A DNA stretch of 64,000 nucleotides from Croceimicrobium hydrocarbonivorans (lineage in GTDB: Bacteria > Bacteroidota > Bacteroidia > Flavobacteriales > Schleiferiaceae): assembly GCF_014524565.1 (NCBI RefSeq), contig NZ_CP060139.1:1061501-1125500 (forward strand), in the 5' to 3' direction. The notes under the pieces were generated by a model that worked only from the letters and a program-made list of their open reading frames with translations, searched no databases and was not told where the DNA came from. A program made the position numbers and the translations under genes. Positions 1-64,000 of this stretch are shown in pieces. Every line of letters begins with the position of its first letter. The first letter of the stretch is position 1.

Positions 1-84
1 ATCTCAGAACTTCCTAAAGGTCTTTATATCATGCGTATTAAGAACAATGGAAAATTGATGACCCAGAAGTTTATCAAAGAATAA
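1..84 (+). CDS. 3' end of a T9SS-secreted protein (C-terminal sorting domain)
   Basis: Only the last 27 codons are inside the window; the 5' part lies upstream. The visible residues read ISELPKGLYIMRIKNNGK followed by a short basic tail ending in FIKE and TAA. This is the usual ending of type A type IX secretion sorting domains (an L-P-x-G-x-Y segment, a beta strand, then a K-rich end). In Bacteroidota this domain directs a protein through the outer membrane and is removed there. The cargo function cannot be read from this fragment. A strong hairpin terminator follows 26 bases after the stop. Confidence 0.8.
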   Translation: MSELPKGLYIMRIKNNGKLMTQKFIKE

Positions 85-110
85 GCACTCAAGCTGCTTC
101 AAAAAAAAGG

Positions 111-135
111 CTCCCAATTTTGGGAGTTTTTTTTT
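111..135. terminator. Bidirectional intrinsic terminator
   Basis: CTCCCAA-TT-TTGGGAG forms a 7-bp stem followed by nine T residues. A run of eight A residues just upstream gives a T tract on the opposite strand. The hairpin sits between two convergent genes and can end both the T9SS gene and the minus-strand LytTR gene. Confidence 0.85.
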
Positions 136-139
136 GTTG

Positions 140-895
140 TCAGAATGCTATTTTCCCTTTTAACTTAGATATGAACCAGGGTTTCCGTTTAGAGGATAAA
201 GGCACCTGATGCCCTTTCTCCAGCAACAAAGTGGAGGTTTTACCCTTTTGCATGGAAATCAAATAAGAAGGATTAATGATATGCTTTTTATGAACCCTAA
301 AGAAGCCATGCGGATTGAGGAGCTTTTCATACTCTCCTATGGCTTTGCTCACCAATACCTCCTTATTGTCCAAAAAAAAGAAACGGCTGTAGCCCTGCTC
401 TCCTTCCACTCTTATGATTTGAGAAATCTCCACAAATTCGTAACCCAACATATTGGCCAGGGCCAATTTATCCGGTTCTTGATGGAAGCTTTTCTTCAAT
501 TCATCCAACTTCTCCTCCCCAAAACCCTGCTCTGGAATATCCTTGTATCGGGAAGTCGCCTCCACTAATTTGTCAATATTGATAGGCTTGAGCAAATAAT
601 GCAAAGCCGAATGCTCAAAGGCTCGAATCGCATATTCATTATAAGCGGTGGTAAAGATTACCTGGTAATTTAGATCCCGAGTGGCTTCCAATACTTTAAA
701 ACCTTCACCATCGGGCAAATCAATATCCAAGAACAATAATTCAGGTTTTAATTCCTGAATACGCTCAATGCCTTCCTTAACCGATTGGGCTTGGGCGATC
801 AGCTCAATATGTGGACTATACTCCGAAAGCAGAGTTTCCAACAGCTCAATACTGCTTTGTTCATCATCAATAATAAGAGTTCGTATGCTTTTCAT
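140..895 (-). CDS. LytTR-family response regulator
   Basis: A 251-residue response regulator. Residues 1-120 are a receiver domain: acidic pair DDE at 10-12, predicted phosphoacceptor Asp57 in LFLDIDLPD, a conserved T-A pair (TTAYNEYA), and Lys-Pro in LLKPINID. Residues from about 150 to the end are a LytTR DNA-binding domain (FVEISQIIRVEGEQGYSRFF, then the RVHKKHIINPSYL segment). This family binds DNA through a beta-rich fold at direct repeats near promoters. It lies 83 bases downstream of the sensor kinase gene on the same strand, so the two form a likely two-component operon. Its targets cannot be inferred from the window. Confidence 0.93.
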   Translation of the reverse strand: MKSIRTLIIDDEQSSIELLETLLSEYSPHIELIAQAQSVKEGIERIQELKPELLFLDIDLPDGEGFKVLEATRDLNYQVIFTTAYNEYAIRAFEHSALHYLLKPINIDKLVEATSRYKDIPEQGFGEEKLDELKKSFHQEPDKLALANMLGYEFVEISQIIRVEGEQGYSRFFFLDNKEVLVSKAIGEYEKLLNPHGFFRVHKKHIINPSYLISMQKGKTSTLLLEKGHQVPLSSKRKPWFISKLKGKIAF

Positions 896-978
896 ATCAG
901 CGTATTCTATAGTGAGGTGGAGATTATATACCTATCTTAATACAGGGGCTACAGAGGATTCATTTCATCTAAATCCAT

Positions 979-3873
979 TTAAGTGTTTAAATCAATGGGG
1001 ATCAAAAGAATCACTCGGGTCCCCATGGGCTTTAAACCGTCGAATAAATCAATTATGGTGACCGGTTGATCTACCCGCTTGGGATAGGCAATTTTTAAAC
1101 GGTCAATAATATTCTGAAGCCCGATGGATTCCCCCTTCCTTCGATTATCTGCTTTTTGTTTGGCCGCCATTTCTCGACCAATGCCATTATCCTCTACTTC
1201 AATTTGGAGATTGGATTCCCTAAGACCGATTCTTAATTGAAGTAAACCGGCCGTCTCTTTAGAAGACAATCCATGCCAGAGGGCATTTTCCAAGATGGGC
1301 TGAATCAACATAGGAGGTATCAACACCCTTTCTGCACAAATCTCCTTTCCCACCTGTATATCGTAAGTAACTTTATCCTTTAGCCTCAGCATTTCTAGTT
1401 TCAGATAGTTCTCCAGCATGGCTAGTTCCTCACTTAAAGAGATCAGTCCTTTGCTGGAGCCATCCAAGATGCTGCGCATTAATTGCGAGAAATTGGACAG
1501 GTAATCATTGGCTTCCTTTTTCTGATTTCGCGCAATAAATAATTGAATGGCATTAAGGGCATTAAAGATGAAATGGGGCTTCATTTGGGCTTTTAATGCT
1601 ACTTGCTCAGCAATCAGCAATTCCCTTTTATTCGCTTCATTTCGCTTCACATAGAAAACAATTTTAAAGGAGATAAAAACCACCAAAGCTGCAAAGAGTA
1701 GCCAAACGCCTAACCAAAACCAGAGCGAGCCAAACAAGCTTTGCTTAATGCTAAAACTTTGAGATTCGATCACTTCAGACCACTGCCCATCGCCATTTTT
1801 TACGGAGAGCAGAAAAGTGTAATTACCTGCCTTGAGATTGGTATAATTCACCTTATTCTGATCAGTGCTTTGCCAAAGCTCATCCTGACCTTCCAATTTG
1901 TATTTATAGCTCAGCTCTCTGGCATCTCTAAAGGATATCCCTTCAAACTCAAAGGTCAATTCGTTTTCGGATGGTGATAGTTTGATCGGGGCTTGCTCAT
2001 TTTGGATTTGGTTATTTATCCGAATCCCTGTAAAGGCTAATTTCGGTGGAGTTCGATTACGATCCAGTTGATCCAAATTGATCCTCACGATACCCTTATT
2101 GGTTCCAATAACTAAGGCCTTATTTTTTTCAATTAAAGAATTGATCTGATTAGAGGGCAAGCCGTCCGAAATATCGAATTGGGTGCTACGGGTTCGTAAG
2201 GGTTTTTCGGATAAAAACTCCACTCTATTCAACCCTTTGGTGGTACCGATCCACAAATTCCCTTGGCTATCCCAAAAGCCGCAAGTACTAAGGTTTGAAG
2301 TAAGGTTTAAGTGTTCAATTAATTCCAATTCACCATTTTGGTAGCGGTAAGTACCCTGACCATCACTTAAAATCCAGTAAGTCTCCTTGGGAGCTTGTAC
2401 AATATCAACTACCGCAAAATCACTGATTTTCAAAAAGGACTGCCCCACCTTCCGATAAAGGCCCTTACCCGTTCCTATAAGTACTTCCGCATTTGCCATT
2501 TCAGCAATAGCCGTAACTCTTTGCGAAAAACCATGATCCGCAGAAGAATAGACTTCTTCAGCCTGAAGCAGTTCAACATAACCCGTAATAGTACCTGCGT
2601 ACACCTTGCCAGACCTACCTTTTGAATAGGATAAAACTCTTTGCAGATCAGTCTTCTTAGATTGGCAGTCCTGCTCCCTCCTCATGACCAAATTAGACCC
2701 AGCATAAAGGGTATCGCCATCTACACATAGGATTGGACTATAGCCGGCATTTTTAAGAATGGTATCAACCTGGACTCCATTCTTTGTTTGTTTTAATAGG
2801 CTAATTGATCCTTTGAAGTCGCTGAAGGCAATCTCATTTGCAAAAAGGGCAAGCTTTGAGACCGCCGAATTATTTAGGGCTAATTCCTGCCAGCGTAGGG
2901 GCGGAAGATAAAAAAGACCGGCGCTTAAACTATTTACCCAAAGCCCCCCTTCAAAATCCTTCGCCACAAAGCAGGGATTATTTCCAGAAAGATAAATAGT
3001 GTAATTCCCCTCCAGACCCTCTTTAAAGTTAAATAGCCCCTCTTCAGTTGTTATCCAAATTCCATCCTGGCTCGTTGCTTCAATACCAACAACAGCGCGC
3101 TTAAAGTCGTGCCTTGCCTTTAGCTCCCCATGCTTTATTTGAAGCAAAATAGAATCGATGGCTATTAAATAGCTAGAATCGCTTTGCTTTAACACCTCAG
3201 TTCGAGCAGAGCCACTAAACAAAAAAGGCAATTGTAAGGTATCCGAACCCATAGGCCGCTTGAAAACCAGTATAGAGGAATCAGCTTTAGAAATGCTGTA
3301 ATCACTTGGAGCATAAAAAGGCCCCGAGAGCAAATCTTCATTAGCAAATTCCCAGATATAAAAATAGCCTCTTAGGCCTGCTGTAACATGTGGTATTGAT
3401 TCACCATATTTATCAATCTCTAGTAATATACCTTCCTTAAAACCAACTACCCATAATGATCCTTTTTCATCAAAAACAATCCTATCTATTGAACCCGAAT
3501 TTGGAATGAATTTCAGCAAAGTATCATTATACTTATATTCCTTTATGGATTGCCCATCCCAATAGTTCAAGCCACCTAATGCCAGGGGAAACCAAATGTT
3601 CCCACCTCTATCTTCATAGAGTCCTAAAACAGCATTATCCAATAATCCATCCTCAACAGAAAAACACTGAAAACCCCTACCATTATACCTGCAAACTCCC
3701 CTATCTGTGGCAATCCACAGAAAACCATCTGAGGCCTGTAAAGTTTCATAGGTTTCCTGACAGGGAAGCCCATTCTCCACATCAAGCTGCCTGAAAACCA
3801 AGGATTGAGCATGAAGAAACACAGACAAAAAGCTAAGCACAGTTAGCCATGTTAATCGTATTATCCCACCCAA
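979..3873 (-). CDS. Membrane sensor kinase with two-component propeller and Y_Y_Y domains (HisKA_7TM-less, LytS-type His_kinase)
   Basis: A 964-residue kinase. A signal peptide (about residues 1-22, ending LHAQ) is followed by a long periplasmic beta-propeller with repeated W-I/F-(A/G)-T-D/T-x-G units (for example FLWIATDRGVCRYN and NLWIGTTKGLNRV). A Y_Y_Y domain (ELSYKYKLEGQDELW) and one membrane segment near residues 705-725 come next. The cytoplasmic part is a LytS/YehU-type kinase: MKPHFIFNALNAIQ with phospho-His at about 767, an N-box around PILENALWHG, and the ATP-site motif EVEDNGIGR. It has no receiver of its own and is paired with the downstream LytTR gene. Such propeller kinases usually sense extracellular ligands such as glycans, but the ligand here is unknown. 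It is transcribed divergently from the 4099 gene. Confidence 0.92.
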   Translation of the reverse strand: MGGIIRLTWLTVLSFLSVFLHAQSLVFRQLDVENGLPCQETYETLQASDGFLWIATDRGVCRYNGRGFQCFSVEDGLLDNAVLGLYEDRGGNIWFPLALGGLNYWDGQSIKEYKYNDTLLKFIPNSGSIDRIVFDEKGSLWVVGFKEGILLEIDKYGESIPHVTAGLRGYFYIWEFANEDLLSGPFYAPSDYSISKADSSILVFKRPMGSDTLQLPFLFSGSARTEVLKQSDSSYLIAIDSILLQIKHGELKARHDFKRAVVGIEATSQDGIWITTEEGLFNFKEGLEGNYTIYLSGNNPCFVAKDFEGGLWVNSLSAGLFYLPPLRWQELALNNSAVSKLALFANEIAFSDFKGSISLLKQTKNGVQVDTILKNAGYSPILCVDGDTLYAGSNLVMRREQDCQSKKTDLQRVLSYSKGRSGKVYAGTITGYVELLQAEEVYSSADHGFSQRVTAIAEMANAEVLIGTGKGLYRKVGQSFLKISDFAVVDIVQAPKETYWILSDGQGTYRYQNGELELIEHLNLTSNLSTCGFWDSQGNLWIGTTKGLNRVEFLSEKPLRTRSTQFDISDGLPSNQINSLIEKNKALVIGTNKGIVRINLDQLDRNRTPPKLAFTGIRINNQIQNEQAPIKLSPSENELTFEFEGISFRDARELSYKYKLEGQDELWQSTDQNKVNYTNLKAGNYTFLLSVKNGDGQWSEVIESQSFSIKQSLFGSLWFWLGVWLLFAALVVFISFKIVFYVKRNEANKRELLIAEQVALKAQMKPHFIFNALNAIQLFIARNQKKEANDYLSNFSQLMRSILDGSSKGLISLSEELAMLENYLKLEMLRLKDKVTYDIQVGKEICAERVLIPPMLIQPILENALWHGLSSKETAGLLQLRIGLRESNLQIEVEDNGIGREMAAKQKADNRRKGESIGLQNIIDRLKIAYPKRVDQPVTIIDLFDGLKPMGTRVILLIPIDLNT

Positions 3874-3968
3874 TTCCTATAAATTTAGAATACTAATCTA
3901 AGCAGCAATTAGGTAAATAAAAAAGATTATCAATCGAATATAATATCCAATTAAATAAAACTTATTTT

Positions 3969-3984
3969 TTCCGGTTCACCGGAA
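3969..3984. promoter_or_regulatory. Palindromic site between divergent genes
   Basis: TTCCGGT-TC-ACCGGAA is a perfect 7-bp inverted repeat with a 2-base centre. It lies in the 225-bp AT-rich gap between the sensor kinase gene and the 4099 gene, 95 bases from the kinase start. The position suits an operator for either gene. No T tract follows, so a terminator is unlikely. The protein that binds it is unknown. Confidence 0.4.
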
Positions 3985-4098
3985 TTATAGTCGCCTTTTT
4001 AACTAATTATCATCCTAAATAAATAGCATTTATTTAAAACTAAAATTCATATCTTCAACATTTAAGACTCAGAATAAAACCCCAAAAGCTTTGGATAA

Positions 4099-4647
4099 AT
4101 GCAAAACAGCTACCTCCTTAAACCAAAAATCACTTTCAGTGGATTCTCCTTTTGGATTGGACTAATGCTTTTGCTACTCGCATTATATGGACTTGCCTTT
4201 TCCTTTGACCCCAGTCTGAAAGTAATTAGCGGAATTCTACTCGTACCAGGCATCGTCCTTTGCCTGTCCATCCAATACACACAGTTGAATTTCACCGAAA
4301 AAACTGCGGTCTGTTATCTCAAGCTATTCATCTTCAAGATCAAGCTCAGTAAAACACCTTTAGACGACTGTGAGCAAGTTAGCTTAAGACTTTACCGCGA
4401 TAACCAAACCATGCAAATGCTATCCATAAGCAGTCAAGTAATTACCCGAGAATTTGAATTGTATTTAAAAGACCTCGACGGCTCGGATTTACTAATCGCG
4501 GAAAGCACTGATTACCAAGAAGCTCTTGAAATTTTAAACATTTTATCAGAAGGTTTAGGGCTGCCAGCAGTAAACGAATATGAAATATGGAAGTCTAAAA
4601 GAATGAAAACTCGAAGGCCAAAAGATCAAGGAACGAAAAACAGATAA
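4099..4647 (+). CDS. Hypothetical two-TM membrane protein
   Basis: 182 residues. Two hydrophobic helices (about 16-36 and 42-60) separated by a short loop are followed by a soluble domain of about 110 residues and a basic tail (KRMKTRRPKDQGTKNR). The layout resembles small bacterial proteins with an N-terminal double membrane segment and a PH-like cytoplasmic domain, but no family is recognised with confidence. It starts a run of five small envelope genes (4099-7503) reading the same way, with a 57-base gap to the next. Confidence 0.7.
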   Translation: MQNSYLLKPKITFSGFSFWIGLMLLLLALYGLAFSFDPSLKVISGILLVPGIVLCLSIQYTQLNFTEKTAVCYLKLFIFKIKLSKTPLDDCEQVSLRLYRDNQTMQMLSISSQVITREFELYLKDLDGSDLLIAESTDYQEALEILNILSEGLGLPAVNEYEIWKSKRMKTRRPKDQGTKNR

Positions 4648-4704
4648 GGTAAATCAGGTGCTTATTTCGGAGACCTTGTACATTTATAAAAATTAAGGAC
4701 GCTC

Positions 4705-5436
4705 ATGCGAATTACTCACCTTTTGCTTGCTCTTACTTACTGCTCACTGAGCTGGGCCCAAAGCACTGGTGACAGCCTTCAAACAAGCATTCCAAAGCAC
4801 CCTCTGCATTTTTCGGATTATCAATTCAATTTAAAAACGCGTGTAGCCGCAGCCAAACAACTTGTTTCCGCACAATTTGAAACCGACACTTTTCATCTTT
4901 TCCAAATTGCTTCCAATCAGATTTATTTGGCTTACGGCTCAAAGGGGAAATATCAAATCAGCCAGCTCAATATTCCTCGCCTCATGCATCCGGAAGACCA
5001 AAGCGTTTACTACACTTTAAAAATTGACAGCCTGGGGCAAAACCAAGCTTATTTCACCATCAATTGGGAAGAGCGCACTTTCTCCCAATATTCTAGGAGC
5101 TCTGGCAGCGCAGAATTTTCGTGCACAGAAATAATCACGGAGAATGAAAGTAGCTACAGCGGACTGGTCATCATTTCCCTCGAATCGAAGAGCATCCTTT
5201 TTGAAGGCATTAGTCGTGCTCATCTTGTGGTTAGTGAAAAACGAAATCCCGGTAACTTGCAAAAGACCCTGAGCAATGACCGCACTATTAAGCTCCGTTT
5301 TTGGCCGGGAGAACCTTATCTCGACATCCTGAATCACGGCAATTCACAACAGGCCTATTGGGAGCATTATCAGCATTTGGAATATGGGATGTATCAATTG
5401 GTTGATGATCAATATATTAAAGCCACAAAGCATTGA
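4705..5436 (+). CDS. Hypothetical secreted protein
   Basis: 243 residues starting with a clear Sec signal peptide (LLLALTYCSLSWAQS, cleavage near residue 19). The mature part has no cysteines forming an obvious motif, and no domain is recognised. Its stop codon TGA overlaps the next gene's TTG start (TTGA), which implies translational coupling. It is likely periplasmic or surface-exposed. Function unknown. Confidence 0.72.
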   Translation: MRITHLLLALTYCSLSWAQSTGDSLQTSIPKHPLHFSDYQFNLKTRVAAAKQLVSAQFETDTFHLFQIASNQIYLAYGSKGKYQISQLNIPRLMHPEDQSVYYTLKIDSLGQNQAYFTINWEERTFSQYSRSSGSAEFSCTEIITENESSYSGLVIISLESKSILFEGISRAHLVVSEKRNPGNLQKTLSNDRTIKLRFWPGEPYLDILNHGNSQQAYWEHYQHLEYGMYQLVDDQYIKATKH

Positions 5437-5714
5437 ACACCAACTCATATAAAATTATCCCATCAGCTATAGCTATCCTATTTGCTATAGGCCTGACTAC
5501 TAAATACTATTCTGGATTTTATAGAGGTGCCTGGTTTTACCCATACAGAGAAATGGCTGCCTTGCTATTAGTATATGGAAGTGCACTGGTATCCATAGCC
5601 AATACCATTAGCTCAATTATTATCCTTGGCAAGCAAATCAAAAAGACCTACCCTAGGATAATCTTAGGAACAACACCCCTACTCTATTTAGCAATTGGAT
5701 TCCTTAATATCTGA
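5433..5714 (+). CDS. Small hypothetical membrane protein with TTG start
   Basis: 93 residues with three predicted membrane segments (about 9-25, 40-62 and 76-92). The only workable start is TTG at 5433, which overlaps the previous stop by four bases (TTGA). The next in-frame ATG would remove the first membrane segment. No family recognised. The reading frame fits exactly between its neighbours, which supports its being real. Confidence 0.55.
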   Translation: MNTNSYKIIPSAIAILFAIGLTTKYYSGFYRGAWFYPYREMAALLLVYGSALVSIANTISSIIILGKQIKKTYPRIILGTTPLLYLAIGFLNI

Positions 5715-5757
5715 GCTCTCAAATTCTCCTCAAGCTGAGAACCAAAATCAATCAAAT

Positions 5758-6720
5758 ATGAGAAACCTAACCTTCTGCCTCCTTTTCATCTGTTGTGCTT
5801 GCCAGCAAAATTTAATGGAGCAAGAACCCACTGAGAATGAATTGGAAAAGCAAGACTCAAGCTCAAGCAGTAATACCAAACCAACTAAACCCAGTGAATT
5901 AGACTTAGCAAAGGTTTACATCTTTCAAGACTCCATCAGCTTGTATGACGCTCCCACTTATACTGCTAAGAAAACCTTTCAGCTAAATTTTGGTGACAGC
6001 CTCTATTTTGAAGCCCATGGCGGCCATTGCTATGATGAAGCTGAGAGCCGTTTTGCAGGTTCTGAATCTTGGTCAAAGCTAATTAGTCCTAATCACCAAA
6101 TAGCCTGGACACCAAGCCGCGCCCTTAATTTCCAACCCAAAACTTACCAAGGAAATAAGCTAAAAGCGGTTTTTCAATCTTTCTGTGGAGATGGACAGCC
6201 TCAGTGGAGAAATGGCAAAATCATTGACTCCGAAAACAATACCATCCATTACTTAGATTCATCCTGCACTATCTTCAAAGGATATTGGCTAGCAGAGGAT
6301 AGCTGTTTCTTGTACTCCGATCAGCAAAATCTTTATTGCTATTCTAAATCCACACATCGCAGCAAAAAACTCCTCGGTCCCCACTTGGATATCCTGCTCA
6401 ATGCAGAACGAAATGAACTCATTTATCTAGTCAATCGATGGAATCAAAACAACAATGGAGCTTATCCAGAAAGCTTTATTGCTTTACTGAAGCTTCAAGA
6501 TTTCAGCACCCTAAAAATACCGCTTGACTTCGGAGGCTTCACTCTCGGTGATGAGGATCCTGAATCGGCCTCAAAATGCCAATTGCGATTGGACGAATAC
6601 AAAAACCAGCCCTGTTATTCTTTCCTTCTAAGCCAATATAAGGACCAAACTCTCCTCATTGAAAAATGGTATCTCAGTTTTGAAGGACAAATAATCCACA
6701 AAAGCCAAAGCCCAACTTAA
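5758..6720 (+). CDS. Hypothetical lipoprotein
   Basis: Begun at ATG 5758, giving 320 residues with a lipoprotein signal (LTFCLLFICCAC, lipobox Cys about 15). An upstream ATG at 5695 would bury the signal behind 21 polar residues. A low-complexity, Glu/Ser/Lys-rich linker (residues about 20-50) precedes an SH3-like stretch (KVYIFQDSISLYDAP...) of the kind seen in cell-wall or peptide-binding SH3b domains; this is only suggestive. The rest is unrecognised. The stop is immediately followed by the ATG of the next lipoprotein gene. Confidence 0.68.
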   Translation: MRNLTFCLLFICCACQQNLMEQEPTENELEKQDSSSSSNTKPTKPSELDLAKVYIFQDSISLYDAPTYTAKKTFQLNFGDSLYFEAHGGHCYDEAESRFAGSESWSKLISPNHQIAWTPSRALNFQPKTYQGNKLKAVFQSFCGDGQPQWRNGKIIDSENNTIHYLDSSCTIFKGYWLAEDSCFLYSDQQNLYCYSKSTHRSKKLLGPHLDILLNAERNELIYLVNRWNQNNNGAYPESFIALLKLQDFSTLKIPLDFGGFTLGDEDPESASKCQLRLDEYKNQPCYSFLLSQYKDQTLLIEKWYLSFEGQIIHKSQSPT

Positions 6721-7503
6721 ATGCAAAAAATAAGCCGCCCAATATTGAGCCTATACTTATTGCTTGTCGCCTGTAATACCAAAACTAATATTGACGAAAG
6801 CACTAAGACCAAGAATGAAAATTTCCTTGAGCAAGCTGAAAGGACGGATTTCATTGAGAAACTGAGCATCGACCTCAACCTAGACGGCTTGGATGACAGT
6901 ATCTACCTTCAATCTCCACCAGTTATTGGCGACCCCGGGCAATTTGAAAAGATCAGAATTCAGCTTAGCAATGGTGCAGATTTTGAATTTAGCAATACAG
7001 AGTACTGGGATTGGATTGACAGTACTGCCACCAAAGGATTAAAAAACCAATTGCCCTCCCAGCGAATCTTTTGCTTGAAGCAAAATCAAGATCATCACCT
7101 CCTCCTATTTGGCTACCCCTATGGATGCTGCTATCCACGTTTAAGTCTAATCAGTCTTAAAGGAGATTCGCTCTATTTAGCCTATGATCAAGACTTTAAT
7201 ATCGAGGCCATTTCCGACTTGAATAAAGATGGGATTCTGGATATCATTGGCCGGGAAAACTTTTATGAGATTTATGGAGAGCTTGATAGTCTTAACGCCA
7301 ATATCGGCAGCTATGCCCCTTTTAAAGTAATCAGCTTAAAGGAAGAAGGGCCACAACTTAATGAAGCCCTCAGCAAGAGCTATAATCAAGAACACTATGT
7401 GTACTTAGGCCTGGAACCCGATCCAAACATGCCCATTGCCTACCCTAAAAAGGGCTTTGATTTTAGACCCTTTATTTTTATCGAGTACCTGAAAGACGAG
7501 TAA
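6721..7503 (+). CDS. Hypothetical lipoprotein with FG-GAP/VCBS-like Asp-rich motifs
   Basis: 260 residues. A lipoprotein signal (LSLYLLLVACNTK, Cys about 18) starts directly after the previous stop (TAAATG). Two motifs, DLNLDGLDDSIYL and DLNKDGILDIIG, resemble the calcium-binding D-x-N-x-D-G-x-x-D repeats of FG-GAP/VCBS proteins, suggesting a small surface beta-structure with metal loops. CCYPR is an unusual double Cys. It ends the run of small envelope genes. The gap to katG (7504-7682) shows no clear element. Confidence 0.7.
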   Translation: MQKISRPILSLYLLLVACNTKTNIDESTKTKNENFLEQAERTDFIEKLSIDLNLDGLDDSIYLQSPPVIGDPGQFEKIRIQLSNGADFEFSNTEYWDWIDSTATKGLKNQLPSQRIFCLKQNQDHHLLLFGYPYGCCYPRLSLISLKGDSLYLAYDQDFNIEAISDLNKDGILDIIGRENFYEIYGELDSLNANIGSYAPFKVISLKEEGPQLNEALSKSYNQEHYVYLGLEPDPNMPIAYPKKGFDFRPFIFIEYLKDE

Positions 7504-7622
7504 GCCTCCAAGAGCAGAGCAAAAGCCGTCATTATCAAAAGCTAATCTTTGCTTCCCAGCTTTAAATTCCCGACCTTCAGCAGGCTTATTTGAAGCCCCC
7601 CTCGCCTGAGTCTGCCAGCTAA

Positions 7623-9863
<2,241 letters not shown>

Positions 9864-9885
9864 AATCAATTTGAAAACTATATTG

Positions 9886-9913
9886 AAGCGACCTCATTGG
9901 GGTCGCTTTTTTT
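9886..9913 (+). terminator. Intrinsic terminator of katG
   Basis: AAGCGACC and GGTCGCTT form an 8-bp stem around a 7-base loop, with the T run continuing to about 9913. It lies 23 bases after the katG stop and before the next gene on the same strand. Confidence 0.88.
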
Positions 9914-9959
9914 AGGCTCTCCCTTCATTTGAATTATCTTAGCCTGATAACCTAGCAAA

Positions 9960-10529
9960 ATGCTGGCCCAAACGCTAAAACAATCCTTCGATCACTATTT
10001 CGAGGCCCCCATAGAGGCCTGGCTAGAGTTCGCAGAATTCTGTGAACCTATTCGGTTTAAGAAGGATGAAGTAATTAAAGCTCAAGGCACAGCAGAGCGG
10101 TATTTCTATTTTATCATTGAAGGAAGCGCAGGCGTTTTCCTTTGGAAGAACCACAATTTTGTTTGCCTCGATTTTGCCCTGGAGAAATCTGCTTGCTGTG
10201 ATTATATGTCCTTACTCACCGGCGAAAGCACCGAACTGGAAATTGTAGCCCTGGAGAAATCAGAAATGATTCGTATGCCACGCGCCGAATTTCATCGCTT
10301 AGGTCAAAAGAGTGTAGGCCGAGTAATTATGCAAATGACTGCCGAAGCTTCTTTTATCGAAAAACAACAGCAGCAGATTGAACTCCTCACAAAGAACGCT
10401 GAGGAGCGCTACCACATTCTACAAAAACGCTTTCCGGGCATTGAATTGAGAATCGCCCAAAAACACATCGCTTCTTATCTGGGAATCACCCCCCAAAGTC
10501 TTAGCCGATTGCGCAAATTGCAAGCCTGA
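9960..10529 (+). CDS. Crp/Fnr-family transcriptional regulator
   Basis: 189 residues. The N-terminal cyclic-nucleotide-binding-like beta roll (about 20-120; KAQGTAERYFYFIIEGSAGVF) is followed by a dimer helix and a short C-terminal helix-turn-helix (IAQKHIASYLGITPQSLSRLRK). No N-terminal cysteine cluster of the Fnr [4Fe-4S] type is present, so oxygen sensing in the Fnr manner is unlikely. Many Bacteroidota carry such one-domain regulators with unknown effectors. Being downstream of katG with a terminator between, it is a separate transcription unit. It is one candidate reader of the TGAT-N4-ATCA sites near 55.6 and 63.4 kb, but nothing proves this. Confidence 0.9.
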   Translation: MLAQTLKQSFDHYFEAPIEAWLEFAEFCEPIRFKKDEVIKAQGTAERYFYFIIEGSAGVFLWKNHNFVCLDFALEKSACCDYMSLLTGESTELEIVALEKSEMIRMPRAEFHRLGQKSVGRVIMQMTAEASFIEKQQQQIELLTKNAEERYHILQKRFPGIELRIAQKHIASYLGITPQSLSRLRKLQA

Positions 10530-10596
10530 TTTTTTACCCTATGGTAATTCCAGAAAAAATGGGATGCCGAACCTTTGCACTCAAATAAAACATGAG

Positions 10597-11166
10597 ATGC
10601 AAAAAACATTTTTAATCCTTCTAATGCTTGTGGGTCAGCTTAGTTATGGCCAAACAAATGCAAAAAACGAAGGCCACAAAAGAGATGGCTTCACTATGGG
10701 AATCGGACTGGGAGCCGGAACTTTATCCTTAAACAGCAAGCAATCCAATAGCACTGCCTTCTCGGTCAGCCTCCCCAATATTAAGGTAGGCTATATGCTT
10801 AAACCCAATTTGGAAATATTAGGCTTATTGCCTGGCGCCACCTACAAATCTGAAGGTAAGGACCGCGGCTTTGAAGCCTTTATGCTGGGAGCTCAATACT
10901 GGCCAAAAGAAAGATGGTGGATTATGGGAGCCGCCGGACTCACCTTCGATGCCGCTGCTTTTTATACGGTCGAAGATCCCGCAACCGCCGAATTCAATTT
11001 TGGATTACCCGCATTAAGCTTTGCCACTGGCTATGAAGTGTGGCGTAAAGGTAGAATGGCCATTGACCTGCAATACCGTTTTTTCTACGGGCAGGCGCAA
11101 TTAAAGAATAATGGCCAGCGCGAAGGCATTGCGAATATGCTTATTATTGGCTTCAACATGTATTGA
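10597..11166 (+). CDS. Outer-membrane beta-barrel protein
   Basis: About 189 residues from ATG 10597. The ATG at 10564 would add residues in front of a good signal peptide (TFLILLMLVGQLSYGQ). The mature part has alternating hydrophobic strands with aromatic ends (GFTMGIGLGAGTL, NIKVGYMLKPNLEI, DLQYRFFYGQ) and finishes in a strand ending with a tyrosine (MLIIGFNMY), typical of small outer-membrane barrels. Specific role unknown. The next gene starts two bases after its stop. Confidence 0.78.
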   Translation: MQKTFLILLMLVGQLSYGQTNAKNEGHKRDGFTMGIGLGAGTLSLNSKQSNSTAFSVSLPNIKVGYMLKPNLEILGLLPGATYKSEGKDRGFEAFMLGAQYWPKERWWIMGAAGLTFDAAAFYTVEDPATAEFNFGLPALSFATGYEVWRKGRMAIDLQYRFFYGQAQLKNNGQREGIANMLIIGFNMY

Positions 11167-11167
11167 T

Positions 11168-11548
11168 ATGATAGCCTTAGCCCAATACGGCCTTTTAACG
11201 ATTTTAAACCTGATGCTGCTTTTCCACCTCTTGATTCTCCTTAAGGCTATACCCTATGCAAGTGTATGGGGTGGCCGCCTTAAGAATGACCAAGAGATGT
11301 ATCGCTTTGAAATTCCTTCGATTCTGATTAATGCTCTTTTCTTGGGTATAGCCCTAATCAAAGCTGAGCTCCTTGGCATTCATCTTCCGGAGCTAGCCAT
11401 GCAAATTAGCTTATGGATCATGGCTGCCTTATTCGCCTTCAACACCTTTGGGAATTTGATGTCTAAAAACCGTTTGGAAAAAATGATTTTCAGTCCCCTC
11501 ACCATTCTACTCTGCGCCTTCTCATTGATTCTGGCTTTCGCTAGCTAG
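11168..11548 (+). CDS. Small hypothetical membrane protein
   Basis: 126 residues from ATG 11168, chosen because an upstream in-frame ATG (11111) would overlap the previous gene by over 50 bases. Four hydrophobic segments are visible (about 6-28, 50-68, 75-95 and 105-125), so it is an inner-membrane protein. Sequence traits (short loops, no charged residues inside helices) are unremarkable. No family is assigned with confidence. It is likely co-transcribed with the preceding barrel gene. Confidence 0.7.
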   Translation: MIALAQYGLLTILNLMLLFHLLILLKAIPYASVWGGRLKNDQEMYRFEIPSILINALFLGIALIKAELLGIHLPELAMQISLWIMAALFAFNTFGNLMSKNRLEKMIFSPLTILLCAFSLILAFAS

Positions 11549-11614
11549 GCTTGATTCTCTAACCACCCAAAACAGGGCATAAATTTTATCTTGCAGCAAT
11601 TATAATCTGCAATC

Positions 11615-12583
11615 TTGAAAAAGACACTTCCAGTACTCATATTTCTCATATCGTTACTAAGTATACAATTAAGTGGCCAACGACATGCAGATCCCTGGGA
11701 GGTCTATCGTGGTAAATACTGCTACTCCATTTCGCCTGCTGAATATATTGGAGATACCGTTAAAATATGGGCGGAAGGAGGCACCTACTCTGGCTTTTGC
11801 AATGGCAAATCTGAAAAGTTCGCATGGGCTTCAGACTCATTAAAAAAGCTCTGTGATTGTAATTACCGACCAAAAGAGGGTGAACTGGGTATAATCCGTT
11901 TCGCTTCTCCAGATTCTGAGGATCGAATTGGAATTGAAAACATCCTCTACCTCGCTGAATTTAACGGACATTTAGTTACAATTGGCTGTGGATCCATCAT
12001 CGAAAAAGATAGCCTGAGCATAAGTGAACAGGATCGAAAGCTACAGCGACGTGATTCCGTGGAAAATGCAATTTATGCGAAAGGATGTGCTTTTAAAACG
12101 GCCTATTTCCAAGGCAGTCCCTATGCCGCAGGCACCTTCCCCATAGACAGGAAAGCAGAAAACCTTTGCTGCGAACTCCAGGCAAAAGATGTAGATACCT
12201 TATTACTTTTGAAAGCATTTTACGATAATCATGGTTTAGGCGAATCGAATTATGAAGCGGTGATTTGGACTGAAAATGGTCGCAGTTATTACCGAATATT
12301 TCAAAACATCAACAATCGCCTAATCCAATCAGCTAATCTAGACATCGACTTTAGGAAAGCAATTGATTTCTTTACCCAGCATCAGTCAAGCATATTAAAC
12401 AGCGAACCCCAAAGCTTGGAAGCTTGGAGCCACCCTTTTACCTATCTCATACAGTTTAAAATAGGTAATAAGTTTTATCAAGAAAGCATAGCAGAATACA
12501 GCTTGGTTGGTAACCCAGAACACCCAAAAACCACTTGGATCAACCTAATCATGAGTCCTATTAAAGCTCATATCAAATCATGA
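11615..12583 (+). CDS. Hypothetical secreted protein, TTG start
   Basis: 322 residues starting at TTG 11615. No ATG is available before the signal peptide (TLPVLIFLISLLSIQLSGQ, cleavage near residue 22). The mature protein has several cysteines (KYCYS, GFCNGK, LCDCNY, IGCGS, GCAFK, LCCEL) that could form disulfides in the periplasm or outside the cell. No domain recognised. The stop overlaps the next ATG (ATGA), so the two are probably translated together. Confidence 0.68.
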   Translation: MKKTLPVLIFLISLLSIQLSGQRHADPWEVYRGKYCYSISPAEYIGDTVKIWAEGGTYSGFCNGKSEKFAWASDSLKKLCDCNYRPKEGELGIIRFASPDSEDRIGIENILYLAEFNGHLVTIGCGSIIEKDSLSISEQDRKLQRRDSVENAIYAKGCAFKTAYFQGSPYAAGTFPIDRKAENLCCELQAKDVDTLLLLKAFYDNHGLGESNYEAVIWTENGRSYYRIFQNINNRLIQSANLDIDFRKAIDFFTQHQSSILNSEPQSLEAWSHPFTYLIQFKIGNKFYQESIAEYSLVGNPEHPKTTWINLIMSPIKAHIKS

Positions 12584-12993
12584 ACCGCCTAGCCTTCAGC
12601 CTTTCATTTGGCTTAATTTTTATATTGGGATACATCAGCTATGTCTTAATGTCGCATGGAAACCACATGGAGGATTTGATTTCCGAAAATCATCATTTAG
12701 ATGCGGAAGAAATACGAATTCTAAGTAGCTCCCCCTCCCCTTCCGAACAATACATTTGCTATGAGTATAAGTTTAAAGATCACTTTTGGGGAAGCAGCCC
12801 AACATTCTATAGTATCATCCTGAATTCAGAAGAAGAAAAGGATCTTGAAAAAGGTCAAATTCCAATGGACTTACAGTTTATCGCATGGAATGATCAAAAT
12901 GAGGCCATTCTTAAAAGTGATGAAACCACAGAAGATGAAAGTTTTCCGTGGCCTGATAATATTAATGGGGTAGCAGTAATAATACAGAAGTAG
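12580..12993 (+). CDS. Hypothetical membrane-anchored small protein
   Basis: 137 residues with one N-terminal hydrophobic segment (about 5-23) that may be a signal anchor, followed by an acidic soluble domain. It overlaps the preceding gene by four bases (ATGA). No family recognised. Confidence 0.62.
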   Translation: MNRLAFSLSFGLIFILGYISYVLMSHGNHMEDLISENHHLDAEEIRILSSSPSPSEQYICYEYKFKDHFWGSSPTFYSIILNSEEEKDLEKGQIPMDLQFIAWNDQNEAILKSDETTEDESFPWPDNINGVAVIIQK

Positions 12994-13090
12994 TCAGCCC
13001 TTACATTCACAAATCAACGATAGCGATATTTCAGTATTTACTTCGAAGAAGAACTACCCCAAAAAAAGACCAACAAACCCTAAGACTAAA

Positions 13091-13293
13091 AATAAGGTAA
13101 AGTATTTCAATTTCTCCAGTCTTGGCCATGAAAACCTACTGGAAGCTATTTTAAGTGCTCTAGTACCGAAGGCTTGAAGGAAGTTATTGACTTGAGTCAA
13201 AGCTCAAGCTTCCCTCTTCCATTAGGGATATACACTATAAAGATCACATCTACTACTAAGGAAACCCGCTCAAGAATTTTTAGAGTAAATTAA
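13091..13293 (+). pseudogene. Decayed 3' end of a T9SS cargo gene (frameshifted sorting domain)
   Basis: One frame from 13091 reads NKVKYFNFSSLG, the usual V-x-x-F-N-x-x-G strand of a T9SS sorting domain. A second frame, open from 13132 to the TAA at 13291, reads LKEVIDLSQSSSFPLPLG, then IYTIKITSTTKETRSRIF and RVN: the classic D-L-S...L-P-x-G-x-Y-x-x-K-I end of the same domain. Neither frame has a start codon, and they differ by one frame, so the most economical reading is a broken remnant. A 15-bp hairpin follows nine bases after the stop, as expected of an original gene end. This explains most of the 356-bp gap 12994-13349. Confidence 0.6.
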
Positions 13294-13301
13294 TCAGCTC
13301 T

Positions 13302-13338
13302 ATCCTCGTCGCAATATTATATTGCGACGAGGATGTTT
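13302..13338 (+). terminator. Perfect 15-bp hairpin, probable terminator of the T9SS remnant
   Basis: ATCCTCGTCGCAATA and its exact reverse complement flank a 3-base loop (TTA), followed by GTTTTA. The T tract is weak but the stem is very stable. Its position just after the decayed T9SS gene end and just before the 13350 gene suggests a terminator kept after its gene decayed. It would also lie close to the 5' end of the 13350 transcript. Confidence 0.6.
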
Positions 13339-13349
13339 TAACAACAGAC

Positions 13350-14147
13350 ATGAAATATTTACAGGCCTTCTTCCTCACTATTCTTCTATCAACTTCTCTC
13401 TTTAGCCAATCCCTTAAAGGCTGGCAAATTGACCTACATTCTGGGATTCAAACTGGCCTTAACGTGGAAGATCACAAAAACAGTTTAGTTCAATACGACC
13501 CAAGCTTAGCCGGCTTTGAAGTAGGATACCCCAGCAATGAGTTCCCATTATTAGGTGTTTTCGCAGGCATTAGCGCTAACTACGAACTAAAGCCCTATTT
13601 AAGCCTCAGCCTAAATTTCAACCAAGTAGGACTTTCTAAGGATAAGGGAACTGCAACAATCTCCAATGGAATGGGATTAACAGTTATTGAACAATCTCTT
13701 GATTTTAAATCTCAAAGGCTAGGACTTGACCTTAAAATTGACGCCCTCTATAAAAGTCCGTATGAAGAATTAAATTTAATTTTAGGTATCAACGGAAATA
13801 TCATTTACAATCGAACGGTTAGCAAGGACATTGAGCAAGATTCCGCGAGATTCATTGTTTTAGGAAGCACCCGTACTATGCGTGAAATACGTTATATCAG
13901 TTTTAATATTGGCCTGGAATGGCGTGATTATTTTTCTGAGCACTTTGGATATTTCCTTCGCCTTAAATACATGCCAACAGTAAACACCTCAACTGCAAGC
14001 TTACTTTTCGAACATATTAATATCGATGGAAACACAGAACATCCAAGGTATGGACAAAGCATAAAACCCGGAACCGCTGGCTATCCTGCCGAATTCTTCT
14101 CTTTTGATATCTTATCCTTCAGCTTGGGCCTAAGCTACCAATGGTAA
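13350..14147 (+). CDS. Outer-membrane beta-barrel protein (PorT-like)
   Basis: 265 residues with a signal peptide (FFLTILLSTSLFSQS, cleavage near residue 20). The mature part shows alternating amphipathic strands (GVFAGISANYELKPYLSLSLNFNQVGL, YISFNIGLEWRDYFSEHFGYFLRLKY) and ends in an aromatic strand (FSLGLSYQW). This fits the PorT/OmpW-like outer-membrane barrels abundant in Bacteroidota. It stands alone, convergent with the 14288 gene. Specific role unknown. Confidence 0.78.
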   Translation: MKYLQAFFLTILLSTSLFSQSLKGWQIDLHSGIQTGLNVEDHKNSLVQYDPSLAGFEVGYPSNEFPLLGVFAGISANYELKPYLSLSLNFNQVGLSKDKGTATISNGMGLTVIEQSLDFKSQRLGLDLKIDALYKSPYEELNLILGINGNIIYNRTVSKDIEQDSARFIVLGSTRTMREIRYISFNIGLEWRDYFSEHFGYFLRLKYMPTVNTSTASLLFEHINIDGNTEHPRYGQSIKPGTAGYPAEFFSFDILSFSLGLSYQW

Positions 14148-14287
14148 TGATTTAACCATGAGAAGGATAGCATTCATCTCCCTTAGATATCCATCCTCTC
14201 TTCAAATAATCGACAGTCTAAGCGGAAGCCCATTGAAGGTACTTTTTAGACGAGATAGTTCAGCAAATAACACTTTAACTCATCAAT

Positions 14288-15118
14288 TCAACGATAACGA
14301 TATTTCACTATCATATTCAAGTGAGGCTCCTCTACCAAGCTTCCTAAACCATGGCCGCTGCCCAAGGATCGCCAGCTTTCCATTTTCGGATATTTATACC
14401 AGGTGCGCTGGTGCTCGCTACCCCGCAAATAATAGCGAATTCCGCCCATAGCCTTATACTCCGAATTCTGATGGATAAATTCCACCACCATGAAAAACGG
14501 CTCTTCAAATTTCAGCTGCCTAGCCTCCAGATTTAATTCTAAATAAGGACCGGAATAAGCGGTAATCAATATAGGTTCAATAGCCAACATTTGTCCGGGC
14601 ATTGAATCTTGCCGTGTATAGAAGGAAAGGCGTACTACATTGTCCCCATTGCGAAGCTTTATTTTCAATTGATTCAATTGCAAGGGAAATTCGGTAGATC
14701 CGGGATCTATTAAATAGGCCATCTCCATTCCACTATTCGACCAGAGATTAATATCCGCATGCCGACCTTCCCAATCTACCTCCTTTTCGGAGCGCGGCTT
14801 GACCGTTACCGCTCCCAACATTTTCTGATCGGCTTTTAAATAGATATGCTCAGGTTCATTTGGCGACCAAGGCAAAAGATAGGATTGATAACCCATACAA
14901 GAAAAGACCAAGGTATCTCCATCCTTCACCTTAAGCGAAGCTTTGCCTTTCTCATCCGAATAATGCAGTCTGGCAGAACCGCGTTTCTGCACCTTTACAT
15001 AGGGAATAAAACTGCTGTCTTGGGCATCGAAAAACTGAAAGGAACTTTGAGCTTGAATAGATTCTAATCCGATAATGGTAAAAATAAAGACGGTGCACAG
15101 AAAACCAGTTTTTCGCAT
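14288..15118 (-). CDS. Carboxypeptidase-regulatory-like domain protein, secreted
   Basis: About 276 residues from the ATG at 15118. An upstream ATG (15169) would add a polar stretch before the signal peptide (GFLCTVFIFTIIGLESIQAQ). The mature N-terminus is a CarboxypepD_reg-like beta sandwich: FIPYVKVQKRGSARLHYSDEKGKASLKVKDGDTLVFSCMGYQ. This domain often precedes TonB receptors but also stands alone in Bacteroidota envelope proteins. The C-terminal half is unrecognised and ends MIVKYRYR. It is convergent with the 13350 gene. Confidence 0.75.
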   Translation of the reverse strand: MRKTGFLCTVFIFTIIGLESIQAQSSFQFFDAQDSSFIPYVKVQKRGSARLHYSDEKGKASLKVKDGDTLVFSCMGYQSYLLPWSPNEPEHIYLKADQKMLGAVTVKPRSEKEVDWEGRHADINLWSNSGMEMAYLIDPGSTEFPLQLNQLKIKLRNGDNVVRLSFYTRQDSMPGQMLAIEPILITAYSGPYLELNLEARQLKFEEPFFMVVEFIHQNSEYKAMGGIRYYLRGSEHQRTWYKYPKMESWRSLGSGHGLGSLVEEPHLNMIVKYRYR

Positions 15119-15190
15119 AGAAATTGATTCAGACCTACTCTTAAAAAACGACAAGCTTCCACTTTTCATGCCTTCAGCATTTCCATTTCA

Positions 15191-15886
15191 TCAATTATTG
15201 CTCATAACATTAGCAAGCTCATACAAGACTAAAAACAGGCGCTGTTTTTTAGCATCCAATTCTTGAAACTCTGAATTACGAAAATCCCTTAAGCCCGGCT
15301 TGCGATCTTTTGCTTCTATTCGACCGATTTGGAATTGACCATCCTGCCAAAGAATCACTTTTTTATTCATGCTTACCGGCCACTCCTTTTTATCCTCTAT
15401 CTCTCTTACGATGAGTAAATCCAGAACGCGTCCCTGCTCATTAATCCAGGGCAAACCCGCATGAGGCTCAAAGGCCAGGTAATCTGACTTCAAAGCTGGC
15501 AGCGGCAAGCTTAGCTTTAAATAATGGTCCAGACTTTTTCCTTCGAAATAGTCATTGCGCTTTTCAGAGCTAATATAATAAACCGGACTAAAACTCAAGG
15601 GCATTTTTTTAGGACGTAATTGATTGCCATTGCTTTTTACATAGTCCTTTTTAAAGATGTCGAAATGAAAAAGATCGTTTACCGAAAGCTCCTTATTTAG
15701 CAAATCATCAGTTGAAATACCAAAATGCTTAGCAATTTCCATCAAAGTAGCAATCTTTGGCTCTGCCCTTCCTTCTTCATAAGCACCGATACTAGCCCGT
15801 TTCAAATCGAACAAATCAGCAAACTGACTCTGATTCATGTTTTTAACCGAACGTATCTTTTTAATATTCTTTCCAACGTATGACAT
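15191..15886 (-). CDS. XRE-family transcriptional regulator with degenerate S24/LexA-like C-terminus
   Basis: 231 residues. Residues about 5-62 form an XRE helix-turn-helix (GKNIKKIRSVKNMNQSQFADLF, then RASIGAYEEGRAEPK). The C-terminal half resembles the LexA/S24 fold in layout (FEPHAGLPWINEQGRVLDLLIVREI, then VILWQDGQFQIGRIE), but the position of the nucleophilic Ser in the usual G-D-S-M motif is not Ser, so self-cleavage is unlikely. It is divergent from the PspA/flotillin operon with an 81-bp gap holding back-to-back promoters, which makes it the likely regulator of that operon and of itself. Confidence 0.85.
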   Translation of the reverse strand: MSYVGKNIKKIRSVKNMNQSQFADLFDLKRASIGAYEEGRAEPKIATLMEIAKHFGISTDDLLNKELSVNDLFHFDIFKKDYVKSNGNQLRPKKMPLSFSPVYYISSEKRNDYFEGKSLDHYLKLSLPLPALKSDYLAFEPHAGLPWINEQGRVLDLLIVREIEDKKEWPVSMNKKVILWQDGQFQIGRIEAKDRKPGLRDFRNSEFQELDAKKQRLFLVLYELANVMSNN

Positions 15887-15890
15887 ATCC

Positions 15891-15921
15891 CAAAAATATT
15901 TTTGCTAATTCTTTTGGCAAA
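15891..15921 (-). promoter_or_regulatory. Promoter of the XRE gene, predicted leaderless transcript
   Basis: On the minus strand TTTG (15921-15918), a 19-bp spacer and TATTTTTG (15898-15891) match the Bacteroidota primary promoter exactly. The -7 box ends only four bases before the ATG (15886), so transcription would start at or next to the start codon. It overlaps the plus-strand promoter head to head. Confidence 0.65.
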
Positions 15922-15933
15922 ACTAAAAATATT
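15895..15933. promoter_or_regulatory. Inverted repeat, candidate operator for the XRE regulator
   Basis: AATATTTTT (15895-15903) and AAAAATATT (15925-15933) are exact inverted 9-mers enclosing both -33 boxes and covering the -7 box of the XRE promoter. A dimeric XRE protein bound here would block both promoters. Inferred from position and symmetry only. Confidence 0.45.
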
Positions 15934-15943
15934 AGTAGCTTAG
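15913..15943 (+). promoter_or_regulatory. Promoter of the PspA/flotillin operon
   Basis: TTTG (15913-15916), a 19-bp spacer and TAGCTTAG (15936-15943; one mismatch to TAnnTTTG) lie 24 bases upstream of the first ATG (15968). The -33 box abuts that of the opposite promoter around TTTTGGCAAAA. Confidence 0.6.
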
Positions 15944-15967
15944 CAGTGTAAAACTAAAAATAATAAC

Positions 15968-16081
15968 ATGAAAAGTGTGCTCTTCCTTTGGAAACGCCTT
16001 TTTGCCCCGGAGAAAAAACCTAATTTGGTACCTATCTACGCTAAGCAAGAATCGCAAAAAATCAAATTTCTGAAACCATGA
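15968..16081 (+). CDS. 37-residue microprotein leading the PspA/flotillin operon
   Basis: ATG 15968 to TGA 16081 encodes MKSVLFLWKRLFAPEKKPNL plus 17 more residues ending KIKFLKP. It is hydrophobic/amphipathic at the N-terminus and strongly basic overall (about ten Lys/Arg), which suggests association with the inner face of the membrane. Its stop overlaps the ATG of the next gene (ATGA), a coupling arrangement that argues for real translation. It is the first frame after the predicted promoter. It could also be only a leader frame that couples translation. No family recognised. Confidence 0.55.
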   Translation: MKSVLFLWKRLFAPEKKPNLVPIYAKQESQKIKFLKP

Positions 16082-16473
16082 CCCATCACTTTGATCGAGT
16101 AAAAAACTACCTCATTGATCTGGACTACAACATTACTTACGAGAACGCCGAGGAGGAGGTTTTCGTAGTGGAATATCCAGATGCTGGAATATACAACCTG
16201 GTGATTGCTGTCGCCGACCCGATTCTCATCATGGAACAATTCCTTTTCGAATTGAAAGAGGGCAAACCGGAAGTCTTTCGCAAGCTTTTGGAAAAGAACC
16301 GCGACATCGTTCACGGTGCTTTCGCCCTCGATGAGACGGGGACTAGAGTGGTGTTTAGGGACACCTTACAATTGGAAAACATTGACCTGAACGAGATCGA
16401 GGGCTCGGTAAACTCCCTAGAACTGCTCCTCAGTGAGTATTCTGATGAATTAATTGAATTTTCTAAAAACTAA
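16078..16473 (+). CDS. YbjN/DUF2170 (YjfI)-like protein
   Basis: 131 residues, cytoplasmic, acidic. The sequence pattern (VFVVEYPDAGIYNLVIAVADP, HGAFALDETGTRVVFRDTLQ, LNEIEGSVNSLELLLSEY) fits the small type-III-chaperone-like fold of the YbjN and DUF2170 families. In Escherichia coli a DUF2170 gene (yjfI) immediately precedes a pspA paralogue (yjfJ). Here the next gene, three bases downstream, is also pspA-like, so the pairing is conserved. Its likely role is as a partner or chaperone for PspA or for membrane components, which is inferred. Confidence 0.72.
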   Translation: MTHHFDRVKNYLIDLDYNITYENAEEEVFVVEYPDAGIYNLVIAVADPILIMEQFLFELKEGKPEVFRKLLEKNRDIVHGAFALDETGTRVVFRDTLQLENIDLNEIEGSVNSLELLLSEYSDELIEFSKN

Positions 16474-16476
16474 GAC

Positions 16477-17220
16477 ATGAGTATTTTCAAACGACTTTTC
16501 AGCATCGGTAAAGCAGAAGCTAATTCGGCCCTCGACAAATTAGAGGACCCCATTAAAATGACCGAACAAGGGATTCGCGATCTTAAAGTAGATCTCGATA
16601 AAGCCCTGCAATCTTTAGCCGAAATTAAGGCTCTTAGCATTCGTGCCCGCAACGACTCTAATACCTATCAGGCCAAAGCCAAAGACTACGAAAACAAAGC
16701 CATCGCCCTTTTACGCAAGGTTGAAAACGGTGAAATGGAAAGCAGCGAAGCCGACCGTTTAGCCGGTGAAGCCCTGAACAAGAAAAAGGAGAACGAAGCC
16801 TTGATGAATCAAGCGAAAGCTGACAAGGAAAAGTTCGATGGAAACATTGACTCCATGGACAGCAAGATCAAACGTCTTCGCCAGCAAATCAGTCAGTATG
16901 AAAACGAACTCAAAACCCTGAAAGCGCGGGTGAAAGTAAGTTCTGCTACTAAGAATATCAATAAGCAAATGGCTCAAATCGATTCTTCGAGCACCGTAAG
17001 CTTGCTAGAACGCATGAAAGACAAAGTAGCTGAAGAAGAAGCCCTGGCCGAAAGCTATGGCGACATTGCCAACGAAAGTCGCAGCCTCGACGAAGAGATC
17101 GATCGCGCCTTGGAAGACAGTGGCTCTGCCAGTGAAGATTTAGCTGCTTTAAAAGCAAAAATGGGTCTTAATAAAGACGCAAATCCAGAAGGCGAAGGCG
17201 AAGCCAAAGACCCGCAATAA
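16477..17220 (+). CDS. pspA: PspA/IM30-family membrane-maintenance protein
   Basis: 247 residues, almost entirely helical coiled coil. The start MSIFKRLFSIGKAEANSALDKLEDP matches the amphipathic helix 0/1 region of PspA/IM30 proteins (usually M-x-I-F-x-R, then an E-D-P motif). Long heptad stretches follow (residues about 30-190), then an acidic tail. Family members polymerise into ESCRT-III-like rods on damaged inner membranes and keep them sealed. Here it sits in an operon with flotillin, an NfeD/YqiJ-like protein and an AAA ATPase rather than with PspBC/PspF, so control is probably by the XRE protein and not by PspF. Confidence 0.92.
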   Translation: MSIFKRLFSIGKAEANSALDKLEDPIKMTEQGIRDLKVDLDKALQSLAEIKALSIRARNDSNTYQAKAKDYENKAIALLRKVENGEMESSEADRLAGEALNKKKENEALMNQAKADKEKFDGNIDSMDSKIKRLRQQISQYENELKTLKARVKVSSATKNINKQMAQIDSSSTVSLLERMKDKVAEEEALAESYGDIANESRSLDEEIDRALEDSGSASEDLAALKAKMGLNKDANPEGEGEAKDPQ

Positions 17221-17229
17221 AATTAAACC

Positions 17230-17877
17230 ATGACCGACTTCCTCAACCAAATATTTAATGGAGCCAATGCCATCCCCACGGCATTGCTCCTCTTCGTGAT
17301 CCTCTATTGGATTATCGTAATCCTGGGCTTTATCGGCACCGACTTTCTGGATATAGATCTGGATATCGATGTCGATGGTGAAGCCGAACTGGATGTAGAT
17401 GGCGAAGGAATGGAAGTCTCATGGATTAACAATGTTCTCCAGTTCTTCAACCTGGGTAAAATCCCACTGATGATCTGGCTAACCTTCGTAGCCCTACCCT
17501 TATGGTTTATTGCTGTGAACCTCAATCATTTCTTGGGCTTCGAAGGTTTTTTAAGCGGCATATTGATCTTCCTGCCCTCCGCTTTCGTGAGCCTGTTCTT
17601 CGCCAAATTCGCCACCTGGCCTTTCGTGAAGATGTTTGAAAAGCTTGACGCAGATTCAAAGCCCAAAGAAATTGAAGGCAAAACCGGAACTGTAACCAGC
17701 TCTGCCAGCGCTAGCAGCAAAGGCATGGCCGAAATAAATTACGACGGCACTTTCCTGCGCTTAATGATCCGCTGCCACGAAGGTCAAAATGTAAAAAAAG
17801 GCGATAAAGTCCTCTTTATCCGCAAACTAGACGAACGTGGAGTTTATCTAGTAGAACCCTATTCTTCAATCGATTAA
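17230..17877 (+). CDS. YqiJ/NfeD-like OB-fold membrane protein, flotillin partner
   Basis: 215 residues. Membrane segments lie at about 17-37, 77-98 and 105-127. An acidic, repetitive loop (DIDLDIDVDGEAELDVDGEG, residues about 40-60) follows the first segment. The C-terminus (IEGKTGTVTSSASAS to DKVLFIRKLDERGVYLVEPY) is the small OB fold of the NfeD/YqiJ type. Such genes almost always sit directly before a flotillin, as here (12-base gap), and form a membrane complex with it. The Asp-rich loop may bind cations. Confidence 0.85.
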   Translation: MTDFLNQIFNGANAIPTALLLFVILYWIIVILGFIGTDFLDIDLDIDVDGEAELDVDGEGMEVSWINNVLQFFNLGKIPLMIWLTFVALPLWFIAVNLNHFLGFEGFLSGILIFLPSAFVSLFFAKFATWPFVKMFEKLDADSKPKEIEGKTGTVTSSASASSKGMAEINYDGTFLRLMIRCHEGQNVKKGDKVLFIRKLDERGVYLVEPYSSID

Positions 17878-17889
17878 TCAACAAACTCT

Positions 17890-20061
17890 ATGGATTTTTT
17901 CCAAACCACTCTGGCGGTCCCAATCATCATGGGCGTATTGCTCATCCTTGGAATCATCGCATTTCTCTCTAGATTTTATCATAAAACATCTCAAGGCCAA
18001 GCCCTCGTTAAAACAGGTGTAGGTGGAATCAAAGTCAACTTTAATAGCATGTTGGTGATCCCCGTGCTGCATAAGGTTGAGATTATGGACATTTCCCTCA
18101 ACACCATCACTATAGAAAGAAGAGGGAAGGATGGCTTGGTATGTAAAGACAACCTGCGGGCCGACATTAGCGTAGCCTTTTACGTGCGGGTAAATGAAAT
18201 GCAGGAAGATGTAAAGCGCGTAGCCCAATCGGTTGGATGCAGCCGCGCCTCTTCCAAAGATGCCCTGCGCTTGCTCTTCGACGCCAAATTCTCTGAAGCC
18301 CTGAAAACAGTAGGTAAGAAATTCGATTTCGTTGACCTCTATAATCAGCGGGATGAATTTCGCAAAGAGATTATCGACATTATCGGCACCGACCTTAATG
18401 GTTACATCTTGGATGATGCCGCCATCGACTTTTTGGAACAAACTCCATTAGAGTCTTTAGATCCCAACAATATTCTCGATGCCGAGGGTATCAAAAAGAT
18501 TACTGAAATCACGGCTCGTGAAGCAGTGAAATCGAACTTCATCTTAAGAGATAAGGAGAAAACCATCAAGCAACAAGATGTGGAGGCCCGTGAGGCGGTA
18601 TTGGTTCTGGAACGTCAATTAGCCGAATCGGAAGAAAAGCAAAAACGAGAAGTTGCCAATATCCGAGCCCGTGAAGGAGCGGAAATTCTCAGAGTTAATG
18701 AAGAAGAACGTCTTAAATCAGAACGAGCTCGCATTACTACCGAAGAAGAATTACAAGTTGCGGAAGAAAACAAATTACGCCAGGTAATTGTAGCCGCTAA
18801 AAACAAAGAGCGCACTGAGGCTATTGAAAATGAGCGCGTAGAGAAAGATCGCCAGTTAGAGGCCACCGAGCGTGAGCGTATCGTAACCCTCACTCAAATT
18901 GAGAAGGAAAAAGCGATTGAGCACGAGCGCAAGAACATCCAAGAAGTGATCCGTGAGCGTGTTGCCATCGAGAAAACCGTGGTGGATGAAGAAGAGCGCA
19001 TCAAAGACACTCGTGCTTATGCCGAAGCGGAACGTCTGAAAAAAGTAGCCTTAACGGAAGCTGAGCAACGTGCCGAAGCCGCCCTGGTGGAAGAAATCAA
19101 GCGTGCCGAGGCCGCCAAGCAATCCGCTGAGTTTAATGCCAAGCGCATGATCATCGACGCGGAAGCCGAACAGCAAAGTGCCAGCCAAAAAGCTGAAGCG
19201 GTGAAAGTACTGGCCGAAGCCGAAGCTGCCCGCGAAGCCGCTAAAGGAATGGCCGAAGCCCAAGTTATGGAAGCCAAAGCTGCCGCTCGTGAGAAGCAAG
19301 GGGAAGCGGAAGCCAGCGTACTCGAAGATCAAGCATTAGCTGAAGCCAAAGGAATTGAAGCTAAATCTAACGCTCAAGCCGAAGCCGACCTCCGTATTGG
19401 TAATGCTGCAGCAGAAGTAAATAAAGCTCGTGGTTTGGCCGAAGCCGAAGTTATTCGCAAGAAGGCTGAAGCCGATAAAGAGAAAGGCCTGGCCGACGCT
19501 CAGGTACTCTTCGAAAAAGCACAAGCTGAAGCTGAAGGTATCGATCGCAAAGCCAAGGCCATGAAGACCTTTAACGAGGCCGGTAAAGAGCACGAAGAAT
19601 TCAAATTGCGCTTGGATAAAGACCTGCAAATTGAATTGGCCGGCATTAATATCCAACGCGATATCGCCGATGCTCAAGCCGAAGTACTTTCGGAAGCACT
19701 TAAAAATGCCAAGATCGACATTGTGGGTGGCGAGCAAGTATTCTTCGATAAGATTGTAGGTGCTATTACCCAAGGTAAATCGATGGACCGCACCGTGTAC
19801 AACAGTGACATTTTCACGGAACTAAAAGGACAATTATTGGATCCCAATGGCAAGAGCCTTTTACAACAGGTAAAAGAAATCTTCCAAGACTCCAATTTGA
19901 AAAGCGACGACATCCGTAATTTATCGGTAGCGGTATTCCTGAACCGCCTGATGTCGCAAACCGAAGACCCGGTGAAGCGCAGTAACCTGCAACAAATGTT
20001 GCAACTCGCTAAAAGCTCCGGAATTGGCAACAATTCTGTTCAAGACCTGGGAATTCTCTAA
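17890..20061 (+). CDS. Flotillin-like SPFH/Band-7 protein (YqiK type)
   Basis: 723 residues. An N-terminal membrane segment (about 8-28) is followed by an SPFH/Band-7 domain (about 30-200; KVEIMDISLNTITIERRGKD, DLRADISVAFYVRV-like strands) and a very long coiled coil with dense Ala-Glu repeats (about 215-590, for example AEAEAAREAAKGMAEAQ). A C-terminal globular tail (GGEQVFFDKIVGAITQGKS) matches the flotillin end. It assembles membrane microdomains and cages. It is longer than B. subtilis FloT, close to YqiK-type proteins. The preceding YqiJ-like gene is its usual partner. A GC-rich hairpin separates it from the ATPase gene. Confidence 0.93.
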   Translation: MDFFQTTLAVPIIMGVLLILGIIAFLSRFYHKTSQGQALVKTGVGGIKVNFNSMLVIPVLHKVEIMDISLNTITIERRGKDGLVCKDNLRADISVAFYVRVNEMQEDVKRVAQSVGCSRASSKDALRLLFDAKFSEALKTVGKKFDFVDLYNQRDEFRKEIIDIIGTDLNGYILDDAAIDFLEQTPLESLDPNNILDAEGIKKITEITAREAVKSNFILRDKEKTIKQQDVEAREAVLVLERQLAESEEKQKREVANIRAREGAEILRVNEEERLKSERARITTEEELQVAEENKLRQVIVAAKNKERTEAIENERVEKDRQLEATERERIVTLTQIEKEKAIEHERKNIQEVIRERVAIEKTVVDEEERIKDTRAYAEAERLKKVALTEAEQRAEAALVEEIKRAEAAKQSAEFNAKRMIIDAEAEQQSASQKAEAVKVLAEAEAAREAAKGMAEAQVMEAKAAAREKQGEAEASVLEDQALAEAKGIEAKSNAQAEADLRIGNAAAEVNKARGLAEAEVIRKKAEADKEKGLADAQVLFEKAQAEAEGIDRKAKAMKTFNEAGKEHEEFKLRLDKDLQIELAGINIQRDIADAQAEVLSEALKNAKIDIVGGEQVFFDKIVGAITQGKSMDRTVYNSDIFTELKGQLLDPNGKSLLQQVKEIFQDSNLKSDDIRNLSVAVFLNRLMSQTEDPVKRSNLQQMLQLAKSSGIGNNSVQDLGIL

Positions 20062-20073
20062 AAACAAACAAAG

Positions 20074-20096
20074 GGGGCGAGCCTAAGCCTCGCCCC
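20074..20096 (+). terminator. GC-rich hairpin inside the operon, probable attenuator
   Basis: GGGGCGAG (20074-20081) and CTCGCCCC (20089-20096) form an 8-bp stem with a 7-base loop, followed by the AT-rich TAATTATTTT. It lies between flotillin and the ATPase gene. With an imperfect T tract it probably reduces, rather than stops, transcription into the large ATPase gene, or stabilises the upstream mRNA end. Confidence 0.6.
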
Positions 20097-20110
20097 TAAT
20101 TATTTTCTGA

Positions 20111-23100
20111 ATGCCTGAAATCAACCCTACATCTGATTCTAAAGAACCCGGCCTGGAGGCAGGCAGCTACAGCATTATTCGCGAGCGTCTGCAAAAGCAG
20201 GGTAAAGACTTACAGCAAAGGCTCAACCAGCTAAACAGCGAGCGCCGGGAAGTATTTGGCGCCACCGAAACCAAGCTGATCGCCAATGAGCGTATCAGCA
20301 CCGAGAACAACTGTTTGGCCCGCGACATTGTGCCGGTCGGTGAAGACTTCTTTTGGTTCGGTTATAATGTGCAAATCGGCCTGAAAGCCGAAACCAAGAT
20401 TTCTGATGTATTTAGCGTGTATCGCTACGACCGCAAAGAACATCGCTTTCAAAGCGCTGATGCAGATGCCTTTGCCAATGAACAGTTTCAGATAGATTTC
20501 CAAAACCTGTATCAATATTACCGCGAAACTCGCTTCAGCAAATTCGCGCTTATCGGCCCTCACCTCTTTATGGTATTCCAAGTGGGGAAAAGCACAGCCG
20601 ATATCAAAACCTTTAAGTGGAGCCTTAAAAACGGTCGCTATGTATACGTTGATAATCGCAGCGATCACGAATTCCATTTTCCCGATCAGCATGAATTCCG
20701 CTGGACCAAAGTAAACCGCGACATGCACCGCAAGGGCCTGCATCCGCACATTTCCATTGCCGATCGTCTTTTTGTAGAAACCATCGGTGGCGACCTTACC
20801 CTAAAGGTGGAAGACAATACCAATACCGGCAAGGGCATTTATAGCGAGGCCGTAGACAATGCAGATCAAACCCTGGATGATGCGGAAATTTTCTATGCCG
20901 AAATTGGCAACCTCATCATCTTAAAAGTACAGCCCTACCAAGAGGAGAAATTCCGTTACCTGATCTATAATGAGAAAATACAGGCGGCCAAACGGGTAGA
21001 TGCCATTAAGGACTCCTGCGTATTACTCCCCGAAGATCAGGGACTCATCTTCGCCAAGGGATATTATATCCAGAGTGGTGAGGTGAAATTATTCGATAAT
21101 GAGCTGCAAAATATGCAGTTCGAAAAACGCATTAAATCGCCCAATGGCGAAGATGTGCTCTATGTTTTCTATCAGGCCGAAACCGGCACCTATGCCTTAA
21201 TGCGCTATAACCTGATAGAACAAGAAGTGGGCACCCCCATTATTTGCAGTGGCTACAGCCTCTTCGAAGATGGCGAACTTATTTACTTCCGGGCCGAAGC
21301 CGAGCAAAGCAAACACCACTTGATACAAATTTGGCAAACGCCATTTTATTCGCCCAACCGCCAAACTCAGGTATCCGACCAAAGCTATATCGCCAAGGTT
21401 GGCAATAAAGAAATTGTAAGGGCCATGTCCGAGGCTCGCGACTTATTAAAGTTGGTTTACAAGGGCGATAGCTATCAAAACCTCTACAGCGACATCACCA
21501 AAAAATCGGGCGACATCCTCGATGCCTACCACTGGTTAGGCGCAGAGGAAACCTATAAACTGGAAGAGCCCCTTTTGCAGATTCGTCAAACCGCCAAAAG
21601 CGCCATTGATGAGTACGAAAAAGTGCTTCAATTACGTCGTGAAAGTGAGGCCGAGTTTTTGGCTTTCGCCGATGCGTCTACAGCGCAGTTAAAAGGCCTG
21701 AAAGCAGGCTTAGGTAATCATATTGATGAGTACGTAAAGCGCATGGCCGAGCTCCGCCACAGTCGGGGTCAGGTATTGAAGCTACAAGAACTCCCTTATA
21801 TAGACCTCGAAGGCTTAAAGGACCTGGAAGCACAATTGATTGAAGCCTCCGAAAAACTCGCCTCCGAAACCGCCAGCTTTCTGGTAAAGGACAAAGCTTT
21901 GGATCCCTATCGCGAGAAGCTACAAAACCTTCAAAAGCAATCGGAGGAACTCAAGAAATCGATCGAGGCTAAAAAGCTGGAGGAGGAAAGCCTGAAGTTA
22001 TCGCAGGAGTTGGAGATGCTTATCGAAACTGTGAGCAATCTGCAAATTGAGGACGCCACCCAAAGCACCGCCATCATTGATCGCATTTCGGAACTCTATG
22101 CCGAATTCAATCAGGCGAAAGCCCATATTAAGCAAAAGCGTAAAAGCCTGGTTCAAACCGAAGGGGCCAGTGAGTTTAAAGCTCAACTGCGTTTAATTGA
22201 CCAAAGTTTAAGCAACTACCTAGAGCTGGCGGATGAGCCTGAGAAATGCGACAGCTACCTCAATAAACTGATGATTCAGTTAGAGGAATTGGAAAGTCGC
22301 TTTTCAGAATCCGAAGAGTTTTTGGAGCAAATCAGCAGCTTACGCGATGAAATTTACAACACCTTCGAAAGTCGGAAAGTACAGCTCAAGGAAGCCAAAA
22401 ATCGCAAAGCCCTAAAACTTAGTGATGCCGGAAAACGCATTCTGGAAGGCATAGACCGCCGCATGCAGCACATGAACAGCAGCGAAGAAATTCAGGCCTA
22501 TTACGCTTCGGATTTCATGGTGCTCAAATTGCGCGATCAGGCCAAAGCCCTTTTAGAACTAGGTGAATCTGTTAAGGCCGACGAATTAGAGAGCCTGCTT
22601 AAATCGACCTACGAAGAGGCATTACGTCAATTAAAAGACAAGCAAGAGCTCTATGCCGATGGCGACCAATTAATCCAATTGGGTAAACATCGCTTTAGCA
22701 TCAACCATCAAGATATAGACCTTTCCTTGGTGCAACGCAATGAAGCGCTGTTCCTGCACATTAATGGCACTGGCTTTTTTGAAGAAATCCAAAACCCGGA
22801 TCTGGATGCTTGCCGCCCAGTTTGGAATCAAGCTGTACGCAGTGAAAACGAGCAGATCTATCGCGCCGAATATCTGGCCTACAGCCTATTCCAACAAGCT
22901 TTAGAACAAAAGGAATTAGACATTCAGCATTTAAAAACCCTGAGTCCAAAAGAATTAAAAGAGATTGTTCAAGCCAGCTTAAGTCAGCGCTTCCAGGAAG
23001 CCTATGTTAAAGGGGTTCACGATGAAGATGCCACCTTAATTCTGGATGCACTTTTGAAATTGCACTTCAATTTGGGCGCCCTTCGTTACAGCTCCAAAGC

Positions 23101-25057
23101 TCGATTATGGGCGCTATATGCTTGGGACAAATCCTGGACAACCGAAACCAAAAAGGCTCTGCAAGAAGACTTTGAACACATTCGAAGCATATTGCAATTT
23201 TTCTCTGCCAGCCAGAGCTTCCAGAGCAGCATGGCAGAGCTTAAAAATTTACTGAAACAGGAAAGTGAAATCGCCAGCTTCTTAAATACGGATGAAGGCG
23301 ACCTGGATGAAGCCACTGCCTTTTTATTCGATTGGTTAGCCCAAAGAGAAAAAATCAGCTTCAAAAAAGAAGCGCGCGAATTAGCAGAACAATTCACCCA
23401 AGCCCTGAAGCGCAGTAACGCCCTCAAGAATTTCGAGGCTGCGAGCAAAGTGAAGCCTAATGAAAATTGGCTACGTGCCAGTCAGCGTATCCACAGCTGG
23501 TTAAAAGCCTTTGTTCAGGAGAGTCCTCTAAAACCAAGCGCGGAGGTAGAGTTGGAAACCTGCTATTTATTGGGCCTTAATAAGCTGGAGCAAGAGCAAG
23601 GTCATGTATTAATTAGTAAAGTAGAACTAGAAGGACTCCGTGGCGATCATGCTCGAATTAATGATGGCAAGCTGAATTTAGATTATCTGGATCTTAAAAA
23701 CCGAATGCAGGCCTTTATCGGCGAAAGCCAGCCTTTATTCGATCGCTACCAAAAACTGAAAAAAGAGATCCTGAACCAGGAGCGTAAAAACATGGGGCTC
23801 AATGAGTTTAAACCTCGCATTATGAGCTCTTTTGTGCGCAATGAACTACTGGATGAAGTGTACCTTCCCTTGATAGGTGATAACCTGGCTAAACAAATTG
23901 GCGCGGCGGGTAAAGACAAACGCACCGACCTTATGGGCATGCTGCTTTTAATCTCGCCTCCTGGCTATGGTAAAACCACTTTGATGGAATACATCGCCGC
24001 TCGCTTAGGATTGGTTTTCATGAAAATCAATGGGCCAGCACTCGGACATTCGGTAACCAGCGTTGACCCCGAAAGTGCACCTAATGCCGGAGCTAGAGAA
24101 GAGCTTTACAAATTGAACCTAGCATTCGAAATGGGCGACAATGTGATGATCTATCTTGACGACATCCAACATTGTAATCCAGAGTTTTTGCAAAAGTTTA
24201 TCTCCCTTTGTGATGCCCAGCGTAAAATTGAAGGAGTGTATAAAGGAGAGGCTAAAACCTATGATTTCCGCGGCAAGAAAGTAGCGGTGATCATGGCAGG
24301 AAACCCTTATACCGAGAGTGGCGAGAAATTCCAAATTCCGGATATGTTAGCCAACCGGGCCGACATCTACAATTTGGGAGACATCATTGGCGGAAAAGCC
24401 GAGGCCTTCGAATTAAGCTATATCGAGAATGCCCTGAGTTCCAATCGGGCTTTAGCCGCCCTAAGCGACAAACCTCGTCAGGATTTAAAGAGCTTTATCC
24501 GCTCCATTGAAAATGAAAATCCTGAAAGCCTGGAATTAGAGGCGAACTACAGTGCTACCGAAAAGGAAGAAGTGCTCCGTATTTTGGAGCTGAGCTATCA
24601 GATCCGTAAAATTGTACTGGAGGTCAATAAACAATATATACTTTCAGCCGGTCAGGCGGAAGCCTTTAGAACCGAACCTCCCTTTAAGTTGCAAGGTTCC
24701 TATCGGGACATGAATAAACTATGCGAGAAGCTGAGTCCTCTGATGAATAATTCGGAGTTAGAGCAAATCCTGCTTTCGCATTATGAGAATGAGTCGCAAA
24801 CCCTTACTCAGGGTGCCGAATTCAACTTCCTCCGCCTGAAGCAAATGCTCGGAAAGATCGAAGAGGAGGAGCAATCGCGACTGAATGAAATTATTAAGGT
24901 TTTCCGCAAGCAGCAGGAAGCCAAGGGCTACGGCTCCAATCAAGTAGCCCCCATTGTGGAAAGATTGGAGCAAATGGGGCTGGGATTGCAGGACTTGGTT
25001 CGCATCTTCGCCCAGGAACGAAAACTAAAAGAAAACAATAGCAATGAGCCTATTTAA
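20111..25057 (+). CDS. Giant AAA ATPase of the DUF3686 type
   Basis: 1648 residues, cytoplasmic. Residues about 80-470 are a beta-rich, propeller-like region; 490-900 are long coiled coils (SEELKKSIEAKKLEEESLKL); 900-1230 are helical. The C-terminal AAA domain has a Walker A at about 1281-1290 (SPPGYGKTTLMEY) and a Walker B at about 1345 (MIYLDDIQH), with a sensor-like GNPYTESGEKFQIP and an arginine finger candidate in LANRADIY. This matches proteins named DNA-repair ATPase/DUF3686, whose annotation is by weak similarity only; DNA repair is not supported here. Next to PspA and flotillin, a role in remodelling a membrane assembly is more plausible. Its stop overlaps the next gene by 14 bases. 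Confidence 0.88.
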   Translation: MPEINPTSDSKEPGLEAGSYSIIRERLQKQGKDLQQRLNQLNSERREVFGATETKLIANERISTENNCLARDIVPVGEDFFWFGYNVQIGLKAETKISDVFSVYRYDRKEHRFQSADADAFANEQFQIDFQNLYQYYRETRFSKFALIGPHLFMVFQVGKSTADIKTFKWSLKNGRYVYVDNRSDHEFHFPDQHEFRWTKVNRDMHRKGLHPHISIADRLFVETIGGDLTLKVEDNTNTGKGIYSEAVDNADQTLDDAEIFYAEIGNLIILKVQPYQEEKFRYLIYNEKIQAAKRVDAIKDSCVLLPEDQGLIFAKGYYIQSGEVKLFDNELQNMQFEKRIKSPNGEDVLYVFYQAETGTYALMRYNLIEQEVGTPIICSGYSLFEDGELIYFRAEAEQSKHHLIQIWQTPFYSPNRQTQVSDQSYIAKVGNKEIVRAMSEARDLLKLVYKGDSYQNLYSDITKKSGDILDAYHWLGAEETYKLEEPLLQIRQTAKSAIDEYEKVLQLRRESEAEFLAFADASTAQLKGLKAGLGNHIDEYVKRMAELRHSRGQVLKLQELPYIDLEGLKDLEAQLIEASEKLASETASFLVKDKALDPYREKLQNLQKQSEELKKSIEAKKLEEESLKLSQELEMLIETVSNLQIEDATQSTAIIDRISELYAEFNQAKAHIKQKRKSLVQTEGASEFKAQLRLIDQSLSNYLELADEPEKCDSYLNKLMIQLEELESRFSESEEFLEQISSLRDEIYNTFESRKVQLKEAKNRKALKLSDAGKRILEGIDRRMQHMNSSEEIQAYYASDFMVLKLRDQAKALLELGESVKADELESLLKSTYEEALRQLKDKQELYADGDQLIQLGKHRFSINHQDIDLSLVQRNEALFLHINGTGFFEEIQNPDLDACRPVWNQAVRSENEQIYRAEYLAYSLFQQALEQKELDIQHLKTLSPKELKEIVQASLSQRFQEAYVKGVHDEDATLILDALLKLHFNLGALRYSSKARLWALYAWDKSWTTETKKALQEDFEHIRSILQFFSASQSFQSSMAELKNLLKQESEIASFLNTDEGDLDEATAFLFDWLAQREKISFKKEARELAEQFTQALKRSNALKNFEAASKVKPNENWLRASQRIHSWLKAFVQESPLKPSAEVELETCYLLGLNKLEQEQGHVLISKVELEGLRGDHARINDGKLNLDYLDLKNRMQAFIGESQPLFDRYQKLKKEILNQERKNMGLNEFKPRIMSSFVRNELLDEVYLPLIGDNLAKQIGAAGKDKRTDLMGMLLLISPPGYGKTTLMEYIAARLGLVFMKINGPALGHSVTSVDPESAPNAGAREELYKLNLAFEMGDNVMIYLDDIQHCNPEFLQKFISLCDAQRKIEGVYKGEAKTYDFRGKKVAVIMAGNPYTESGEKFQIPDMLANRADIYNLGDIIGGKAEAFELSYIENALSSNRALAALSDKPRQDLKSFIRSIENENPESLELEANYSATEKEEVLRILELSYQIRKIVLEVNKQYILSAGQAEAFRTEPPFKLQGSYRDMNKLCEKLSPLMNNSELEQILLSHYENESQTLTQGAEFNFLRLKQMLGKIEEEEQSRLNEIIKVFRKQQEAKGYGSNQVAPIVERLEQMGLGLQDLVRIFAQERKLKENNSNEPI

Positions 25058-25592
25058 AAATCTCTTTGGTGGCAAGAAGGAAGATCCCAAGCCCTTTAGC
25101 CGCACGCCCATGGACCTGGATCTGGGCTATATCTTCGAGTACGATATGCAATCTTGGGAAGTAATGGCAGTCTACGAATACGACTGGGGTGATGAGGATT
25201 TCAGTAAGGAATTCAAGGTTAGTGACGGTCAAAACACCTATTACTTATCGGTAGAAGAAGATGATGAAATTGAAATGACCTGGTCAAAGAAAATCCCTCT
25301 ACGCTCTATCGAAGGCCCTATCGCCCAGCAGATTGAAGAGGATGAACGTCCGCCCGAAACCATCGTTTACGAATCGCGCACCTATTATCTAGATGAAGAA
25401 AGTGCCGGTTATTTCCACGAAAAAGGCAGCGATGAAAATGCCTGGGCCGAATTTATGGTTTGGGATTATTACGATAAGAAAGAAGAATATCAACTCAGCA
25501 TCGAACAATGGGGACCACGTTCCTTTGAAGCTTCCCACGGCAAGGTGCTGAAGAACCACGAGATATCCGACATTTTACCTCGAGAACAATGA
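25044..25592 (+). CDS. DUF4178 domain protein
   Basis: 182 residues, acidic, cytoplasmic. After a basic N-terminal patch (MSLFKNLFGGKKEDP) two DUF4178-like units follow: LGYIFEYDMQSWEVMAVYEY, and a second from TYYLDEESAGYFHEK to YQLSIEQWGPRSFEASHGK. DUF4178 is repeatedly found beside PspA, DUF350 and AdoMet decarboxylase genes and is of unknown biochemical function. It overlaps the ATPase gene by 14 bases and the lipoprotein gene by four (ATGA), so synthesis of all three is coupled. The N-terminus F-K-N-L-F-G is like that of PspA-type proteins and could touch the membrane. Confidence 0.78.
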   Translation: MSLFKNLFGGKKEDPKPFSRTPMDLDLGYIFEYDMQSWEVMAVYEYDWGDEDFSKEFKVSDGQNTYYLSVEEDDEIEMTWSKKIPLRSIEGPIAQQIEEDERPPETIVYESRTYYLDEESAGYFHEKGSDENAWAEFMVWDYYDKKEEYQLSIEQWGPRSFEASHGKVLKNHEISDILPREQ

Positions 25593-26362
25593 TTATGAAA
25601 CAGTTCTATCGCGCATTAGGCCTGGGGGCATTGGTCCTGCTTATTCAGGCTTGTACTTCACAAGGACCAAGCTTCCGGAAGAATCCGGTTGACGACCTGA
25701 TCAAGGACATGACTGAGGTTCCTGACTTCAGCATTATCCTCTACGATATGAATTTCGATGAGCAGTCGGAACAATATCAACATCAATATCGCATCCTTAA
25801 GGAGCCTCAGGGTTCTGACAGCATTCTCAGCGAAACCACCGGATGGCTGCAAGTAAGCCCCGAGTATTTCAATGAGCAGGTGGATAATATGGGGATGACG
25901 ATAGTTTCTAAAACCAATGGAACGGTGGACAAAAAAGTAAGTCCACCCGGATATAACCAATATGTAGGCAATGAAAAATACGGACAATGGCGCCAACAAT
26001 CGGATGGCAGCAGCTTTTGGGAGTTTTACGGAAAGTACGCCTTCCTCCGCAGTGTTCTGGGTTTTGGCTACTCTCCTATTTACTACGGGGGTTGGTACGA
26101 TTACCGTCGCAACTATTACCCCTACGGACGCACCTATTACGGTACCACTAGCAGTGGAAGAGGCAACCGATTTGGAACTACCGGCAGCCACAACAGCAGC
26201 CGAAGCACCGCTTCGACCTGGAACAGTAAAGACCAAAGTTTCAAAAACAGAGTCCGCAGCCGGGTACAAAGAAGTGCCAGCCGCAGTAGAACCAACCGCA
26301 GTGGATCGCGCTACCGGAGTGGATCCAGCAGCCGTGGACGTGGATTTGGAGGAGGTAAATAA
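25589..26362 (+). CDS. Lipoprotein with Arg/Ser/Gly-rich tail
   Basis: 257 residues (or 255 from the second ATG at 25595). Lipoprotein signal ALGLGALVLLIQACTSQ, Cys near residue 22. The middle holds a Tyr/Gly patch (YSPIYYGGWYDYRRNYYPYG). The last 90 residues are low-complexity, strongly basic Ser/Arg/Gly (RSRVQRSASRSRTNRSGSRY and on to RGFGGGK). Such a tail in the periplasm could bind lipid headgroups, peptidoglycan or polyanions. E. coli yjfM (DUF1190) is a comparable lipoprotein in the yjf operon, but homology is not shown. It overlaps DUF4178 by four bases. Confidence 0.75.
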   Translation: MIMKQFYRALGLGALVLLIQACTSQGPSFRKNPVDDLIKDMTEVPDFSIILYDMNFDEQSEQYQHQYRILKEPQGSDSILSETTGWLQVSPEYFNEQVDNMGMTIVSKTNGTVDKKVSPPGYNQYVGNEKYGQWRQQSDGSSFWEFYGKYAFLRSVLGFGYSPIYYGGWYDYRRNYYPYGRTYYGTTSSGRGNRFGTTGSHNSSRSTASTWNSKDQSFKNRVRSRVQRSASRSRTNRSGSRYRSGSSSRGRGFGGGK

Positions 26363-26379
26363 GCTAAAAAAGGAAAGAC

Positions 26380-27261
26380 ATGACTACAGAGATATTAGCA
26401 AACGAATGGATGAACGATCTCCTTCTCTTTGGCATTTATTTGGCAAGTTCCCTAATCCTCCTCTACCTTGGTAAATGGGTCTTTAAGTGGACTAAATCCT
26501 CCATTAAAGTTAGAGAAGAACTGGTAGAAAAAGATAACCTCGCTTTTAGCTTTGCTTATACCGGCTATTTCGCAGGTTTACTTATGGCGGTTGGCTCGGC
26601 GATTTATGGCGAATCCAACGGACTGTTGATCGACCTCGAAGACATGGCGATTTATGGCATCCTGGCCATTATACTGCTCAACCTTTCCTCCTTGATTATC
26701 GACCACATCAATTTGCGTCGCTTTTCGATATGGAAGGAGATTACCGTAGACCGTAATGCCGGCATGGGTATTATCGAAGGAGCTAATTACCTCGCCTCGG
26801 GCTTGATCATTTTCGGTGCCATTACTGGCGAAAGTGGCGGCTTGGCCTTCGGGATTTACACCGCTATTGCCTACTGGGCTTTAGGTCAGATCCTGATCGT
26901 TATCGCCACCGCACTATACGATCGCTTAATGCCTTATTCCCTCCACGATGAAATCGAAAAGGATAATAATGCTGCTGGTGTGGCTTTCGCCGGATTAATT
27001 ATCGCGGTAGCCAATTTAATTCGCCACGGCTTAATGGGAAATTTCGAAAGTTGGGATCAAACTCTCTTAGAGGTAGCTTATGAAACCGGAATTGGATTAG
27101 TGATATTACCCCTTATCCGCACTTTAGTGGATCGCATTTTACTGCCCGGCCGAAAGCTAAGTGACGAAATTGCCGCTCAAGAAAAACCCAATGTGGGTGC
27201 CGGCTTAATTGAGGCCTTTGGCTATATCGGAGGATCCGTACTCATTATTTGGTGCATCTAA
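26380..27261 (+). CDS. DUF350 membrane protein (YjfL-like), two repeats
   Basis: 293 residues with about eight membrane segments arranged as two similar halves (FAYTGYFAGLLMAVGSAIYG and VAFAGLIIAVANLIRHGLMG-like units, each with the F/L-A-x-T/A-G motif typical of DUF350). E. coli yjfL, one repeat, lies in the operon with a pspA paralogue. Function is unknown; a channel or transporter has been proposed from its fold. It overlaps nothing, and the next gene starts one base after its stop. Confidence 0.85.
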   Translation: MTTEILANEWMNDLLLFGIYLASSLILLYLGKWVFKWTKSSIKVREELVEKDNLAFSFAYTGYFAGLLMAVGSAIYGESNGLLIDLEDMAIYGILAIILLNLSSLIIDHINLRRFSIWKEITVDRNAGMGIIEGANYLASGLIIFGAITGESGGLAFGIYTAIAYWALGQILIVIATALYDRLMPYSLHDEIEKDNNAAGVAFAGLIIAVANLIRHGLMGNFESWDQTLLEVAYETGIGLVILPLIRTLVDRILLPGRKLSDEIAAQEKPNVGAGLIEAFGYIGGSVLIIWCI

Positions 27262-27262
27262 A

Positions 27263-28810
27263 GTGAAAAACCGCCGCTCCCCCTTTTTGAAATTAGCCCT
27301 GTTCGCCACCGGATTATCCGGAATTGTAGCGGAGTACATTTTATCCACTCTGGCTACTTATTTTATTGGCGATTCGGCGGTGCAATGGTCCCTCATTGTA
27401 TCGGTGATGCTCTTTTCAATGGGCTTGGGTTCCCGCATCAGTAAATACCTGGAAGGCAATTTGCTGATCAAATTTATTGGAGTGGAATTCGCATTAAGCT
27501 TGTTGGTATCCTTCTCCTCCCTCATAGCTTACTCTGCCGCCGGATTTACAGACTATGTAGGCCTAATCATTTATGGGATGAGCATCTTGATCGGCTTATT
27601 AATTGGTCTGGAAATCCCCTTGGTGATACGCCTCAATGAAGAGTTTGAAAGCCTGAAGGTGAATATCGCCTCAGTGATGGAAAAGGATTACCTCGGCTCT
27701 CTCGTGGGAGGATTATTCTTTGCCTTTGTAGGATTACCCATCTTAGGCCTTACCTATACTCCCTTTATTTTGGGATTCATCAATTTATTGGTTGCGGTGG
27801 GATTGTTTATCACCGTAAGGCGTGAATTGGGCTCCAAGTTTAATGCCCGCATCACAATTAGCTCCGGCATTATTATTTTGGTGATGTTTGGCGGAATTAC
27901 TCAGGCACAGGATATCATTTTTTTTGGGGAGCAAAAACGATATAAGGATAAGGTAGTCTTCTCTGCCCAAAGCAAGTATCAAAAAATAGTAATGACCCAA
28001 TGGAAGGATCATTACTGGCTTTACCTCAATGGCAATCAGCAATTGAGCACCTTAGATGAAGACAAATACCACGAGGCATTAGTCCACCCAGCCATGAAGC
28101 TTAGTCATGAAGTACAGGATGTATTAATCCTTGGTGGTGGCGATGGTTGCGCTGCGCGGGAGGTCTTAAAATACCCCTCGGTAAAAAGTATTACGGTGGT
28201 AGATTTAGATTCGATGATGACGGGATTAGCCACGCGACATCCGATCTTGAAAGAACTAAACGAGGCTTCTTTCTCTAACCCTAAAGTGAAGGTATTAAAT
28301 GCCGATGCCTTTACCTGGCTGGAGAACAGCAATGCTTTTTTTGATGTGATCATGATTGACCTCCCCGATCCGCGATCGGTAGAACTAAATCGCATGTATA
28401 CAGAGGAGTTTTACCGAATCTGTAATCTGAAGCTACGGCCACATGGCGTATTAATCACTCAGGCGGGCAGTCCTTATTTCGCGACCAAAGCCTTTAAATG
28501 CATTGATAAAAGCATGATGGCTGCCGGCTTCGAAACCCTCCCCTTGCATAACCATGTAATTACCTTGGGAGAATGGGGCTGGGTATTGGGTCAAAAGCAA
28601 GATTGGACTCAAGGTGAATTAAAACAGCGGGCGCGGGGTTTAAGATTTGAGGATATTGACACCCGTTGGTTAAACAATGAGGCCATGTTGATGATGAGCG
28701 CCTTTGGCAAGGAAATTTATTTTGAGGTGAAAGACAGTATTGAGATAAACCACATTCAGGATCCAGTGCTGTATCGCTATTATTTAAAAGGAAATTGGGA
28801 CTTATATTAA
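27263..28810 (+). CDS. speE: Membrane-anchored spermidine synthase (SpeE-like)
   Basis: 515 residues from GTG 27263, one base after the DUF350 stop. An upstream ATG (27209) would overlap DUF350 by over 50 bases, and its translation looks like shadow sequence. Seven or so membrane segments fill residues 1-225. The C-terminal half is the polyamine synthase fold: LILGGGDGCAARE (decarboxylated-AdoMet site), VVDLD, DAFTWLE and DVIMIDLPDP with the catalytic Asp. Family enzymes transfer an aminopropyl group to putrescine or a related amine. The adjacent gene supplies decarboxylated AdoMet. Anchoring it in the membrane suggests a product used at the membrane. Confidence 0.9.
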   Translation: MKNRRSPFLKLALFATGLSGIVAEYILSTLATYFIGDSAVQWSLIVSVMLFSMGLGSRISKYLEGNLLIKFIGVEFALSLLVSFSSLIAYSAAGFTDYVGLIIYGMSILIGLLIGLEIPLVIRLNEEFESLKVNIASVMEKDYLGSLVGGLFFAFVGLPILGLTYTPFILGFINLLVAVGLFITVRRELGSKFNARITISSGIIILVMFGGITQAQDIIFFGEQKRYKDKVVFSAQSKYQKIVMTQWKDHYWLYLNGNQQLSTLDEDKYHEALVHPAMKLSHEVQDVLILGGGDGCAAREVLKYPSVKSITVVDLDSMMTGLATRHPILKELNEASFSNPKVKVLNADAFTWLENSNAFFDVIMIDLPDPRSVELNRMYTEEFYRICNLKLRPHGVLITQAGSPYFATKAFKCIDKSMMAAGFETLPLHNHVITLGEWGWVLGQKQDWTQGELKQRARGLRFEDIDTRWLNNEAMLMMSAFGKEIYFEVKDSIEINHIQDPVLYRYYLKGNWDLY

Positions 28811-28811
28811 G

Positions 28812-29132
28812 ATGGAAGAAACGAAGATTTACAACTTCCGCTTTTGGATAAAGCTCAAGGATGAAAAGGAAATTAGTCCACTCTTGGAAAAAATGCTCCG
28901 AGAGGCTGGTTATGGCATCGTAGGCTTTGTGGAGCACCACTTTCAGCCTCAAGGCTATACCTGCACCTGGCTGTTAAGCGAAAGTCATTGTGCCCTGCAT
29001 ACCTTCCCAGAAGAAGGTCGGTCCTACGTAGAACTCAGCGGATGTTCAGAGGAAAAAAGTCAACACTTTATTGATGCCACTTTTAAGCTTTGGAAAGATT
29101 ATATTCGCCTACACGACCAATCCAAATGCTAA
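28812..29132 (+). CDS. speD: S-adenosylmethionine decarboxylase proenzyme (SpeD/SpeH type)
   Basis: 106 residues, short class 1b type. Glu57-Ser58 is the predicted self-cleavage site that makes the pyruvoyl group, with His63 and Cys78 at the spacing of the well-studied bacterial enzyme (Ser +5 and +20): SESHCALHTFPEEG, ELSGCS. The enzyme makes decarboxylated AdoMet, the aminopropyl donor for spermidine synthase. It starts one base after the synthase stop, and its own stop abuts the ATG of the peptidase gene. Confidence 0.93.
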   Translation: MEETKIYNFRFWIKLKDEKEISPLLEKMLREAGYGIVGFVEHHFQPQGYTCTWLLSESHCALHTFPEEGRSYVELSGCSEEKSQHFIDATFKLWKDYIRLHDQSKC

Positions 29133-30125
29133 ATGAAGGGAAGCCATTTACTAACCTGCCTCGCATTAATTCTTAGCAGCTGGGCATCAGCGCAGCAATA
29201 TTCCATCATCATACACGGAGGTGCCGGAAACGGCCTCAAACCCGAAAACTACACTGAAGTCCAAAAAGCAGCCTTTCATGCGGGATTAAACCGCGCATTG
29301 GCAGTTGGCGACTCAGCCTTAAATGCGGGCACTGCCGGACCAGAAGTCGTTAGCCTGGTTTTACAGGTTTTAGAAAATGACACTTTATTTAATGCCGGTC
29401 GTGGAGCGGTATTAACCTACGAGGGCAAAGCCTCCATGGATGCCTCTATTATGGATGGCGCCAGCGGAGAAGCCGGAGCAGTTGCGGGTATCTCTTGCAT
29501 TAAAAATCCCATCACTGCAGCCTTGGCGGTTTTGCGCTATTCGGATCATGTATTATTAAGTGGCTCGGGGGCCGATGATTTTGCGCAACTCCATGGAGGA
29601 ATTTGCGTAGATCCGAATTACTTTCTTATTAATAGTAATCTTAAAGTACTCCGCAAAATTCGTGGTGATCAAGGTGCATTGGATAGCCTCATTGACCATA
29701 AAATGGGAACGGTTGGTTGCGTAGTTCGCGATCGTGAGGGAAATATAGCAGCAGGCACTTCCACCGGAGGCTTAATGGCCAAAAAATACGGACGTATTGG
29801 CGACTCTCCCATCATTGGCGCCGGCACCTATGCTGATAATGCTTCGGTTGGAGTAAGCTGCACCGGTCATGGCGAGTACTTTATCCGTAATGTGATTGCC
29901 TACCAATTAGCCGCCCGTTATTTGTATTTGAAGGAAGGCGGACAGGAAGCGGCGGATTATATGATCCACGATTTACTGAGCGGGCAAAAGGCTTTTGGGG
30001 GCTTGATCGGCATTGATGCCAAGGGTGAATTCTTCTATGCCTTTAATACTGTGGGGATGTTACGTGGCTTTAAGCGCGAAGGAGAAGCGGCACAAACCTA
30101 TATTTTCGATTTACAGGAAAGATAA
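29133..30125 (+). CDS. Periplasmic isoaspartyl peptidase/L-asparaginase (Ntn hydrolase)
   Basis: 330 residues. A signal peptide (LLTCLALILSSWASAQ) is followed by the type-2 asparaginase fold (IHGGAGNGLKPEN, NAGRGAVLTYEGKASMDASI). Autoproteolysis is predicted just before Thr193 in HKMGTVGCVV, followed by GNIAAGTSTGGLMAKKYGRIGDSPIIGAGTY. It removes isoaspartyl or beta-aspartyl groups from peptides, or asparagine. The gene is adjacent to speD without a gap (TAAATG) and is likely in the same transcript. Membership may be functional or by chance. A tRNA-Val with its own promoter follows. Confidence 0.9.
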   Translation: MKGSHLLTCLALILSSWASAQQYSIIIHGGAGNGLKPENYTEVQKAAFHAGLNRALAVGDSALNAGTAGPEVVSLVLQVLENDTLFNAGRGAVLTYEGKASMDASIMDGASGEAGAVAGISCIKNPITAALAVLRYSDHVLLSGSGADDFAQLHGGICVDPNYFLINSNLKVLRKIRGDQGALDSLIDHKMGTVGCVVRDREGNIAAGTSTGGLMAKKYGRIGDSPIIGAGTYADNASVGVSCTGHGEYFIRNVIAYQLAARYLYLKEGGQEAADYMIHDLLSGQKAFGGLIGIDAKGEFFYAFNTVGMLRGFKREGEAAQTYIFDLQER

Positions 30126-30214
30126 TCGATCTGAAAATCAAAAGCTTGAATCATGCATTCAATTTTCTTGCATTTTTTTAGCCCCAATGTGCGGCACAAA
30201 AGAAAAAAGGATTC

Positions 30215-30222
30215 TATATTTG
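30215..30222 (+). promoter_or_regulatory. -7 box of the tRNA-Val promoter
   Basis: TATATTTG is a perfect TAnnTTTG match 17 bases before the tRNA. No clear TTTG lies at the usual -33 distance, so assignment is partial. Confidence 0.5.
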
Positions 30223-30239
30223 CCGTCCCAAAACGGAAG

Positions 30240-30317
30240 GGGCGCTTAGCTCAGCTGGTTCAGAGCACCTCGTTTACACCGAGGGGGTCGGGGGTTCGAA
30301 TCCCTCAGCGCCCACCA
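30240..30317 (+). tRNA. tRNA-Val (UAC), encoded CCA
   Basis: Acceptor GGGCGCT pairs with AGCGCCC over seven bases. The D arm contains AGCTCAG, and the anticodon stem CCTCG/CGAGG encloses the loop TTTACAC with anticodon TAC. The T arm has the TTCGAAT loop. Discriminator A (30314) is followed by an encoded CCA to 30317. Confidence 0.97.
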
Positions 30318-30324
30318 AAAAAAA

Positions 30325-30348
30325 GCCATACGAAAGTGTGGCTTTTTT
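30325..30348 (+). terminator. Terminator after tRNA-Val
   Basis: GCCATAC-GAAA-GTGTGGC has one G-T wobble in a 7-bp stem with a GNRA-type loop and is followed by six T. It is preceded by an A run, so it could also act on the other strand. Confidence 0.85.
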
Positions 30349-30448
30349 CATTTCTAAAGGTCACAAGCATTTCAAATAGGCCTTCGCCCCCTTCCAAATT
30401 CCTATTACCTTTACTGCTGCCCCCGGAAACGATATTCAAAACTTGATT

Positions 30449-30994
30449 ATGCGCGACCATTCTATTCCCGCTGTTCTCTTTAATGAAGATTCAAAGGCTC
30501 CCCATCGCGAATGCCGAATCTGCCAGAAAAACCTCATGGACGGTGAGCTCTATGCTATCCAAAAAGTATTTAAGAATTACCCTGATCAAGAAGCGCAAGC
30601 CCTCTTCGATTTTGCCCTGTGCAAGAACTGCATGGAGCAAGCCCGGGCCGAGCTCAGCAAAGAATCACGACAGCGGATTGATCAATTTATGATGGAAGGC
30701 CTCGAAAATTTGGAAGCCAGTGGCGAAGAAGCCTTCGATCGTTGGGAGCAACATCGCTGCACTCTCAGCGGCACTTACCTGCAAGAAAGCAGTGAATTTC
30801 AAATGATGGCCGTTTGCCAGGGCGAAACTTTAGTAGATAGTCCGGTTTGCCTGAGCGCCGAAATGCTGGAAGCCATACAAGAGCTTTTATCACCCGAAAG
30901 CCGAGAAGAACTGAATCGTTTTTCGGAAAACAATTTTGGCTGGCCGCCAGAACTCAAGAAAGCTTTGGTGGATGGGGATATTGTTTTGCTATAA
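30449..30994 (+). CDS. Hypothetical protein with zinc-ribbon-like Cys motif
   Basis: 181 residues from ATG 30449. An in-frame TTG lies six bases upstream. Two Cys pairs, CRICQKN and CKNC (about residues 22-25 and 56-59), form a likely zinc-binding knuckle, followed by acidic helical sequence. No signal peptide. No family recognised. It is convergent with the 31101 gene across a structured repeat. Confidence 0.65.
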   Translation: MRDHSIPAVLFNEDSKAPHRECRICQKNLMDGELYAIQKVFKNYPDQEAQALFDFALCKNCMEQARAELSKESRQRIDQFMMEGLENLEASGEEAFDRWEQHRCTLSGTYLQESSEFQMMAVCQGETLVDSPVCLSAEMLEAIQELLSPESREELNRFSENNFGWPPELKKALVDGDIVLL

Positions 30995-31017
30995 AGTCTA
31001 AATCGTCTTCGAAAACC

Positions 31018-31096
31018 TGAATCGAATTGCAAATTCGATCCAGTATTCAAAAATCGGCATGGATCTCGACATGGATCGAATTTGCAATTCGATTCA
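31018..31096. repeat. Nested inverted repeat between convergent genes
   Basis: The left arm (31018-31042) and right arm (31072-31096) are exact reverse complements over 25 bases around a 29-base loop. Each arm is itself a palindrome: ATCGAATTGCAAATTCGAT, with 8-bp halves around GCA. It could be a bidirectional terminator-like hairpin, a REP/BIME-like element, or the remains of a small palindromic mobile repeat. No further copy was noticed in the window. Confidence 0.75.
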
Positions 31097-31100
31097 TTAA

Positions 31101-31865
31101 CTAAAACCGTATCCTAAGCCCATTATCAATCTTATAAGTAAGATTAGGAATGTCGGCAGCTTGCACTGGTTCGGCATCGTAATTAAGCTGCGCGCTTACC
31201 GTAAAAGCCCAATGCGCTCCGAGCTTAAAAGCCAATTGATTTTGAAAGCTTAATCGCCAATCCGACCAATCATCCAAGCGGGGTTGATAATAGGTTACGG
31301 AGGACCATTGCACCCGATCTTTGTATTGATAAAACATACTCACATAGGAGCTCAGTCGCCAATCGAAATGCTGGATTCCGGTCTCCCTTTCCAGATCGTC
31401 CTCATACATAAAAAGGTGCCCGGTGAAAAATTGGAAATTACCCTTTTGATCAATACTAAGGCGAGGCCCCAAGCCATATAAGATCCGCCTTTCAATTTGC
31501 AGCGGTCGGTCACTTTGCAGCTGACTAAAGAGCTCCCAATCCCAACGCTCGGATAATTGCTTTACATAGCGGAAATGCAAAAATCCCGATTGGGCAAAAT
31601 CGGTGTTCTCCGTAAAATTGAAGTGTAGAGAATTGAGCAATAGTAAACGATGGCTCGCTCGCTGATAGCGTAACAAGAAATTGTTCTCGAAATCAACTAC
31701 CTGTTGAGTATTCCGAAAGATATTGAAACTTAAATCGTCTTGGAAAAGCCAGCGACTGGAATCGCGCTGAAAACGCAATTGCTCAATATTTACAATCTGC
31801 GCCGGTAGACTTGCCCAAAGCAAACTAAAAAAGAGAACTTTGCGTAATATTGATAGGGTATTCAC
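31101..31865 (-). CDS. DUF481/DUF2490-like outer-membrane beta-barrel protein
   Basis: 254 residues from a GTG at 31865 whose product begins with a good signal peptide (LSILRKVLFFSLLWASLPAQ). The longer ATG frame (31913) runs through a strong hairpin and gives an odd, non-signal-like start, so GTG is preferred. The mature part is a series of alternating strands with aromatic ends (FLHFRYVKQLSERWDWELF and on to TYKIDNGLRIRF), ending in F, as outer-membrane barrels do. It resembles DUF481-type Bacteroidota proteins. Role unknown. Confidence 0.72.
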   Translation of the reverse strand: MNTLSILRKVLFFSLLWASLPAQIVNIEQLRFQRDSSRWLFQDDLSFNIFRNTQQVVDFENNFLLRYQRASHRLLLLNSLHFNFTENTDFAQSGFLHFRYVKQLSERWDWELFSQLQSDRPLQIERRILYGLGPRLSIDQKGNFQFFTGHLFMYEDDLERETGIQHFDWRLSSYVSMFYQYKDRVQWSSVTYYQPRLDDWSDWRLSFQNQLAFKLGAHWAFTVSAQLNYDAEPVQAADIPNLTYKIDNGLRIRF

Positions 31866-31876
31866 AGGGCAAAAAT

Positions 31877-31906
31877 AAATAGTCCCGGCCGGAGCCAGGA
31901 CTATTT
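31877..31906. promoter_or_regulatory. Hairpin in the leader of the 31101 gene
   Basis: AAATAGTCC-C-GGC (31877-31889) and GCC-A-GGACTATTT (31894-31906) pair around a CGGA loop, with one mismatch. On the minus strand it lies 12 bases before the GTG start, followed by ATTTTTG. It could act as an attenuator or terminator-like element or block the ribosome site. Inferred from structure only. Confidence 0.4.
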
Positions 31907-32022
31907 CGACCAAAAGGTCATGTCATGAAACATTTGAAAACTCTACTCAGGTCAAATATAAAACCTTTACCTAGAAAAACAAATAATAATCAGTCTTGAT
32001 TAACAAACACTTATAAAATTTT

Positions 32023-32652
32023 ATGTTTAAAAAAAGCATTTTCTTCTTCAGCCTCGCACTTTTACTCATTAACCCCAATCTGAGCTCTGCCCAGGAGGAA
32101 GGAAAAAAGGACGCTGAGGGTAAAGAACTACGCCAAGACATCGATACTTTTTTAGGGAATCAATTGGAAAGTCACGAGAAAAAATCGCTCAATCTTCGGA
32201 TGCGTGATATTGGTAGTCTGGAGGATGAGCCTTATGCCTGGAAGGAATTTTTCCGTTTGGAAACCAAGGATGAATATGAGAACACCTTAGGCTATACCAC
32301 CGAACGCGAATACTATTTCTTATTCTATCATTACGAAACAGTGGTGGATCGCCAATACGCCTTAAAATACTGGTTAGAGAGTTTTATTGAAGGAGAATCC
32401 ATCCGCCCGGGACGGGGTAAACGTACTTATGACTATGCCAAGCCCACCATTATCCTGATCAACCCTACCAATATCATCATCATGAATTACGACTGTAAGT
32501 ATTATGATGACTATGATTTTGATGATTGGCGTGATCGCATGATCAAGTACTTTGGCGACAAGAACAGCACCATAGTAATTGAGCTTAAGTGCGATGGACC
32601 TTTGGAATGGACCCTCAATGCGCCCGATCCTAAAAGTCGGGAACTCTTCTAA
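32023..32652 (+). CDS. Hypothetical secreted protein
   Basis: 209 residues, signal peptide SIFFFSLALLLINPNLSSAQ (cleavage near residue 24). The mature part is rich in Tyr and acidic residues (YEDYDFDDW-type runs, Asp-Tyr-Asp clusters). No domain recognised. Divergent from the 31101 gene, convergent with the 32649 gene, overlapping its stop by four bases. Confidence 0.68.
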   Translation: MFKKSIFFFSLALLLINPNLSSAQEEGKKDAEGKELRQDIDTFLGNQLESHEKKSLNLRMRDIGSLEDEPYAWKEFFRLETKDEYENTLGYTTEREYYFLFYHYETVVDRQYALKYWLESFIEGESIRPGRGKRTYDYAKPTIILINPTNIIIMNYDCKYYDDYDFDDWRDRMIKYFGDKNSTIVIELKCDGPLEWTLNAPDPKSRELF

Positions 32653-33251
32653 GACTCGTCTTCCAATTGTGCCAAGCGCGCCTCTAGTTGCTCAATGTAT
32701 TTACCAAATGTTTTGCGGTTCATCCATCGGGCCAACCAATGCGATAAAGGCGTAATTAAGATCATCACAATAATCAAGGTGGTCAGTATTTTGGTATCAG
32801 CCAGAGCCTCTTCCAAGGTCATTTTCTGCAAGAGACTTAAAAAGAATCCAGAAGCGGCGGCAATGGGATAAAGGATTAAACCTCCTATTTCCTCTTGACG
32901 TAAAGTGGCCTTCACATTATGTAAATAGGCGATTAATGTGGATTTCGCATCGGCCCCAGCCATATGGAATGAACGGGCTTTACGATAACGTTGAATAAAG
33001 AATAGCAAACCAATAAGGTGGGCGACTATAATAATCCCAAAGAGCAATTGGGTAAGCCAGCTATCCACCAGCCAAAGGGCAATTATATAGAGAGGGGTAA
33101 ACAAGAGGGTAAAGCCAATTTTCCAGGCCAAACGCTTATTGAGCTTCCGCACTGCATCTGCACCCCGCAAAGTTAATCCGGCCCGGATCTCTTCGCCAGT
33201 TAGGCGCGCCTCCTCTCCTTGGAGGGATTTCCAGGTATCTTCAATTTTCAT
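32649..33251 (-). CDS. Membrane protein downstream of an ECF sigma factor
   Basis: 200 residues with four predicted membrane segments (about 48-66, 70-90, 122-140 and 155-173) and a C-terminal coiled-coil tail. It overlaps the sigma-factor gene by 11 bases, which is the usual place for an anti-sigma factor. It lacks a zinc-binding H-x3-C-x2-C motif, so it is not a ZAS-type anti-sigma factor. Role as a membrane regulator of the sigma factor is inferred from position. Confidence 0.72.
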   Translation of the reverse strand: MKIEDTWKSLQGEEARLTGEEIRAGLTLRGADAVRKLNKRLAWKIGFTLLFTPLYIIALWLVDSWLTQLLFGIIIVAHLIGLLFFIQRYRKARSFHMAGADAKSTLIAYLHNVKATLRQEEIGGLILYPIAAASGFFLSLLQKMTLEEALADTKILTTLIIVMILITPLSHWLARWMNRKTFGKYIEQLEARLAQLEDES

Positions 33252-33723
33252 TTTCGTCGTTCTTGATCGCCTGGCTCAGCTTTTCCTTAATCCGGTGCAA
33301 GCGCACAGCCACGTGATTTTTACTGATTCCTGAAATCAGAGCGATTTCATCATTTGCATAGCCATCGAGGTGAAGCATTATCACCAATTTCTCGGCATCA
33401 TTCAGGGTCCGAATATGAGCCATCAGCAAGGCTCGCTCATCTCCATCCGGAGCTACCTGCCAATCATTATCAAAACCTTCGTACTCCTTATTCTCCTTCT
33501 TAATATGAGTAAGAGCCGTATTGAGGGCCACCCGGTACAGCCAGGTAGAGAACTTTGAATTCCCCTTAAAGCGAGGATAGGAACGCCAGGCCTGATAAAC
33601 CACCTCCTGCCGTAAATCTTGCTCATCCGCCTGATTCTTGGCATAAATGCGTGTCACCTTATAGATGATACCACTATGCTCTTCCAGCAATTGAACAAAT
33701 TCCTGTTCTCGCTTATCGCTCAC
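33241..33723 (-). CDS. ECF-type RNA polymerase sigma factor
   Basis: 160 residues. Region 2 (about 10-80; YAKNQADEQDLRQEVVYQAWRSYP, FSTWLYRVALNTALTHIKK) and region 4 (about 105-155; LNDAEKLVIMLHLDGYANDE, ISGISKNHVAVRLHRIKEKL) are present, while region 3 is absent, as in extracytoplasmic-function sigma factors. It sits in a three-gene minus-strand operon, three bases after the TraB/GumN gene and overlapping the membrane-protein gene. The target promoters are not visible. Confidence 0.92.
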   Translation of the reverse strand: MSDKREQEFVQLLEEHSGIIYKVTRIYAKNQADEQDLRQEVVYQAWRSYPRFKGNSKFSTWLYRVALNTALTHIKKENKEYEGFDNDWQVAPDGDERALLMAHIRTLNDAEKLVIMLHLDGYANDEIALISGISKNHVAVRLHRIKEKLSQAIKNDENEN

Positions 33724-33726
33724 TGC

Positions 33727-34590
33727 TTAAAAGATAGGCTTAAAGGTATATCCTTGAGCTTCCAGTAATTGGATCAGGCCTTTTTCGCCAGGCAAGTGCA
33801 AAGCGCCCACTGCTATAAACAAGCCTCCACTTTTCAAGGGCACTTCCAATTTCTCGATCCAATTCAAATTCCGTTGATCGATCATCACTTCCATATCGGA
33901 AAGTCCGTCTTCCCACTCCATAGCACTCTGATAAAGGGCTTCCAAATCATTAGCATGATAGGCTTCAATAATGCCCGACATCATATCACCGGAAGGTGCG
34001 CCCTCCTTCAACACATCAATAAGATCTTGCAATTGCTCTTCTTCACTTTGACTGCTAAATAGTATTTCAAACTGCTCGCGCATGGTCTCCAGCTCAATCA
34101 CCTTTATGGTGGCTTTCTTGGCCTCAGCAGCGAAGTACATATCTAAAGGCATGCCGCCATAATTCAGTGAATCCGGAGTTAGCTCTTCCGCCAAGTAACC
34201 AGCATAAGTGGTGCTTAAAACAATAGGCTTCATCTGGTCATAAACTGCCAAATCCGTTCCTATTAAGGGCTCCAACTCCCGCTTTAATAATTGATAATCT
34301 GCCGAATCCGTCATTGCCTTCAGCGATTTAGGCATAATCATTAGATAGGCCAATTGCATCAATTGGGAGCTATCAATAACCGTTTCCACAACCACCGCTT
34401 TAGATACTTTAAAAGCTTCCATCACCTTGGGACGTTCATCTAAAAAATCGGATCCCAATAAATGGTAAGTCCCATAGAGGTAGGACTTTTTCCCCTCCGG
34501 GCTTTCTACTTCCCAAAAAAGCGAAGACTGGGCTTGACCTTGGCAAACAAAGGCCAGGCTTAGGAATAGGCTGTAAAATATTTTTTTCAT
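33727..34590 (-). CDS. TraB/GumN (Tiki-like) family protein
   Basis: 287 residues with a signal peptide (IFYSLFLSLAFVCQGQAQ). The conserved GTYHLLG motif (about 39-45), an E-x2-x2-Q stretch (VIELETMREQ) and the C-terminal GALHLPGEKGLI are the hallmarks of the TraB/GumN fold, a metal-dependent protease-like family related to Tiki. It would act in the periplasm. First gene of the TraB - sigma - membrane protein operon, a combination consistent with an envelope-stress unit. Confidence 0.88.
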   Translation of the reverse strand: MKKIFYSLFLSLAFVCQGQAQSSLFWEVESPEGKKSYLYGTYHLLGSDFLDERPKVMEAFKVSKAVVVETVIDSSQLMQLAYLMIMPKSLKAMTDSADYQLLKRELEPLIGTDLAVYDQMKPIVLSTTYAGYLAEELTPDSLNYGGMPLDMYFAAEAKKATIKVIELETMREQFEILFSSQSEEEQLQDLIDVLKEGAPSGDMMSGIIEAYHANDLEALYQSAMEWEDGLSDMEVMIDQRNLNWIEKLEVPLKSGGLFIAVGALHLPGEKGLIQLLEAQGYTFKPIF

Positions 34591-34727
34591 GGAGGCTGTT
34601 TATACCTATTAGTAGAGCGATGGGGCAATTTATTACAGTTAAAGCAAAAAAAGTGAGTCCTTCAAAATTTTCATAAACGCGGCCTAGGCCTTATTTTAAC
34701 CGCTCAATTCACCAAATTCATATCAAA

Positions 34728-37700
34728 TTGAAAACTGCTTATCGCTTGCTTTTGGTGGCATTTCTTGCCCCAATAAGCATCTATGCCCAATCAGAAGACT
34801 GGCATTTCAACTCTGTAGACACCATTTACGCTGGCATCGCCATGCACGATCGCGAATCCTACGACAGTGCCATTGCTATGTTTGATCAGATTCATCCTGG
34901 CGATACCAATTACGCTTTTGCTCAATATGAGAAAACCTTAAGCTTAATGGAGGCCGAGCGCTATGAAGAGGCACTCACTAATGCCCGTAAAGGCTTGGCT
35001 ATGAACAGCCGTTTCAATATTGAATTTACCACGGCCATCGGCAATAGCTTGGATGAAATGGGAAAAACCGAGGCGGCCAAGGCGGCTTACGACAGTGCTA
35101 TCGCTATTTACCCTGCCAGCACGCAATTGCTCTATAATCGGGCGGTGATGCACATCAACAAAGAACGCTATGAAGAGGGTATTGCCGATTTAAAACGCGC
35201 CATCGAGATTAGTCCTTTCCATGCATCTTCACATTTTCAGTTGGCAAAATTGGCCATGAACAATGGCAACCACACCCAGGCCCTACTCTCCTTAGGCTAC
35301 TATTTTATTGCCGAGCCTGCCAGTGGTCGTACCAATGCCATCTTGCAGTATTTCAATTCTTCCCTTTCCGAGAAAACTGAATTTGAACCGATTGATTACG
35401 ATTTCGACCCAGAGAAAACCTATGCTAAAAGCGATCGCCTCATCAAGAGCTATGCGGCATTGCGCGATGCCTATGAAATTGATTCGGATTGTGATTTCCC
35501 TTTAATGAAGCAAATGCATCTGGCCATTAGCCAATCGGTGAAGCTCAATAATAAAACCGATTTCTGGGCCATGTACTATCTCCCCTATTACAAAGCCCTA
35601 ATGGAGGAAGAACTTTTTGAGCCCTATAGTCAACTATTATCGGTAAACATCGAAACCGACTACTACCAAAGTATCGTAAACAAGAATATCGACGAAATCA
35701 AGGAATTGATTAATTGGAATGCCGGTTTCTTACGTGATTACCATGGCTTGCATCCAAAGGGATATGTTGATGGAGCTGAGAAAGTGCTTTACTATTTCCA
35801 TAATGGTATCGATGGACTAAGCGCTGCCGGGAAGCCCGATGCCCATGGCAATCCTACAGGTGAATTTGAATTTTACTACAGCACTGGTGAAGTGAGCAGC
35901 CGAGGGGCATTAAATGCCGAAGGTGAAAAAATCGGCGACTTTATTGCTTTTCATGAAAATGGCGAAGTGAGTCGTCGAGTGAGCTATGAAAATGGAATTC
36001 TTGATGGCTCTAGTAAGGAGTATTATGAGAGTGGTGCTCCCTATATATTCGCGGAATTTAAACAGGGGGAACTTGATGGCCCTGCAACCATGCACTATAC
36101 CCATGGCACCAAACATCGAGTTTTCAACTTCAAAGATGGAAAGCCCGTAGACACTTTATACGTCTACTATAAGAATGGGCAATTGTCAGCTAAAATCCCT
36201 CAAAAGAATGGCGACGGCAATGGCCTGGCTACCTATTATCATGAGGATGGTAGTTTGCTTTCCAAAATCAATTTGGTAAATGATACCCGCACCGGAGCTT
36301 CAGAGTTCTACTTCCCTAATGGTCAGTTAGATGTGAAAGTAGTTTACAATGAAGATGGAAATTATAATGGACCTTATGAATCCTACCATACCAATGGCCT
36401 ATTACATGAAAAAGGTGAATACGTAGACGGAAATAAAATTGGCAATTGGCAAAGCTTTAATGCCGAAGGCAAACTGGTTCGCGAGGAAAGCTTTGATGAG
36501 CGCGGCAAGAAAACCGGTACCCAAACTTATTACGATTCAAAAGGTCGTAAAACGGAAATGTTCCGCTACAAAAAAGAAGAAATCGTGTACTACGAATGCT
36601 ACGATATCAATGGCCAAGTTCAGGCTTCGGCCGAGGATAAACGTGGCGAGTTGGATTATAAAGAATACGACCTATACGGTAGCCCACAAACTCAGGGTAT
36701 TTTTGACGAAACCCATCGGATTGGCACCTGGAGTGAATTTGATTTATACGGTAACCTCAACGCTAAAATTCAGTACAATGAGGAAGGAGACTACCATGGC
36801 GACTACAAAAACTACCATAGCGGCAATGAGTCCATTTCATCGGTTTACCCCTACCGCAACGACACTTTACACGGACCATACAAGCGCTATTATCTCAACG
36901 GCCAGATTAGCGATGAAGGCATTTACTACGAAGGCGATCGTCAAGGTTTATCCACCCTATACCACCCAAATGGAAACAAAATGGGTGAGATTTTTTATGT
37001 AGATGGACAGCAAAACGGACCTCGAGCCTATTTCGACCCTACCGGCCAAATTGAGCATATCGACTATTACAAAATGGGCACCATTGTAAAAATGGAAGCC
37101 TATAAAGATGGTAAACTGGTTTACACCGCCGATGTACACAAACCTATGGACCCTCTCTCCCTAAATTACCCTAACGGTCAGATGCGTTTTATGATTAATC
37201 GCACCGGCAGCCATTTTCAAGGCAAAGCTCAATGGTTCTATGGTAATGGCAAGGTGGAAACCGAAGGGATGTATGTAGATGGCGAGAGAGACGGAAAGTG
37301 GACCTTTTACTATCCCAATGGTCAGATTCAAAGTACTGGAATGTATCATTTAGGAACGCGAGTTGGAGAATGGAAAGACTTTTGGCCTAATGGTCAGTAT
37401 CAAGAAAGCTTCCACTACCTCTCAGGTGAAATTCATGGACCTAATGTGGAATACAACCAGGAAGGAATTCGTACCGATAGTATTACTTATGTATTAGGCA
37501 AAATTGATGGCGATCGTTATTTCTACAGCGAAACTGGCGAATTGCAGCATATTAGAGTTTATGACCTGGGGCGCATTATAGGCTGGCGCAAGCTAAATGC
37601 AGATGGTTCTATTGGTGATTTTGTAGCCATAAAACAAGGCACGGGCAAGGTAAAAGCCCTTTATCCGAATGGCAAAACCGCCATGGAATACGAAATTAAA

Positions 37701-38012
37701 AAAGGGGAGTTCCAAGAAAGTCCTTACCATACGTATTACAGTTCCGGGCAGCTGGAAAGTGAAATTCCTCATAAAGCAGGCGAAGACCATGGCACCACGC
37801 GTTACTACTATGCCAATGGCCAAGTTCAGCGGGAATACCAAAGTGATATGGGCTTTAAGGATGGTACAGAAAAACGCTATCACCCCAATGGTAAAATCGC
37901 TTATGAAGCCCAATGGATGGCCGGCGATAAGCATGGAAAAGTTATAGAATATGATGAGGAAGGAAATGTTATCGCAGAGTACTTATACGTTGCAAACCAC
38001 CTTTATGAATAA
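34728..38012 (+). CDS. Giant TPR plus MORN/YwqK-repeat secreted protein, TTG start
   Basis: 1094 residues beginning at TTG 34728; no ATG precedes the signal peptide (YRLLLVAFLAPISIYAQ). Residues about 30-200 are TPR repeats (ALTNARKGLAMNSRFNIEF, YNRAVMHINKERYEEGIADL). From about 350 to the end there are over thirty copies of a 22-25-residue MORN/YwqK-type unit (Y-x-N-G-Q-x-x-x-x-x-x-x-x-G). Such proteins are beta-stacked scaffolds, probably on the surface or in the periplasm. Its last eight bases (ATGAATAA) contain the ATG of the next gene, so the two are coupled. Confidence 0.9.
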   Translation: MKTAYRLLLVAFLAPISIYAQSEDWHFNSVDTIYAGIAMHDRESYDSAIAMFDQIHPGDTNYAFAQYEKTLSLMEAERYEEALTNARKGLAMNSRFNIEFTTAIGNSLDEMGKTEAAKAAYDSAIAIYPASTQLLYNRAVMHINKERYEEGIADLKRAIEISPFHASSHFQLAKLAMNNGNHTQALLSLGYYFIAEPASGRTNAILQYFNSSLSEKTEFEPIDYDFDPEKTYAKSDRLIKSYAALRDAYEIDSDCDFPLMKQMHLAISQSVKLNNKTDFWAMYYLPYYKALMEEELFEPYSQLLSVNIETDYYQSIVNKNIDEIKELINWNAGFLRDYHGLHPKGYVDGAEKVLYYFHNGIDGLSAAGKPDAHGNPTGEFEFYYSTGEVSSRGALNAEGEKIGDFIAFHENGEVSRRVSYENGILDGSSKEYYESGAPYIFAEFKQGELDGPATMHYTHGTKHRVFNFKDGKPVDTLYVYYKNGQLSAKIPQKNGDGNGLATYYHEDGSLLSKINLVNDTRTGASEFYFPNGQLDVKVVYNEDGNYNGPYESYHTNGLLHEKGEYVDGNKIGNWQSFNAEGKLVREESFDERGKKTGTQTYYDSKGRKTEMFRYKKEEIVYYECYDINGQVQASAEDKRGELDYKEYDLYGSPQTQGIFDETHRIGTWSEFDLYGNLNAKIQYNEEGDYHGDYKNYHSGNESISSVYPYRNDTLHGPYKRYYLNGQISDEGIYYEGDRQGLSTLYHPNGNKMGEIFYVDGQQNGPRAYFDPTGQIEHIDYYKMGTIVKMEAYKDGKLVYTADVHKPMDPLSLNYPNGQMRFMINRTGSHFQGKAQWFYGNGKVETEGMYVDGERDGKWTFYYPNGQIQSTGMYHLGTRVGEWKDFWPNGQYQESFHYLSGEIHGPNVEYNQEGIRTDSITYVLGKIDGDRYFYSETGELQHIRVYDLGRIIGWRKLNADGSIGDFVAIKQGTGKVKALYPNGKTAMEYEIKKGEFQESPYHTYYSSGQLESEIPHKAGEDHGTTRYYYANGQVQREYQSDMGFKDGTEKRYHPNGKIAYEAQWMAGDKHGKVIEYDEEGNVIAEYLYVANHLYE

Positions 38013-39924
38013 AACTAAAGTCATCTTCGGGCTTTTTCTGGGATGTAGTTTAGGGCTTCAGGCTCAAACCCCCAGTGCCCTGATGAAAGAATATAAGGAC
38101 GAAGACGCCGTTCGTCTGGAAGGTCATAATGAAACCCAATTGAGTATTAAGGATGATCAAATTCTGATCACCAATCGCCACTCGATGAAGACCTTCCTCA
38201 ACGATAAAAATGTTAATGGCCGTGGGGAGGTTTCGCTGAACTACGAACCACCTTTTTCCGAAATCACCGATATAGAGGCCTATACCCTGGTTCCTAATTT
38301 CGAAAAAGATAAATACGACAAGGAAAAAGTGCGCGACTTTATCGATCGTAAAGTGATTGATGAAGACGTATTCCATGATGGTACCCGCGCTAAATCCTTC
38401 ACCTTCGAAGGTATGATGCAAGGCGCCATTACGGTATTGGAATACGAAGAAGAATACCATGAACCCTTTTTGGTGGGACGTGAGGTTTTCGACCCTTACA
38501 TGTATTCTAAATCGCAGCACTTTAGCCTGATTGTAGAAGAGGGTATTGAAATCGAATACCAATACTTTAACTGTGATAGCAGCTTCTTTGAGCATTGGGT
38601 AGAGCAAGATGGTGATGAAACCACTCACCATTGGCGCACCGCCGAAATGAAATCCCGCAAATGGGAAAGTGGCTCTCCCAGTAGTTTATACCTCAGCCCC
38701 CATATCGTTTACCGGATCAAGTCCTTCGTCAAATCGGATGGTCAGGTAGAAAAAGTAATGGGAGACGTTAGTGACCTACACCGCTATTACCAGCGTTTTT
38801 TAAGCGATTTAGAAAGCCCTGATGCAGAACTGAAAAGCCTTACCGATAGCCTCACCAAAGGTTTGGAAACTCCACGCGCCAAGGCCAAAGCCATTTACGA
38901 CTGGGTAAATCACTCCATTCGCTACATCGCTTTTGAAGATGGTTATGGCGGGTTCCGTCCTCGAGAGGCCAATTTTGTTTGCACCAAGCGCTATGGTGAT
39001 TGTAAGGACATGGGCAATCTCTTAGTGCAGATGATGACCTATGCCGGCCTTGATGCTCATCATGTTTGGATTGGCACACGCTCTATCCCCTATACCTATG
39101 AAGAAGTACCAACCGGTTTATCCGACAATCATATGATTGCCGCTTTAAAGCTGGATGGAGAATATTACTTTCTGGATGCCACCAATAAAAACCTGCCTTT
39201 CCCTTATCCCAGCAGTTTTATTCAAGGTAAGCAGGCCTTGATCAATCTGGGACCAGAGTCCTTTGACTTGAAAACAGTTCCGGTTTTGGATCATCATTTA
39301 AATGATGAAACCGACTCTTGCTTCCTAAAACTGGAAGGCAACAATTTAGTGGGAGAAGGTCATAAGCATTACGGCGTGTATCACCGTTCCAATGTCTTAC
39401 GCATCCTGGAACGCAAGGATGAAGAAGCCATGAAAAACTTCTTGAAATACGATTTGCAAAAGGGCGATAACCGCTGCAAATCGGAACTCAAGAATTACGA
39501 GATTACCGAAGATGGCTTTAAGCTCAATTACAGCATGCGCTTGGATCGATATGCCAGAGTTGCGGGGAATAAAACCATCATCAATTTAAATCTGGAGCAA
39601 ATTTTAGCCAGCAATAGCTTAGAGGAGGATCGCAAGAACCCAATGGAACTGAACAATACCACCCTCTTTAAACGCTATTTCGAATTGGAAATTCCCGAGA
39701 ATTACAGCTTGAACTACCTGCCTGAAAGCAGCAGCTATGAGCATCCTAAATTCTCGTATAAGATTAGCTACAAGCAAGAGGGTAACAAAGTGATTTACAA
39801 TATCGAAATTGCCCTAAAAACCCTCTTTGTAGAAGTAGAAGATCTGGAAGACTGGAATGAATTTATCCGCAAGCTTCGTAAAGAATACCAACAAACTTTA
39901 ATACTTAACCCTAATGAAAATTAA
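38005..39924 (+). CDS. Secreted DUF3857 plus transglutaminase-like protein, catalytic triad present
   Basis: 639 residues from ATG 38005, overlapping the MORN gene by eight bases. The in-frame ATG at 37951 would put 18 residues before the signal peptide (KVIFGLFLGCSLGLQAQ) and is not used. Residues about 50-240 are DUF3857; the transglutaminase core follows with Cys333 (KRYGDCKDMGN), His376 (SDNHMIAAL) and Asp391 (YFLDAT). These domains cleave or crosslink proteins or peptides in the envelope. A partner protein lacking the triad is encoded next, overlapping by 11 bases. Confidence 0.92.
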   Translation: MNKTKVIFGLFLGCSLGLQAQTPSALMKEYKDEDAVRLEGHNETQLSIKDDQILITNRHSMKTFLNDKNVNGRGEVSLNYEPPFSEITDIEAYTLVPNFEKDKYDKEKVRDFIDRKVIDEDVFHDGTRAKSFTFEGMMQGAITVLEYEEEYHEPFLVGREVFDPYMYSKSQHFSLIVEEGIEIEYQYFNCDSSFFEHWVEQDGDETTHHWRTAEMKSRKWESGSPSSLYLSPHIVYRIKSFVKSDGQVEKVMGDVSDLHRYYQRFLSDLESPDAELKSLTDSLTKGLETPRAKAKAIYDWVNHSIRYIAFEDGYGGFRPREANFVCTKRYGDCKDMGNLLVQMMTYAGLDAHHVWIGTRSIPYTYEEVPTGLSDNHMIAALKLDGEYYFLDATNKNLPFPYPSSFIQGKQALINLGPESFDLKTVPVLDHHLNDETDSCFLKLEGNNLVGEGHKHYGVYHRSNVLRILERKDEEAMKNFLKYDLQKGDNRCKSELKNYEITEDGFKLNYSMRLDRYARVAGNKTIINLNLEQILASNSLEEDRKNPMELNNTTLFKRYFELEIPENYSLNYLPESSSYEHPKFSYKISYKQEGNKVIYNIEIALKTLFVEVEDLEDWNEFIRKLRKEYQQTLILNPNEN

Positions 39925-41905
39925 TCCCCTTTATAGTCTTTTTATCCTTCTTTTTAGCTTGAGTCTTCAGGCTCAGGATGAAGAACCCTATTTCGTATTT
40001 GAAGATTACGATTGGGAAGAAGAGCAAGCCCCTTTTAACGGCGAACTGGATGACAGTACCGCAGCTTTAATCCTAAAGGAAAAACACCTTTTCAACTACT
40101 ATTACCATGAAGGAGAAGAACGTCTGGTAATGGATCGCCTTTTCCATCAAAGAATCTACATAAACAGTACCCGTGCTCTGGAAGAGTTTAACCGACGCTA
40201 TGTTCCCACTGGCGCAGGAAGTGAACTGCTCAAATTTCGCGCCCGGGCTATTACCGGAAATAAAGTGACTGAAATTGGAGAAGACGACATCCAAACCGGC
40301 CAACTGGAAGACAGTGAAGCGGAGTACAATTACTTTGCTTTTGAAGGTTTGGAAGTAGGCTCCGAAATTGAGTTTTATTACATCAATCGCCTCTCGCCCA
40401 ATACCGATGGCTTAATGATCAATTATCAAGAGGAATATGAAATTAAAGATCTGGAAATTGATGTGGTAACCCCTTGGGGGCTGGTATTCGACTCCAAGGT
40501 TTACAACCTGCCAGACTCGGTAATGACCGACACGGTTTTAGAACAAGAAAACCGCCTCTATATCCGAACCTCGGTACCCGCTTATGAAGAAGAAAGTGTA
40601 AGTCCCAGCGATGCCTTAATGGGTCGAGTGATCTTTAAGCTCGATCGCAATTTATACACGGGCGACCGTGATGTTACTTCCTATAATTATACCGCTCAAA
40701 ATGTAGTTTCCTTCTTGACTAGCGAATTGGATCGCAAGGGCGAAAAAGTAATTAAAAAGGAAGCCAAGGCGGCCCAAGAATATCTGCTTGAAGAAGAACC
40801 TGAATTCACCACGGCTCAAAGGGTAGAGCACTACATCAAAGACAATTACAGCTATTACAATGTAGGAGCAGCAGAACTCAGAGACCTGGATTTCATTCGC
40901 GATCGCAAAGTGTTTAATACGGTTGGCGGAACCCGTCTCTACTGCGGTATTTACGATTTCCTGCAAATTCCTTATCAAATCGTATACACCTGTAATCGCA
41001 ATCAACTCTTTTTCGATTCCGAATTTGAGGCTGATAATTTCTTAGAGGAAATGCTGATTTATGTTCCCGAGGATGACCTCTACATTGATATCACCGAAAG
41101 TATGTCGCGCAATGGAGTTTTGAACTTCAACTATACCGGAACCCTGGCCCTATTTATTGATAAGGAAATGCTCGCCGACGAATATGTAGCGATTACCGAA
41201 GTAAAGGAAATCCCCTACCATCCTTCTATTTTCACCAGCGACACCATTATTGCAAAGGTGGTATTTGGACCAGATTTATTGGATAACAAAGTGGACATTT
41301 ACCGCGCTATGACCGGCTTCTCCGCTCGTTCTTACCAAGGCATCTTTGAGTTAATCGACGATGAAGACGACCTCAAGGAGTTTAAAGAAACCTTGATTAG
41401 CTATATCGATGATGAAGGTGAAGTGGAAGATTTGGAAGTAGAAAATGCCATGGCTCGCTATGTAGGATACAAGCCTCTGCAAGCTAAGGGCAGCCTTACC
41501 GATATTCGCTTTTTAGAAAATGCTGGTCAGGATTTACTCCTTAATGTGGGTAAGCTAATTGGACCTCAAATGGCAATGTATGATGAGGATTCAGTTCGAA
41601 ACCATGATATCTATAACCAATATGCCCACAAGTACTACCGCACCATAGAATTCGAGATTCCCGAAGGTTATACACTGGTAGACCCAGAGAAATTGGTATT
41701 TGATGAGAAACTGGTGATCGATGGCGAAACCAAGGCCCTCTTTACTTCAAATTACAGTAAAGAAGGAAATAAGGTATTGGTAACCATCGAAGAATGGTAT
41801 GAGGATAAAATCTATCCCAAAGAGTTATTTCAGGAATACCTGAAGGTAATTAATGCCGCTGCCGACTTCAACAAGGTGAGCGTTCTCCTCGAAAAGGAAG
41901 CTTAA
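39914..41905 (+). CDS. DUF3857/transglutaminase-like protein, apparently inactive paralogue
   Basis: 663 residues, signal peptide SLFILLFSLSLQAQ. The same order of DUF3857 and transglutaminase-like domain as the preceding gene, but the catalytic motif is changed: where the paralogue has KRYGDCKDMGN, this one reads FNTVGGTRLYCGIYD; where it has DNHMIAAL, this reads ADNFLEEML. So Cys and His appear lost. A pseudoenzyme partner or regulator of its neighbour is plausible. It ends the three-gene unit; a terminator follows. Confidence 0.85.
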   Translation: MKINPLYSLFILLFSLSLQAQDEEPYFVFEDYDWEEEQAPFNGELDDSTAALILKEKHLFNYYYHEGEERLVMDRLFHQRIYINSTRALEEFNRRYVPTGAGSELLKFRARAITGNKVTEIGEDDIQTGQLEDSEAEYNYFAFEGLEVGSEIEFYYINRLSPNTDGLMINYQEEYEIKDLEIDVVTPWGLVFDSKVYNLPDSVMTDTVLEQENRLYIRTSVPAYEEESVSPSDALMGRVIFKLDRNLYTGDRDVTSYNYTAQNVVSFLTSELDRKGEKVIKKEAKAAQEYLLEEEPEFTTAQRVEHYIKDNYSYYNVGAAELRDLDFIRDRKVFNTVGGTRLYCGIYDFLQIPYQIVYTCNRNQLFFDSEFEADNFLEEMLIYVPEDDLYIDITESMSRNGVLNFNYTGTLALFIDKEMLADEYVAITEVKEIPYHPSIFTSDTIIAKVVFGPDLLDNKVDIYRAMTGFSARSYQGIFELIDDEDDLKEFKETLISYIDDEGEVEDLEVENAMARYVGYKPLQAKGSLTDIRFLENAGQDLLLNVGKLIGPQMAMYDEDSVRNHDIYNQYAHKYYRTIEFEIPEGYTLVDPEKLVFDEKLVIDGETKALFTSNYSKEGNKVLVTIEEWYEDKIYPKELFQEYLKVINAAADFNKVSVLLEKEA

Positions 41906-41925
41906 TCTTTAAGAATTAAACCTAT

Positions 41926-41967
41926 AAAGCCCCTATGTATCCTTGCATGGGGGCTTTTCTTTTTTTG
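41926..41967 (+). terminator. Intrinsic terminator of the MORN/transglutaminase operon
   Basis: AAAGCCCCTATG and CATGGGGGCTTT pair with one unpaired base around a TATCCTTG loop and are followed by a T-rich run. It also ends at the convergent minus-strand gene 41990. Confidence 0.88.
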
Positions 41968-41989
41968 GCTTTCGCCAGATATGCCTTCA

Positions 41990-43096
41990 TTAAGGATTTG
42001 ACTTTTTAGCCTTGCGCCGTTCCTTCCATATACCGGCAAAGAAAGTTACGATCGGAATTAAAATCGCGGTAAACAGCCATTTGGGATCAGCCTTTAAGGC
42101 CAGCCATAAATCTTGAATGTAGCTAGTCTTGAAATTGATCTTCACCTTAAAGCGCTCCTCCGACTGGGAGATTAAATGGGTGGCATCATCCAGGGTTTTC
42201 ACCACAATGGTTAGATAGGCATCCTGACCTCCCCAGCCACTTAAGGGCTTCACCTTCCAGCGCCACTCAGGGTTCTCAGTGGGCAAGATTTGTTTCACCA
42301 ATGGCTTATTGAGCAAGCTCACCGCGAATTTATCATTGGGTTCAATGTCTACCGACATATAATCCGAAAGATTGATTTTCTCATCTCGCAGATCTTGCTC
42401 TGTAAAAGGCTCCTCGCCCAAGTCCTCCTGCACCTCATTAATCTTGCTTAAAAAATGCTGCTTAGCCTGAGGATTATTAAGGATATCCGCAATACTTATG
42501 CGAACGATATACTCTGTTTCTTCCTTCATCTCAGCCGGACAGGAAATAAAGAGTCGACCGGTGGAATTGAGTAAAAAGGCTTCCTTATCCTGCACCGTAT
42601 CATGAACCACCCGACTAATGGGCTGAACTTCAGGCACCGCTTTGGGTGGTTTAATGCCTCCCCCCGAGGAGCCAGCTAAAATTGGGCGACCATTATTATC
42701 CACATAGGCCCCCTTCGGTGTATTCGGACTTAAATCCTGAACATCCGGAACTCCATCCCCATCCGAATCTATTGCTTTGCCATTTTCACTAACCTGCGCC
42801 CCTCTTGGGGTATTAGGTTCTTCATCCATATAATCAGGAATGCCATCGCCATCACTATCCAAAGACTGTCCGCTTCCATCTACTCGCACTCCCTCGGGAG
42901 TGCCGGGTTCACGGTCGAAATAATCGCTCACCCCATCCCCATCTTCATCAGCCGTGAGCTGCTCTATTCTGAGCTCTAATGCCTCATTCTGATTTTGAAC
43001 ATCTGTGTACTTCTTTTTTGAAACGCAAGCCGAAAGAATAAACAATGAAAACAAAAAAAGCCAGAACACCTTTATTGCCGGAAAGTGAAACTTCAT
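41990..43096 (-). CDS. Lipoprotein with thrombospondin type 3 calcium repeats and a C-terminal membrane segment
   Basis: 368 residues. Lipoprotein signal FWLFLFSLFILSACVSKK (Cys near 24). Residues about 50-140 hold three D-x-D-x-D-G units (DEDGDGVSDYFD, DSDGDGIPDYMD, DSDGDGVPDVQD) separated by PxTPxG linkers, the typical TSP3 calcium-binding repeat. A globular region (about 180-330) follows. The last 30 residues form a membrane helix (WLFTAILIPIVTFFAGIW) with a basic end. A lipid anchor plus a C-terminal helix is unusual and implies that it spans from one membrane to the other, or that the helix is hidden. No OmpA domain is seen, although the repeat is often linked to one. Confidence 0.8.
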   Translation of the reverse strand: MKFHFPAIKVFWLFLFSLFILSACVSKKKYTDVQNQNEALELRIEQLTADEDGDGVSDYFDREPGTPEGVRVDGSGQSLDSDGDGIPDYMDEEPNTPRGAQVSENGKAIDSDGDGVPDVQDLSPNTPKGAYVDNNGRPILAGSSGGGIKPPKAVPEVQPISRVVHDTVQDKEAFLLNSTGRLFISCPAEMKEETEYIVRISIADILNNPQAKQHFLSKINEVQEDLGEEPFTEQDLRDEKINLSDYMSVDIEPNDKFAVSLLNKPLVKQILPTENPEWRWKVKPLSGWGGQDAYLTIVVKTLDDATHLISQSEERFKVKINFKTSYIQDLWLALKADPKWLFTAILIPIVTFFAGIWKERRKAKKSNP

Positions 43097-43292
43097 AGAT
43101 CAGAATTTAGCTCTTTAAAGCTAAGCAATTCAAAATGAAGGAAATGACCTCAACCCAAAGGAAAAACCCTGAATTTTTTGGCATCGAAAACTGCAAGATT
43201 GGAACTAACAGCTCGCTTTGCCGCGATTTAATATGCCGATAATTTTCACGAAAAATCTATAGCATTTATTAGCCCCATCAATTGGGAGGAAG

Positions 43293-43856
43293 ATGACCAG
43301 GGACCAATCAGACCTGCTTTTATTTGAAGCTGTTGCCTTAGGCGATGAGGCAGCCTTTGAGCTTCTCTTTAAACTGTATTACTCCCCTCTTTGTCGCTAC
43401 GTTCAAAATATGGTCAATGATCACATGCAAGCTCAAGAATTGGTGAGTGATCTTTTCCTAAAAATTTGGACCAAGCGCGAAGACATCCAAATCCACTCTA
43501 CCGTACGAGGCTATTTTTATCTGGCCGCCCGAAATATGGCCATCAACCAGATTAAGCAGAAGAAACAGGAGTCCCTAAGCCTCCAGGATGCCAATCTCCA
43601 ATTAGAGGCCATTCAAGAAAACCCATTGGAAATCTTGATATCCGAAGAGGTCATTCAAGAGTGGGAATCCCGCATAAGCCAGCTCCCGGCTCAAAGGCAA
43701 AAAATCTTCCGCATGAATAAATTGGAAGGTAAACGACATGAGGAAATCGCAGAAGAACTTTCCCTCTCCGTAAAAACAGTGCGCAATCATGTGCAATTAG
43801 CCCTACGCAGTTTATCTACCCTTTCCGCTTACTTAATTGGGAATCTACTTTCTTAA
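43293..43856 (+). CDS. FecI/ECF-type RNA polymerase sigma factor
   Basis: 187 residues. Regions 2 (about 25-95; LFKLYYSPLCRYVQNMVNDH, LFLKIWTKR, GYFYLAARNMAINQIKQK) and 4 (about 130-180; RQKIFRMNKLEGKRHEEIAEE, VRNHVQLALRSL). A strong Shine-Dalgarno-like GGGAGGA lies six bases before the ATG, which is unusual for this phylum. It is followed by a FecR gene, then SusC and SusD, so it probably turns on that transport system in response to its substrate. Confidence 0.93.
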   Translation: MTRDQSDLLLFEAVALGDEAAFELLFKLYYSPLCRYVQNMVNDHMQAQELVSDLFLKIWTKREDIQIHSTVRGYFYLAARNMAINQIKQKKQESLSLQDANLQLEAIQENPLEILISEEVIQEWESRISQLPAQRQKIFRMNKLEGKRHEEIAEELSLSVKTVRNHVQLALRSLSTLSAYLIGNLLS

Positions 43857-44013
43857 TCCCCATTCTTTTTCAATTAAATATAGCTCGCTATCGCAAGCCT
43901 GTAATGCGATTTACAATAGCCTAAGGATTGCTTAACAGACCCTTAATCCAATCGATTGGTTCGCGAAGCACCTTATCCTGTCTTCCTCATGAAAGCAAAC
44001 GATAAATGCGCTC

Positions 44014-45024
44014 ATGAATATTGACTGGAGGCTCATTACTAAGATCCTAAACGAAAACGCCAGCGAGGAAGATCAAATTCGATTTCAGAAATGGTTAGGC
44101 TCTGACCCCAAACACCGAGAGCTCTATACTGAACTAAAGGAACGTTGGGATCAACAGGAACCCAATTCGGACCTGAACACCAAAATTGCTTACGCCGATT
44201 TCCTTCGCAAGCGTGATCAATTAGCAGCTCCAAAGCAAACTAAAGTCCTTCCTCTGCGGAGATTCATAAATATTGCCGCTGCAATCCTAATTCTTTTCAG
44301 CCTCAGCTATGGCGCATTCTATTACTACCATGATACGGCAAAGGATATCGAAATGCTAATGGTAGCCACCGAAGCCGGTCAGCGTCGCACGGTGATCTTA
44401 GCAGACGGCACCGAAGTAATGCTCAATGTGGAAAGTAAGCTGAGCTTCCCTAAAAGTTTTGATCCAAAGGAACGTCGGATAAGTTTCGAAGGTGAGGCAT
44501 TTTTCCGGGTAGCGAAGGACCCTAAGAAGCCCTTTATCATTGAATCCAATGAAATCCAAACCAAAGTTTTAGGAACCGAATTTAACCTCAACTCCTATAA
44601 AAATGATTCTTCCACCACTTTAACCCTCGTGGAAGGATCAGTGGCCATCAGCGGACTGGGTACCGAAGAAATCCTTCAACCTCAGGAGGCCATCAATTTT
44701 AACTCGAAAACCGGCAAAGTGAGCGCTGTAGCCTATCAGCCCGAGCTCCTTACGGGATGGATGGACAATATCCTCAGTTTCGAAAACACCAGCCTGGGAG
44801 CAGTGGCCCTAAAACTGGAACGCAAGTACGATATCCAAATCGAATTTGCCGATCCCAGCCTGAAGGAAGAAAAAATTACCGGTCGATTTGAAAGCCAAAG
44901 CCTTTCTGTAATCCTGCACTCTATTACCCAACTGCGAAAATTGGATTTCGAAAGCATCGAAGAGCAAGAGAATTACGACGATAAACTGAAGGTATTAATC
45001 TATAAACCCCAAAGCCGCCAATGA
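44014..45024 (+). CDS. FecR-family anti-sigma/signal transducer
   Basis: 336 residues. An N-terminal cytoplasmic domain (1-80; the W-x3-D motif RWDQQEPNS) is followed by one membrane segment (about 86-104; FINIAAAILILFSLSYGAFYYY), a FecR domain (about 120-225; ATEAGQRRTVILADGTEVML, RRISFEGEAFFRVAKD) and a C-terminal DUF4974 domain (about 250-330). It transduces the state of the TonB-dependent receptor to the sigma factor. The SusC gene downstream carries the matching STN domain. Confidence 0.93.
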   Translation: MNIDWRLITKILNENASEEDQIRFQKWLGSDPKHRELYTELKERWDQQEPNSDLNTKIAYADFLRKRDQLAAPKQTKVLPLRRFINIAAAILILFSLSYGAFYYYHDTAKDIEMLMVATEAGQRRTVILADGTEVMLNVESKLSFPKSFDPKERRISFEGEAFFRVAKDPKKPFIIESNEIQTKVLGTEFNLNSYKNDSSTTLTLVEGSVAISGLGTEEILQPQEAINFNSKTGKVSAVAYQPELLTGWMDNILSFENTSLGAVALKLERKYDIQIEFADPSLKEEKITGRFESQSLSVILHSITQLRKLDFESIEEQENYDDKLKVLIYKPQSRQ

Positions 45025-45043
45025 ATTGAAAACCTAAAACAAA

Positions 45044-45069
45044 AAAGGAAGCGTTGCAGCGCTCCCTTT
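45044..45069 (+). terminator. Weak hairpin between fecR and susC
   Basis: AAAGG-A-AGCG and CGCT-C-CCTTT pair around TTGCAG with one mismatch. There is no long T tract. It may reduce read-through into susC or stabilise mRNA. Confidence 0.4.
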
Positions 45070-45151
45070 GAGTACAAAGCCATTCGTATCAAATCCGCAT
45101 TGAATTAGAATCAACACATGATTGGTATTAACCTTATACACCATCAAAAAT

Positions 45152-48100
45152 ATGACAAAGCTATTTACCAGCCTTAAATACCTAATAAAAGCTTTTATGC
45201 AGGTTCATGTACTTGCCATACTATTTACCATCGCCGCCAATAGCATTTTTGCTTACAGCAGCGCCAATGGTCAAATTTTGGAAGAAACCCGCATCGAAAT
45301 CAAACAAAGCACCTATGATTTAAAAGGTCTCTTTGGTTTGATTGAGGAACAAACGGATTTCAATTTCCTCTACACCGAAGAGGAGATCCAATTATCCAAT
45401 CGCGTGGAAATCGATCATGATTACCACAATTTACGCAGTCTATTAGAAGACCTCTCTCGTTTAAACGACCTGCGCTTTGAGCGTATCCACCGCATGATTT
45501 TGGTGAAGGATAATTCTGACAACACTCAGAATGCCAAGCCTGAAATCATGGAAATCCCCGCCAGAACGATCAAAGGAAAGGTAATGGACGCCAATAATGA
45601 GCCCTTGCCAGGCGCTAGTGTGCGCGTACCTAATACCGGCATTGGAACTACCACCGACTTTGACGGTAACTTCACCCTGGCTTTACCCGATACAGTTAAA
45701 TCCTTAGAAGTTTCATTTATCGGATTCAAGACTCAAATCATCAACCTGGGTGAAAGCAATCAATTAAGCATTGTATTGGAGGAAGATAACAATGCCCTAG
45801 ATGAAGTGGTGGTGATCGGATACGGTCAGCAAGAACGCGTAAAAGTGGTAGGTGCTGTTGGTGCCATCGATGCCAAAGAACTCAAAAACGTAGCCGCCTC
45901 TTCTTTTGATCAGCAATTAGCTGGAAAAATGTCGGGGGTAGTAATTAACCAGGCCAATGGCCAGCCCGGGGAAGGATCTCAAATTGTAATTCGTGGTACC
46001 GGAACCTTAACTGCCGGAACTAATCCTTTGATCGTAGTGGATGGCTTCCCCCTTACCGAAGGAAGCTCCATTAACTCCATCAATCCCAATGATATTGAGG
46101 AAATCAACGTACTGAAAGATGCTGCTTCTGCGGCTATTTATGGTTCTCGTGCTGCTAACGGGGTAATACTGGTAACCACAAAAAGAGGGAATCAAAATCA
46201 GAAAACTCAGTACAGTTTAGATGTGTACACCGGTTTCCAACAACAGAGCTCTGGCGTTGAATTAGTAGATGCTTACCAACATGCTCAATTCTTAAAAGAA
46301 GCTCGTGACTGGGGTTATGTATCTAAGGACCCCACCGTTCGCAGTGCCAGCGATCCCAACTCAGTTCGGGTTACTCGCACCATTAATGGTCAGGGTATCG
46401 ATGGCCGCGAATTAAGTCTGGACTTCTTACAGCCCTATTTAGATGGTACCCCCGGCCTTACTAATACCAATTGGATGGACCTGGCTTTCCGTGATGCCGC
46501 TATTTCTAATTATGTATTCTCAGCGCAAGGCGGAAACGACAAAACCTCCTTCTATACCTCCCTCGGATATTTTGATCAGGAAGGAGTGGTCTTAGGTAGC
46601 GAATTCAAACGCTATTCCGCCTCCTTAAACTTGCAAACCGAGCTGAATGACAAGATTAAATTAGGCATCAACTTAAAGCCTTCTTACAGTGTACAAAACG
46701 CACCGGAACAAAGTAGTCGTTCATCGGGCACCTTGGCTTTAATTCCCTTGAGCTTTGGTTATTACGAGGCTTATAATCCAGATGGATCGGTAAACATCAG
46801 CGACCAGCTGGTAAATGAGCAAAGAGAGATTGAAGGGGTTCGCATTAATGGTACTCCAGTTGAAAACTTGGTAGCCACTGCCGAAAATGTAAAGAACCAA
46901 TACAATCGCTTACGCGGATTTGGTAATGTGTATTTGGATGCGCAAATCCTCCCCGGTTTGGATTATCGTATTTCCATGGGTGGTGATTACCTCTCTATGC
47001 AGCGCGACTATTACTATCCGGCCAGTATTGGCTCTTACCGTACCCCGGCTCCGCGTTCGGATGCAAATGCCGAACAAGATGTTTTAAACCGCATGAACTA
47101 TCTGGTAGAAAACACTTTGAATTATCGTAAATCCATCGGAGACCATAACTTCAATGTGCTATTAGGTCATACCTTCCAAAAGGAACACATCTACAGCACT
47201 TCGATTGAGGGTTCCGGTTTCCCGGATGACAATATCCAGAACGTGGCCGGTGCTAGTTCATTCACCGCTTCATCCAATCATGACATTTGGGCTCTGGAAT
47301 CTTATTTAGGTCGTATCCAATACGATTATGCCACCAAGTATTTGCTTTCCTTGGCTATACGTCGGGATGGATCTTCTCGCTTCGGCCTCAATAATCGCTG
47401 GGGTAATTTCCCTTCCGTTTCAGCAGGCTGGATTGTAAGTCGTGAGAAATTCTTCCCTATCAATGATGTACTCACCTTCACCAAGCTTTCTGCAAGCTGG
47501 GGACAAACCGGTAACAATCAAATTGGAAACTACAGCTCTAAGGCTCTGGTTACCGATGACACCTATGTATTTGGAAATGCAATCCAACCAGGATACATCA
47601 CTAGCACCGCTCCTAACCCCGACTTGGGCTGGGAAGTTGCTTCCTCCTTCAATATTGGTTTAGACTTGAGCTTCTTTAATGGAAAGATCGACCTGAATGC
47701 CGCTTATTACAAGACCAATACTCGTGACTTACTATTGGAAGTTCCTGTACCTCAGCAGACAGGCTACAGCACTGTATTAGCCAATATTGGTGAGATGGAA
47801 AACCAAGGCTTCGAATTGCAATTGGCTTCTAATAATATCAAAGTTGGGAATGTACGTGTAGGAATGAATGCCAATATCACTACCTATAACAATAAGGTAT
47901 TAGCCTTAGGTCCTGGCCAGGAGCGTATTGCCACGGGTCGTGATCAGTTATTCGTAACCCAAATTGGTCGTCCGGTAGCGGAGATTTATGGTTATAATGT
48001 AATTGGCATTTACAAAGACGAAGATGAGATAGCTTCTACCCCACACCTCGACGGAACCCTTACTGGTGATTTCATCGTAGAGGACGTGAATGGTGATGGT

Positions 48101-48664
48101 GTTATCAATACCAAAGACCAGGTATCCAAAGGAACCTATGCTCCAGATTTCACTTATGGATTTGGTGGACAAGCGGAGTATAAGGGCTTCACATTTAGCT
48201 TCAATTTTGTTGGAGTTGAAGGTCGTACTTTGATGGATGGTGATATGGCCTCTTTAACGGAATCGGGTGAAGGATTTGCAGTTCCCAGCAAGTACTATTT
48301 CGAGAACCGCTACCATCCGGTGAACAATCCTGATGGATTCTTAGGACAACCTAACTTCGGTAATTTCTCTAACTCGAGAAAGATCTTACGCAGCTCGGTA
48401 GTAGTAGACGAAAACAATGGTGATTACCTGCGTTTGCGCGATGTTCGCCTAGCCTACAACTTCCCTCGCCGCATGATTAAGCCTCTGCGCTTAAGCTCTC
48501 TTCAGGTGTACATTTCTGCTAATAACCTCTTTACGATTAGCGACTGGCGAGGATGGAACAATGATGGAACCTCTAGCAATATCCTGCAATCAGGGTACAA
48601 TAACGGCTCCAACTACCCCATCACTAAAACCTACCTGATCGGATTTAAAATTTCTCCTTTCTAA
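45152..48664 (+). CDS. SusC/RagA-type TonB-dependent transporter with STN domain
   Basis: 1170 residues from ATG 45152. The frame extends to a TTG at 45122, but the extra residues are not signal-like. A signal peptide (about 20-45) is followed by an STN domain (about 60-125), CarboxypepD-reg (RTIKGKVMDANNEPLPGASV), a TonB plug (DEVVVIGYGQQERVKVVGAV to ILVTTKRG) and a 22-strand-type barrel ending KTYLIGFKISPF. The STN domain receives signals through FecR, matching the upstream sigma/FecR pair. It imports a ligand captured by the downstream SusD protein. The substrate is inferred below. Confidence 0.95.
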   Translation: MTKLFTSLKYLIKAFMQVHVLAILFTIAANSIFAYSSANGQILEETRIEIKQSTYDLKGLFGLIEEQTDFNFLYTEEEIQLSNRVEIDHDYHNLRSLLEDLSRLNDLRFERIHRMILVKDNSDNTQNAKPEIMEIPARTIKGKVMDANNEPLPGASVRVPNTGIGTTTDFDGNFTLALPDTVKSLEVSFIGFKTQIINLGESNQLSIVLEEDNNALDEVVVIGYGQQERVKVVGAVGAIDAKELKNVAASSFDQQLAGKMSGVVINQANGQPGEGSQIVIRGTGTLTAGTNPLIVVDGFPLTEGSSINSINPNDIEEINVLKDAASAAIYGSRAANGVILVTTKRGNQNQKTQYSLDVYTGFQQQSSGVELVDAYQHAQFLKEARDWGYVSKDPTVRSASDPNSVRVTRTINGQGIDGRELSLDFLQPYLDGTPGLTNTNWMDLAFRDAAISNYVFSAQGGNDKTSFYTSLGYFDQEGVVLGSEFKRYSASLNLQTELNDKIKLGINLKPSYSVQNAPEQSSRSSGTLALIPLSFGYYEAYNPDGSVNISDQLVNEQREIEGVRINGTPVENLVATAENVKNQYNRLRGFGNVYLDAQILPGLDYRISMGGDYLSMQRDYYYPASIGSYRTPAPRSDANAEQDVLNRMNYLVENTLNYRKSIGDHNFNVLLGHTFQKEHIYSTSIEGSGFPDDNIQNVAGASSFTASSNHDIWALESYLGRIQYDYATKYLLSLAIRRDGSSRFGLNNRWGNFPSVSAGWIVSREKFFPINDVLTFTKLSASWGQTGNNQIGNYSSKALVTDDTYVFGNAIQPGYITSTAPNPDLGWEVASSFNIGLDLSFFNGKIDLNAAYYKTNTRDLLLEVPVPQQTGYSTVLANIGEMENQGFELQLASNNIKVGNVRVGMNANITTYNNKVLALGPGQERIATGRDQLFVTQIGRPVAEIYGYNVIGIYKDEDEIASTPHLDGTLTGDFIVEDVNGDGVINTKDQVSKGTYAPDFTYGFGGQAEYKGFTFSFNFVGVEGRTLMDGDMASLTESGEGFAVPSKYYFENRYHPVNNPDGFLGQPNFGNFSNSRKILRSSVVVDENNGDYLRLRDVRLAYNFPRRMIKPLRLSSLQVYISANNLFTISDWRGWNNDGTSSNILQSGYNNGSNYPITKTYLIGFKISPF

Positions 48665-48675
48665 TAAAGATCGAC

Positions 48676-50058
48676 ATGAAAAAAGTATTGCTTATTCTCC
48701 CCGTTTTTCTAGCCCTTCTTGCTTGCGAAAAGGAGCTTTTACAAAACCCAAATTCGGTAAAGGTGGCTGATAATTTTTACAGCACCGAAGCTGAAATGGA
48801 AGAAGCTGTAAACGCTGCTTATGCGGCCTTACAATACACCGGCGTATTTAACACTGCCATGCCTGCCATTGGCGAATTACCCGGTGAAGATGCTTATGAT
48901 GAAACCCCGGCCAACGATGGTGGTGTATATGGAATGTTGGACCAATACAATGTGATCGCTCAGAGTAGCTTAATTGCCAATGTTTGGGAAGACAGCTATA
49001 TTGGCATCCAACGCGCTAATATCGTTTTGGATCGCATCCAAAGCATTGCTTATGAGGATGCCCAAACCCGCGAATCGCGAATTGGTGAAATGCTCTTTAT
49101 CCGTGCTTTGCATTACTTCAATTTGGTGCGGACTTTTGGCCCTGTACCCTTAGTGGTAGAAGAGGTTCGTAATCCCCAGGATTATTTCGGTCAAAACCGC
49201 GCGCCTGTTGCAGAGGTTTACAGCCAAATTAAAGCCGACCTTACAGAAGCCATCACCTTGCTTCCCGCTCGTACTGAGTCGAATAAAGCCCGCGCCGTAA
49301 AAACCGCCGCTCAAGCATTATTAGGAAAGGTAGAGTTAACCGAAGGCAATTACAGTGCTGCGCGTACACAATTCTTAGAAGTAGTGAACTCCGGAGCACA
49401 TGATTTGGAAAGCTTAAATCAGGTTTTTTCGGCTGATAATGAATTAAATCCCGAAATCATTTTCGCGGTGCAATTCGCTTCAGGTATTAACTCCAATAGC
49501 GAAGGCTCGGATGCCTATCGCATGTTCAACCCTACTGGCCGAGTAGAAGGTGCGATGACTGGAACCAAAGGTCATGGCGTTTTAAAACCCGATTTCTACG
49601 CTTTATACGAAAGCAATGATTTGCGCAAAGGAGTGTATATCGACACCCTTTCTTCTGGGATTGCCTACAGCAAGAAAATCGCGGTACCTAACACGGTGGT
49701 GGGAGATGCTGAAAGTGACTGGGTGGTACTGCGCTATGCGGATGTACTCCTCATGCTGGCAGAAGTAGAAAACGAACTGGGAAATACCCCAGATGCCGTA
49801 GACTACCTGGATGAAATCCGTAATCGTGCGGGCTTAGCCGATTACAGTGGCAGCACTGCCAAAGCCGATCTTTTTGCTGAAATCGATTTACAACGTCGTA
49901 AAGAATTGGTTTGGGAAGGTCACCGTTGGTTCGACCTTTTACGTCAAGGTCGCGCCATGAGTGTATTGGGAATTAGCGATGCCAACAAATTGCTGATGCC
50001 ATTGCCTGCCAGTCAGATTGCAACTGACCCTTCTTTAGCTCAAAATCCTGGTTACTAA
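48676..50058 (+). CDS. SusD/RagB-type substrate-binding lipoprotein
   Basis: 460 residues. Lipoprotein signal VLLILPVFLALLACEKE (Cys 17). It has the helical TPR-like SusD fold: RANIVLDRIQSI, GEMLFIRALHYFNLVRTFG, and the C-terminal RRKELVWEGHRWFDLLRQG signature. It forms the lid over the SusC barrel. It lies 11 bases after susC. A UUCG hairpin separates it from the phosphodiesterase gene. Confidence 0.95.
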   Translation: MKKVLLILPVFLALLACEKELLQNPNSVKVADNFYSTEAEMEEAVNAAYAALQYTGVFNTAMPAIGELPGEDAYDETPANDGGVYGMLDQYNVIAQSSLIANVWEDSYIGIQRANIVLDRIQSIAYEDAQTRESRIGEMLFIRALHYFNLVRTFGPVPLVVEEVRNPQDYFGQNRAPVAEVYSQIKADLTEAITLLPARTESNKARAVKTAAQALLGKVELTEGNYSAARTQFLEVVNSGAHDLESLNQVFSADNELNPEIIFAVQFASGINSNSEGSDAYRMFNPTGRVEGAMTGTKGHGVLKPDFYALYESNDLRKGVYIDTLSSGIAYSKKIAVPNTVVGDAESDWVVLRYADVLLMLAEVENELGNTPDAVDYLDEIRNRAGLADYSGSTAKADLFAEIDLQRRKELVWEGHRWFDLLRQGRAMSVLGISDANKLLMPLPASQIATDPSLAQNPGY

Positions 50059-50067
50059 ACCCTATTG

Positions 50068-50094
50068 GGGAGCAGCTTCGGCTGCTTCCCTTTT
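50068..50094 (+). terminator. UUCG-loop terminator after susD
   Basis: GGGAGCAGC-TTCG-GCTGCTTCCC has one unpaired T in the stem and is followed by four T. The UUCG loop is very stable. It lies between susD and the phosphodiesterase gene, so expression of the latter is lower or separately started. Confidence 0.85.
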
Positions 50095-50104
50095 ATAAAT
50101 CTAA

Positions 50105-51061
50105 ATGATGAAGAAAAACACCATCCTTCTGGGAGCAGCTCTGCTATTGGCCGCCTGCCAGGAAGCACCAAAAACCGAGGCTACTGCCAATGAAAGCCAG
50201 GCTAAAGTTGAGAACGTAGCTGATCAGCATCAAACTATTGATGAGCTTATTGCCAATTTAGAAGATTCTAAAAACAAGGAAATCATAGTAGTAGCCCATC
50301 GTGGCGACTGGCGTAATGCCCCTGAAAACTCCTTACAGGCAATTCAAAACTGTATCGACATGGGCGTGGATATGGTAGAAATTGATGTACGCGAAACCAA
50401 AGATGGCCATTTGGTTTTGATGCACGATCAAACTATCGATCGTACCACTACCGGAAAGGGTAAAGTTTCGGATTGGACCTTAGACAGCTTGCAAGGACTT
50501 TTTCTAAAAGATGGATTAGGGGTAGCCACTCCACATAAAATCCCAACTCTGGAACAAGCCTTGGAGCTGAGCAAGGATAAGATCCTTTTAAACCTGGATA
50601 AGAGCTACAGTATTTTTGATAAGTGCTATGCCCTGCTGGAAAAAACCGGCACCCAAAAGCAGGTAGTCATTAAAGGGAATATCAGTCGACAGGAAGTAGA
50701 AGCTGAATTCGGTGAATATCTGGACAAGGTTTATTTCATGCCCATAGTTCGTTTATTCGAGCCTGGCCATAAAGCCAAGGTGGAAGACTATTTACAGCAT
50801 CATTTACCGGTTGCTTTTGAGTTCACCGCTCCTCAAGACACGATTGCCTTCATAAAAAACTTCGCTGAAATTCGTGCTCAAGGCGCCGGCGTTTGGGTGA
50901 ACTCACTTTGGCCTCATCACAATGGCGGTCATGATGATGAGCAAGCCGCTATGGACCCCAGTGTATATGATTGGTTCATTGAGAATGATATCGACATGAT
51001 TCAAACCGATCGTCCGCAATTGCTCTTGAACTATTTACGCTCCAAAGGTTTACACCGCTAA
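50105..51061 (+). CDS. Glycerophosphodiester phosphodiesterase lipoprotein
   Basis: 318 residues. Lipoprotein signal ILLGAALLLAACQEA (Cys about 18). The catalytic domain begins HRGDWRNAPENSL (HRG and the Glu/Asn pair), then VEIDVRETKDGHLVLMHDQTIDRTT: the metal and catalytic residues of GDPD enzymes are all present. They hydrolyse glycerophosphodiesters to glycerol-3-phosphate and an alcohol. Downstream of SusCD, its place suggests the SusCD pair imports or binds glycerophosphodiesters or deacylated phospholipids. The enzyme may act in the periplasm or at the surface. Confidence 0.92.
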   Translation: MMKKNTILLGAALLLAACQEAPKTEATANESQAKVENVADQHQTIDELIANLEDSKNKEIIVVAHRGDWRNAPENSLQAIQNCIDMGVDMVEIDVRETKDGHLVLMHDQTIDRTTTGKGKVSDWTLDSLQGLFLKDGLGVATPHKIPTLEQALELSKDKILLNLDKSYSIFDKCYALLEKTGTQKQVVIKGNISRQEVEAEFGEYLDKVYFMPIVRLFEPGHKAKVEDYLQHHLPVAFEFTAPQDTIAFIKNFAEIRAQGAGVWVNSLWPHHNGGHDDEQAAMDPSVYDWFIENDIDMIQTDRPQLLLNYLRSKGLHR

Positions 51062-51098
51062 AAGACACTTAATCCTTTCATCGGGATTGTTAAGCAGG

Positions 51099-51132
51099 AA
51101 ATCCACTCTGATTCTTTCAGAGTGGATTTTTC
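51099..51132. terminator. Strong bidirectional terminator
   Basis: AAATCCACTCTGA and TCAGAGTGGATTT form a 13-bp stem with a 5-base loop and a T-rich end. It lies between the phosphodiesterase gene and convergent nrdJ. Confidence 0.9.
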
Positions 51133-51173
51133 TATTTGATACTTTTTAGGAAGAAGGTAAGCTTCTTAGATCT

Positions 51174-53732
51174 CTAGCCGCACTTACTATGCCCGCAATT
51201 CTTGCAATTCAAGCAACCTTCCTCATAAACTAAGGAGTCCTCACCACATTCACTGCAGGTACTATCCAATGCACGGGTTCCATCAGGCACAAACATCTTC
51301 AAAGCCCGAATCACCCCGTTCTTCCAGGTGTTTAAGAACTCATCATCCAAATGCAGATTACCTACCATGTGAATTACATCTAAGAGCGGCATTCCATGGC
51401 GCAATACCCCACTAATGAGTTTGGCATAATTCCAATATTCAGGGTTAAAGGATCGCGACAAGCCTTCGATGGTAATGCGATATCCATCACGGTCTTTGTA
51501 TTGGAAATCATAGCGGCTTTTGCCTTGCTCATCTTTATTCTTAAGCACAAAACCTGATTTACACCAATGCGGTAAGTGGAAGGAGTCCTCTGTTCTACCG
51601 GTAAAGATTTCGTAGGGATGATCATTGAGCAAGCCAATCACCGCAATCCAACGCTCTTCATTATTATTGAAACGCACAATGCGGGCATCCAAAGAATGAG
51701 GACGTTCGGGAGCTTTGCGCTCGGCGATAAAGTTCTGTTCTTTCTTTTTCTCTGTGGATGAAACCAGAACTCCAGAACGACTACCTTCACGGTACACGGT
51801 AATGCCTTTACATCCACTTTCCCAAGCGATACGATAAATATCGCCCACCATTTCTTCGGAAGTATCCTCTGGAATATTTACTGTTACGCTAATAGAGTGA
51901 TCCACCCATTTTTGAACCTTTCCTTGCAAGCGCACTTTACTGGGCCAGTCTACATCTCTGGCGGTAGATCCAGCATAGGGTGATTGAGCAACCAATTCAT
52001 TTAATTGCTCTTCCTTCATATTTTCCACCTCAGTCAGATCGTGGCCGTTTTGCTTAAGCCAGGCTGCAAATTGGTGATGGAATACATTAAACTCTTGCCA
52101 GTGATCGCCTAAATCATCCACGAAATCCGTGCGGGTATTGGTGTCATTCGGATTAATCTTCTTCCTCCGCTTATAGAATACCATAAACACGGGTTCGATT
52201 CCGGATGTGGTTTGGGTCATTAAACTGGTGGTACCAGTGGGGGCGATGGTCAGTAAGGCAATATTCCTACGACCGTAAATCTTCATTTCCTTGATCAGAT
52301 CAGGATCAGCTTCACCTAGACGACTGATAAACGGATTCTTACTTTCAAGTTTAGCGTCATAAATGGGGAAAGCACCTCTTTCCTTAGCTAATTCTACAGA
52401 GCCCCGATAGGTTTCCAAAGCTAGGAATTTGTGTACCTCTTCCGAAAAGTCAATGGACTCTTCCGAACCATAACGAAGGCCCAATGCAGCTAACATATCC
52501 CCTTCAGCGGTGATACCAATTCCGGTTCTCCGTCCTTGAATGGCTTTCTCGCGAATCTTTTCCCAAAGTAAAACTTCGGTTCTCTTGGTTTCATCACTCT
52601 CTGGATCTGAGTTCACCTTGGCCAAAATGGCATCGATTTTCTCTAATTCCAGGTCGATAATATCATCCGCAATCCGATGGGCGATGCGAATGTGCTTTTT
52701 AAACTTTTCAAAATTAAATGTCGCTGCCTCACTAAAGGGATTATCTACATAAGACAATAGATTAATCGCCAGCAGTCGGCACGAATCATAAGGGCAGAGT
52801 GGAATTTCACCACAAGGGTTAGTAGACACGGTTCTAAAACCAAAGTCGGCATAGGAGTCTGGAACCGATTCACGGATTACCGTATCCCAAAACAAAATAC
52901 CGGGTTCTGCTGAGGCCCAGGCATTGTGAACGATCTTCTTCCACAAAGCTGCAGCATCCACCTCTCTAATTACGGATGGATTGGAAGAGTTTAGCGGAAA
53001 GGTTTGTTTATACTGCTCACCATTCAAGGCGGCCTTCATAAAAGCATCGCTAATTCGAACTGAAACATTGGCTCCGGTCACCTTGGTACCATCTAATTTG
53101 GCATCAATAAAGGATTCGGAATCCGGATGATCTACCGAGATGCTTAACATCAAGGCACCACGACGACCATCTTGCGCTACCTCACGAGTAGAATTACTGT
53201 AGCGTTCCATAAAAGGAACAATACCTGTAGAACTTAATGCGGAGTTTTTTACCGGTGAGCCCTTAGGGCGGATGTGGGATAAATCGTGCCCCACGCCGCC
53301 GCGACGTTTCATCAGTTGCACTTGCTCCTCATCTACCTTCATAATAGAACCGTAGGAATCCCCACGCCCATCATTACCAATCACGAAACAGTTGGAAAGG
53401 GAGGCAATTTGATACTGATTACCAATCCCGGTCATCGGTCCACCTTGCGGCACGATGTATTGAAAGCGATCTAAAACCTCAAAAACATCTTCCTTACTTA
53501 AGGGATTCGCATACTTGCTTTCAACGCGGCTGATCTCACTTGCCATACGCTGATGCATATCTGCAGGGCTCCTTTCGTAGATATTCCCTTGAGAGTCTTT
53601 GAGGGCATATTTATTCAGCCAAACTCCGGCGGCCAGTTCATCGCCCTTAAAATATTCAATTGCAGATTTTAAGGCTTCTTCATAGGTAAATGGTTCGTTT
53701 TGTATTAAGTCTTCCGTTGGTACAGAACTCAT
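51174..53732 (-). CDS. nrdJ: Adenosylcobalamin-dependent ribonucleotide reductase (class II)
   Basis: 852 residues from ATG 53732. The ATG at 53807 would add 25 residues without a known counterpart. It reduces ribonucleotides to deoxyribonucleotides using B12 and needs no oxygen, so DNA synthesis can go on in low-oxygen conditions. Visible motifs: SLSNCFVIGN (first redox Cys), NPCGEIPLC (radical Cys and Glu), and a C-terminal CSECGED then CLNCKNCGHSKCG zinc-ribbon with redox Cys. A long, structured leader precedes it. Confidence 0.95.
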   Translation of the reverse strand: MSSVPTEDLIQNEPFTYEEALKSAIEYFKGDELAAGVWLNKYALKDSQGNIYERSPADMHQRMASEISRVESKYANPLSKEDVFEVLDRFQYIVPQGGPMTGIGNQYQIASLSNCFVIGNDGRGDSYGSIMKVDEEQVQLMKRRGGVGHDLSHIRPKGSPVKNSALSSTGIVPFMERYSNSTREVAQDGRRGALMLSISVDHPDSESFIDAKLDGTKVTGANVSVRISDAFMKAALNGEQYKQTFPLNSSNPSVIREVDAAALWKKIVHNAWASAEPGILFWDTVIRESVPDSYADFGFRTVSTNPCGEIPLCPYDSCRLLAINLLSYVDNPFSEAATFNFEKFKKHIRIAHRIADDIIDLELEKIDAILAKVNSDPESDETKRTEVLLWEKIREKAIQGRRTGIGITAEGDMLAALGLRYGSEESIDFSEEVHKFLALETYRGSVELAKERGAFPIYDAKLESKNPFISRLGEADPDLIKEMKIYGRRNIALLTIAPTGTTSLMTQTTSGIEPVFMVFYKRRKKINPNDTNTRTDFVDDLGDHWQEFNVFHHQFAAWLKQNGHDLTEVENMKEEQLNELVAQSPYAGSTARDVDWPSKVRLQGKVQKWVDHSISVTVNIPEDTSEEMVGDIYRIAWESGCKGITVYREGSRSGVLVSSTEKKKEQNFIAERKAPERPHSLDARIVRFNNNEERWIAVIGLLNDHPYEIFTGRTEDSFHLPHWCKSGFVLKNKDEQGKSRYDFQYKDRDGYRITIEGLSRSFNPEYWNYAKLISGVLRHGMPLLDVIHMVGNLHLDDEFLNTWKNGVIRALKMFVPDGTRALDSTCSECGEDSLVYEEGCLNCKNCGHSKCG

Positions 53733-54040
53733 AGTGCAAGCTTTAGATTCAGAATATATGTGAGTAGATACAGTATGAAACTGGGTTCTGAAAAACACTT
53801 TGGGCACTCGATGCTGCAGCGGTAGGCATTTGCCTATTTACCTGGAAAAAATATGAGCAGACCTCAAAGCCTTGGCCTGCTTAATTTAGAAACAATCCCC
53901 CCAAAAAAAGGGGATAGGCAAATACATGGATTCACCCGTATTCTTCAGATAAATTAAAGGTAGCATCCTAAGCTTTAATATCCGGGAGCTGACTAGAAAA
54001 ATCCCCGCAACTTATCCCCAAGGCTAAAACACTAACAAAC
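53733..54040 (-). promoter_or_regulatory. Long structured leader and promoter of nrdJ
   Basis: On the minus strand TTTG (54039-54036), a 21-bp gap and TAAGTTGC (54014-54007) form a partial promoter match, giving a leader of roughly 270 nt. In it ATTTGCCTAT and ATAGGCAAAT can pair over 10 bp around an internal ATCCCC/GGGGAT hairpin and an AGCAG/CTGCT hairpin. The same ATAGGCAAAT region can instead form a local TAGGC/GCCTA stem, so two alternative folds exist. No B12-box of a cobalamin riboswitch was recognised. It may be an RNA switch; nothing else explains this 359-bp gap. Confidence 0.45.
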
Positions 54041-54091
54041 TGTACCTTAAGACTATTTATCAACTTCCAAACAGAGCAGGTCCATGCTTTA

Positions 54092-54853
54092 TTAGGCCTC
54101 AATTAAGCCCTGAGATTTAAGCCTACCTTCCAATGGTTTCGCAGCCGGAAAAAGAATATTATTTTCCAAATGGATATGAAGATGTAAATCATCTTCAAAC
54201 TCCTTCAAGAGTGCAAATGTGACCTGGTAGGTATTACATCCATCCGGTGGACATTGATAATTATTAGATAGTCTGGATATTTCGCGAAAGCGCTCTCCTT
54301 CCGCATCGTGCTCATATACCATCATCCCAATAGGATTATGCACTTCACCAAAAGAAGCCATTTTTATGGGCTCACCGCTCATTTCACTTTTCACCATTTT
54401 TCGAACGTAGGGAAACAGCACAAGTTCTTCCTTCTTCATGTGCTGGCTTAAAGCCGATATCGCGGTACTAAACAGCCCGTTAATCTCTAATAGCTCTGGA
54501 TGTCTTTCTCCATGCACCCTACATAGTTTATCCAGAAAAGGCTTAATCTCAATACTGCGCTTCTCCACATACTTATGATGTCTTTGCTCAATATAGTTCA
54601 CCAAAACATCCAAAGGCCAGGTTTTGAAATCAACAGCAGGATCCAGGCCCTCGGATTGGGCCTTTTCCAAATCCTTTAATAATTCCCAGATGCTTACCCC
54701 TTTCTTCTCACAGGCCTCCGCAATACTTCTCCCTCCCTGGCAACAAAAATCAATGTTGTAAGATTTAAAAACTGTGGCCGTACGATAGTCTTCCGCTACC
54801 ACTTCACCAATGGCACGATTTTCCATTTTGAACTCTTTTTCTATTTCGGACAT
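54092..54853 (-). CDS. ric: Iron-sulfur cluster repair di-iron protein (RIC/ScdA/YtfE)
   Basis: 253 residues. N-terminal ScdA-type domain with NIDFCCQGGRSIAEAC, then a hemerythrin-like domain whose His and Glu ligands include RHHKYVEKRS, HMKKEELVLFP, HDAEGERF and HLHIHLENNILFP. RIC proteins repair Fe-S clusters after nitric oxide or peroxide damage. The gene lies 28 bases downstream of an NsrR/IscR-like gene. A copy of the shared operator overlaps its start codon. Confidence 0.95.
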   Translation of the reverse strand: MSEIEKEFKMENRAIGEVVAEDYRTATVFKSYNIDFCCQGGRSIAEACEKKGVSIWELLKDLEKAQSEGLDPAVDFKTWPLDVLVNYIEQRHHKYVEKRSIEIKPFLDKLCRVHGERHPELLEINGLFSTAISALSQHMKKEELVLFPYVRKMVKSEMSGEPIKMASFGEVHNPIGMMVYEHDAEGERFREISRLSNNYQCPPDGCNTYQVTFALLKEFEDDLHLHIHLENNILFPAAKPLEGRLKSQGLIEA

Positions 54854-54868
54854 TTTTGTCTTTTATTT
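54848..54868. promoter_or_regulatory. Copy 4 of the nitrogen-regulon operator
   Basis: GGACATTTTTGTCTTTTATT matches consensus rGAyAwwwwkGTCyTTT shared with sites at 55352, 55576 and 63416. It spans the start codon of ric in the ric - Rrf2 gap. Confidence 0.55.
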
Positions 54869-54881
54869 AATTAAAAAAATA

Positions 54882-55310
54882 CTACTGCTTTAAAAACACC
54901 TTTCCAGAATCCAAGCCATCTGCCAATTCCTTAAGGCTTGTACTGTGCAGCATATGCGAAAGACCATCTCGCACCGAAGCAAATTTAAAATGTACCGGAC
55001 AGGGCTTATTTCCATCACATTGCGCAAGACCTAAACCACATCCAGTAAAGATCTCATCGCCATCAATGGCACTCACAATTTGATTCAAATGCACACTCCC
55101 AGCATCTTTAGGTAAACTAAAACCACCGCTTGGCCCCTTAAAAGAAACCAGTACCCCATTACGGGCCAACATTTGCAAAATTTTAGCGGTAAAAGCTTCC
55201 GGAGAATCGGTGGCCTGGGCGATTTGTTTCAAACCTACCCGCTGACCAGCATCCTGCTGCGCGATGTAAATCATAGCCTTTATACCGTACTCACATGCCT
55301 TAGAAAACAT
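54882..55310 (-). CDS. Rrf2-family regulator (NsrR/IscR-like)
   Basis: 142 residues. Winged helix-turn-helix (about 1-60; VGLKQIAQATDSPEAFTAKIL, VLVSFKGPSGGFSLPK). Three Cys (GCGLGLAQC, KPCPVHF) are placed as in Rrf2 proteins that bind a [2Fe-2S] or [4Fe-4S] cluster. NsrR senses NO. It lies next to ric and divergent from the nos cluster, so NO-controlled expression of both is probable. It may be the reader of the four-copy operator. Confidence 0.88.
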   Translation of the reverse strand: MFSKACEYGIKAMIYIAQQDAGQRVGLKQIAQATDSPEAFTAKILQMLARNGVLVSFKGPSGGFSLPKDAGSVHLNQIVSAIDGDEIFTGCGLGLAQCDGNKPCPVHFKFASVRDGLSHMLHSTSLKELADGLDSGKVFLKQ

Positions 55311-55351
55311 AGTCTCAGATTCCCGCCAAATATAAGGATTATTTTAAATAA

Positions 55352-55374
55352 GGATAAATAGGTCTTTTATTTTT
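55352..55374. promoter_or_regulatory. Copy 3 of the nitrogen-regulon operator
   Basis: GGATAAATAGGTCTTTTATT lies 42 bases upstream of the Rrf2 gene start on the opposite strand, suggesting autoregulation. The 357-bp gap between it and the cytochrome gene holds two operator copies and a promoter. Confidence 0.55.
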
Positions 55375-55575
55375 CAAGCTTAAAAAGCACTGGTATTTAA
55401 TGCTCATTTAGTCCTCCAACCCCAGCCCCTTTTCTTTATCAACATGAATCTATTCACCTTATTTACATCTGTTTACACATTAAAACTGACCCACATATTT
55501 GTCAGTCTTAAATCCTGCTAAAGCAAAATAAGGCTTGTCGAAAAAACCATTTCAAAAAGGTCAAAAGGCTATTTC

Positions 55576-55595
55576 GGATAAATTTGTCCTTTTTT
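55576..55595. promoter_or_regulatory. Copy 1 of the nitrogen-regulon operator
   Basis: GGATAAATTTGTCCTTTTTT contains the near-palindrome GGATAAATTTGTCC (one mismatch). It lies 56 bases upstream of the -7 box of the cytochrome c/nosZ promoter. Confidence 0.6.
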
Positions 55596-55596
55596 A

Positions 55597-55639
55597 TGAT
55601 ATAAATCATTTTTTGGGCTTTCATGCCCTAATACTTTAG
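55597..55639 (+). promoter_or_regulatory. FNR-like site plus promoter of the nos operon
   Basis: TGATATAAATCA (55597-55608) is a TGAT-N4-ATCA site of Crp/Fnr type. Three bases later TTTG (55612-55615), a 16-bp gap and TACTTTAG (55632-55639) form the promoter; the leader is 28 bases. The same arrangement, base for base in spacing, lies at 63447-63489. Confidence 0.65.
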
Positions 55640-55667
55640 CTCCATATTTCTAACAATCTAAACTCAA

Positions 55668-56153
55668 ATGAGACACTTAAAAGTCATCCTGAGCGGAGTT
55701 CTACTACTAGCCCTCGCTTCATGTGGTAGAAGTAACGAAACTCAAAATACGACCAGCACCCACGATTCAAAAAGTACGGAAGCCCCACAAACAAAAGCCA
55801 AAACGGAAGCAATAGACCCTATGTCCAGCAAAGGTATTGGCCCAATAAGTAATGTGGTTCTGAATGATGCTATTGATGATAGCATGGCTGCTGAAGGGAA
55901 AGCCATCTTTGAGCAAAACTGCACGGCTTGCCACAAAACCGACAAAAAATACATCGGACCTGCACCCAAAGACATTTTGGAGCGCCGAACTCCCGAATGG
56001 ATCATGAATATGATCATGAATCCAAATGAAATGATCCAAAAGGACCCAGTAGCTAAACAAGTCCTGGCCGAAGCTAATGGCGCCATCATGGCTGATCAAA
56101 ACATCAGTGAAGAAGACGCCCGAAAAATTCTGGAATTTTTCAGAACCCTCTAA
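55668..56153 (+). CDS. c-type cytochrome lipoprotein of the nos operon
   Basis: 161 residues. Lipoprotein signal LLLALASCGRS (Cys about 19), a Thr/Ser/Lys linker, then a monohaem domain: NCTACHKTDKKYIGPAPKDI (haem Cys-x2-Cys-His) with the distal Met in IMNPNEMIQKDP. It probably carries electrons to NosZ, which follows 20 bases later. Clade II nos clusters usually contain such cytochromes. Confidence 0.9.
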   Translation: MRHLKVILSGVLLLALASCGRSNETQNTTSTHDSKSTEAPQTKAKTEAIDPMSSKGIGPISNVVLNDAIDDSMAAEGKAIFEQNCTACHKTDKKYIGPAPKDILERRTPEWIMNMIMNPNEMIQKDPVAKQVLAEANGAIMADQNISEEDARKILEFFRTL

Positions 56154-56173
56154 TTCTAACAAATCAAGTGACT

Positions 56174-58144
56174 ATGAAATCCTTTAAACCAATTTGGACC
56201 ATGCTCATTGCGGCTTTACTCCTAGCCGCAGCTTGCACCGATACCAAAGCAAAGAAGTCCAGCGAAAACAAAGGAGCTATTAACAAATCCTCGGCAGCCG
56301 AAAAAGTATATGTGGCTCCAGGCGAATACGATGAATTCTACGCTTTTATGTCTGGCGGATTCAGCGGTCAGGTAAGTGTTTATGGCTTACCCTCCGGTCG
56401 TCTTTTAAAGGTAGTACCCGTATTTTCTGTAGATGGTGAAAAAGGCTATGGTTTTAATGAAGAAACCAAACCGCTCTTAGAAACCAGCCATGGATTTATT
56501 CCCTGGGACGATGCCCACCACCCGGAGCTTTCGCAGACCAATGGTAAGCCTGATGGCAAATACCTCTTTATTAATGGTAATAACACCCCAAGGGTTGCCC
56601 GAATCGACCTCAGCACCTTTGAAACTGCTGAAATTATCGAATTGCCCAATGCCGGGGGTAACCATAGTTCTCCCTTCACTACCGAAAACAGTGAATATGT
56701 AGTGGCCGGTACCCGCTTTAGTGTGCCCATTCCTCAGACTGATATGAGCATCGCAGATTATAAAGGGAAATTTAAAGGTTCCTTATCCTTTATTTCTGTA
56801 GATCCTGAACATGGTCACATGGATGTTGACTTCCAGGTTTTAATGCCCGGTTTTGATTATGATCTTGCCCACGGAGGTAAAGGAAAATCCCATGGTTGGA
56901 TGTTCTTTACTACCTATAATACCGAAGAGTCTCATACCCTTAAGGAGGTAAATGCCTCTCAAAATGACAAGGATTACATCGCAGCTATTAATTGGAAAAA
57001 GGCCAAAGAATACATCGAACAGGGTAAATACAAAGAGATGGATTCTGAGTACCTTATCAATCGCTACGACGAAAAGAAACACCTGGCCGAAAGCATCACC
57101 CGGAAAAAAGTTCGTGTTCTCGACCCCACCGAATGCCCTGGAGTGGTGTATTTCTTACCTACCCCTAAATCTCCACACGGAGTTGATGTAGACCCTACCG
57201 GATCCTATATTATCGGTAATGGTAAACTGAATGCCAATTTAACCGTGCACAGTTTCGACAAAATGATTCAAGCTATAGAAAACAAATCTTTTGCCGACGA
57301 AGCCTATGGAATTCCAGTACTAAACTTCGAAGATGTGGTTGCCGGTACCGTTGAAAGCGGAGGCTTAGGGCCCTTGCATACTGAGTTTGATGGCGAAGGC
57401 AATGCCTATACCACCTTCTTTATCAGTAGTGAAGTGGTAAAATGGAAATTAGGTACCTGGGAAGTATTAGACCGTGTACCAACTTATTATTCTGTAGGTC
57501 ACTTGATGATCCCAGGTGGGGATAGTAAAGAACCTTGGGGTAAGTATATGGTAGCCTTAAACAAGATTACCAAAGATCGCTATTTACCTACTGGCCCCGA
57601 ATTGGCGCACTCCGCTCAACTGTATGATATCTCTGGTGATAAGATGGAGCTCATTCTCGACTTCCCCACAATTGGTGAACCGCACTATGCTCAAGCCATT
57701 GCCGCTGATATTGTGATGAATCGAAGTAAGAAGATTTATCCACTGGAAGAAAATGAGCACCCCCATGTTACCAAAAGTGAAGCGGATGCTCGAGTGGAGA
57801 AAAATGGCAATGAAGTGCATGTGTATATGACCACTATTCGCAGCCATTTTGCGCCCGATAATATCGAAGGTATTGAAGTTGGCGACAAGGTCTACTTCCA
57901 CGTAACCAATTTGGAGCAAGACTGGGATGTTCCCCATGGATTCTCAGTTTTGGGTGCACAAAATGCCGAATTACTGATTATGCCCGGGCAAACTGAAACC
58001 CTGCTTTGGGAACCTTTAAAACCAGGGGTATTCCCCTTCTATTGCACCGACTTTTGCTCCGCTTTGCACCAGGAAATGCAAGGCTACCTCAGAGTATCTG
58101 CCAAAGGCAATGCTCCGGCTATCCTGGCTAGTACCGGAGATTAA
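56174..58144 (+). CDS. nosZ: Nitrous-oxide reductase, clade II
   Basis: 656 residues from ATG 56174; a GTG lies two codons earlier. Reduces N2O to N2 in the periplasm. The signal is Sec/lipoprotein (LLLAAACTDTK), not Tat; this marks clade II. The seven CuZ His are in DDAHHPEL, GGNHSSPF, KSHGWMF, KSPHGVDVD, GPLHTEFD, SVGHLMIPGG and GEPHYAQA. CuA ligands are in YCTDFCSALHQEM (C-x3-C-x3-H-x2-M). All needed copper ligands are present, so the enzyme should be active. A strong terminator follows, although nos accessory genes continue. Confidence 0.97.
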   Translation: MKSFKPIWTMLIAALLLAAACTDTKAKKSSENKGAINKSSAAEKVYVAPGEYDEFYAFMSGGFSGQVSVYGLPSGRLLKVVPVFSVDGEKGYGFNEETKPLLETSHGFIPWDDAHHPELSQTNGKPDGKYLFINGNNTPRVARIDLSTFETAEIIELPNAGGNHSSPFTTENSEYVVAGTRFSVPIPQTDMSIADYKGKFKGSLSFISVDPEHGHMDVDFQVLMPGFDYDLAHGGKGKSHGWMFFTTYNTEESHTLKEVNASQNDKDYIAAINWKKAKEYIEQGKYKEMDSEYLINRYDEKKHLAESITRKKVRVLDPTECPGVVYFLPTPKSPHGVDVDPTGSYIIGNGKLNANLTVHSFDKMIQAIENKSFADEAYGIPVLNFEDVVAGTVESGGLGPLHTEFDGEGNAYTTFFISSEVVKWKLGTWEVLDRVPTYYSVGHLMIPGGDSKEPWGKYMVALNKITKDRYLPTGPELAHSAQLYDISGDKMELILDFPTIGEPHYAQAIAADIVMNRSKKIYPLEENEHPHVTKSEADARVEKNGNEVHVYMTTIRSHFAPDNIEGIEVGDKVYFHVTNLEQDWDVPHGFSVLGAQNAELLIMPGQTETLLWEPLKPGVFPFYCTDFCSALHQEMQGYLRVSAKGNAPAILASTGD

Positions 58145-58163
58145 AATCTACGCTTGAACTAAT

Positions 58164-58227
58164 GAGGGGGCTAATCCTATTCCATTGACCCTTACAGTAG
58201 AGCCATTGAAAGGCCCCCTCCTTTTTT
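58164..58227 (+). terminator. Terminator after nosZ
   Basis: GAGGGGGC and GCCCCCTC pair around a 41-base loop, then CTTTTTT. It probably makes nosZ more abundant than the maturation genes downstream. Confidence 0.75.
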
Positions 58228-58246
58228 CGAATCGAAAATTTAAGCC

Positions 58247-58837
58247 ATGAAAAGCGCCCCACGAATATTAGCCTTCATTGCTACTGCCTGTTTATTGATG
58301 TTATTCTTCTTCCCACTTTGGAGAATCACCTTAATAGCACCGCAATATCCTGATGGAGTTACCATGTACATCTGGATTCATCAAATAACCGGCACTAGTC
58401 CGGGAACCCTGCAAAACATCAATATTCTGAATCACTATGTAGGGATGAAAATGATTGAACCCAATAGCATTCCAGAGTTAAGCTACTTCCCTTGGGTGGT
58501 TGGCGGCTTAGGCCTGATGGGATTCCTGGCCGGTATCATAAACCGTTCAAAATTCTATCTCAGCTGGGCCTCTGTCTTTTTGATTTTGGCCATTCTGGGA
58601 ATTTATGATTTCTACTTATGGGAATACGATTATGGCCATAATCTAAGCCCTACCGCACCGATTAAGGTTCCAGGTCAGAGTTATCAACCTCCACTTTTTG
58701 GATCTAAAATGCTACTGAACTTCAATGCTATTTCCTATCCCGCAACCGGAGGTATTTTCATGGGCATTGCCTTAATACTTTCGATCCTTGCAAGTTGGAT
58801 TCGCATCAAATTAAACAAACTAAAAACTCAATCCTAG
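58247..58837 (+). CDS. NosB-like polytopic membrane protein
   Basis: 196 residues with four membrane segments (about 7-27, 80-100, 108-125 and 168-188). Clade II nos clusters usually carry a small transmembrane protein gene, nosB, of unknown function directly after nosZ. The position and layout fit, although sequence homology was not tested. It contains YFPWVVGGLGLMGF and no cofactor motif. Probably needed for nitrous-oxide respiration. Confidence 0.7.
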   Translation: MKSAPRILAFIATACLLMLFFFPLWRITLIAPQYPDGVTMYIWIHQITGTSPGTLQNINILNHYVGMKMIEPNSIPELSYFPWVVGGLGLMGFLAGIINRSKFYLSWASVFLILAILGIYDFYLWEYDYGHNLSPTAPIKVPGQSYQPPLFGSKMLLNFNAISYPATGGIFMGIALILSILASWIRIKLNKLKTQS

Positions 58838-58896
58838 AGGGCGAAGCCCAATAATTTAATACTCGCAGGATGAGCGAGTCTAAAACCCACCACATC

Positions 58897-59334
58897 ATGA
58901 AATACTTTGTTCTTTTTGCCGCCATCAGTTTCTTATGGGGCTGTAAACCCGAAGCCAAGGCCATCGAGTACGGAAAAGAAGCTTGTGACTATTGTCGGAT
59001 GAGTATCGTAGACGAAAGATATGCCGCTCAATTAGTAAGCACAAAAGGGAAGAGCTACAGCTTTGATGCCCTCGAATGCCTACTCCATTACAAGTCGGAG
59101 CACAGCGAAAAATGGGCTATGGAATTAGTAAGTGATTACCAAAAGCCCCGGCATTTGATTCCCGCTCAAGGGGCCTGGTTTTTAAGAAGTAAAAATCTCC
59201 CCAGCCCAATGGGAATGTACCTTACTGCTGTGGCCAATGAAGAGGAGGCCAAAGCCTTACAAGCACAAGAAGGAGGTAGCCTTTACAGCTATCCGGAACT
59301 GCTGGCCGAATTCAGCACATTACCAGCGCTATGA
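58897..59334 (+). CDS. nosL: NosL copper chaperone lipoprotein
   Basis: 145 residues from ATG 58897; a start at 58870 would put polar residues before the signal. Lipoprotein signal VLFAAISFLWGCKPE (Cys). The copper site CDYCRMSI (C-x2-C-x-M) and the fold pattern (YSFDALECLLHY) fit NosL, which delivers Cu to NosZ. Its stop overlaps the nosD ATG (ATGA). Confidence 0.9.
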   Translation: MKYFVLFAAISFLWGCKPEAKAIEYGKEACDYCRMSIVDERYAAQLVSTKGKSYSFDALECLLHYKSEHSEKWAMELVSDYQKPRHLIPAQGAWFLRSKNLPSPMGMYLTAVANEEEAKALQAQEGGSLYSYPELLAEFSTLPAL

Positions 59335-60569
59335 ACAGATATTTGGTTGTTATAGTCATAGTGATGGTTTGGGGCGTGACCGCCATGGCCAAAGAGTGGG
59401 AAGTGGGTCCCTCTCGGGCGGTCACTTCCCTTTATCAAGCTATTGAAATGGCCAATCCTCAGGATACCATTTGTGTTAATCCTGGAGATTACAAGCTTAG
59501 CCACACACTTGTGCTAAAAAAAGCGGTGCATCTCATTGCTTGCGGTGAAGTGAGGCTTTATGCCCCCGAAAAAGCCGGAATCTTTGAAGTACGCGCTGAC
59601 TCTGTTAGCATCAGTGGTTTTACCCTACTCAATGTTCCCAAGAGCTACACCAAAGATTTAGCCGCCATCTGGGTGGATTATGCCCAGCACTTTGAGCTCC
59701 GCGACAATCATATTAAAGATTGCTTTTTTGGCATTTTCTGCACCAAATCTCAAAATGGAAAAATCGCCGGCAATCAGATTTACGGTAATGCCAAGGAAGA
59801 ACATTCCTCCGCTAATGCCATTCACCTCTGGCATTGCGATAGTGTACAGATCAGCGCTAATCAGGTAGAACATCATCGGGATGGTATTTATCTCGAATTC
59901 ACGGATAATTCGGTGATCGACCAAAATTTAAGCCGTGATAACCTCCGTTATGGCCTGCATTTTATGTTCAGCAATAATGACATCTACCACAATAATACCT
60001 TCAGCAAAAATGGAGCAGGAGTAGCCGTAATGTTTAGTGATCATATTAAAATGACCGGCAATCATTTTCTGGAAAACTGGGGCCGGGCTTCCTACGGACT
60101 GCTCTTAAAAGAAATTTACGATAGTCAGATTAAAGGCAACACCTTCGAGAAAAACACCACCGGCATCTTTAGTGAAGGAAGTAGCCGCATTGCTTTTGAA
60201 GCCAATCATTTTAAAGCCAATGGCTGGGCCATCCGCATGCGGGGCAGTTCCATGGATAACGAAATTTCCTTCAACAACTTTGTATCCAATAGCTTCGACA
60301 TCGCCACCGATGCGAAGAAAGACCATAATCGCTATTTTAATAATTACTGGGATAGCTATGAAGGATACGACCTTAACAGAGATGGCTTAGGAGATGTCCC
60401 ACATCGCCCGGTTAATCTGTTTAGCTACCTGGTTTCGAGGATCGACGAAAGCATCATCCTACTTAAAAGCTCCTTTATCGAAGTACTCAATTTTGCGGAG
60501 AAAGTAGCACCGGCCGTTACCCCCACTAATCTGGTCGACGAAGAACCTTTAATGAAGCCCATGCTCTAG
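59331..60569 (+). CDS. nosD: NosD, periplasmic beta-helix maturation protein
   Basis: 412 residues. Signal peptide (YLVVIVIVMVWGVTAMAK) and a right-handed parallel beta-helix of CASH/NosD repeats (NHIKDCFFGIFCTKSQNG, NDIYHNNTFSKNGAGVAVM, NNYWDSYEGYDLNRDG). With NosF and NosY it helps build the CuZ site of NosZ. The ATGA overlap with nosL couples the two. Confidence 0.95.
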   Translation: MNRYLVVIVIVMVWGVTAMAKEWEVGPSRAVTSLYQAIEMANPQDTICVNPGDYKLSHTLVLKKAVHLIACGEVRLYAPEKAGIFEVRADSVSISGFTLLNVPKSYTKDLAAIWVDYAQHFELRDNHIKDCFFGIFCTKSQNGKIAGNQIYGNAKEEHSSANAIHLWHCDSVQISANQVEHHRDGIYLEFTDNSVIDQNLSRDNLRYGLHFMFSNNDIYHNNTFSKNGAGVAVMFSDHIKMTGNHFLENWGRASYGLLLKEIYDSQIKGNTFEKNTTGIFSEGSSRIAFEANHFKANGWAIRMRGSSMDNEISFNNFVSNSFDIATDAKKDHNRYFNNYWDSYEGYDLNRDGLGDVPHRPVNLFSYLVSRIDESIILLKSSFIEVLNFAEKVAPAVTPTNLVDEEPLMKPML

Positions 60570-60600
60570 CTAATTCTCCTCTCTTAAACCCACAACAACC

Positions 60601-61308
60601 ATGATAGAATTTAAAGACATAGAAAAAAGCTTTGGTCGCCAAGCGGTACTATCGGGTATCAATTTAAAATTCGACCAGCCCGGAATTTTTGCCATCCTGG
60701 GACCCAATGGATCCGGGAAAACCACTTTAATAAAAAGCCTGATGGGGATGGTTTTTCCCTCCGCCGGAGAAATTTGGATTGATGGCCGTTTAAAGAAGGG
60801 GAATGAATATCGAAATTCCATTGCTTATCTCCCCCAAATTGCGCGCTTCCCCGAAAACCTCAGCGTGAGTGAATTCCTAAGTTTCATCGAAAACATCCGG
60901 GGACAAGGCAGTCGTAAAGAAGAGCTCAGTGTAGTTTTTGGTCTCAATGATTTTAAGGACAAAAAATTGAGAACCTTATCCGGAGGTATGCGCCAAAAAG
61001 TAAATCTGGTGAGTGCCTTAATGTATGACACCCACACTATTATTCTGGATGAGCCTACTATCGGACTGGATCCCATTGCTTTGATCAATCTCAAAAACTG
61101 GATTCGAAAAGAAAAAGAAGCGGGGAAAACCATCCTCCTTACCACGCATATCATGGACATCGTTCAAGAATTGGCCGATGAAATAGTTTTTATCCTCGAG
61201 GGTAAAGTGTATTACCGCGGTTCTCAAGAAGAACTTCTCAGCCAAACTCAAACGGAAAACACGGAACAGGCCATTGCTCAATTGCTCAGCCTGCAAAAAG
61301 CATCTTGA
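60601..61308 (+). CDS. nosF: NosF, ABC transporter ATP-binding protein
   Basis: 235 residues, complete ATPase: Walker A GPNGSGKTTL, Q-loop (YLPQIARFP), signature LSGGMRQK, Walker B TIILDEPTIGLDP, switch His in LLTTHIMD. It powers the NosDFY complex that supports CuZ assembly. It abuts nosY downstream. Confidence 0.95.
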   Translation: MIEFKDIEKSFGRQAVLSGINLKFDQPGIFAILGPNGSGKTTLIKSLMGMVFPSAGEIWIDGRLKKGNEYRNSIAYLPQIARFPENLSVSEFLSFIENIRGQGSRKEELSVVFGLNDFKDKKLRTLSGGMRQKVNLVSALMYDTHTIILDEPTIGLDPIALINLKNWIRKEKEAGKTILLTTHIMDIVQELADEIVFILEGKVYYRGSQEELLSQTQTENTEQAIAQLLSLQKAS

Positions 61309-61310
61309 TC

Positions 61311-62090
61311 ATGAATAAGGTATTTAAATATTGTTTTCTCGATTTGATCCGCAGTCGGTGGACCCTGGCCTATGGACTGTTTTTTATACTTAGCAGCGGC
61401 GGATTGCTTTACCTAAGTGGTGATAGCAGTAAGGTAGTGGTAAGTTTAATGAATGTAATTATCCTCTTGGTGCCGCTCATCAGTATGATTTACGGCATGA
61501 TGTATATGTACCAGGTACGGGATTATGTGGAAATCCTCCTGGCGCAACCCATCTCCCGTAAAAGCATCTTTGGTGGATACATCCTGGGGCTGAGTGCCGC
61601 ACTTAGCATTTGTGTGGTTTTGGGCTTACTGATACCACTACTCTTTTTTGATCCGCAGCAAATATTTCAGGCTCAATGGCTCATGCTAATTGGCATCTCA
61701 GTAATTCTGACCATTATCTTTTGCATCCTGGCCAGTTTTCTGGTCCTCAAACATGAAAATCGCCTAAAAGGCTTTGGCATTGGCTTATTCATTTGGCTAT
61801 TCCTGGCGGTAATCTATGATGGCTTGTTCTTAGTAATCCTGGTTGCCTTCGAAGCCTATCCGGTGGAACAAATGGCTCTGGGACTTACCCTGGCCAACCC
61901 GGTAGATATGGGTCGGGTTTTACTCATCTTTCAATTAGATTACAGTGCCTTGATGGGTTATACCGGAGCCATATTTGAAAAGTTTTTTGGCACTCTTCAA
62001 GGTACAGTGATTATCGGATTTGCCTATTTGCTGTGGATCGGTTTCCCCTCATGGCTGCTCCTTCGAAAAGCGCAGCTCAAAGATTTTTAG
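61311..62090 (+). CDS. nosY: NosY, ABC transporter permease
   Basis: 260 residues from ATG 61311; a TTG at 61305 overlaps the nosF stop (TTGA) and is a possible alternative start. Six membrane segments, as in NosY. It is the permease of the NosDFY complex. Confidence 0.93.
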   Translation: MNKVFKYCFLDLIRSRWTLAYGLFFILSSGGLLYLSGDSSKVVVSLMNVIILLVPLISMIYGMMYMYQVRDYVEILLAQPISRKSIFGGYILGLSAALSICVVLGLLIPLLFFDPQQIFQAQWLMLIGISVILTIIFCILASFLVLKHENRLKGFGIGLFIWLFLAVIYDGLFLVILVAFEAYPVEQMALGLTLANPVDMGRVLLIFQLDYSALMGYTGAIFEKFFGTLQGTVIIGFAYLLWIGFPSWLLLRKAQLKDF

Positions 62091-62173
62091 CCCCGATTTA
62101 GGATGTGGATGGCAAATTCGAATGCCTACCTTGCCTTTAGAAACCGGTATTATACCCTCAAATAATTTAACGC

Positions 62174-63349
62174 TTGCCAGACTTGAAGTTCAAAATAAGA
62201 TCATGGTCCCTAACGGTGTATCTGGGCATAATTGCTGCCTTGATTGGCCTTCTACTGCGTTCTTATTTTGTATGGCCTCAGGCATTTAACTTCCGCTTTA
62301 TGCTGCATGCGCATTCCCATGCAATGCTGTTGGCCTGGCTCCTGGGGGCTTTAATTTTGATCATTTACCAACAATGGGAAATTAAGCTATCGCAAAGCAC
62401 TAAGATTCTATTTTATGGATTAGCCCTAAGTGTGGTGGGCATGCTTTGTTCTTTTCCCTTTCAGGGATATGCTGCTATTTCCATTTCCTTTTCCACCTTA
62501 CATCTCTGGCTAAGCTATGTGCTCTTTTACCGACTATTTCGAGCCTTAAAAAACCGAGGACCTTCCGCTAAGCTTCTCCGCACCGGCATAGTCTTGTTTT
62601 ACCTCTCCTCTCTAGGCCCTTATTGTTTAGGTCCTTTAATGGCCAATGAAATGCAAAGTTCGCCCTGGTATGATCAGGCGATTTATTTTTACCTGCACTT
62701 CCTTTATAATGGTAGTTTTTTCTTTTTCCTTCTGGCTATTATCGTGCATAAATTGAAGTTGTTTAGCGATGGAAAAGGGTTTCAACATTTCTATTTACCC
62801 ATGCTTTGGGGCAGCATCTTTAGCTATGCCTTAAACCTCGAGTATTCCTTCGATCAATCTTGGATTTACCTGTTGGCTGCACTGGGATCAACCGCACAAC
62901 TTTATGCGGGTATCCGCTTTATTAAAGCTGTTTTCCGAAAAAGGATCAGTAATCATCTTAAGCTCATCCTCTTCCTCCTTTTCTTTAAATGGATCTTTCA
63001 AATCCTGGGCTCCACTCCACTTATTGCAGAGCAAATCCAATTCAATCGCTTCCTACTTATTGCCTATCTGCACTTTATCTTCCTGGGGATTTACACGCCT
63101 TTTATTTGGGAGATGCTAAAAAAGCGCATCCCGGCCTTCAATAAATGGATGATTGCCTATTGGCTACTGTTTATTCTTAGCGAAATTGCCTTGATCGCGC
63201 CTTCCTTAAAACTCACACCGGGATTTCAATCCTGGCCGATCCTCACCTTTTATATCTATGCTGGCTTTGTTTCGATTTGGTTGATCCTCGCTTTTTCCTA
63301 TCTCAAAAACCTGCGTAAAAACACCTCCTACCATCTGGAATCAAACTGA
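62174..63349 (+). CDS. Polytopic membrane protein with His-rich N-terminus (NnrS- or oxidase-like), TTG start
   Basis: 391 residues from TTG 62174; the first in-frame ATG would remove the first membrane segment. About twelve membrane helices. Near the start FMLHAHSHAMLLAW resembles haem- or copper-binding His clusters of NnrS or haem-copper oxidase subunit I; other His lie in LHFLYNGSFF, IIVHKLK and YLHFIFLGIY. Clade II nos clusters often end in such genes. Likely tied to NO or N2O metabolism; exact family undecided. Confidence 0.65.
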   Translation: MPDLKFKIRSWSLTVYLGIIAALIGLLLRSYFVWPQAFNFRFMLHAHSHAMLLAWLLGALILIIYQQWEIKLSQSTKILFYGLALSVVGMLCSFPFQGYAAISISFSTLHLWLSYVLFYRLFRALKNRGPSAKLLRTGIVLFYLSSLGPYCLGPLMANEMQSSPWYDQAIYFYLHFLYNGSFFFFLLAIIVHKLKLFSDGKGFQHFYLPMLWGSIFSYALNLEYSFDQSWIYLLAALGSTAQLYAGIRFIKAVFRKRISNHLKLILFLLFFKWIFQILGSTPLIAEQIQFNRFLLIAYLHFIFLGIYTPFIWEMLKKRIPAFNKWMIAYWLLFILSEIALIAPSLKLTPGFQSWPILTFYIYAGFVSIWLILAFSYLKNLRKNTSYHLESN

Positions 63350-63415
63350 TAAGAAAGCTTAAGTCTCGATGATAGTCAATGACAAGGCCACAAAATGAAA
63401 AAGCATCCCTATTTA

Positions 63416-63438
63416 AGATAAAAATGTCCTTTATTTTT
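63416..63438. promoter_or_regulatory. Copy 2 of the nitrogen-regulon operator
   Basis: AGATAAAAATGTCCTTTATT lies 66 bases before the -7 box at 63482, ten bases (one helical turn) farther than copy 1 from its promoter. Confidence 0.55.
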
Positions 63439-63446
63439 CTACTTCC

Positions 63447-63489
63447 TGATATTTCTCATCCTTTGAGGCTCCAAGCCCCACTACATTTG
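63447..63489 (+). promoter_or_regulatory. FNR-like site plus promoter of the 63495 gene
   Basis: TGATATTTCTCA (63447-63458) matches the TGAT-N4-nTCA site. Three bases later come TTTG (63462-63465), a 16-bp gap and TACATTTG (63482-63489), a perfect -7 box. It ends five bases before the ATG, so the transcript may be leaderless. Confidence 0.6.
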
Positions 63490-63494
63490 AACTA

Positions 63495-63866
63495 ATGAAA
63501 GCTTTTTTAGCACATAGCATTTTAGGGTTTAGCCTGTTGTTCTCGCAGCTTTACAACAGTGTTATCACTGCTGTGTATGAGCTTAATTATCAGTATTACT
63601 CTACCGTGCTTTGCGAAAACGCTGATAGACCAGAACTTCATTGCGAAGGGAAATGCTATTTCGCTAAGCAATTGCAACTGCATGAGGATTCGGAGCCCAG
63701 CAGCCCTCCCAGACTCTTGCCCGAACTTTTACTGTTTAGTCAGGATTCTCTAAGCGAATTGAACTTAGGAGTTAGTCTTCCTACGGATGAAAGGCCTGCG
63801 TACTTTTTAAAGTCAAAAATTCAGTCCCCCTCTTTAACAGAGATAGACCATCCTCCCAAAGCTTAA
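63495..63866 (+). CDS. Small Cys-motif envelope protein
   Basis: 123 residues. N-terminal hydrophobic segment (signal or membrane; LAHSILGFSLLFSQLYNSVI), then CENADRPELHCEGKCYFAKQ: a C-x9-C-x3-C pattern seen in many small Bacteroidota proteins near metal-related genes. The rest is Pro/Ser-rich. It is controlled by a promoter like that of the nos operon. Possible role in copper handling for NosZ, which is inferred. Confidence 0.7.
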   Translation: MKAFLAHSILGFSLLFSQLYNSVITAVYELNYQYYSTVLCENADRPELHCEGKCYFAKQLQLHEDSEPSSPPRLLPELLLFSQDSLSELNLGVSLPTDERPAYFLKSKIQSPSLTEIDHPPKA

Positions 63867-63913
63867 AGCATTTCTCTCCTTCAACTATTGTTTTAAACTT
63901 TAAAGAAATCAAG

Positions 63914-64000
63914 ATGAATATCTCAAAAAAGTGGGGTACTAGGGCTTTTGCCTTAGGCCTGGCCCTGCTGTCTATTTCCTGCAAAAAAGAGCCGGATAAC
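63914..64000 (+). CDS. 5' end of a lipoprotein gene
   Basis: 29 codons are in the window. Lipoprotein signal AFALGLALLSISCKKE (Cys 23). The gene continues beyond the window. It follows the Cys-motif gene by 47 bases and may share its transcript. Nitrogen-related or copper-binding lipoproteins are possible, but this cannot be decided. Confidence 0.7.
   Translation, partial: MNISKKWGTRAFALGLALLSISCKKEPDN

Follow-up and report, generated by a model that had tools for sequence, protein, structure and literature searches.

The window analyzed here, a 64,000-nucleotide stretch of Croceimicrobium hydrocarbonivorans DNA, contains eleven same-strand genes at positions 15969-29132 (Table 1). ORF calls and family matches agreed with the original prediction, which described a PspA-flotillin-ATPase-DUF350-polyamine gene row. 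Its tight packing also held for most of the row, in which genes overlap or are separated by 3, 9, 12, 17, or 1 bp, but a 49-bp gap with a hairpin lies between the flotillin and ATPase genes. This hairpin, which recurs in other genomes, as well as a conserved divergent XRE gene and a double palindrome in the promoter region, had been overlooked.

Table 1. Features of the locus (positions in the window) and the basis of their assignment
Feature	Position	Strand	Basis and remarks
XRE/Cro-type HTH gene, 231 aa	15191..15886	-	HTH_3 E 9.8e-11; divergent from row
Double palindrome RCTAA-N5-TTRGY x2	15904..15936		Shared promoter region; putative XRE operator
37-aa leader ORF	15969..16079	+	Overlaps start of CesT/Tir-YbjN-type gene
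CesT/Tir-YbjN-type chaperone-like protein (CesT_Tir_1)	16078..16473	+	PF22550 E 9.3e-54
PspA/IM30 (YjfJ-type)	16477..17220	+	PF04012 E 1.5e-41; 25% identity to E. coli YjfJ
YqiJ/NfeD-like membrane protein	17230..17877	+	PF21001 E 1.5e-4, 22.3 bits (cut-off 23); E. coli YqiJ 25% identity, E 6e-9
Flotillin-like (YqiK-type) membrane protein, 723 aa	17890..20061	+	E. coli YqiK 32% identity over 450 columns, E 3e-49
Terminator-like or attenuator hairpin	20073..20097	+	GC-rich; within 49-bp flotillin-ATPase gap
AAA+ ATPase, 1648 aa	20111..25057	+	DUF3686 (N-terminal beta-propeller) E 8.5e-189, DUF7902, C-terminal AAA_5 E 6.9e-7
DUF4178 protein	25044..25592	+	PF13785 E 1.6e-23
Lipoprotein, Arg/Ser/Gly-rich tail	25589..26362	+	Invariant Cys22 (lipobox), alignment of 17 homologues; composition
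Double DUF350 (YjfL-like) membrane protein	26380..27261	+	PF03994 E 4.8e-53, two stretches; 8 hydrophobic segments
Membrane protein-aminopropyltransferase (SpeE) fusion	27209..28810	+	NCBIfam PRK03612 568 bits (cut-off 472); hydrophobic N-terminal part
SpeD, class 1b AdoMet decarboxylase	28812..29132	+	PF02675 E 5.7e-16; processing Ser, His, Cys present
Asparaginase_2 (isoaspartyl peptidase-type) gene	29133..30125	+	PF01112 E 1.8e-90

The N-terminal half of the leader ORF was recognizable at five of the six other genus loci compared (shorter in G001, 29 aa, and in L027, 34 aa) and not in G006. The PspA of the row is the sole PF04012 match in the 4.04-Mb genome. No flotillin Pfam match was found for the flotillin-like protein. 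In an AlphaFold model (pLDDT 83), the DUF3686 part of the ATPase resembles WD40 propellers (best match VIA, Z 10.4 at 5.3 A over 198 residues); no mention of DUF3686 was found in the literature searched. For the lipoprotein, neither a Pfam family nor a confident fold emerged: its model reached pLDDT 64.7, and nothing matched it at an E-value of 0.001 or below. The true start of SpeE is probably near 27263 rather than at the TTG at 27209, since most relatives in the genus are 513-515 aa long. SpeD scored under the NCBIfam TIGR03330 cut-off (51.7 vs 75.65).

Both halves of the row have been published separately, and the locus is mostly not new, because the PspA-linked neighborhoods described by Ravi et al. 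2024 (PMC11237479) include each of them. Their group 1 combines CesT/Tir-PspA with YqiJ/YuaF, a band-7/flotillin protein, and an AAA+ protein that has a beta-propeller and a coiled coil. Module A, as we call the first five full-length genes of the row (CesT to ATPase), encodes the same kinds of proteins: an adjacent PF22550-PF04012 dyad, a YqiJ/YuaF-type protein beside a TM-band-7-flotillin protein, and an ATPase with AAA_5 and, in the modeled DUF3686 part, a propeller. Group 2, of Shewanella type, combines CesT/Tir-PspA with DUF4178, a lipoprotein, an 8TM DUF350 protein, and a 7TM-spermidine-synthase fusion. We call this set module B; the window has its DUF4178 protein, 8TM double DUF350 protein, and membrane-SpeE fusion, together with a lipoprotein that has an invariant Cys22 and the same gene position and may be of the 'Ctha_1186' kind. 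The window differs from group 1 in having module B and SpeD downstream and the XRE gene upstream, and from group 2 in the YqiJ-flotillin-ATPase cassette lying between PspA and DUF4178 and in the adjacent SpeD. In the window, modules A and B have one common CesT-PspA pair. Ravi et al. 2024 nowhere use the term XRE in their text; they predict ATP-dependent membrane remodeling by PspA-AAA+ pairs and, in addition, a polyamine link.

Two further operons resemble the locus. E. coli yjfIJKLMC likewise combines a DUF2170/CesT-type protein (YjfI), a PspA paralogue (YjfJ), DUF350 (YjfL), and a polyamine-related enzyme, but the window genome has SpeE/SpeD in place of the YjfC-type ATP-grasp spermidine ligase (PF03738, zero matches in the genome; the E. 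coli control matched). DUF2491 and DUF1190 had no match within the operon. In P. aeruginosa bacABCDEF, an operon shown by RT-PCR, BacA has a T3SS-chaperone/YbjN fold and BacB is PspA-like; the sections consulted propose a sigma54 promoter rather than an XRE protein and report no SpeE/SpeD (PMC10948618).

Six genomes of the genus, the window's own included, have the ten full-length genes as a block, on one contig in G000, G002, G003, G004, and G006 and on two in G001. The block is not a chance assembly: the five other genomes retain it with protein identities of 59-99% and with dN/dS of at most 0.26 where dS was estimable, many dS values being saturated. A lack of co-occurrence, which the original prediction had named as grounds for giving it up, was thus not what we found. 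At four of the six other genus loci (L027, L164, L165, L192), both tested upstream flanking genes were missing beside the block; this comparison covers the upstream side, as downstream flanks were short in several loci.

A congener, G005, carries the CesT-PspA pair 13 bp upstream of DUF4178 and all of module B, without YqiJ, flotillin, and ATPase; DUF3686 had no match in its genome. The same module B set follows CesT-PspA in G015, L153, and L154. Outside the genus, modules A and B also adjoin each other directly in Roseivirga UBA6061 and Fulvivirga, and at L057, L081, and L198 genes of module B are found next to module A but differently oriented (L057, labelled A in the PspA tree, has no SpeE within its stretch). 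The ATPase tree places the genus and the Roseivirga/Fulvivirga mergers in two distinct starred clades, separated by A-only rows, which requires at least two changes; by parsimony, the mergers would have arisen at least twice. The two merger groups are also separate starred clades in the SpeE tree, which by itself does not show two origins because their mutual relation there is open. These trees are quick searches with SH-aLRT support only, and the PspA tree left out rows shorter than 180 aa or above E 1e-25 and hence the divergent Rufibacter copies.

How often the modules meet was assessed at named ATPase loci, the best 80 of at least 546 confirmed stretches, a sample biased toward close relatives of the window ATPase in which genes were detected by tblastn with the window proteins, so that divergent copies may be missed. 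At the 68 of these loci with more than 6 kb upstream, YqiJ and flotillin were each found near the ATPase 67 times, PspA 47 times, and CesT 46 times. Module B lay downstream at 3 of 68 named loci with room, and anywhere at 5 of 61 long ones; in G143 and G047 both modules are present and apart. The membrane-integrity setting of the original prediction agrees with Ravi et al. 2024 (PMC11237479). The full merger of A and B is rare among these best 80 loci.

The hairpin downstream of flotillin makes a single full-length transcript, as implied by the original term operon, doubtful. Among 89 loci surveyed, the flotillin-ATPase gap was shorter than 30 bp at 5 (no room for a hairpin), 30-200 bp at 31, and longer at 53. 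Removal of five second copies of a genome left 26 genomes with a 30-200-bp gap; 22 of them had a hairpin of differing sequence at the same place, with a stem of at least 8 pairs within the first 100 bases, and 25 had a z of -2 or lower against mononucleotide shuffles. In the longer gaps, such a stem was found at 45 of 53 loci. Scans of 15800-30500 gave totals not above chance, both for terminator-like sites (23 vs 18.6 in shuffles, sd 4.8) and for sigma-70-like sites (14 vs 21.5); the hairpin at 20073 is therefore supported by its place and recurrence and not by the scan. The hairpin suggests that the two halves are expressed separately.

The divergent XRE gene belongs to the locus. It was found at 46 of the 48 named ATPase loci with a CesT match or a PspA match (either counted as dyad) and at none of the 32 dyad-less ones, 20 of which have upstream room (best 80 of at least 546 stretches). 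Its product is a candidate dedicated regulator. The double palindrome has a single exact match in the 4.04-Mb genome, and a strict single motif was present in 22 of 62 XRE-dyad intergenic regions (maximum of 2 in mononucleotide shuffles, with related loci counted more than once). The strict motif was missing from the other 40, including both Cytophagales mergers, and no XRE match was found at four loci whose module B owns a CesT-PspA pair (L152, L153, L154, L198).

Both polyamine enzymes retain their catalytic residues. SpeD has the Ser of ESH, the His of LHTFPE, and the Cys of LSGC, whose roles in processing (Ser) and catalysis (His, Cys) are described in the relevant part of PMC10407285, and in 15 aligned rows Ser and His were invariant and Cys was present in 14. 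Aligned with E. coli SpeE, the window SpeE keeps the dcAdoMet motif GGGDG and both Asp residues of DxxDP (DLPDP). In this distant alignment it has His where the PTYYGG segment of E. coli SpeE has its first Tyr, an acceptor-site residue. Of ten module B rows viewed, four had His at this position, five Gln, and one Asn, whereas three rows that belong to a distant fusion type had Tyr. A locally made polyamine, as originally proposed, is unproven, because SpeE is without the E. coli acceptor-site tyrosine; aminopropylation of another amine is just as likely. In work by Li and colleagues from 2019, such membrane-SpeE fusions reportedly did not replace spermidine synthase (SpdSyn). Ravi et al. 2024 cite Li et al. 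2019 for 'aminopropylation of other substrates' (PMC11237479).

By the motif descriptions in PMC11107197, a spermine synthase has Glu in motif 3 and the usual thermospermine synthase has Glu in motif 2; the window SpeE, as we placed its motifs, has Asp in both and so resembles neither. We made no substrate call, since spermidine and aminopropylagmatine synthases are indistinguishable according to the same authors. The triamine pathway was discarded as a discriminator: in a phylum survey of 296 genomes, NspC (above cut-off in 11) and the SpeE fusion (above cut-off in 21) had no genome in common, but only an estimated ~0.8 shared genomes are expected by chance.

Together, these data are best explained by an inducible envelope-stress unit in which two known PspA-linked operons are joined around one common CesT-PspA pair, a reading to which we give about even chances. 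The XRE protein would bind the promoter-overlapping double palindrome and hold the operon low. Disturbance of the inner membrane would cause PspA, which its CesT-like partner would keep soluble, to assemble on the damaged membrane, where YqiJ and flotillin may scaffold a microdomain. We infer that the beta-propeller AAA+ ATPase, perhaps made in smaller amount owing to the hairpin 5' of its gene, remodels or recycles PspA and YqiJ-flotillin assemblies; an action of the ATPase on PspA or flotillin was also part of the original prediction. The second half of the row would act at the same place: SpeD would supply decarboxylated AdoMet, and the membrane-anchored SpeE domain would add aminopropyl to an amine (a small polyamine, agmatine, or a membrane-associated amine), shifting charge at the envelope, with DUF350, DUF4178, and the lipoprotein as putative membrane and outer-envelope partners.

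The six-genome block, the differing upstream flanks, the recurrence of YqiJ, flotillin, PspA, and CesT near the ATPase, the mergers, G005, the XRE gene with its motif, the catalytic residues, and the published predictions all count for this joined unit. Against it count the rarity of B near A, the separation in G143 and G047, the absence of the cassette where B is present, the hairpin, and the missing strict motifs and XRE matches. Alternatively, A and B may be independent operons, each linked to PspA, that chance brought together and that have only the promoter and the CesT-PspA pair in common: the modules are usually apart, B occurs without A at this place in G005 and G015, A occurs without B in many relatives, and the hairpin separates flotillin from the ATPase. 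However, the merged block has been retained through strong protein divergence in the genus, and two merger groups plus three loci with the modules side by side in another orientation suggest that A and B cooperate; we regard a chance joining as unlikely.

SpeE is the sole convincing aminopropyltransferase found in the genome, which leaves room for a plain metabolic role: SpeD-SpeE may be the organism's ordinary spermidine (or aminopropylagmatine) synthase beside an envelope operon, its product acting cell-wide. Besides the intact catalytic and dcAdoMet residues and the PRK03612 score above cut-off, this is favored by a weak sole other PF01564 match (219 aa, 28.4 bits, cut-off 22.9), by the failure to find a carboxynorspermidine decarboxylase in the genome (best TIGR01047 match 39.5 bits, cut-off 409), and by a second PF02784 decarboxylase elsewhere, 467 aa long and with a 283-aa ORF behind it, the two being read by eye as arginine decarboxylase and agmatinase. 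Yet SpeE is membrane-fused and kept with DUF350, DUF4178, the lipoprotein, and often PspA, the acceptor-site Tyr is replaced in all ten module B rows viewed, and the fusions reportedly failed to replace SpdSyn. Moreover, among 59 genomes (own and relatives), the fusion was above cut-off in 13, with weaker matches alone in 9 more, and NspC in none, which suggests that many relatives manage with neither. We regard a plain synthase as rather unlikely. An anti-phage defense system with an XRE switch is very improbable: XRE, ATPase, and membrane proteins give the general impression of a defense locus, but orthologues occur widely and evolve under purifying selection. Nothing convincing came from PADLOC for the ten operon proteins examined: PspA matched through coiled coils, the ATPase through its P-loop, and SpeE matched mad2 over a stretch of methyltransferase fold (E 1.4e-16).

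The two PspA-linked sets of unassigned function behave as exchangeable loads on a single CesT-PspA pair: two separate lineages have them joined, and within one genus they are again found apart. A bolder version, which we consider quite improbable, is a dedicated XRE-switched machine in which a PspA-flotillin patch carries a membrane-bound aminopropyltransferase that modifies a membrane lipid or an envelope protein, perhaps the Arg/Ser-rich lipoprotein of the locus itself. If true, envelope aminopropylation of a new kind would be coupled to ESCRT-III-like repair with its own AAA+ motor. G005 and its congeners form a natural with/without pair, and the candidate regulator has one predicted site; the SpeE acceptor and the role of the DUF3686 ATPase thereby become directly testable.

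The Asparaginase_2 gene adjoins SpeD with zero gap in the window. The two are neighbors in all seven genus genomes compared (gap of at most 81 bp) and detached in G015; co-transcription in the genus is probable.

The gene block is a new arrangement of an already described kind of system. In this arrangement, two modules share one CesT-PspA pair (the dyad): module A (the dyad, YqiJ, flotillin and an AAA+ ATPase) and module B (DUF4178, a lipoprotein, DUF350 and membrane-fused SpeE), with SpeD added. In its accessible text, section 19 of PMC11237479 presents the two halves individually, as groups that share the dyad and that it terms overlapping. That text contains neither a merged operon nor an XRE gene; the merger may be in the figures or supplements. 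A literature search found no other paper describing the A+B combination, most subscription papers lying outside its scope. The present analysis adds two merger groups, together with a congener from which the YqiJ-flotillin-ATPase cassette is cleanly missing; a divergent XRE gene, accompanied by a double motif that is unique; and a hairpin that recurs 3' of flotillin. The mechanism of the merged block, originally proposed as a membrane-integrity machine with a locally made polyamine, is one that we infer.

On the plus strand, positions 15969-29132 contain a 37-aa leader ORF and ten full-length genes, in the family order CesT_Tir_1, PspA, YqiJ-like, flotillin-like, DUF3686-DUF7902-AAA_5 ATPase, DUF4178, unclassified lipoprotein, double DUF350, membrane-fused SpeE and SpeD. 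The flotillin assignment is based on E. coli YqiK (32% identity), and that of YqiJ on a Pfam match slightly below cut-off plus E. coli YqiJ. The gene row of the original prediction was borne out and its families were assigned, but the locus is larger than proposed, with Asparaginase_2 downstream and the XRE gene upstream. Asparaginase_2 lies next to SpeD in each of the seven genomes of the genus that were examined, at most 81 bp away (in G006), and is detached from it in G015, a genome of the same family. The N-terminal half of the leader is recognizable in five of the six other genus loci; the leader is shortened in G001. The host genome is a single contig of 4.04 Mb with one PF04012 match, and the closest named records to the window are from Flavobacteriales.

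Features at and around the gene block (positions within the window)
Feature	Position	Strand	Remark
XRE-type gene	15191-15886	-	upstream, transcribed away from the operon
Double palindrome, RCTAA-N5-TTRGY twice, 3 bp apart	15904-15936		XRE-operon intergenic region
37-aa leader ORF	15969-16079	+	overlaps the CesT gene start
GC-rich hairpin, 9-bp stem	20073-20097		flotillin-ATPase gap, the only long gap inside the block
Asparaginase_2 gene	29133-30125	+	abuts SpeD with zero gap

Both modules were searched for in a phylum sample of 296 genomes and a set of 59 relatives. The DUF3686 ATPase was found in 8 and 14 genomes, respectively (the own genome being counted in both sets), and the SpeE fusion scored above cut-off in 21 and 13. 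Among the named ATPase loci (the best 80 of 546 confirmed stretches), 68 extend more than 6 kb upstream; of these, 67 have flotillin, 67 YqiJ, 47 PspA and 46 CesT. Module B lies downstream of the ATPase in only 3 of the 68 named loci, from the same best 80 of 546, that extend more than 4.5 kb downstream: a genus member (L027), Roseivirga UBA6061 (L072) and a Fulvivirga (L077). Module B genes stand beside module A in other orientation in L057 (DUF350, lipoprotein and DUF4178), L081 (SpeE) and L198 of genome G058 (SpeE and the full module B set with a second PspA), and genomes G143 and G047 carry both modules apart. In L198, module A adjoins a module B that is complete and includes a CesT-PspA pair of its own; two PspA copies, one very divergent, and two SpeE fusions lie side by side at 5921-17534 of that locus. 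A second, more distant type of SpeE-fusion cluster was seen in 12 phylum-sample loci (L136-L147), with SpeD about 2.5-2.9 kb away; these loci gave no DUF4178, lipoprotein or DUF350 match, except for a weak DUF350 match in L137.

Within the genus, the merged block is on one contig in G000, G002, G003, G004 and G006 and spread over two contigs in G001. In the congener G005 and in G015, the order is CesT-PspA-DUF4178-lipoprotein-DUF350-SpeE-SpeD: the cassette is missing between PspA and DUF4178, which are 13 bp (G005) and 54 bp (G015) apart, and neither genome has a DUF3686 match anywhere. In the ATPase tree, the five full-ATPase genus rows form one starred clade inside the module-A-only rows of the family; Roseivirga and Fulvivirga form another starred clade, and the merger label needs at least two changes. 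The two merger groups are separate starred clades in the SpeE tree, which leaves their mutual relation open. In the PspA and SpeE trees, G005 is the sister lineage of its congeners except for G006, which is merged and falls outside, as does G015. On the simplest reading, a module A operon shared at family level acquired module B downstream, and the cassette subsequently disappeared from G005; a less simple alternative is two gains. In four of the six other genus loci, neither of the two tested upstream flanking genes lies beside the block, indicating that retention of the block is not merely general synteny, as judged from the upstream flank (downstream sequence is short in several genus loci). 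The dN/dS ratio was at most 0.26 wherever estimable, many dS values being saturated.

The XRE gene is associated with the dyad in the named ATPase loci. It was found in 46 of the 48 named ATPase loci with a CesT or PspA match, again among the best 80 of 546 stretches, and one of the two dyad-bearing loci without it ends 86 bp upstream. It was found in none of the 32 named loci without CesT/PspA, 20 of which have YqiJ and more than 2.5 kb before it. Counter to this association, no XRE match was found in L152, L153, L154 and L198, whose module B has its own CesT-PspA pair. Each of the 62 loci measured, whether named or unnamed, has the gene diverging from the dyad. In many loci, the protein aligns through its HTH part only, and the remainder may be a variable sensor. 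The double RCTAA-N5-TTRGY motif (spacer 0-8) occurs once genome-wide, at this locus, and its reversed control not at all. Of the 62 intergenic regions, 22 contain the strict single motif (shuffle maximum, 2); the 40 that lack it include every Hymenobacteraceae row and the two Cytophagales mergers. The palindromes would overlap a promoter that we take to be of the TTG...TA-type Bacteroidota consensus, which suggests repression.

Hairpins of unrelated sequence were found at the same place, between flotillin and the ATPase, in genus members and others. Once duplicates are removed, 26 genomes have a gap of 30-200 bp; the stem has at least 8 pairs in 22 of them, and z is -2 or lower in 25. L031 and L060, where the gap is short, lack the hairpin. 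Over the whole region, terminator-like sites are not in excess (23 versus 18.6 in shuffles, sd 4.8). Judged by sequence, the hairpin resembles a terminator, attenuator or processing site that recurs at this position; expression of the ATPase and module B may therefore be reduced or under separate control. The recurrence of this hairpin 3' of flotillin speaks against the single operon that had been envisaged.

An AlphaFold model of DUF3686 (16 sequences; pLDDT 83, pTM 0.83) had beta-propellers, mostly WD40, as its top PDB matches identifiable by title. Globally, the model fits them loosely (Foldseek TM about 0.3; best VIA Z 10.4, rmsd 5.3 over 198 residues). The modeled matches agree with the beta-propeller assignment by Ravi et al. 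in the accessible text of PMC11237479. They lend no support to the Pfam label "ATPase involved in DNA repair".

SpeD retains the processing Ser and the catalytic His and Cys (roles as given in the accessible part of PMC10407285). When aligned with E. coli SpeE, the fusion retains GGGDG, the DxxDP aspartates and the DExxYHE segment; His replaces the first tyrosine of PTYYGG, and AQNG is changed to TQAG. The tyrosine position is occupied by His in four, Gln in five and Asn in one of the ten module B rows viewed. Tyr stands there in three rows of a distant fusion type, and both rows viewed from L136-L147 (L136 and L138) retain it. The top PDB sequence matches of SpeE are aminopropyltransferases, and the four shown in full, including thermospermine synthase, have Q-A-G or Q-T-G at the AQNG site. 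Elsewhere in the genome, a second PF02784 decarboxylase (467 aa) adjoins a 283-aa ORF, a pair we read as arginine decarboxylase and agmatinase. The genome has one further, weakly matching PF01564 protein, no NspC above cut-off and no gene of the glutathionylspermidine-synthase family. Together, the retained residues and this inventory make active aminopropyl transfer by SpeE likely, with several conceivable acceptors. Such fusions reportedly fail to replace spermidine synthase in E. coli, a result ascribed to Li et al. 2019 (Biochem J). In the accessible text of PMC11237479, Ravi et al. cite that work for aminopropylation of other substrates.
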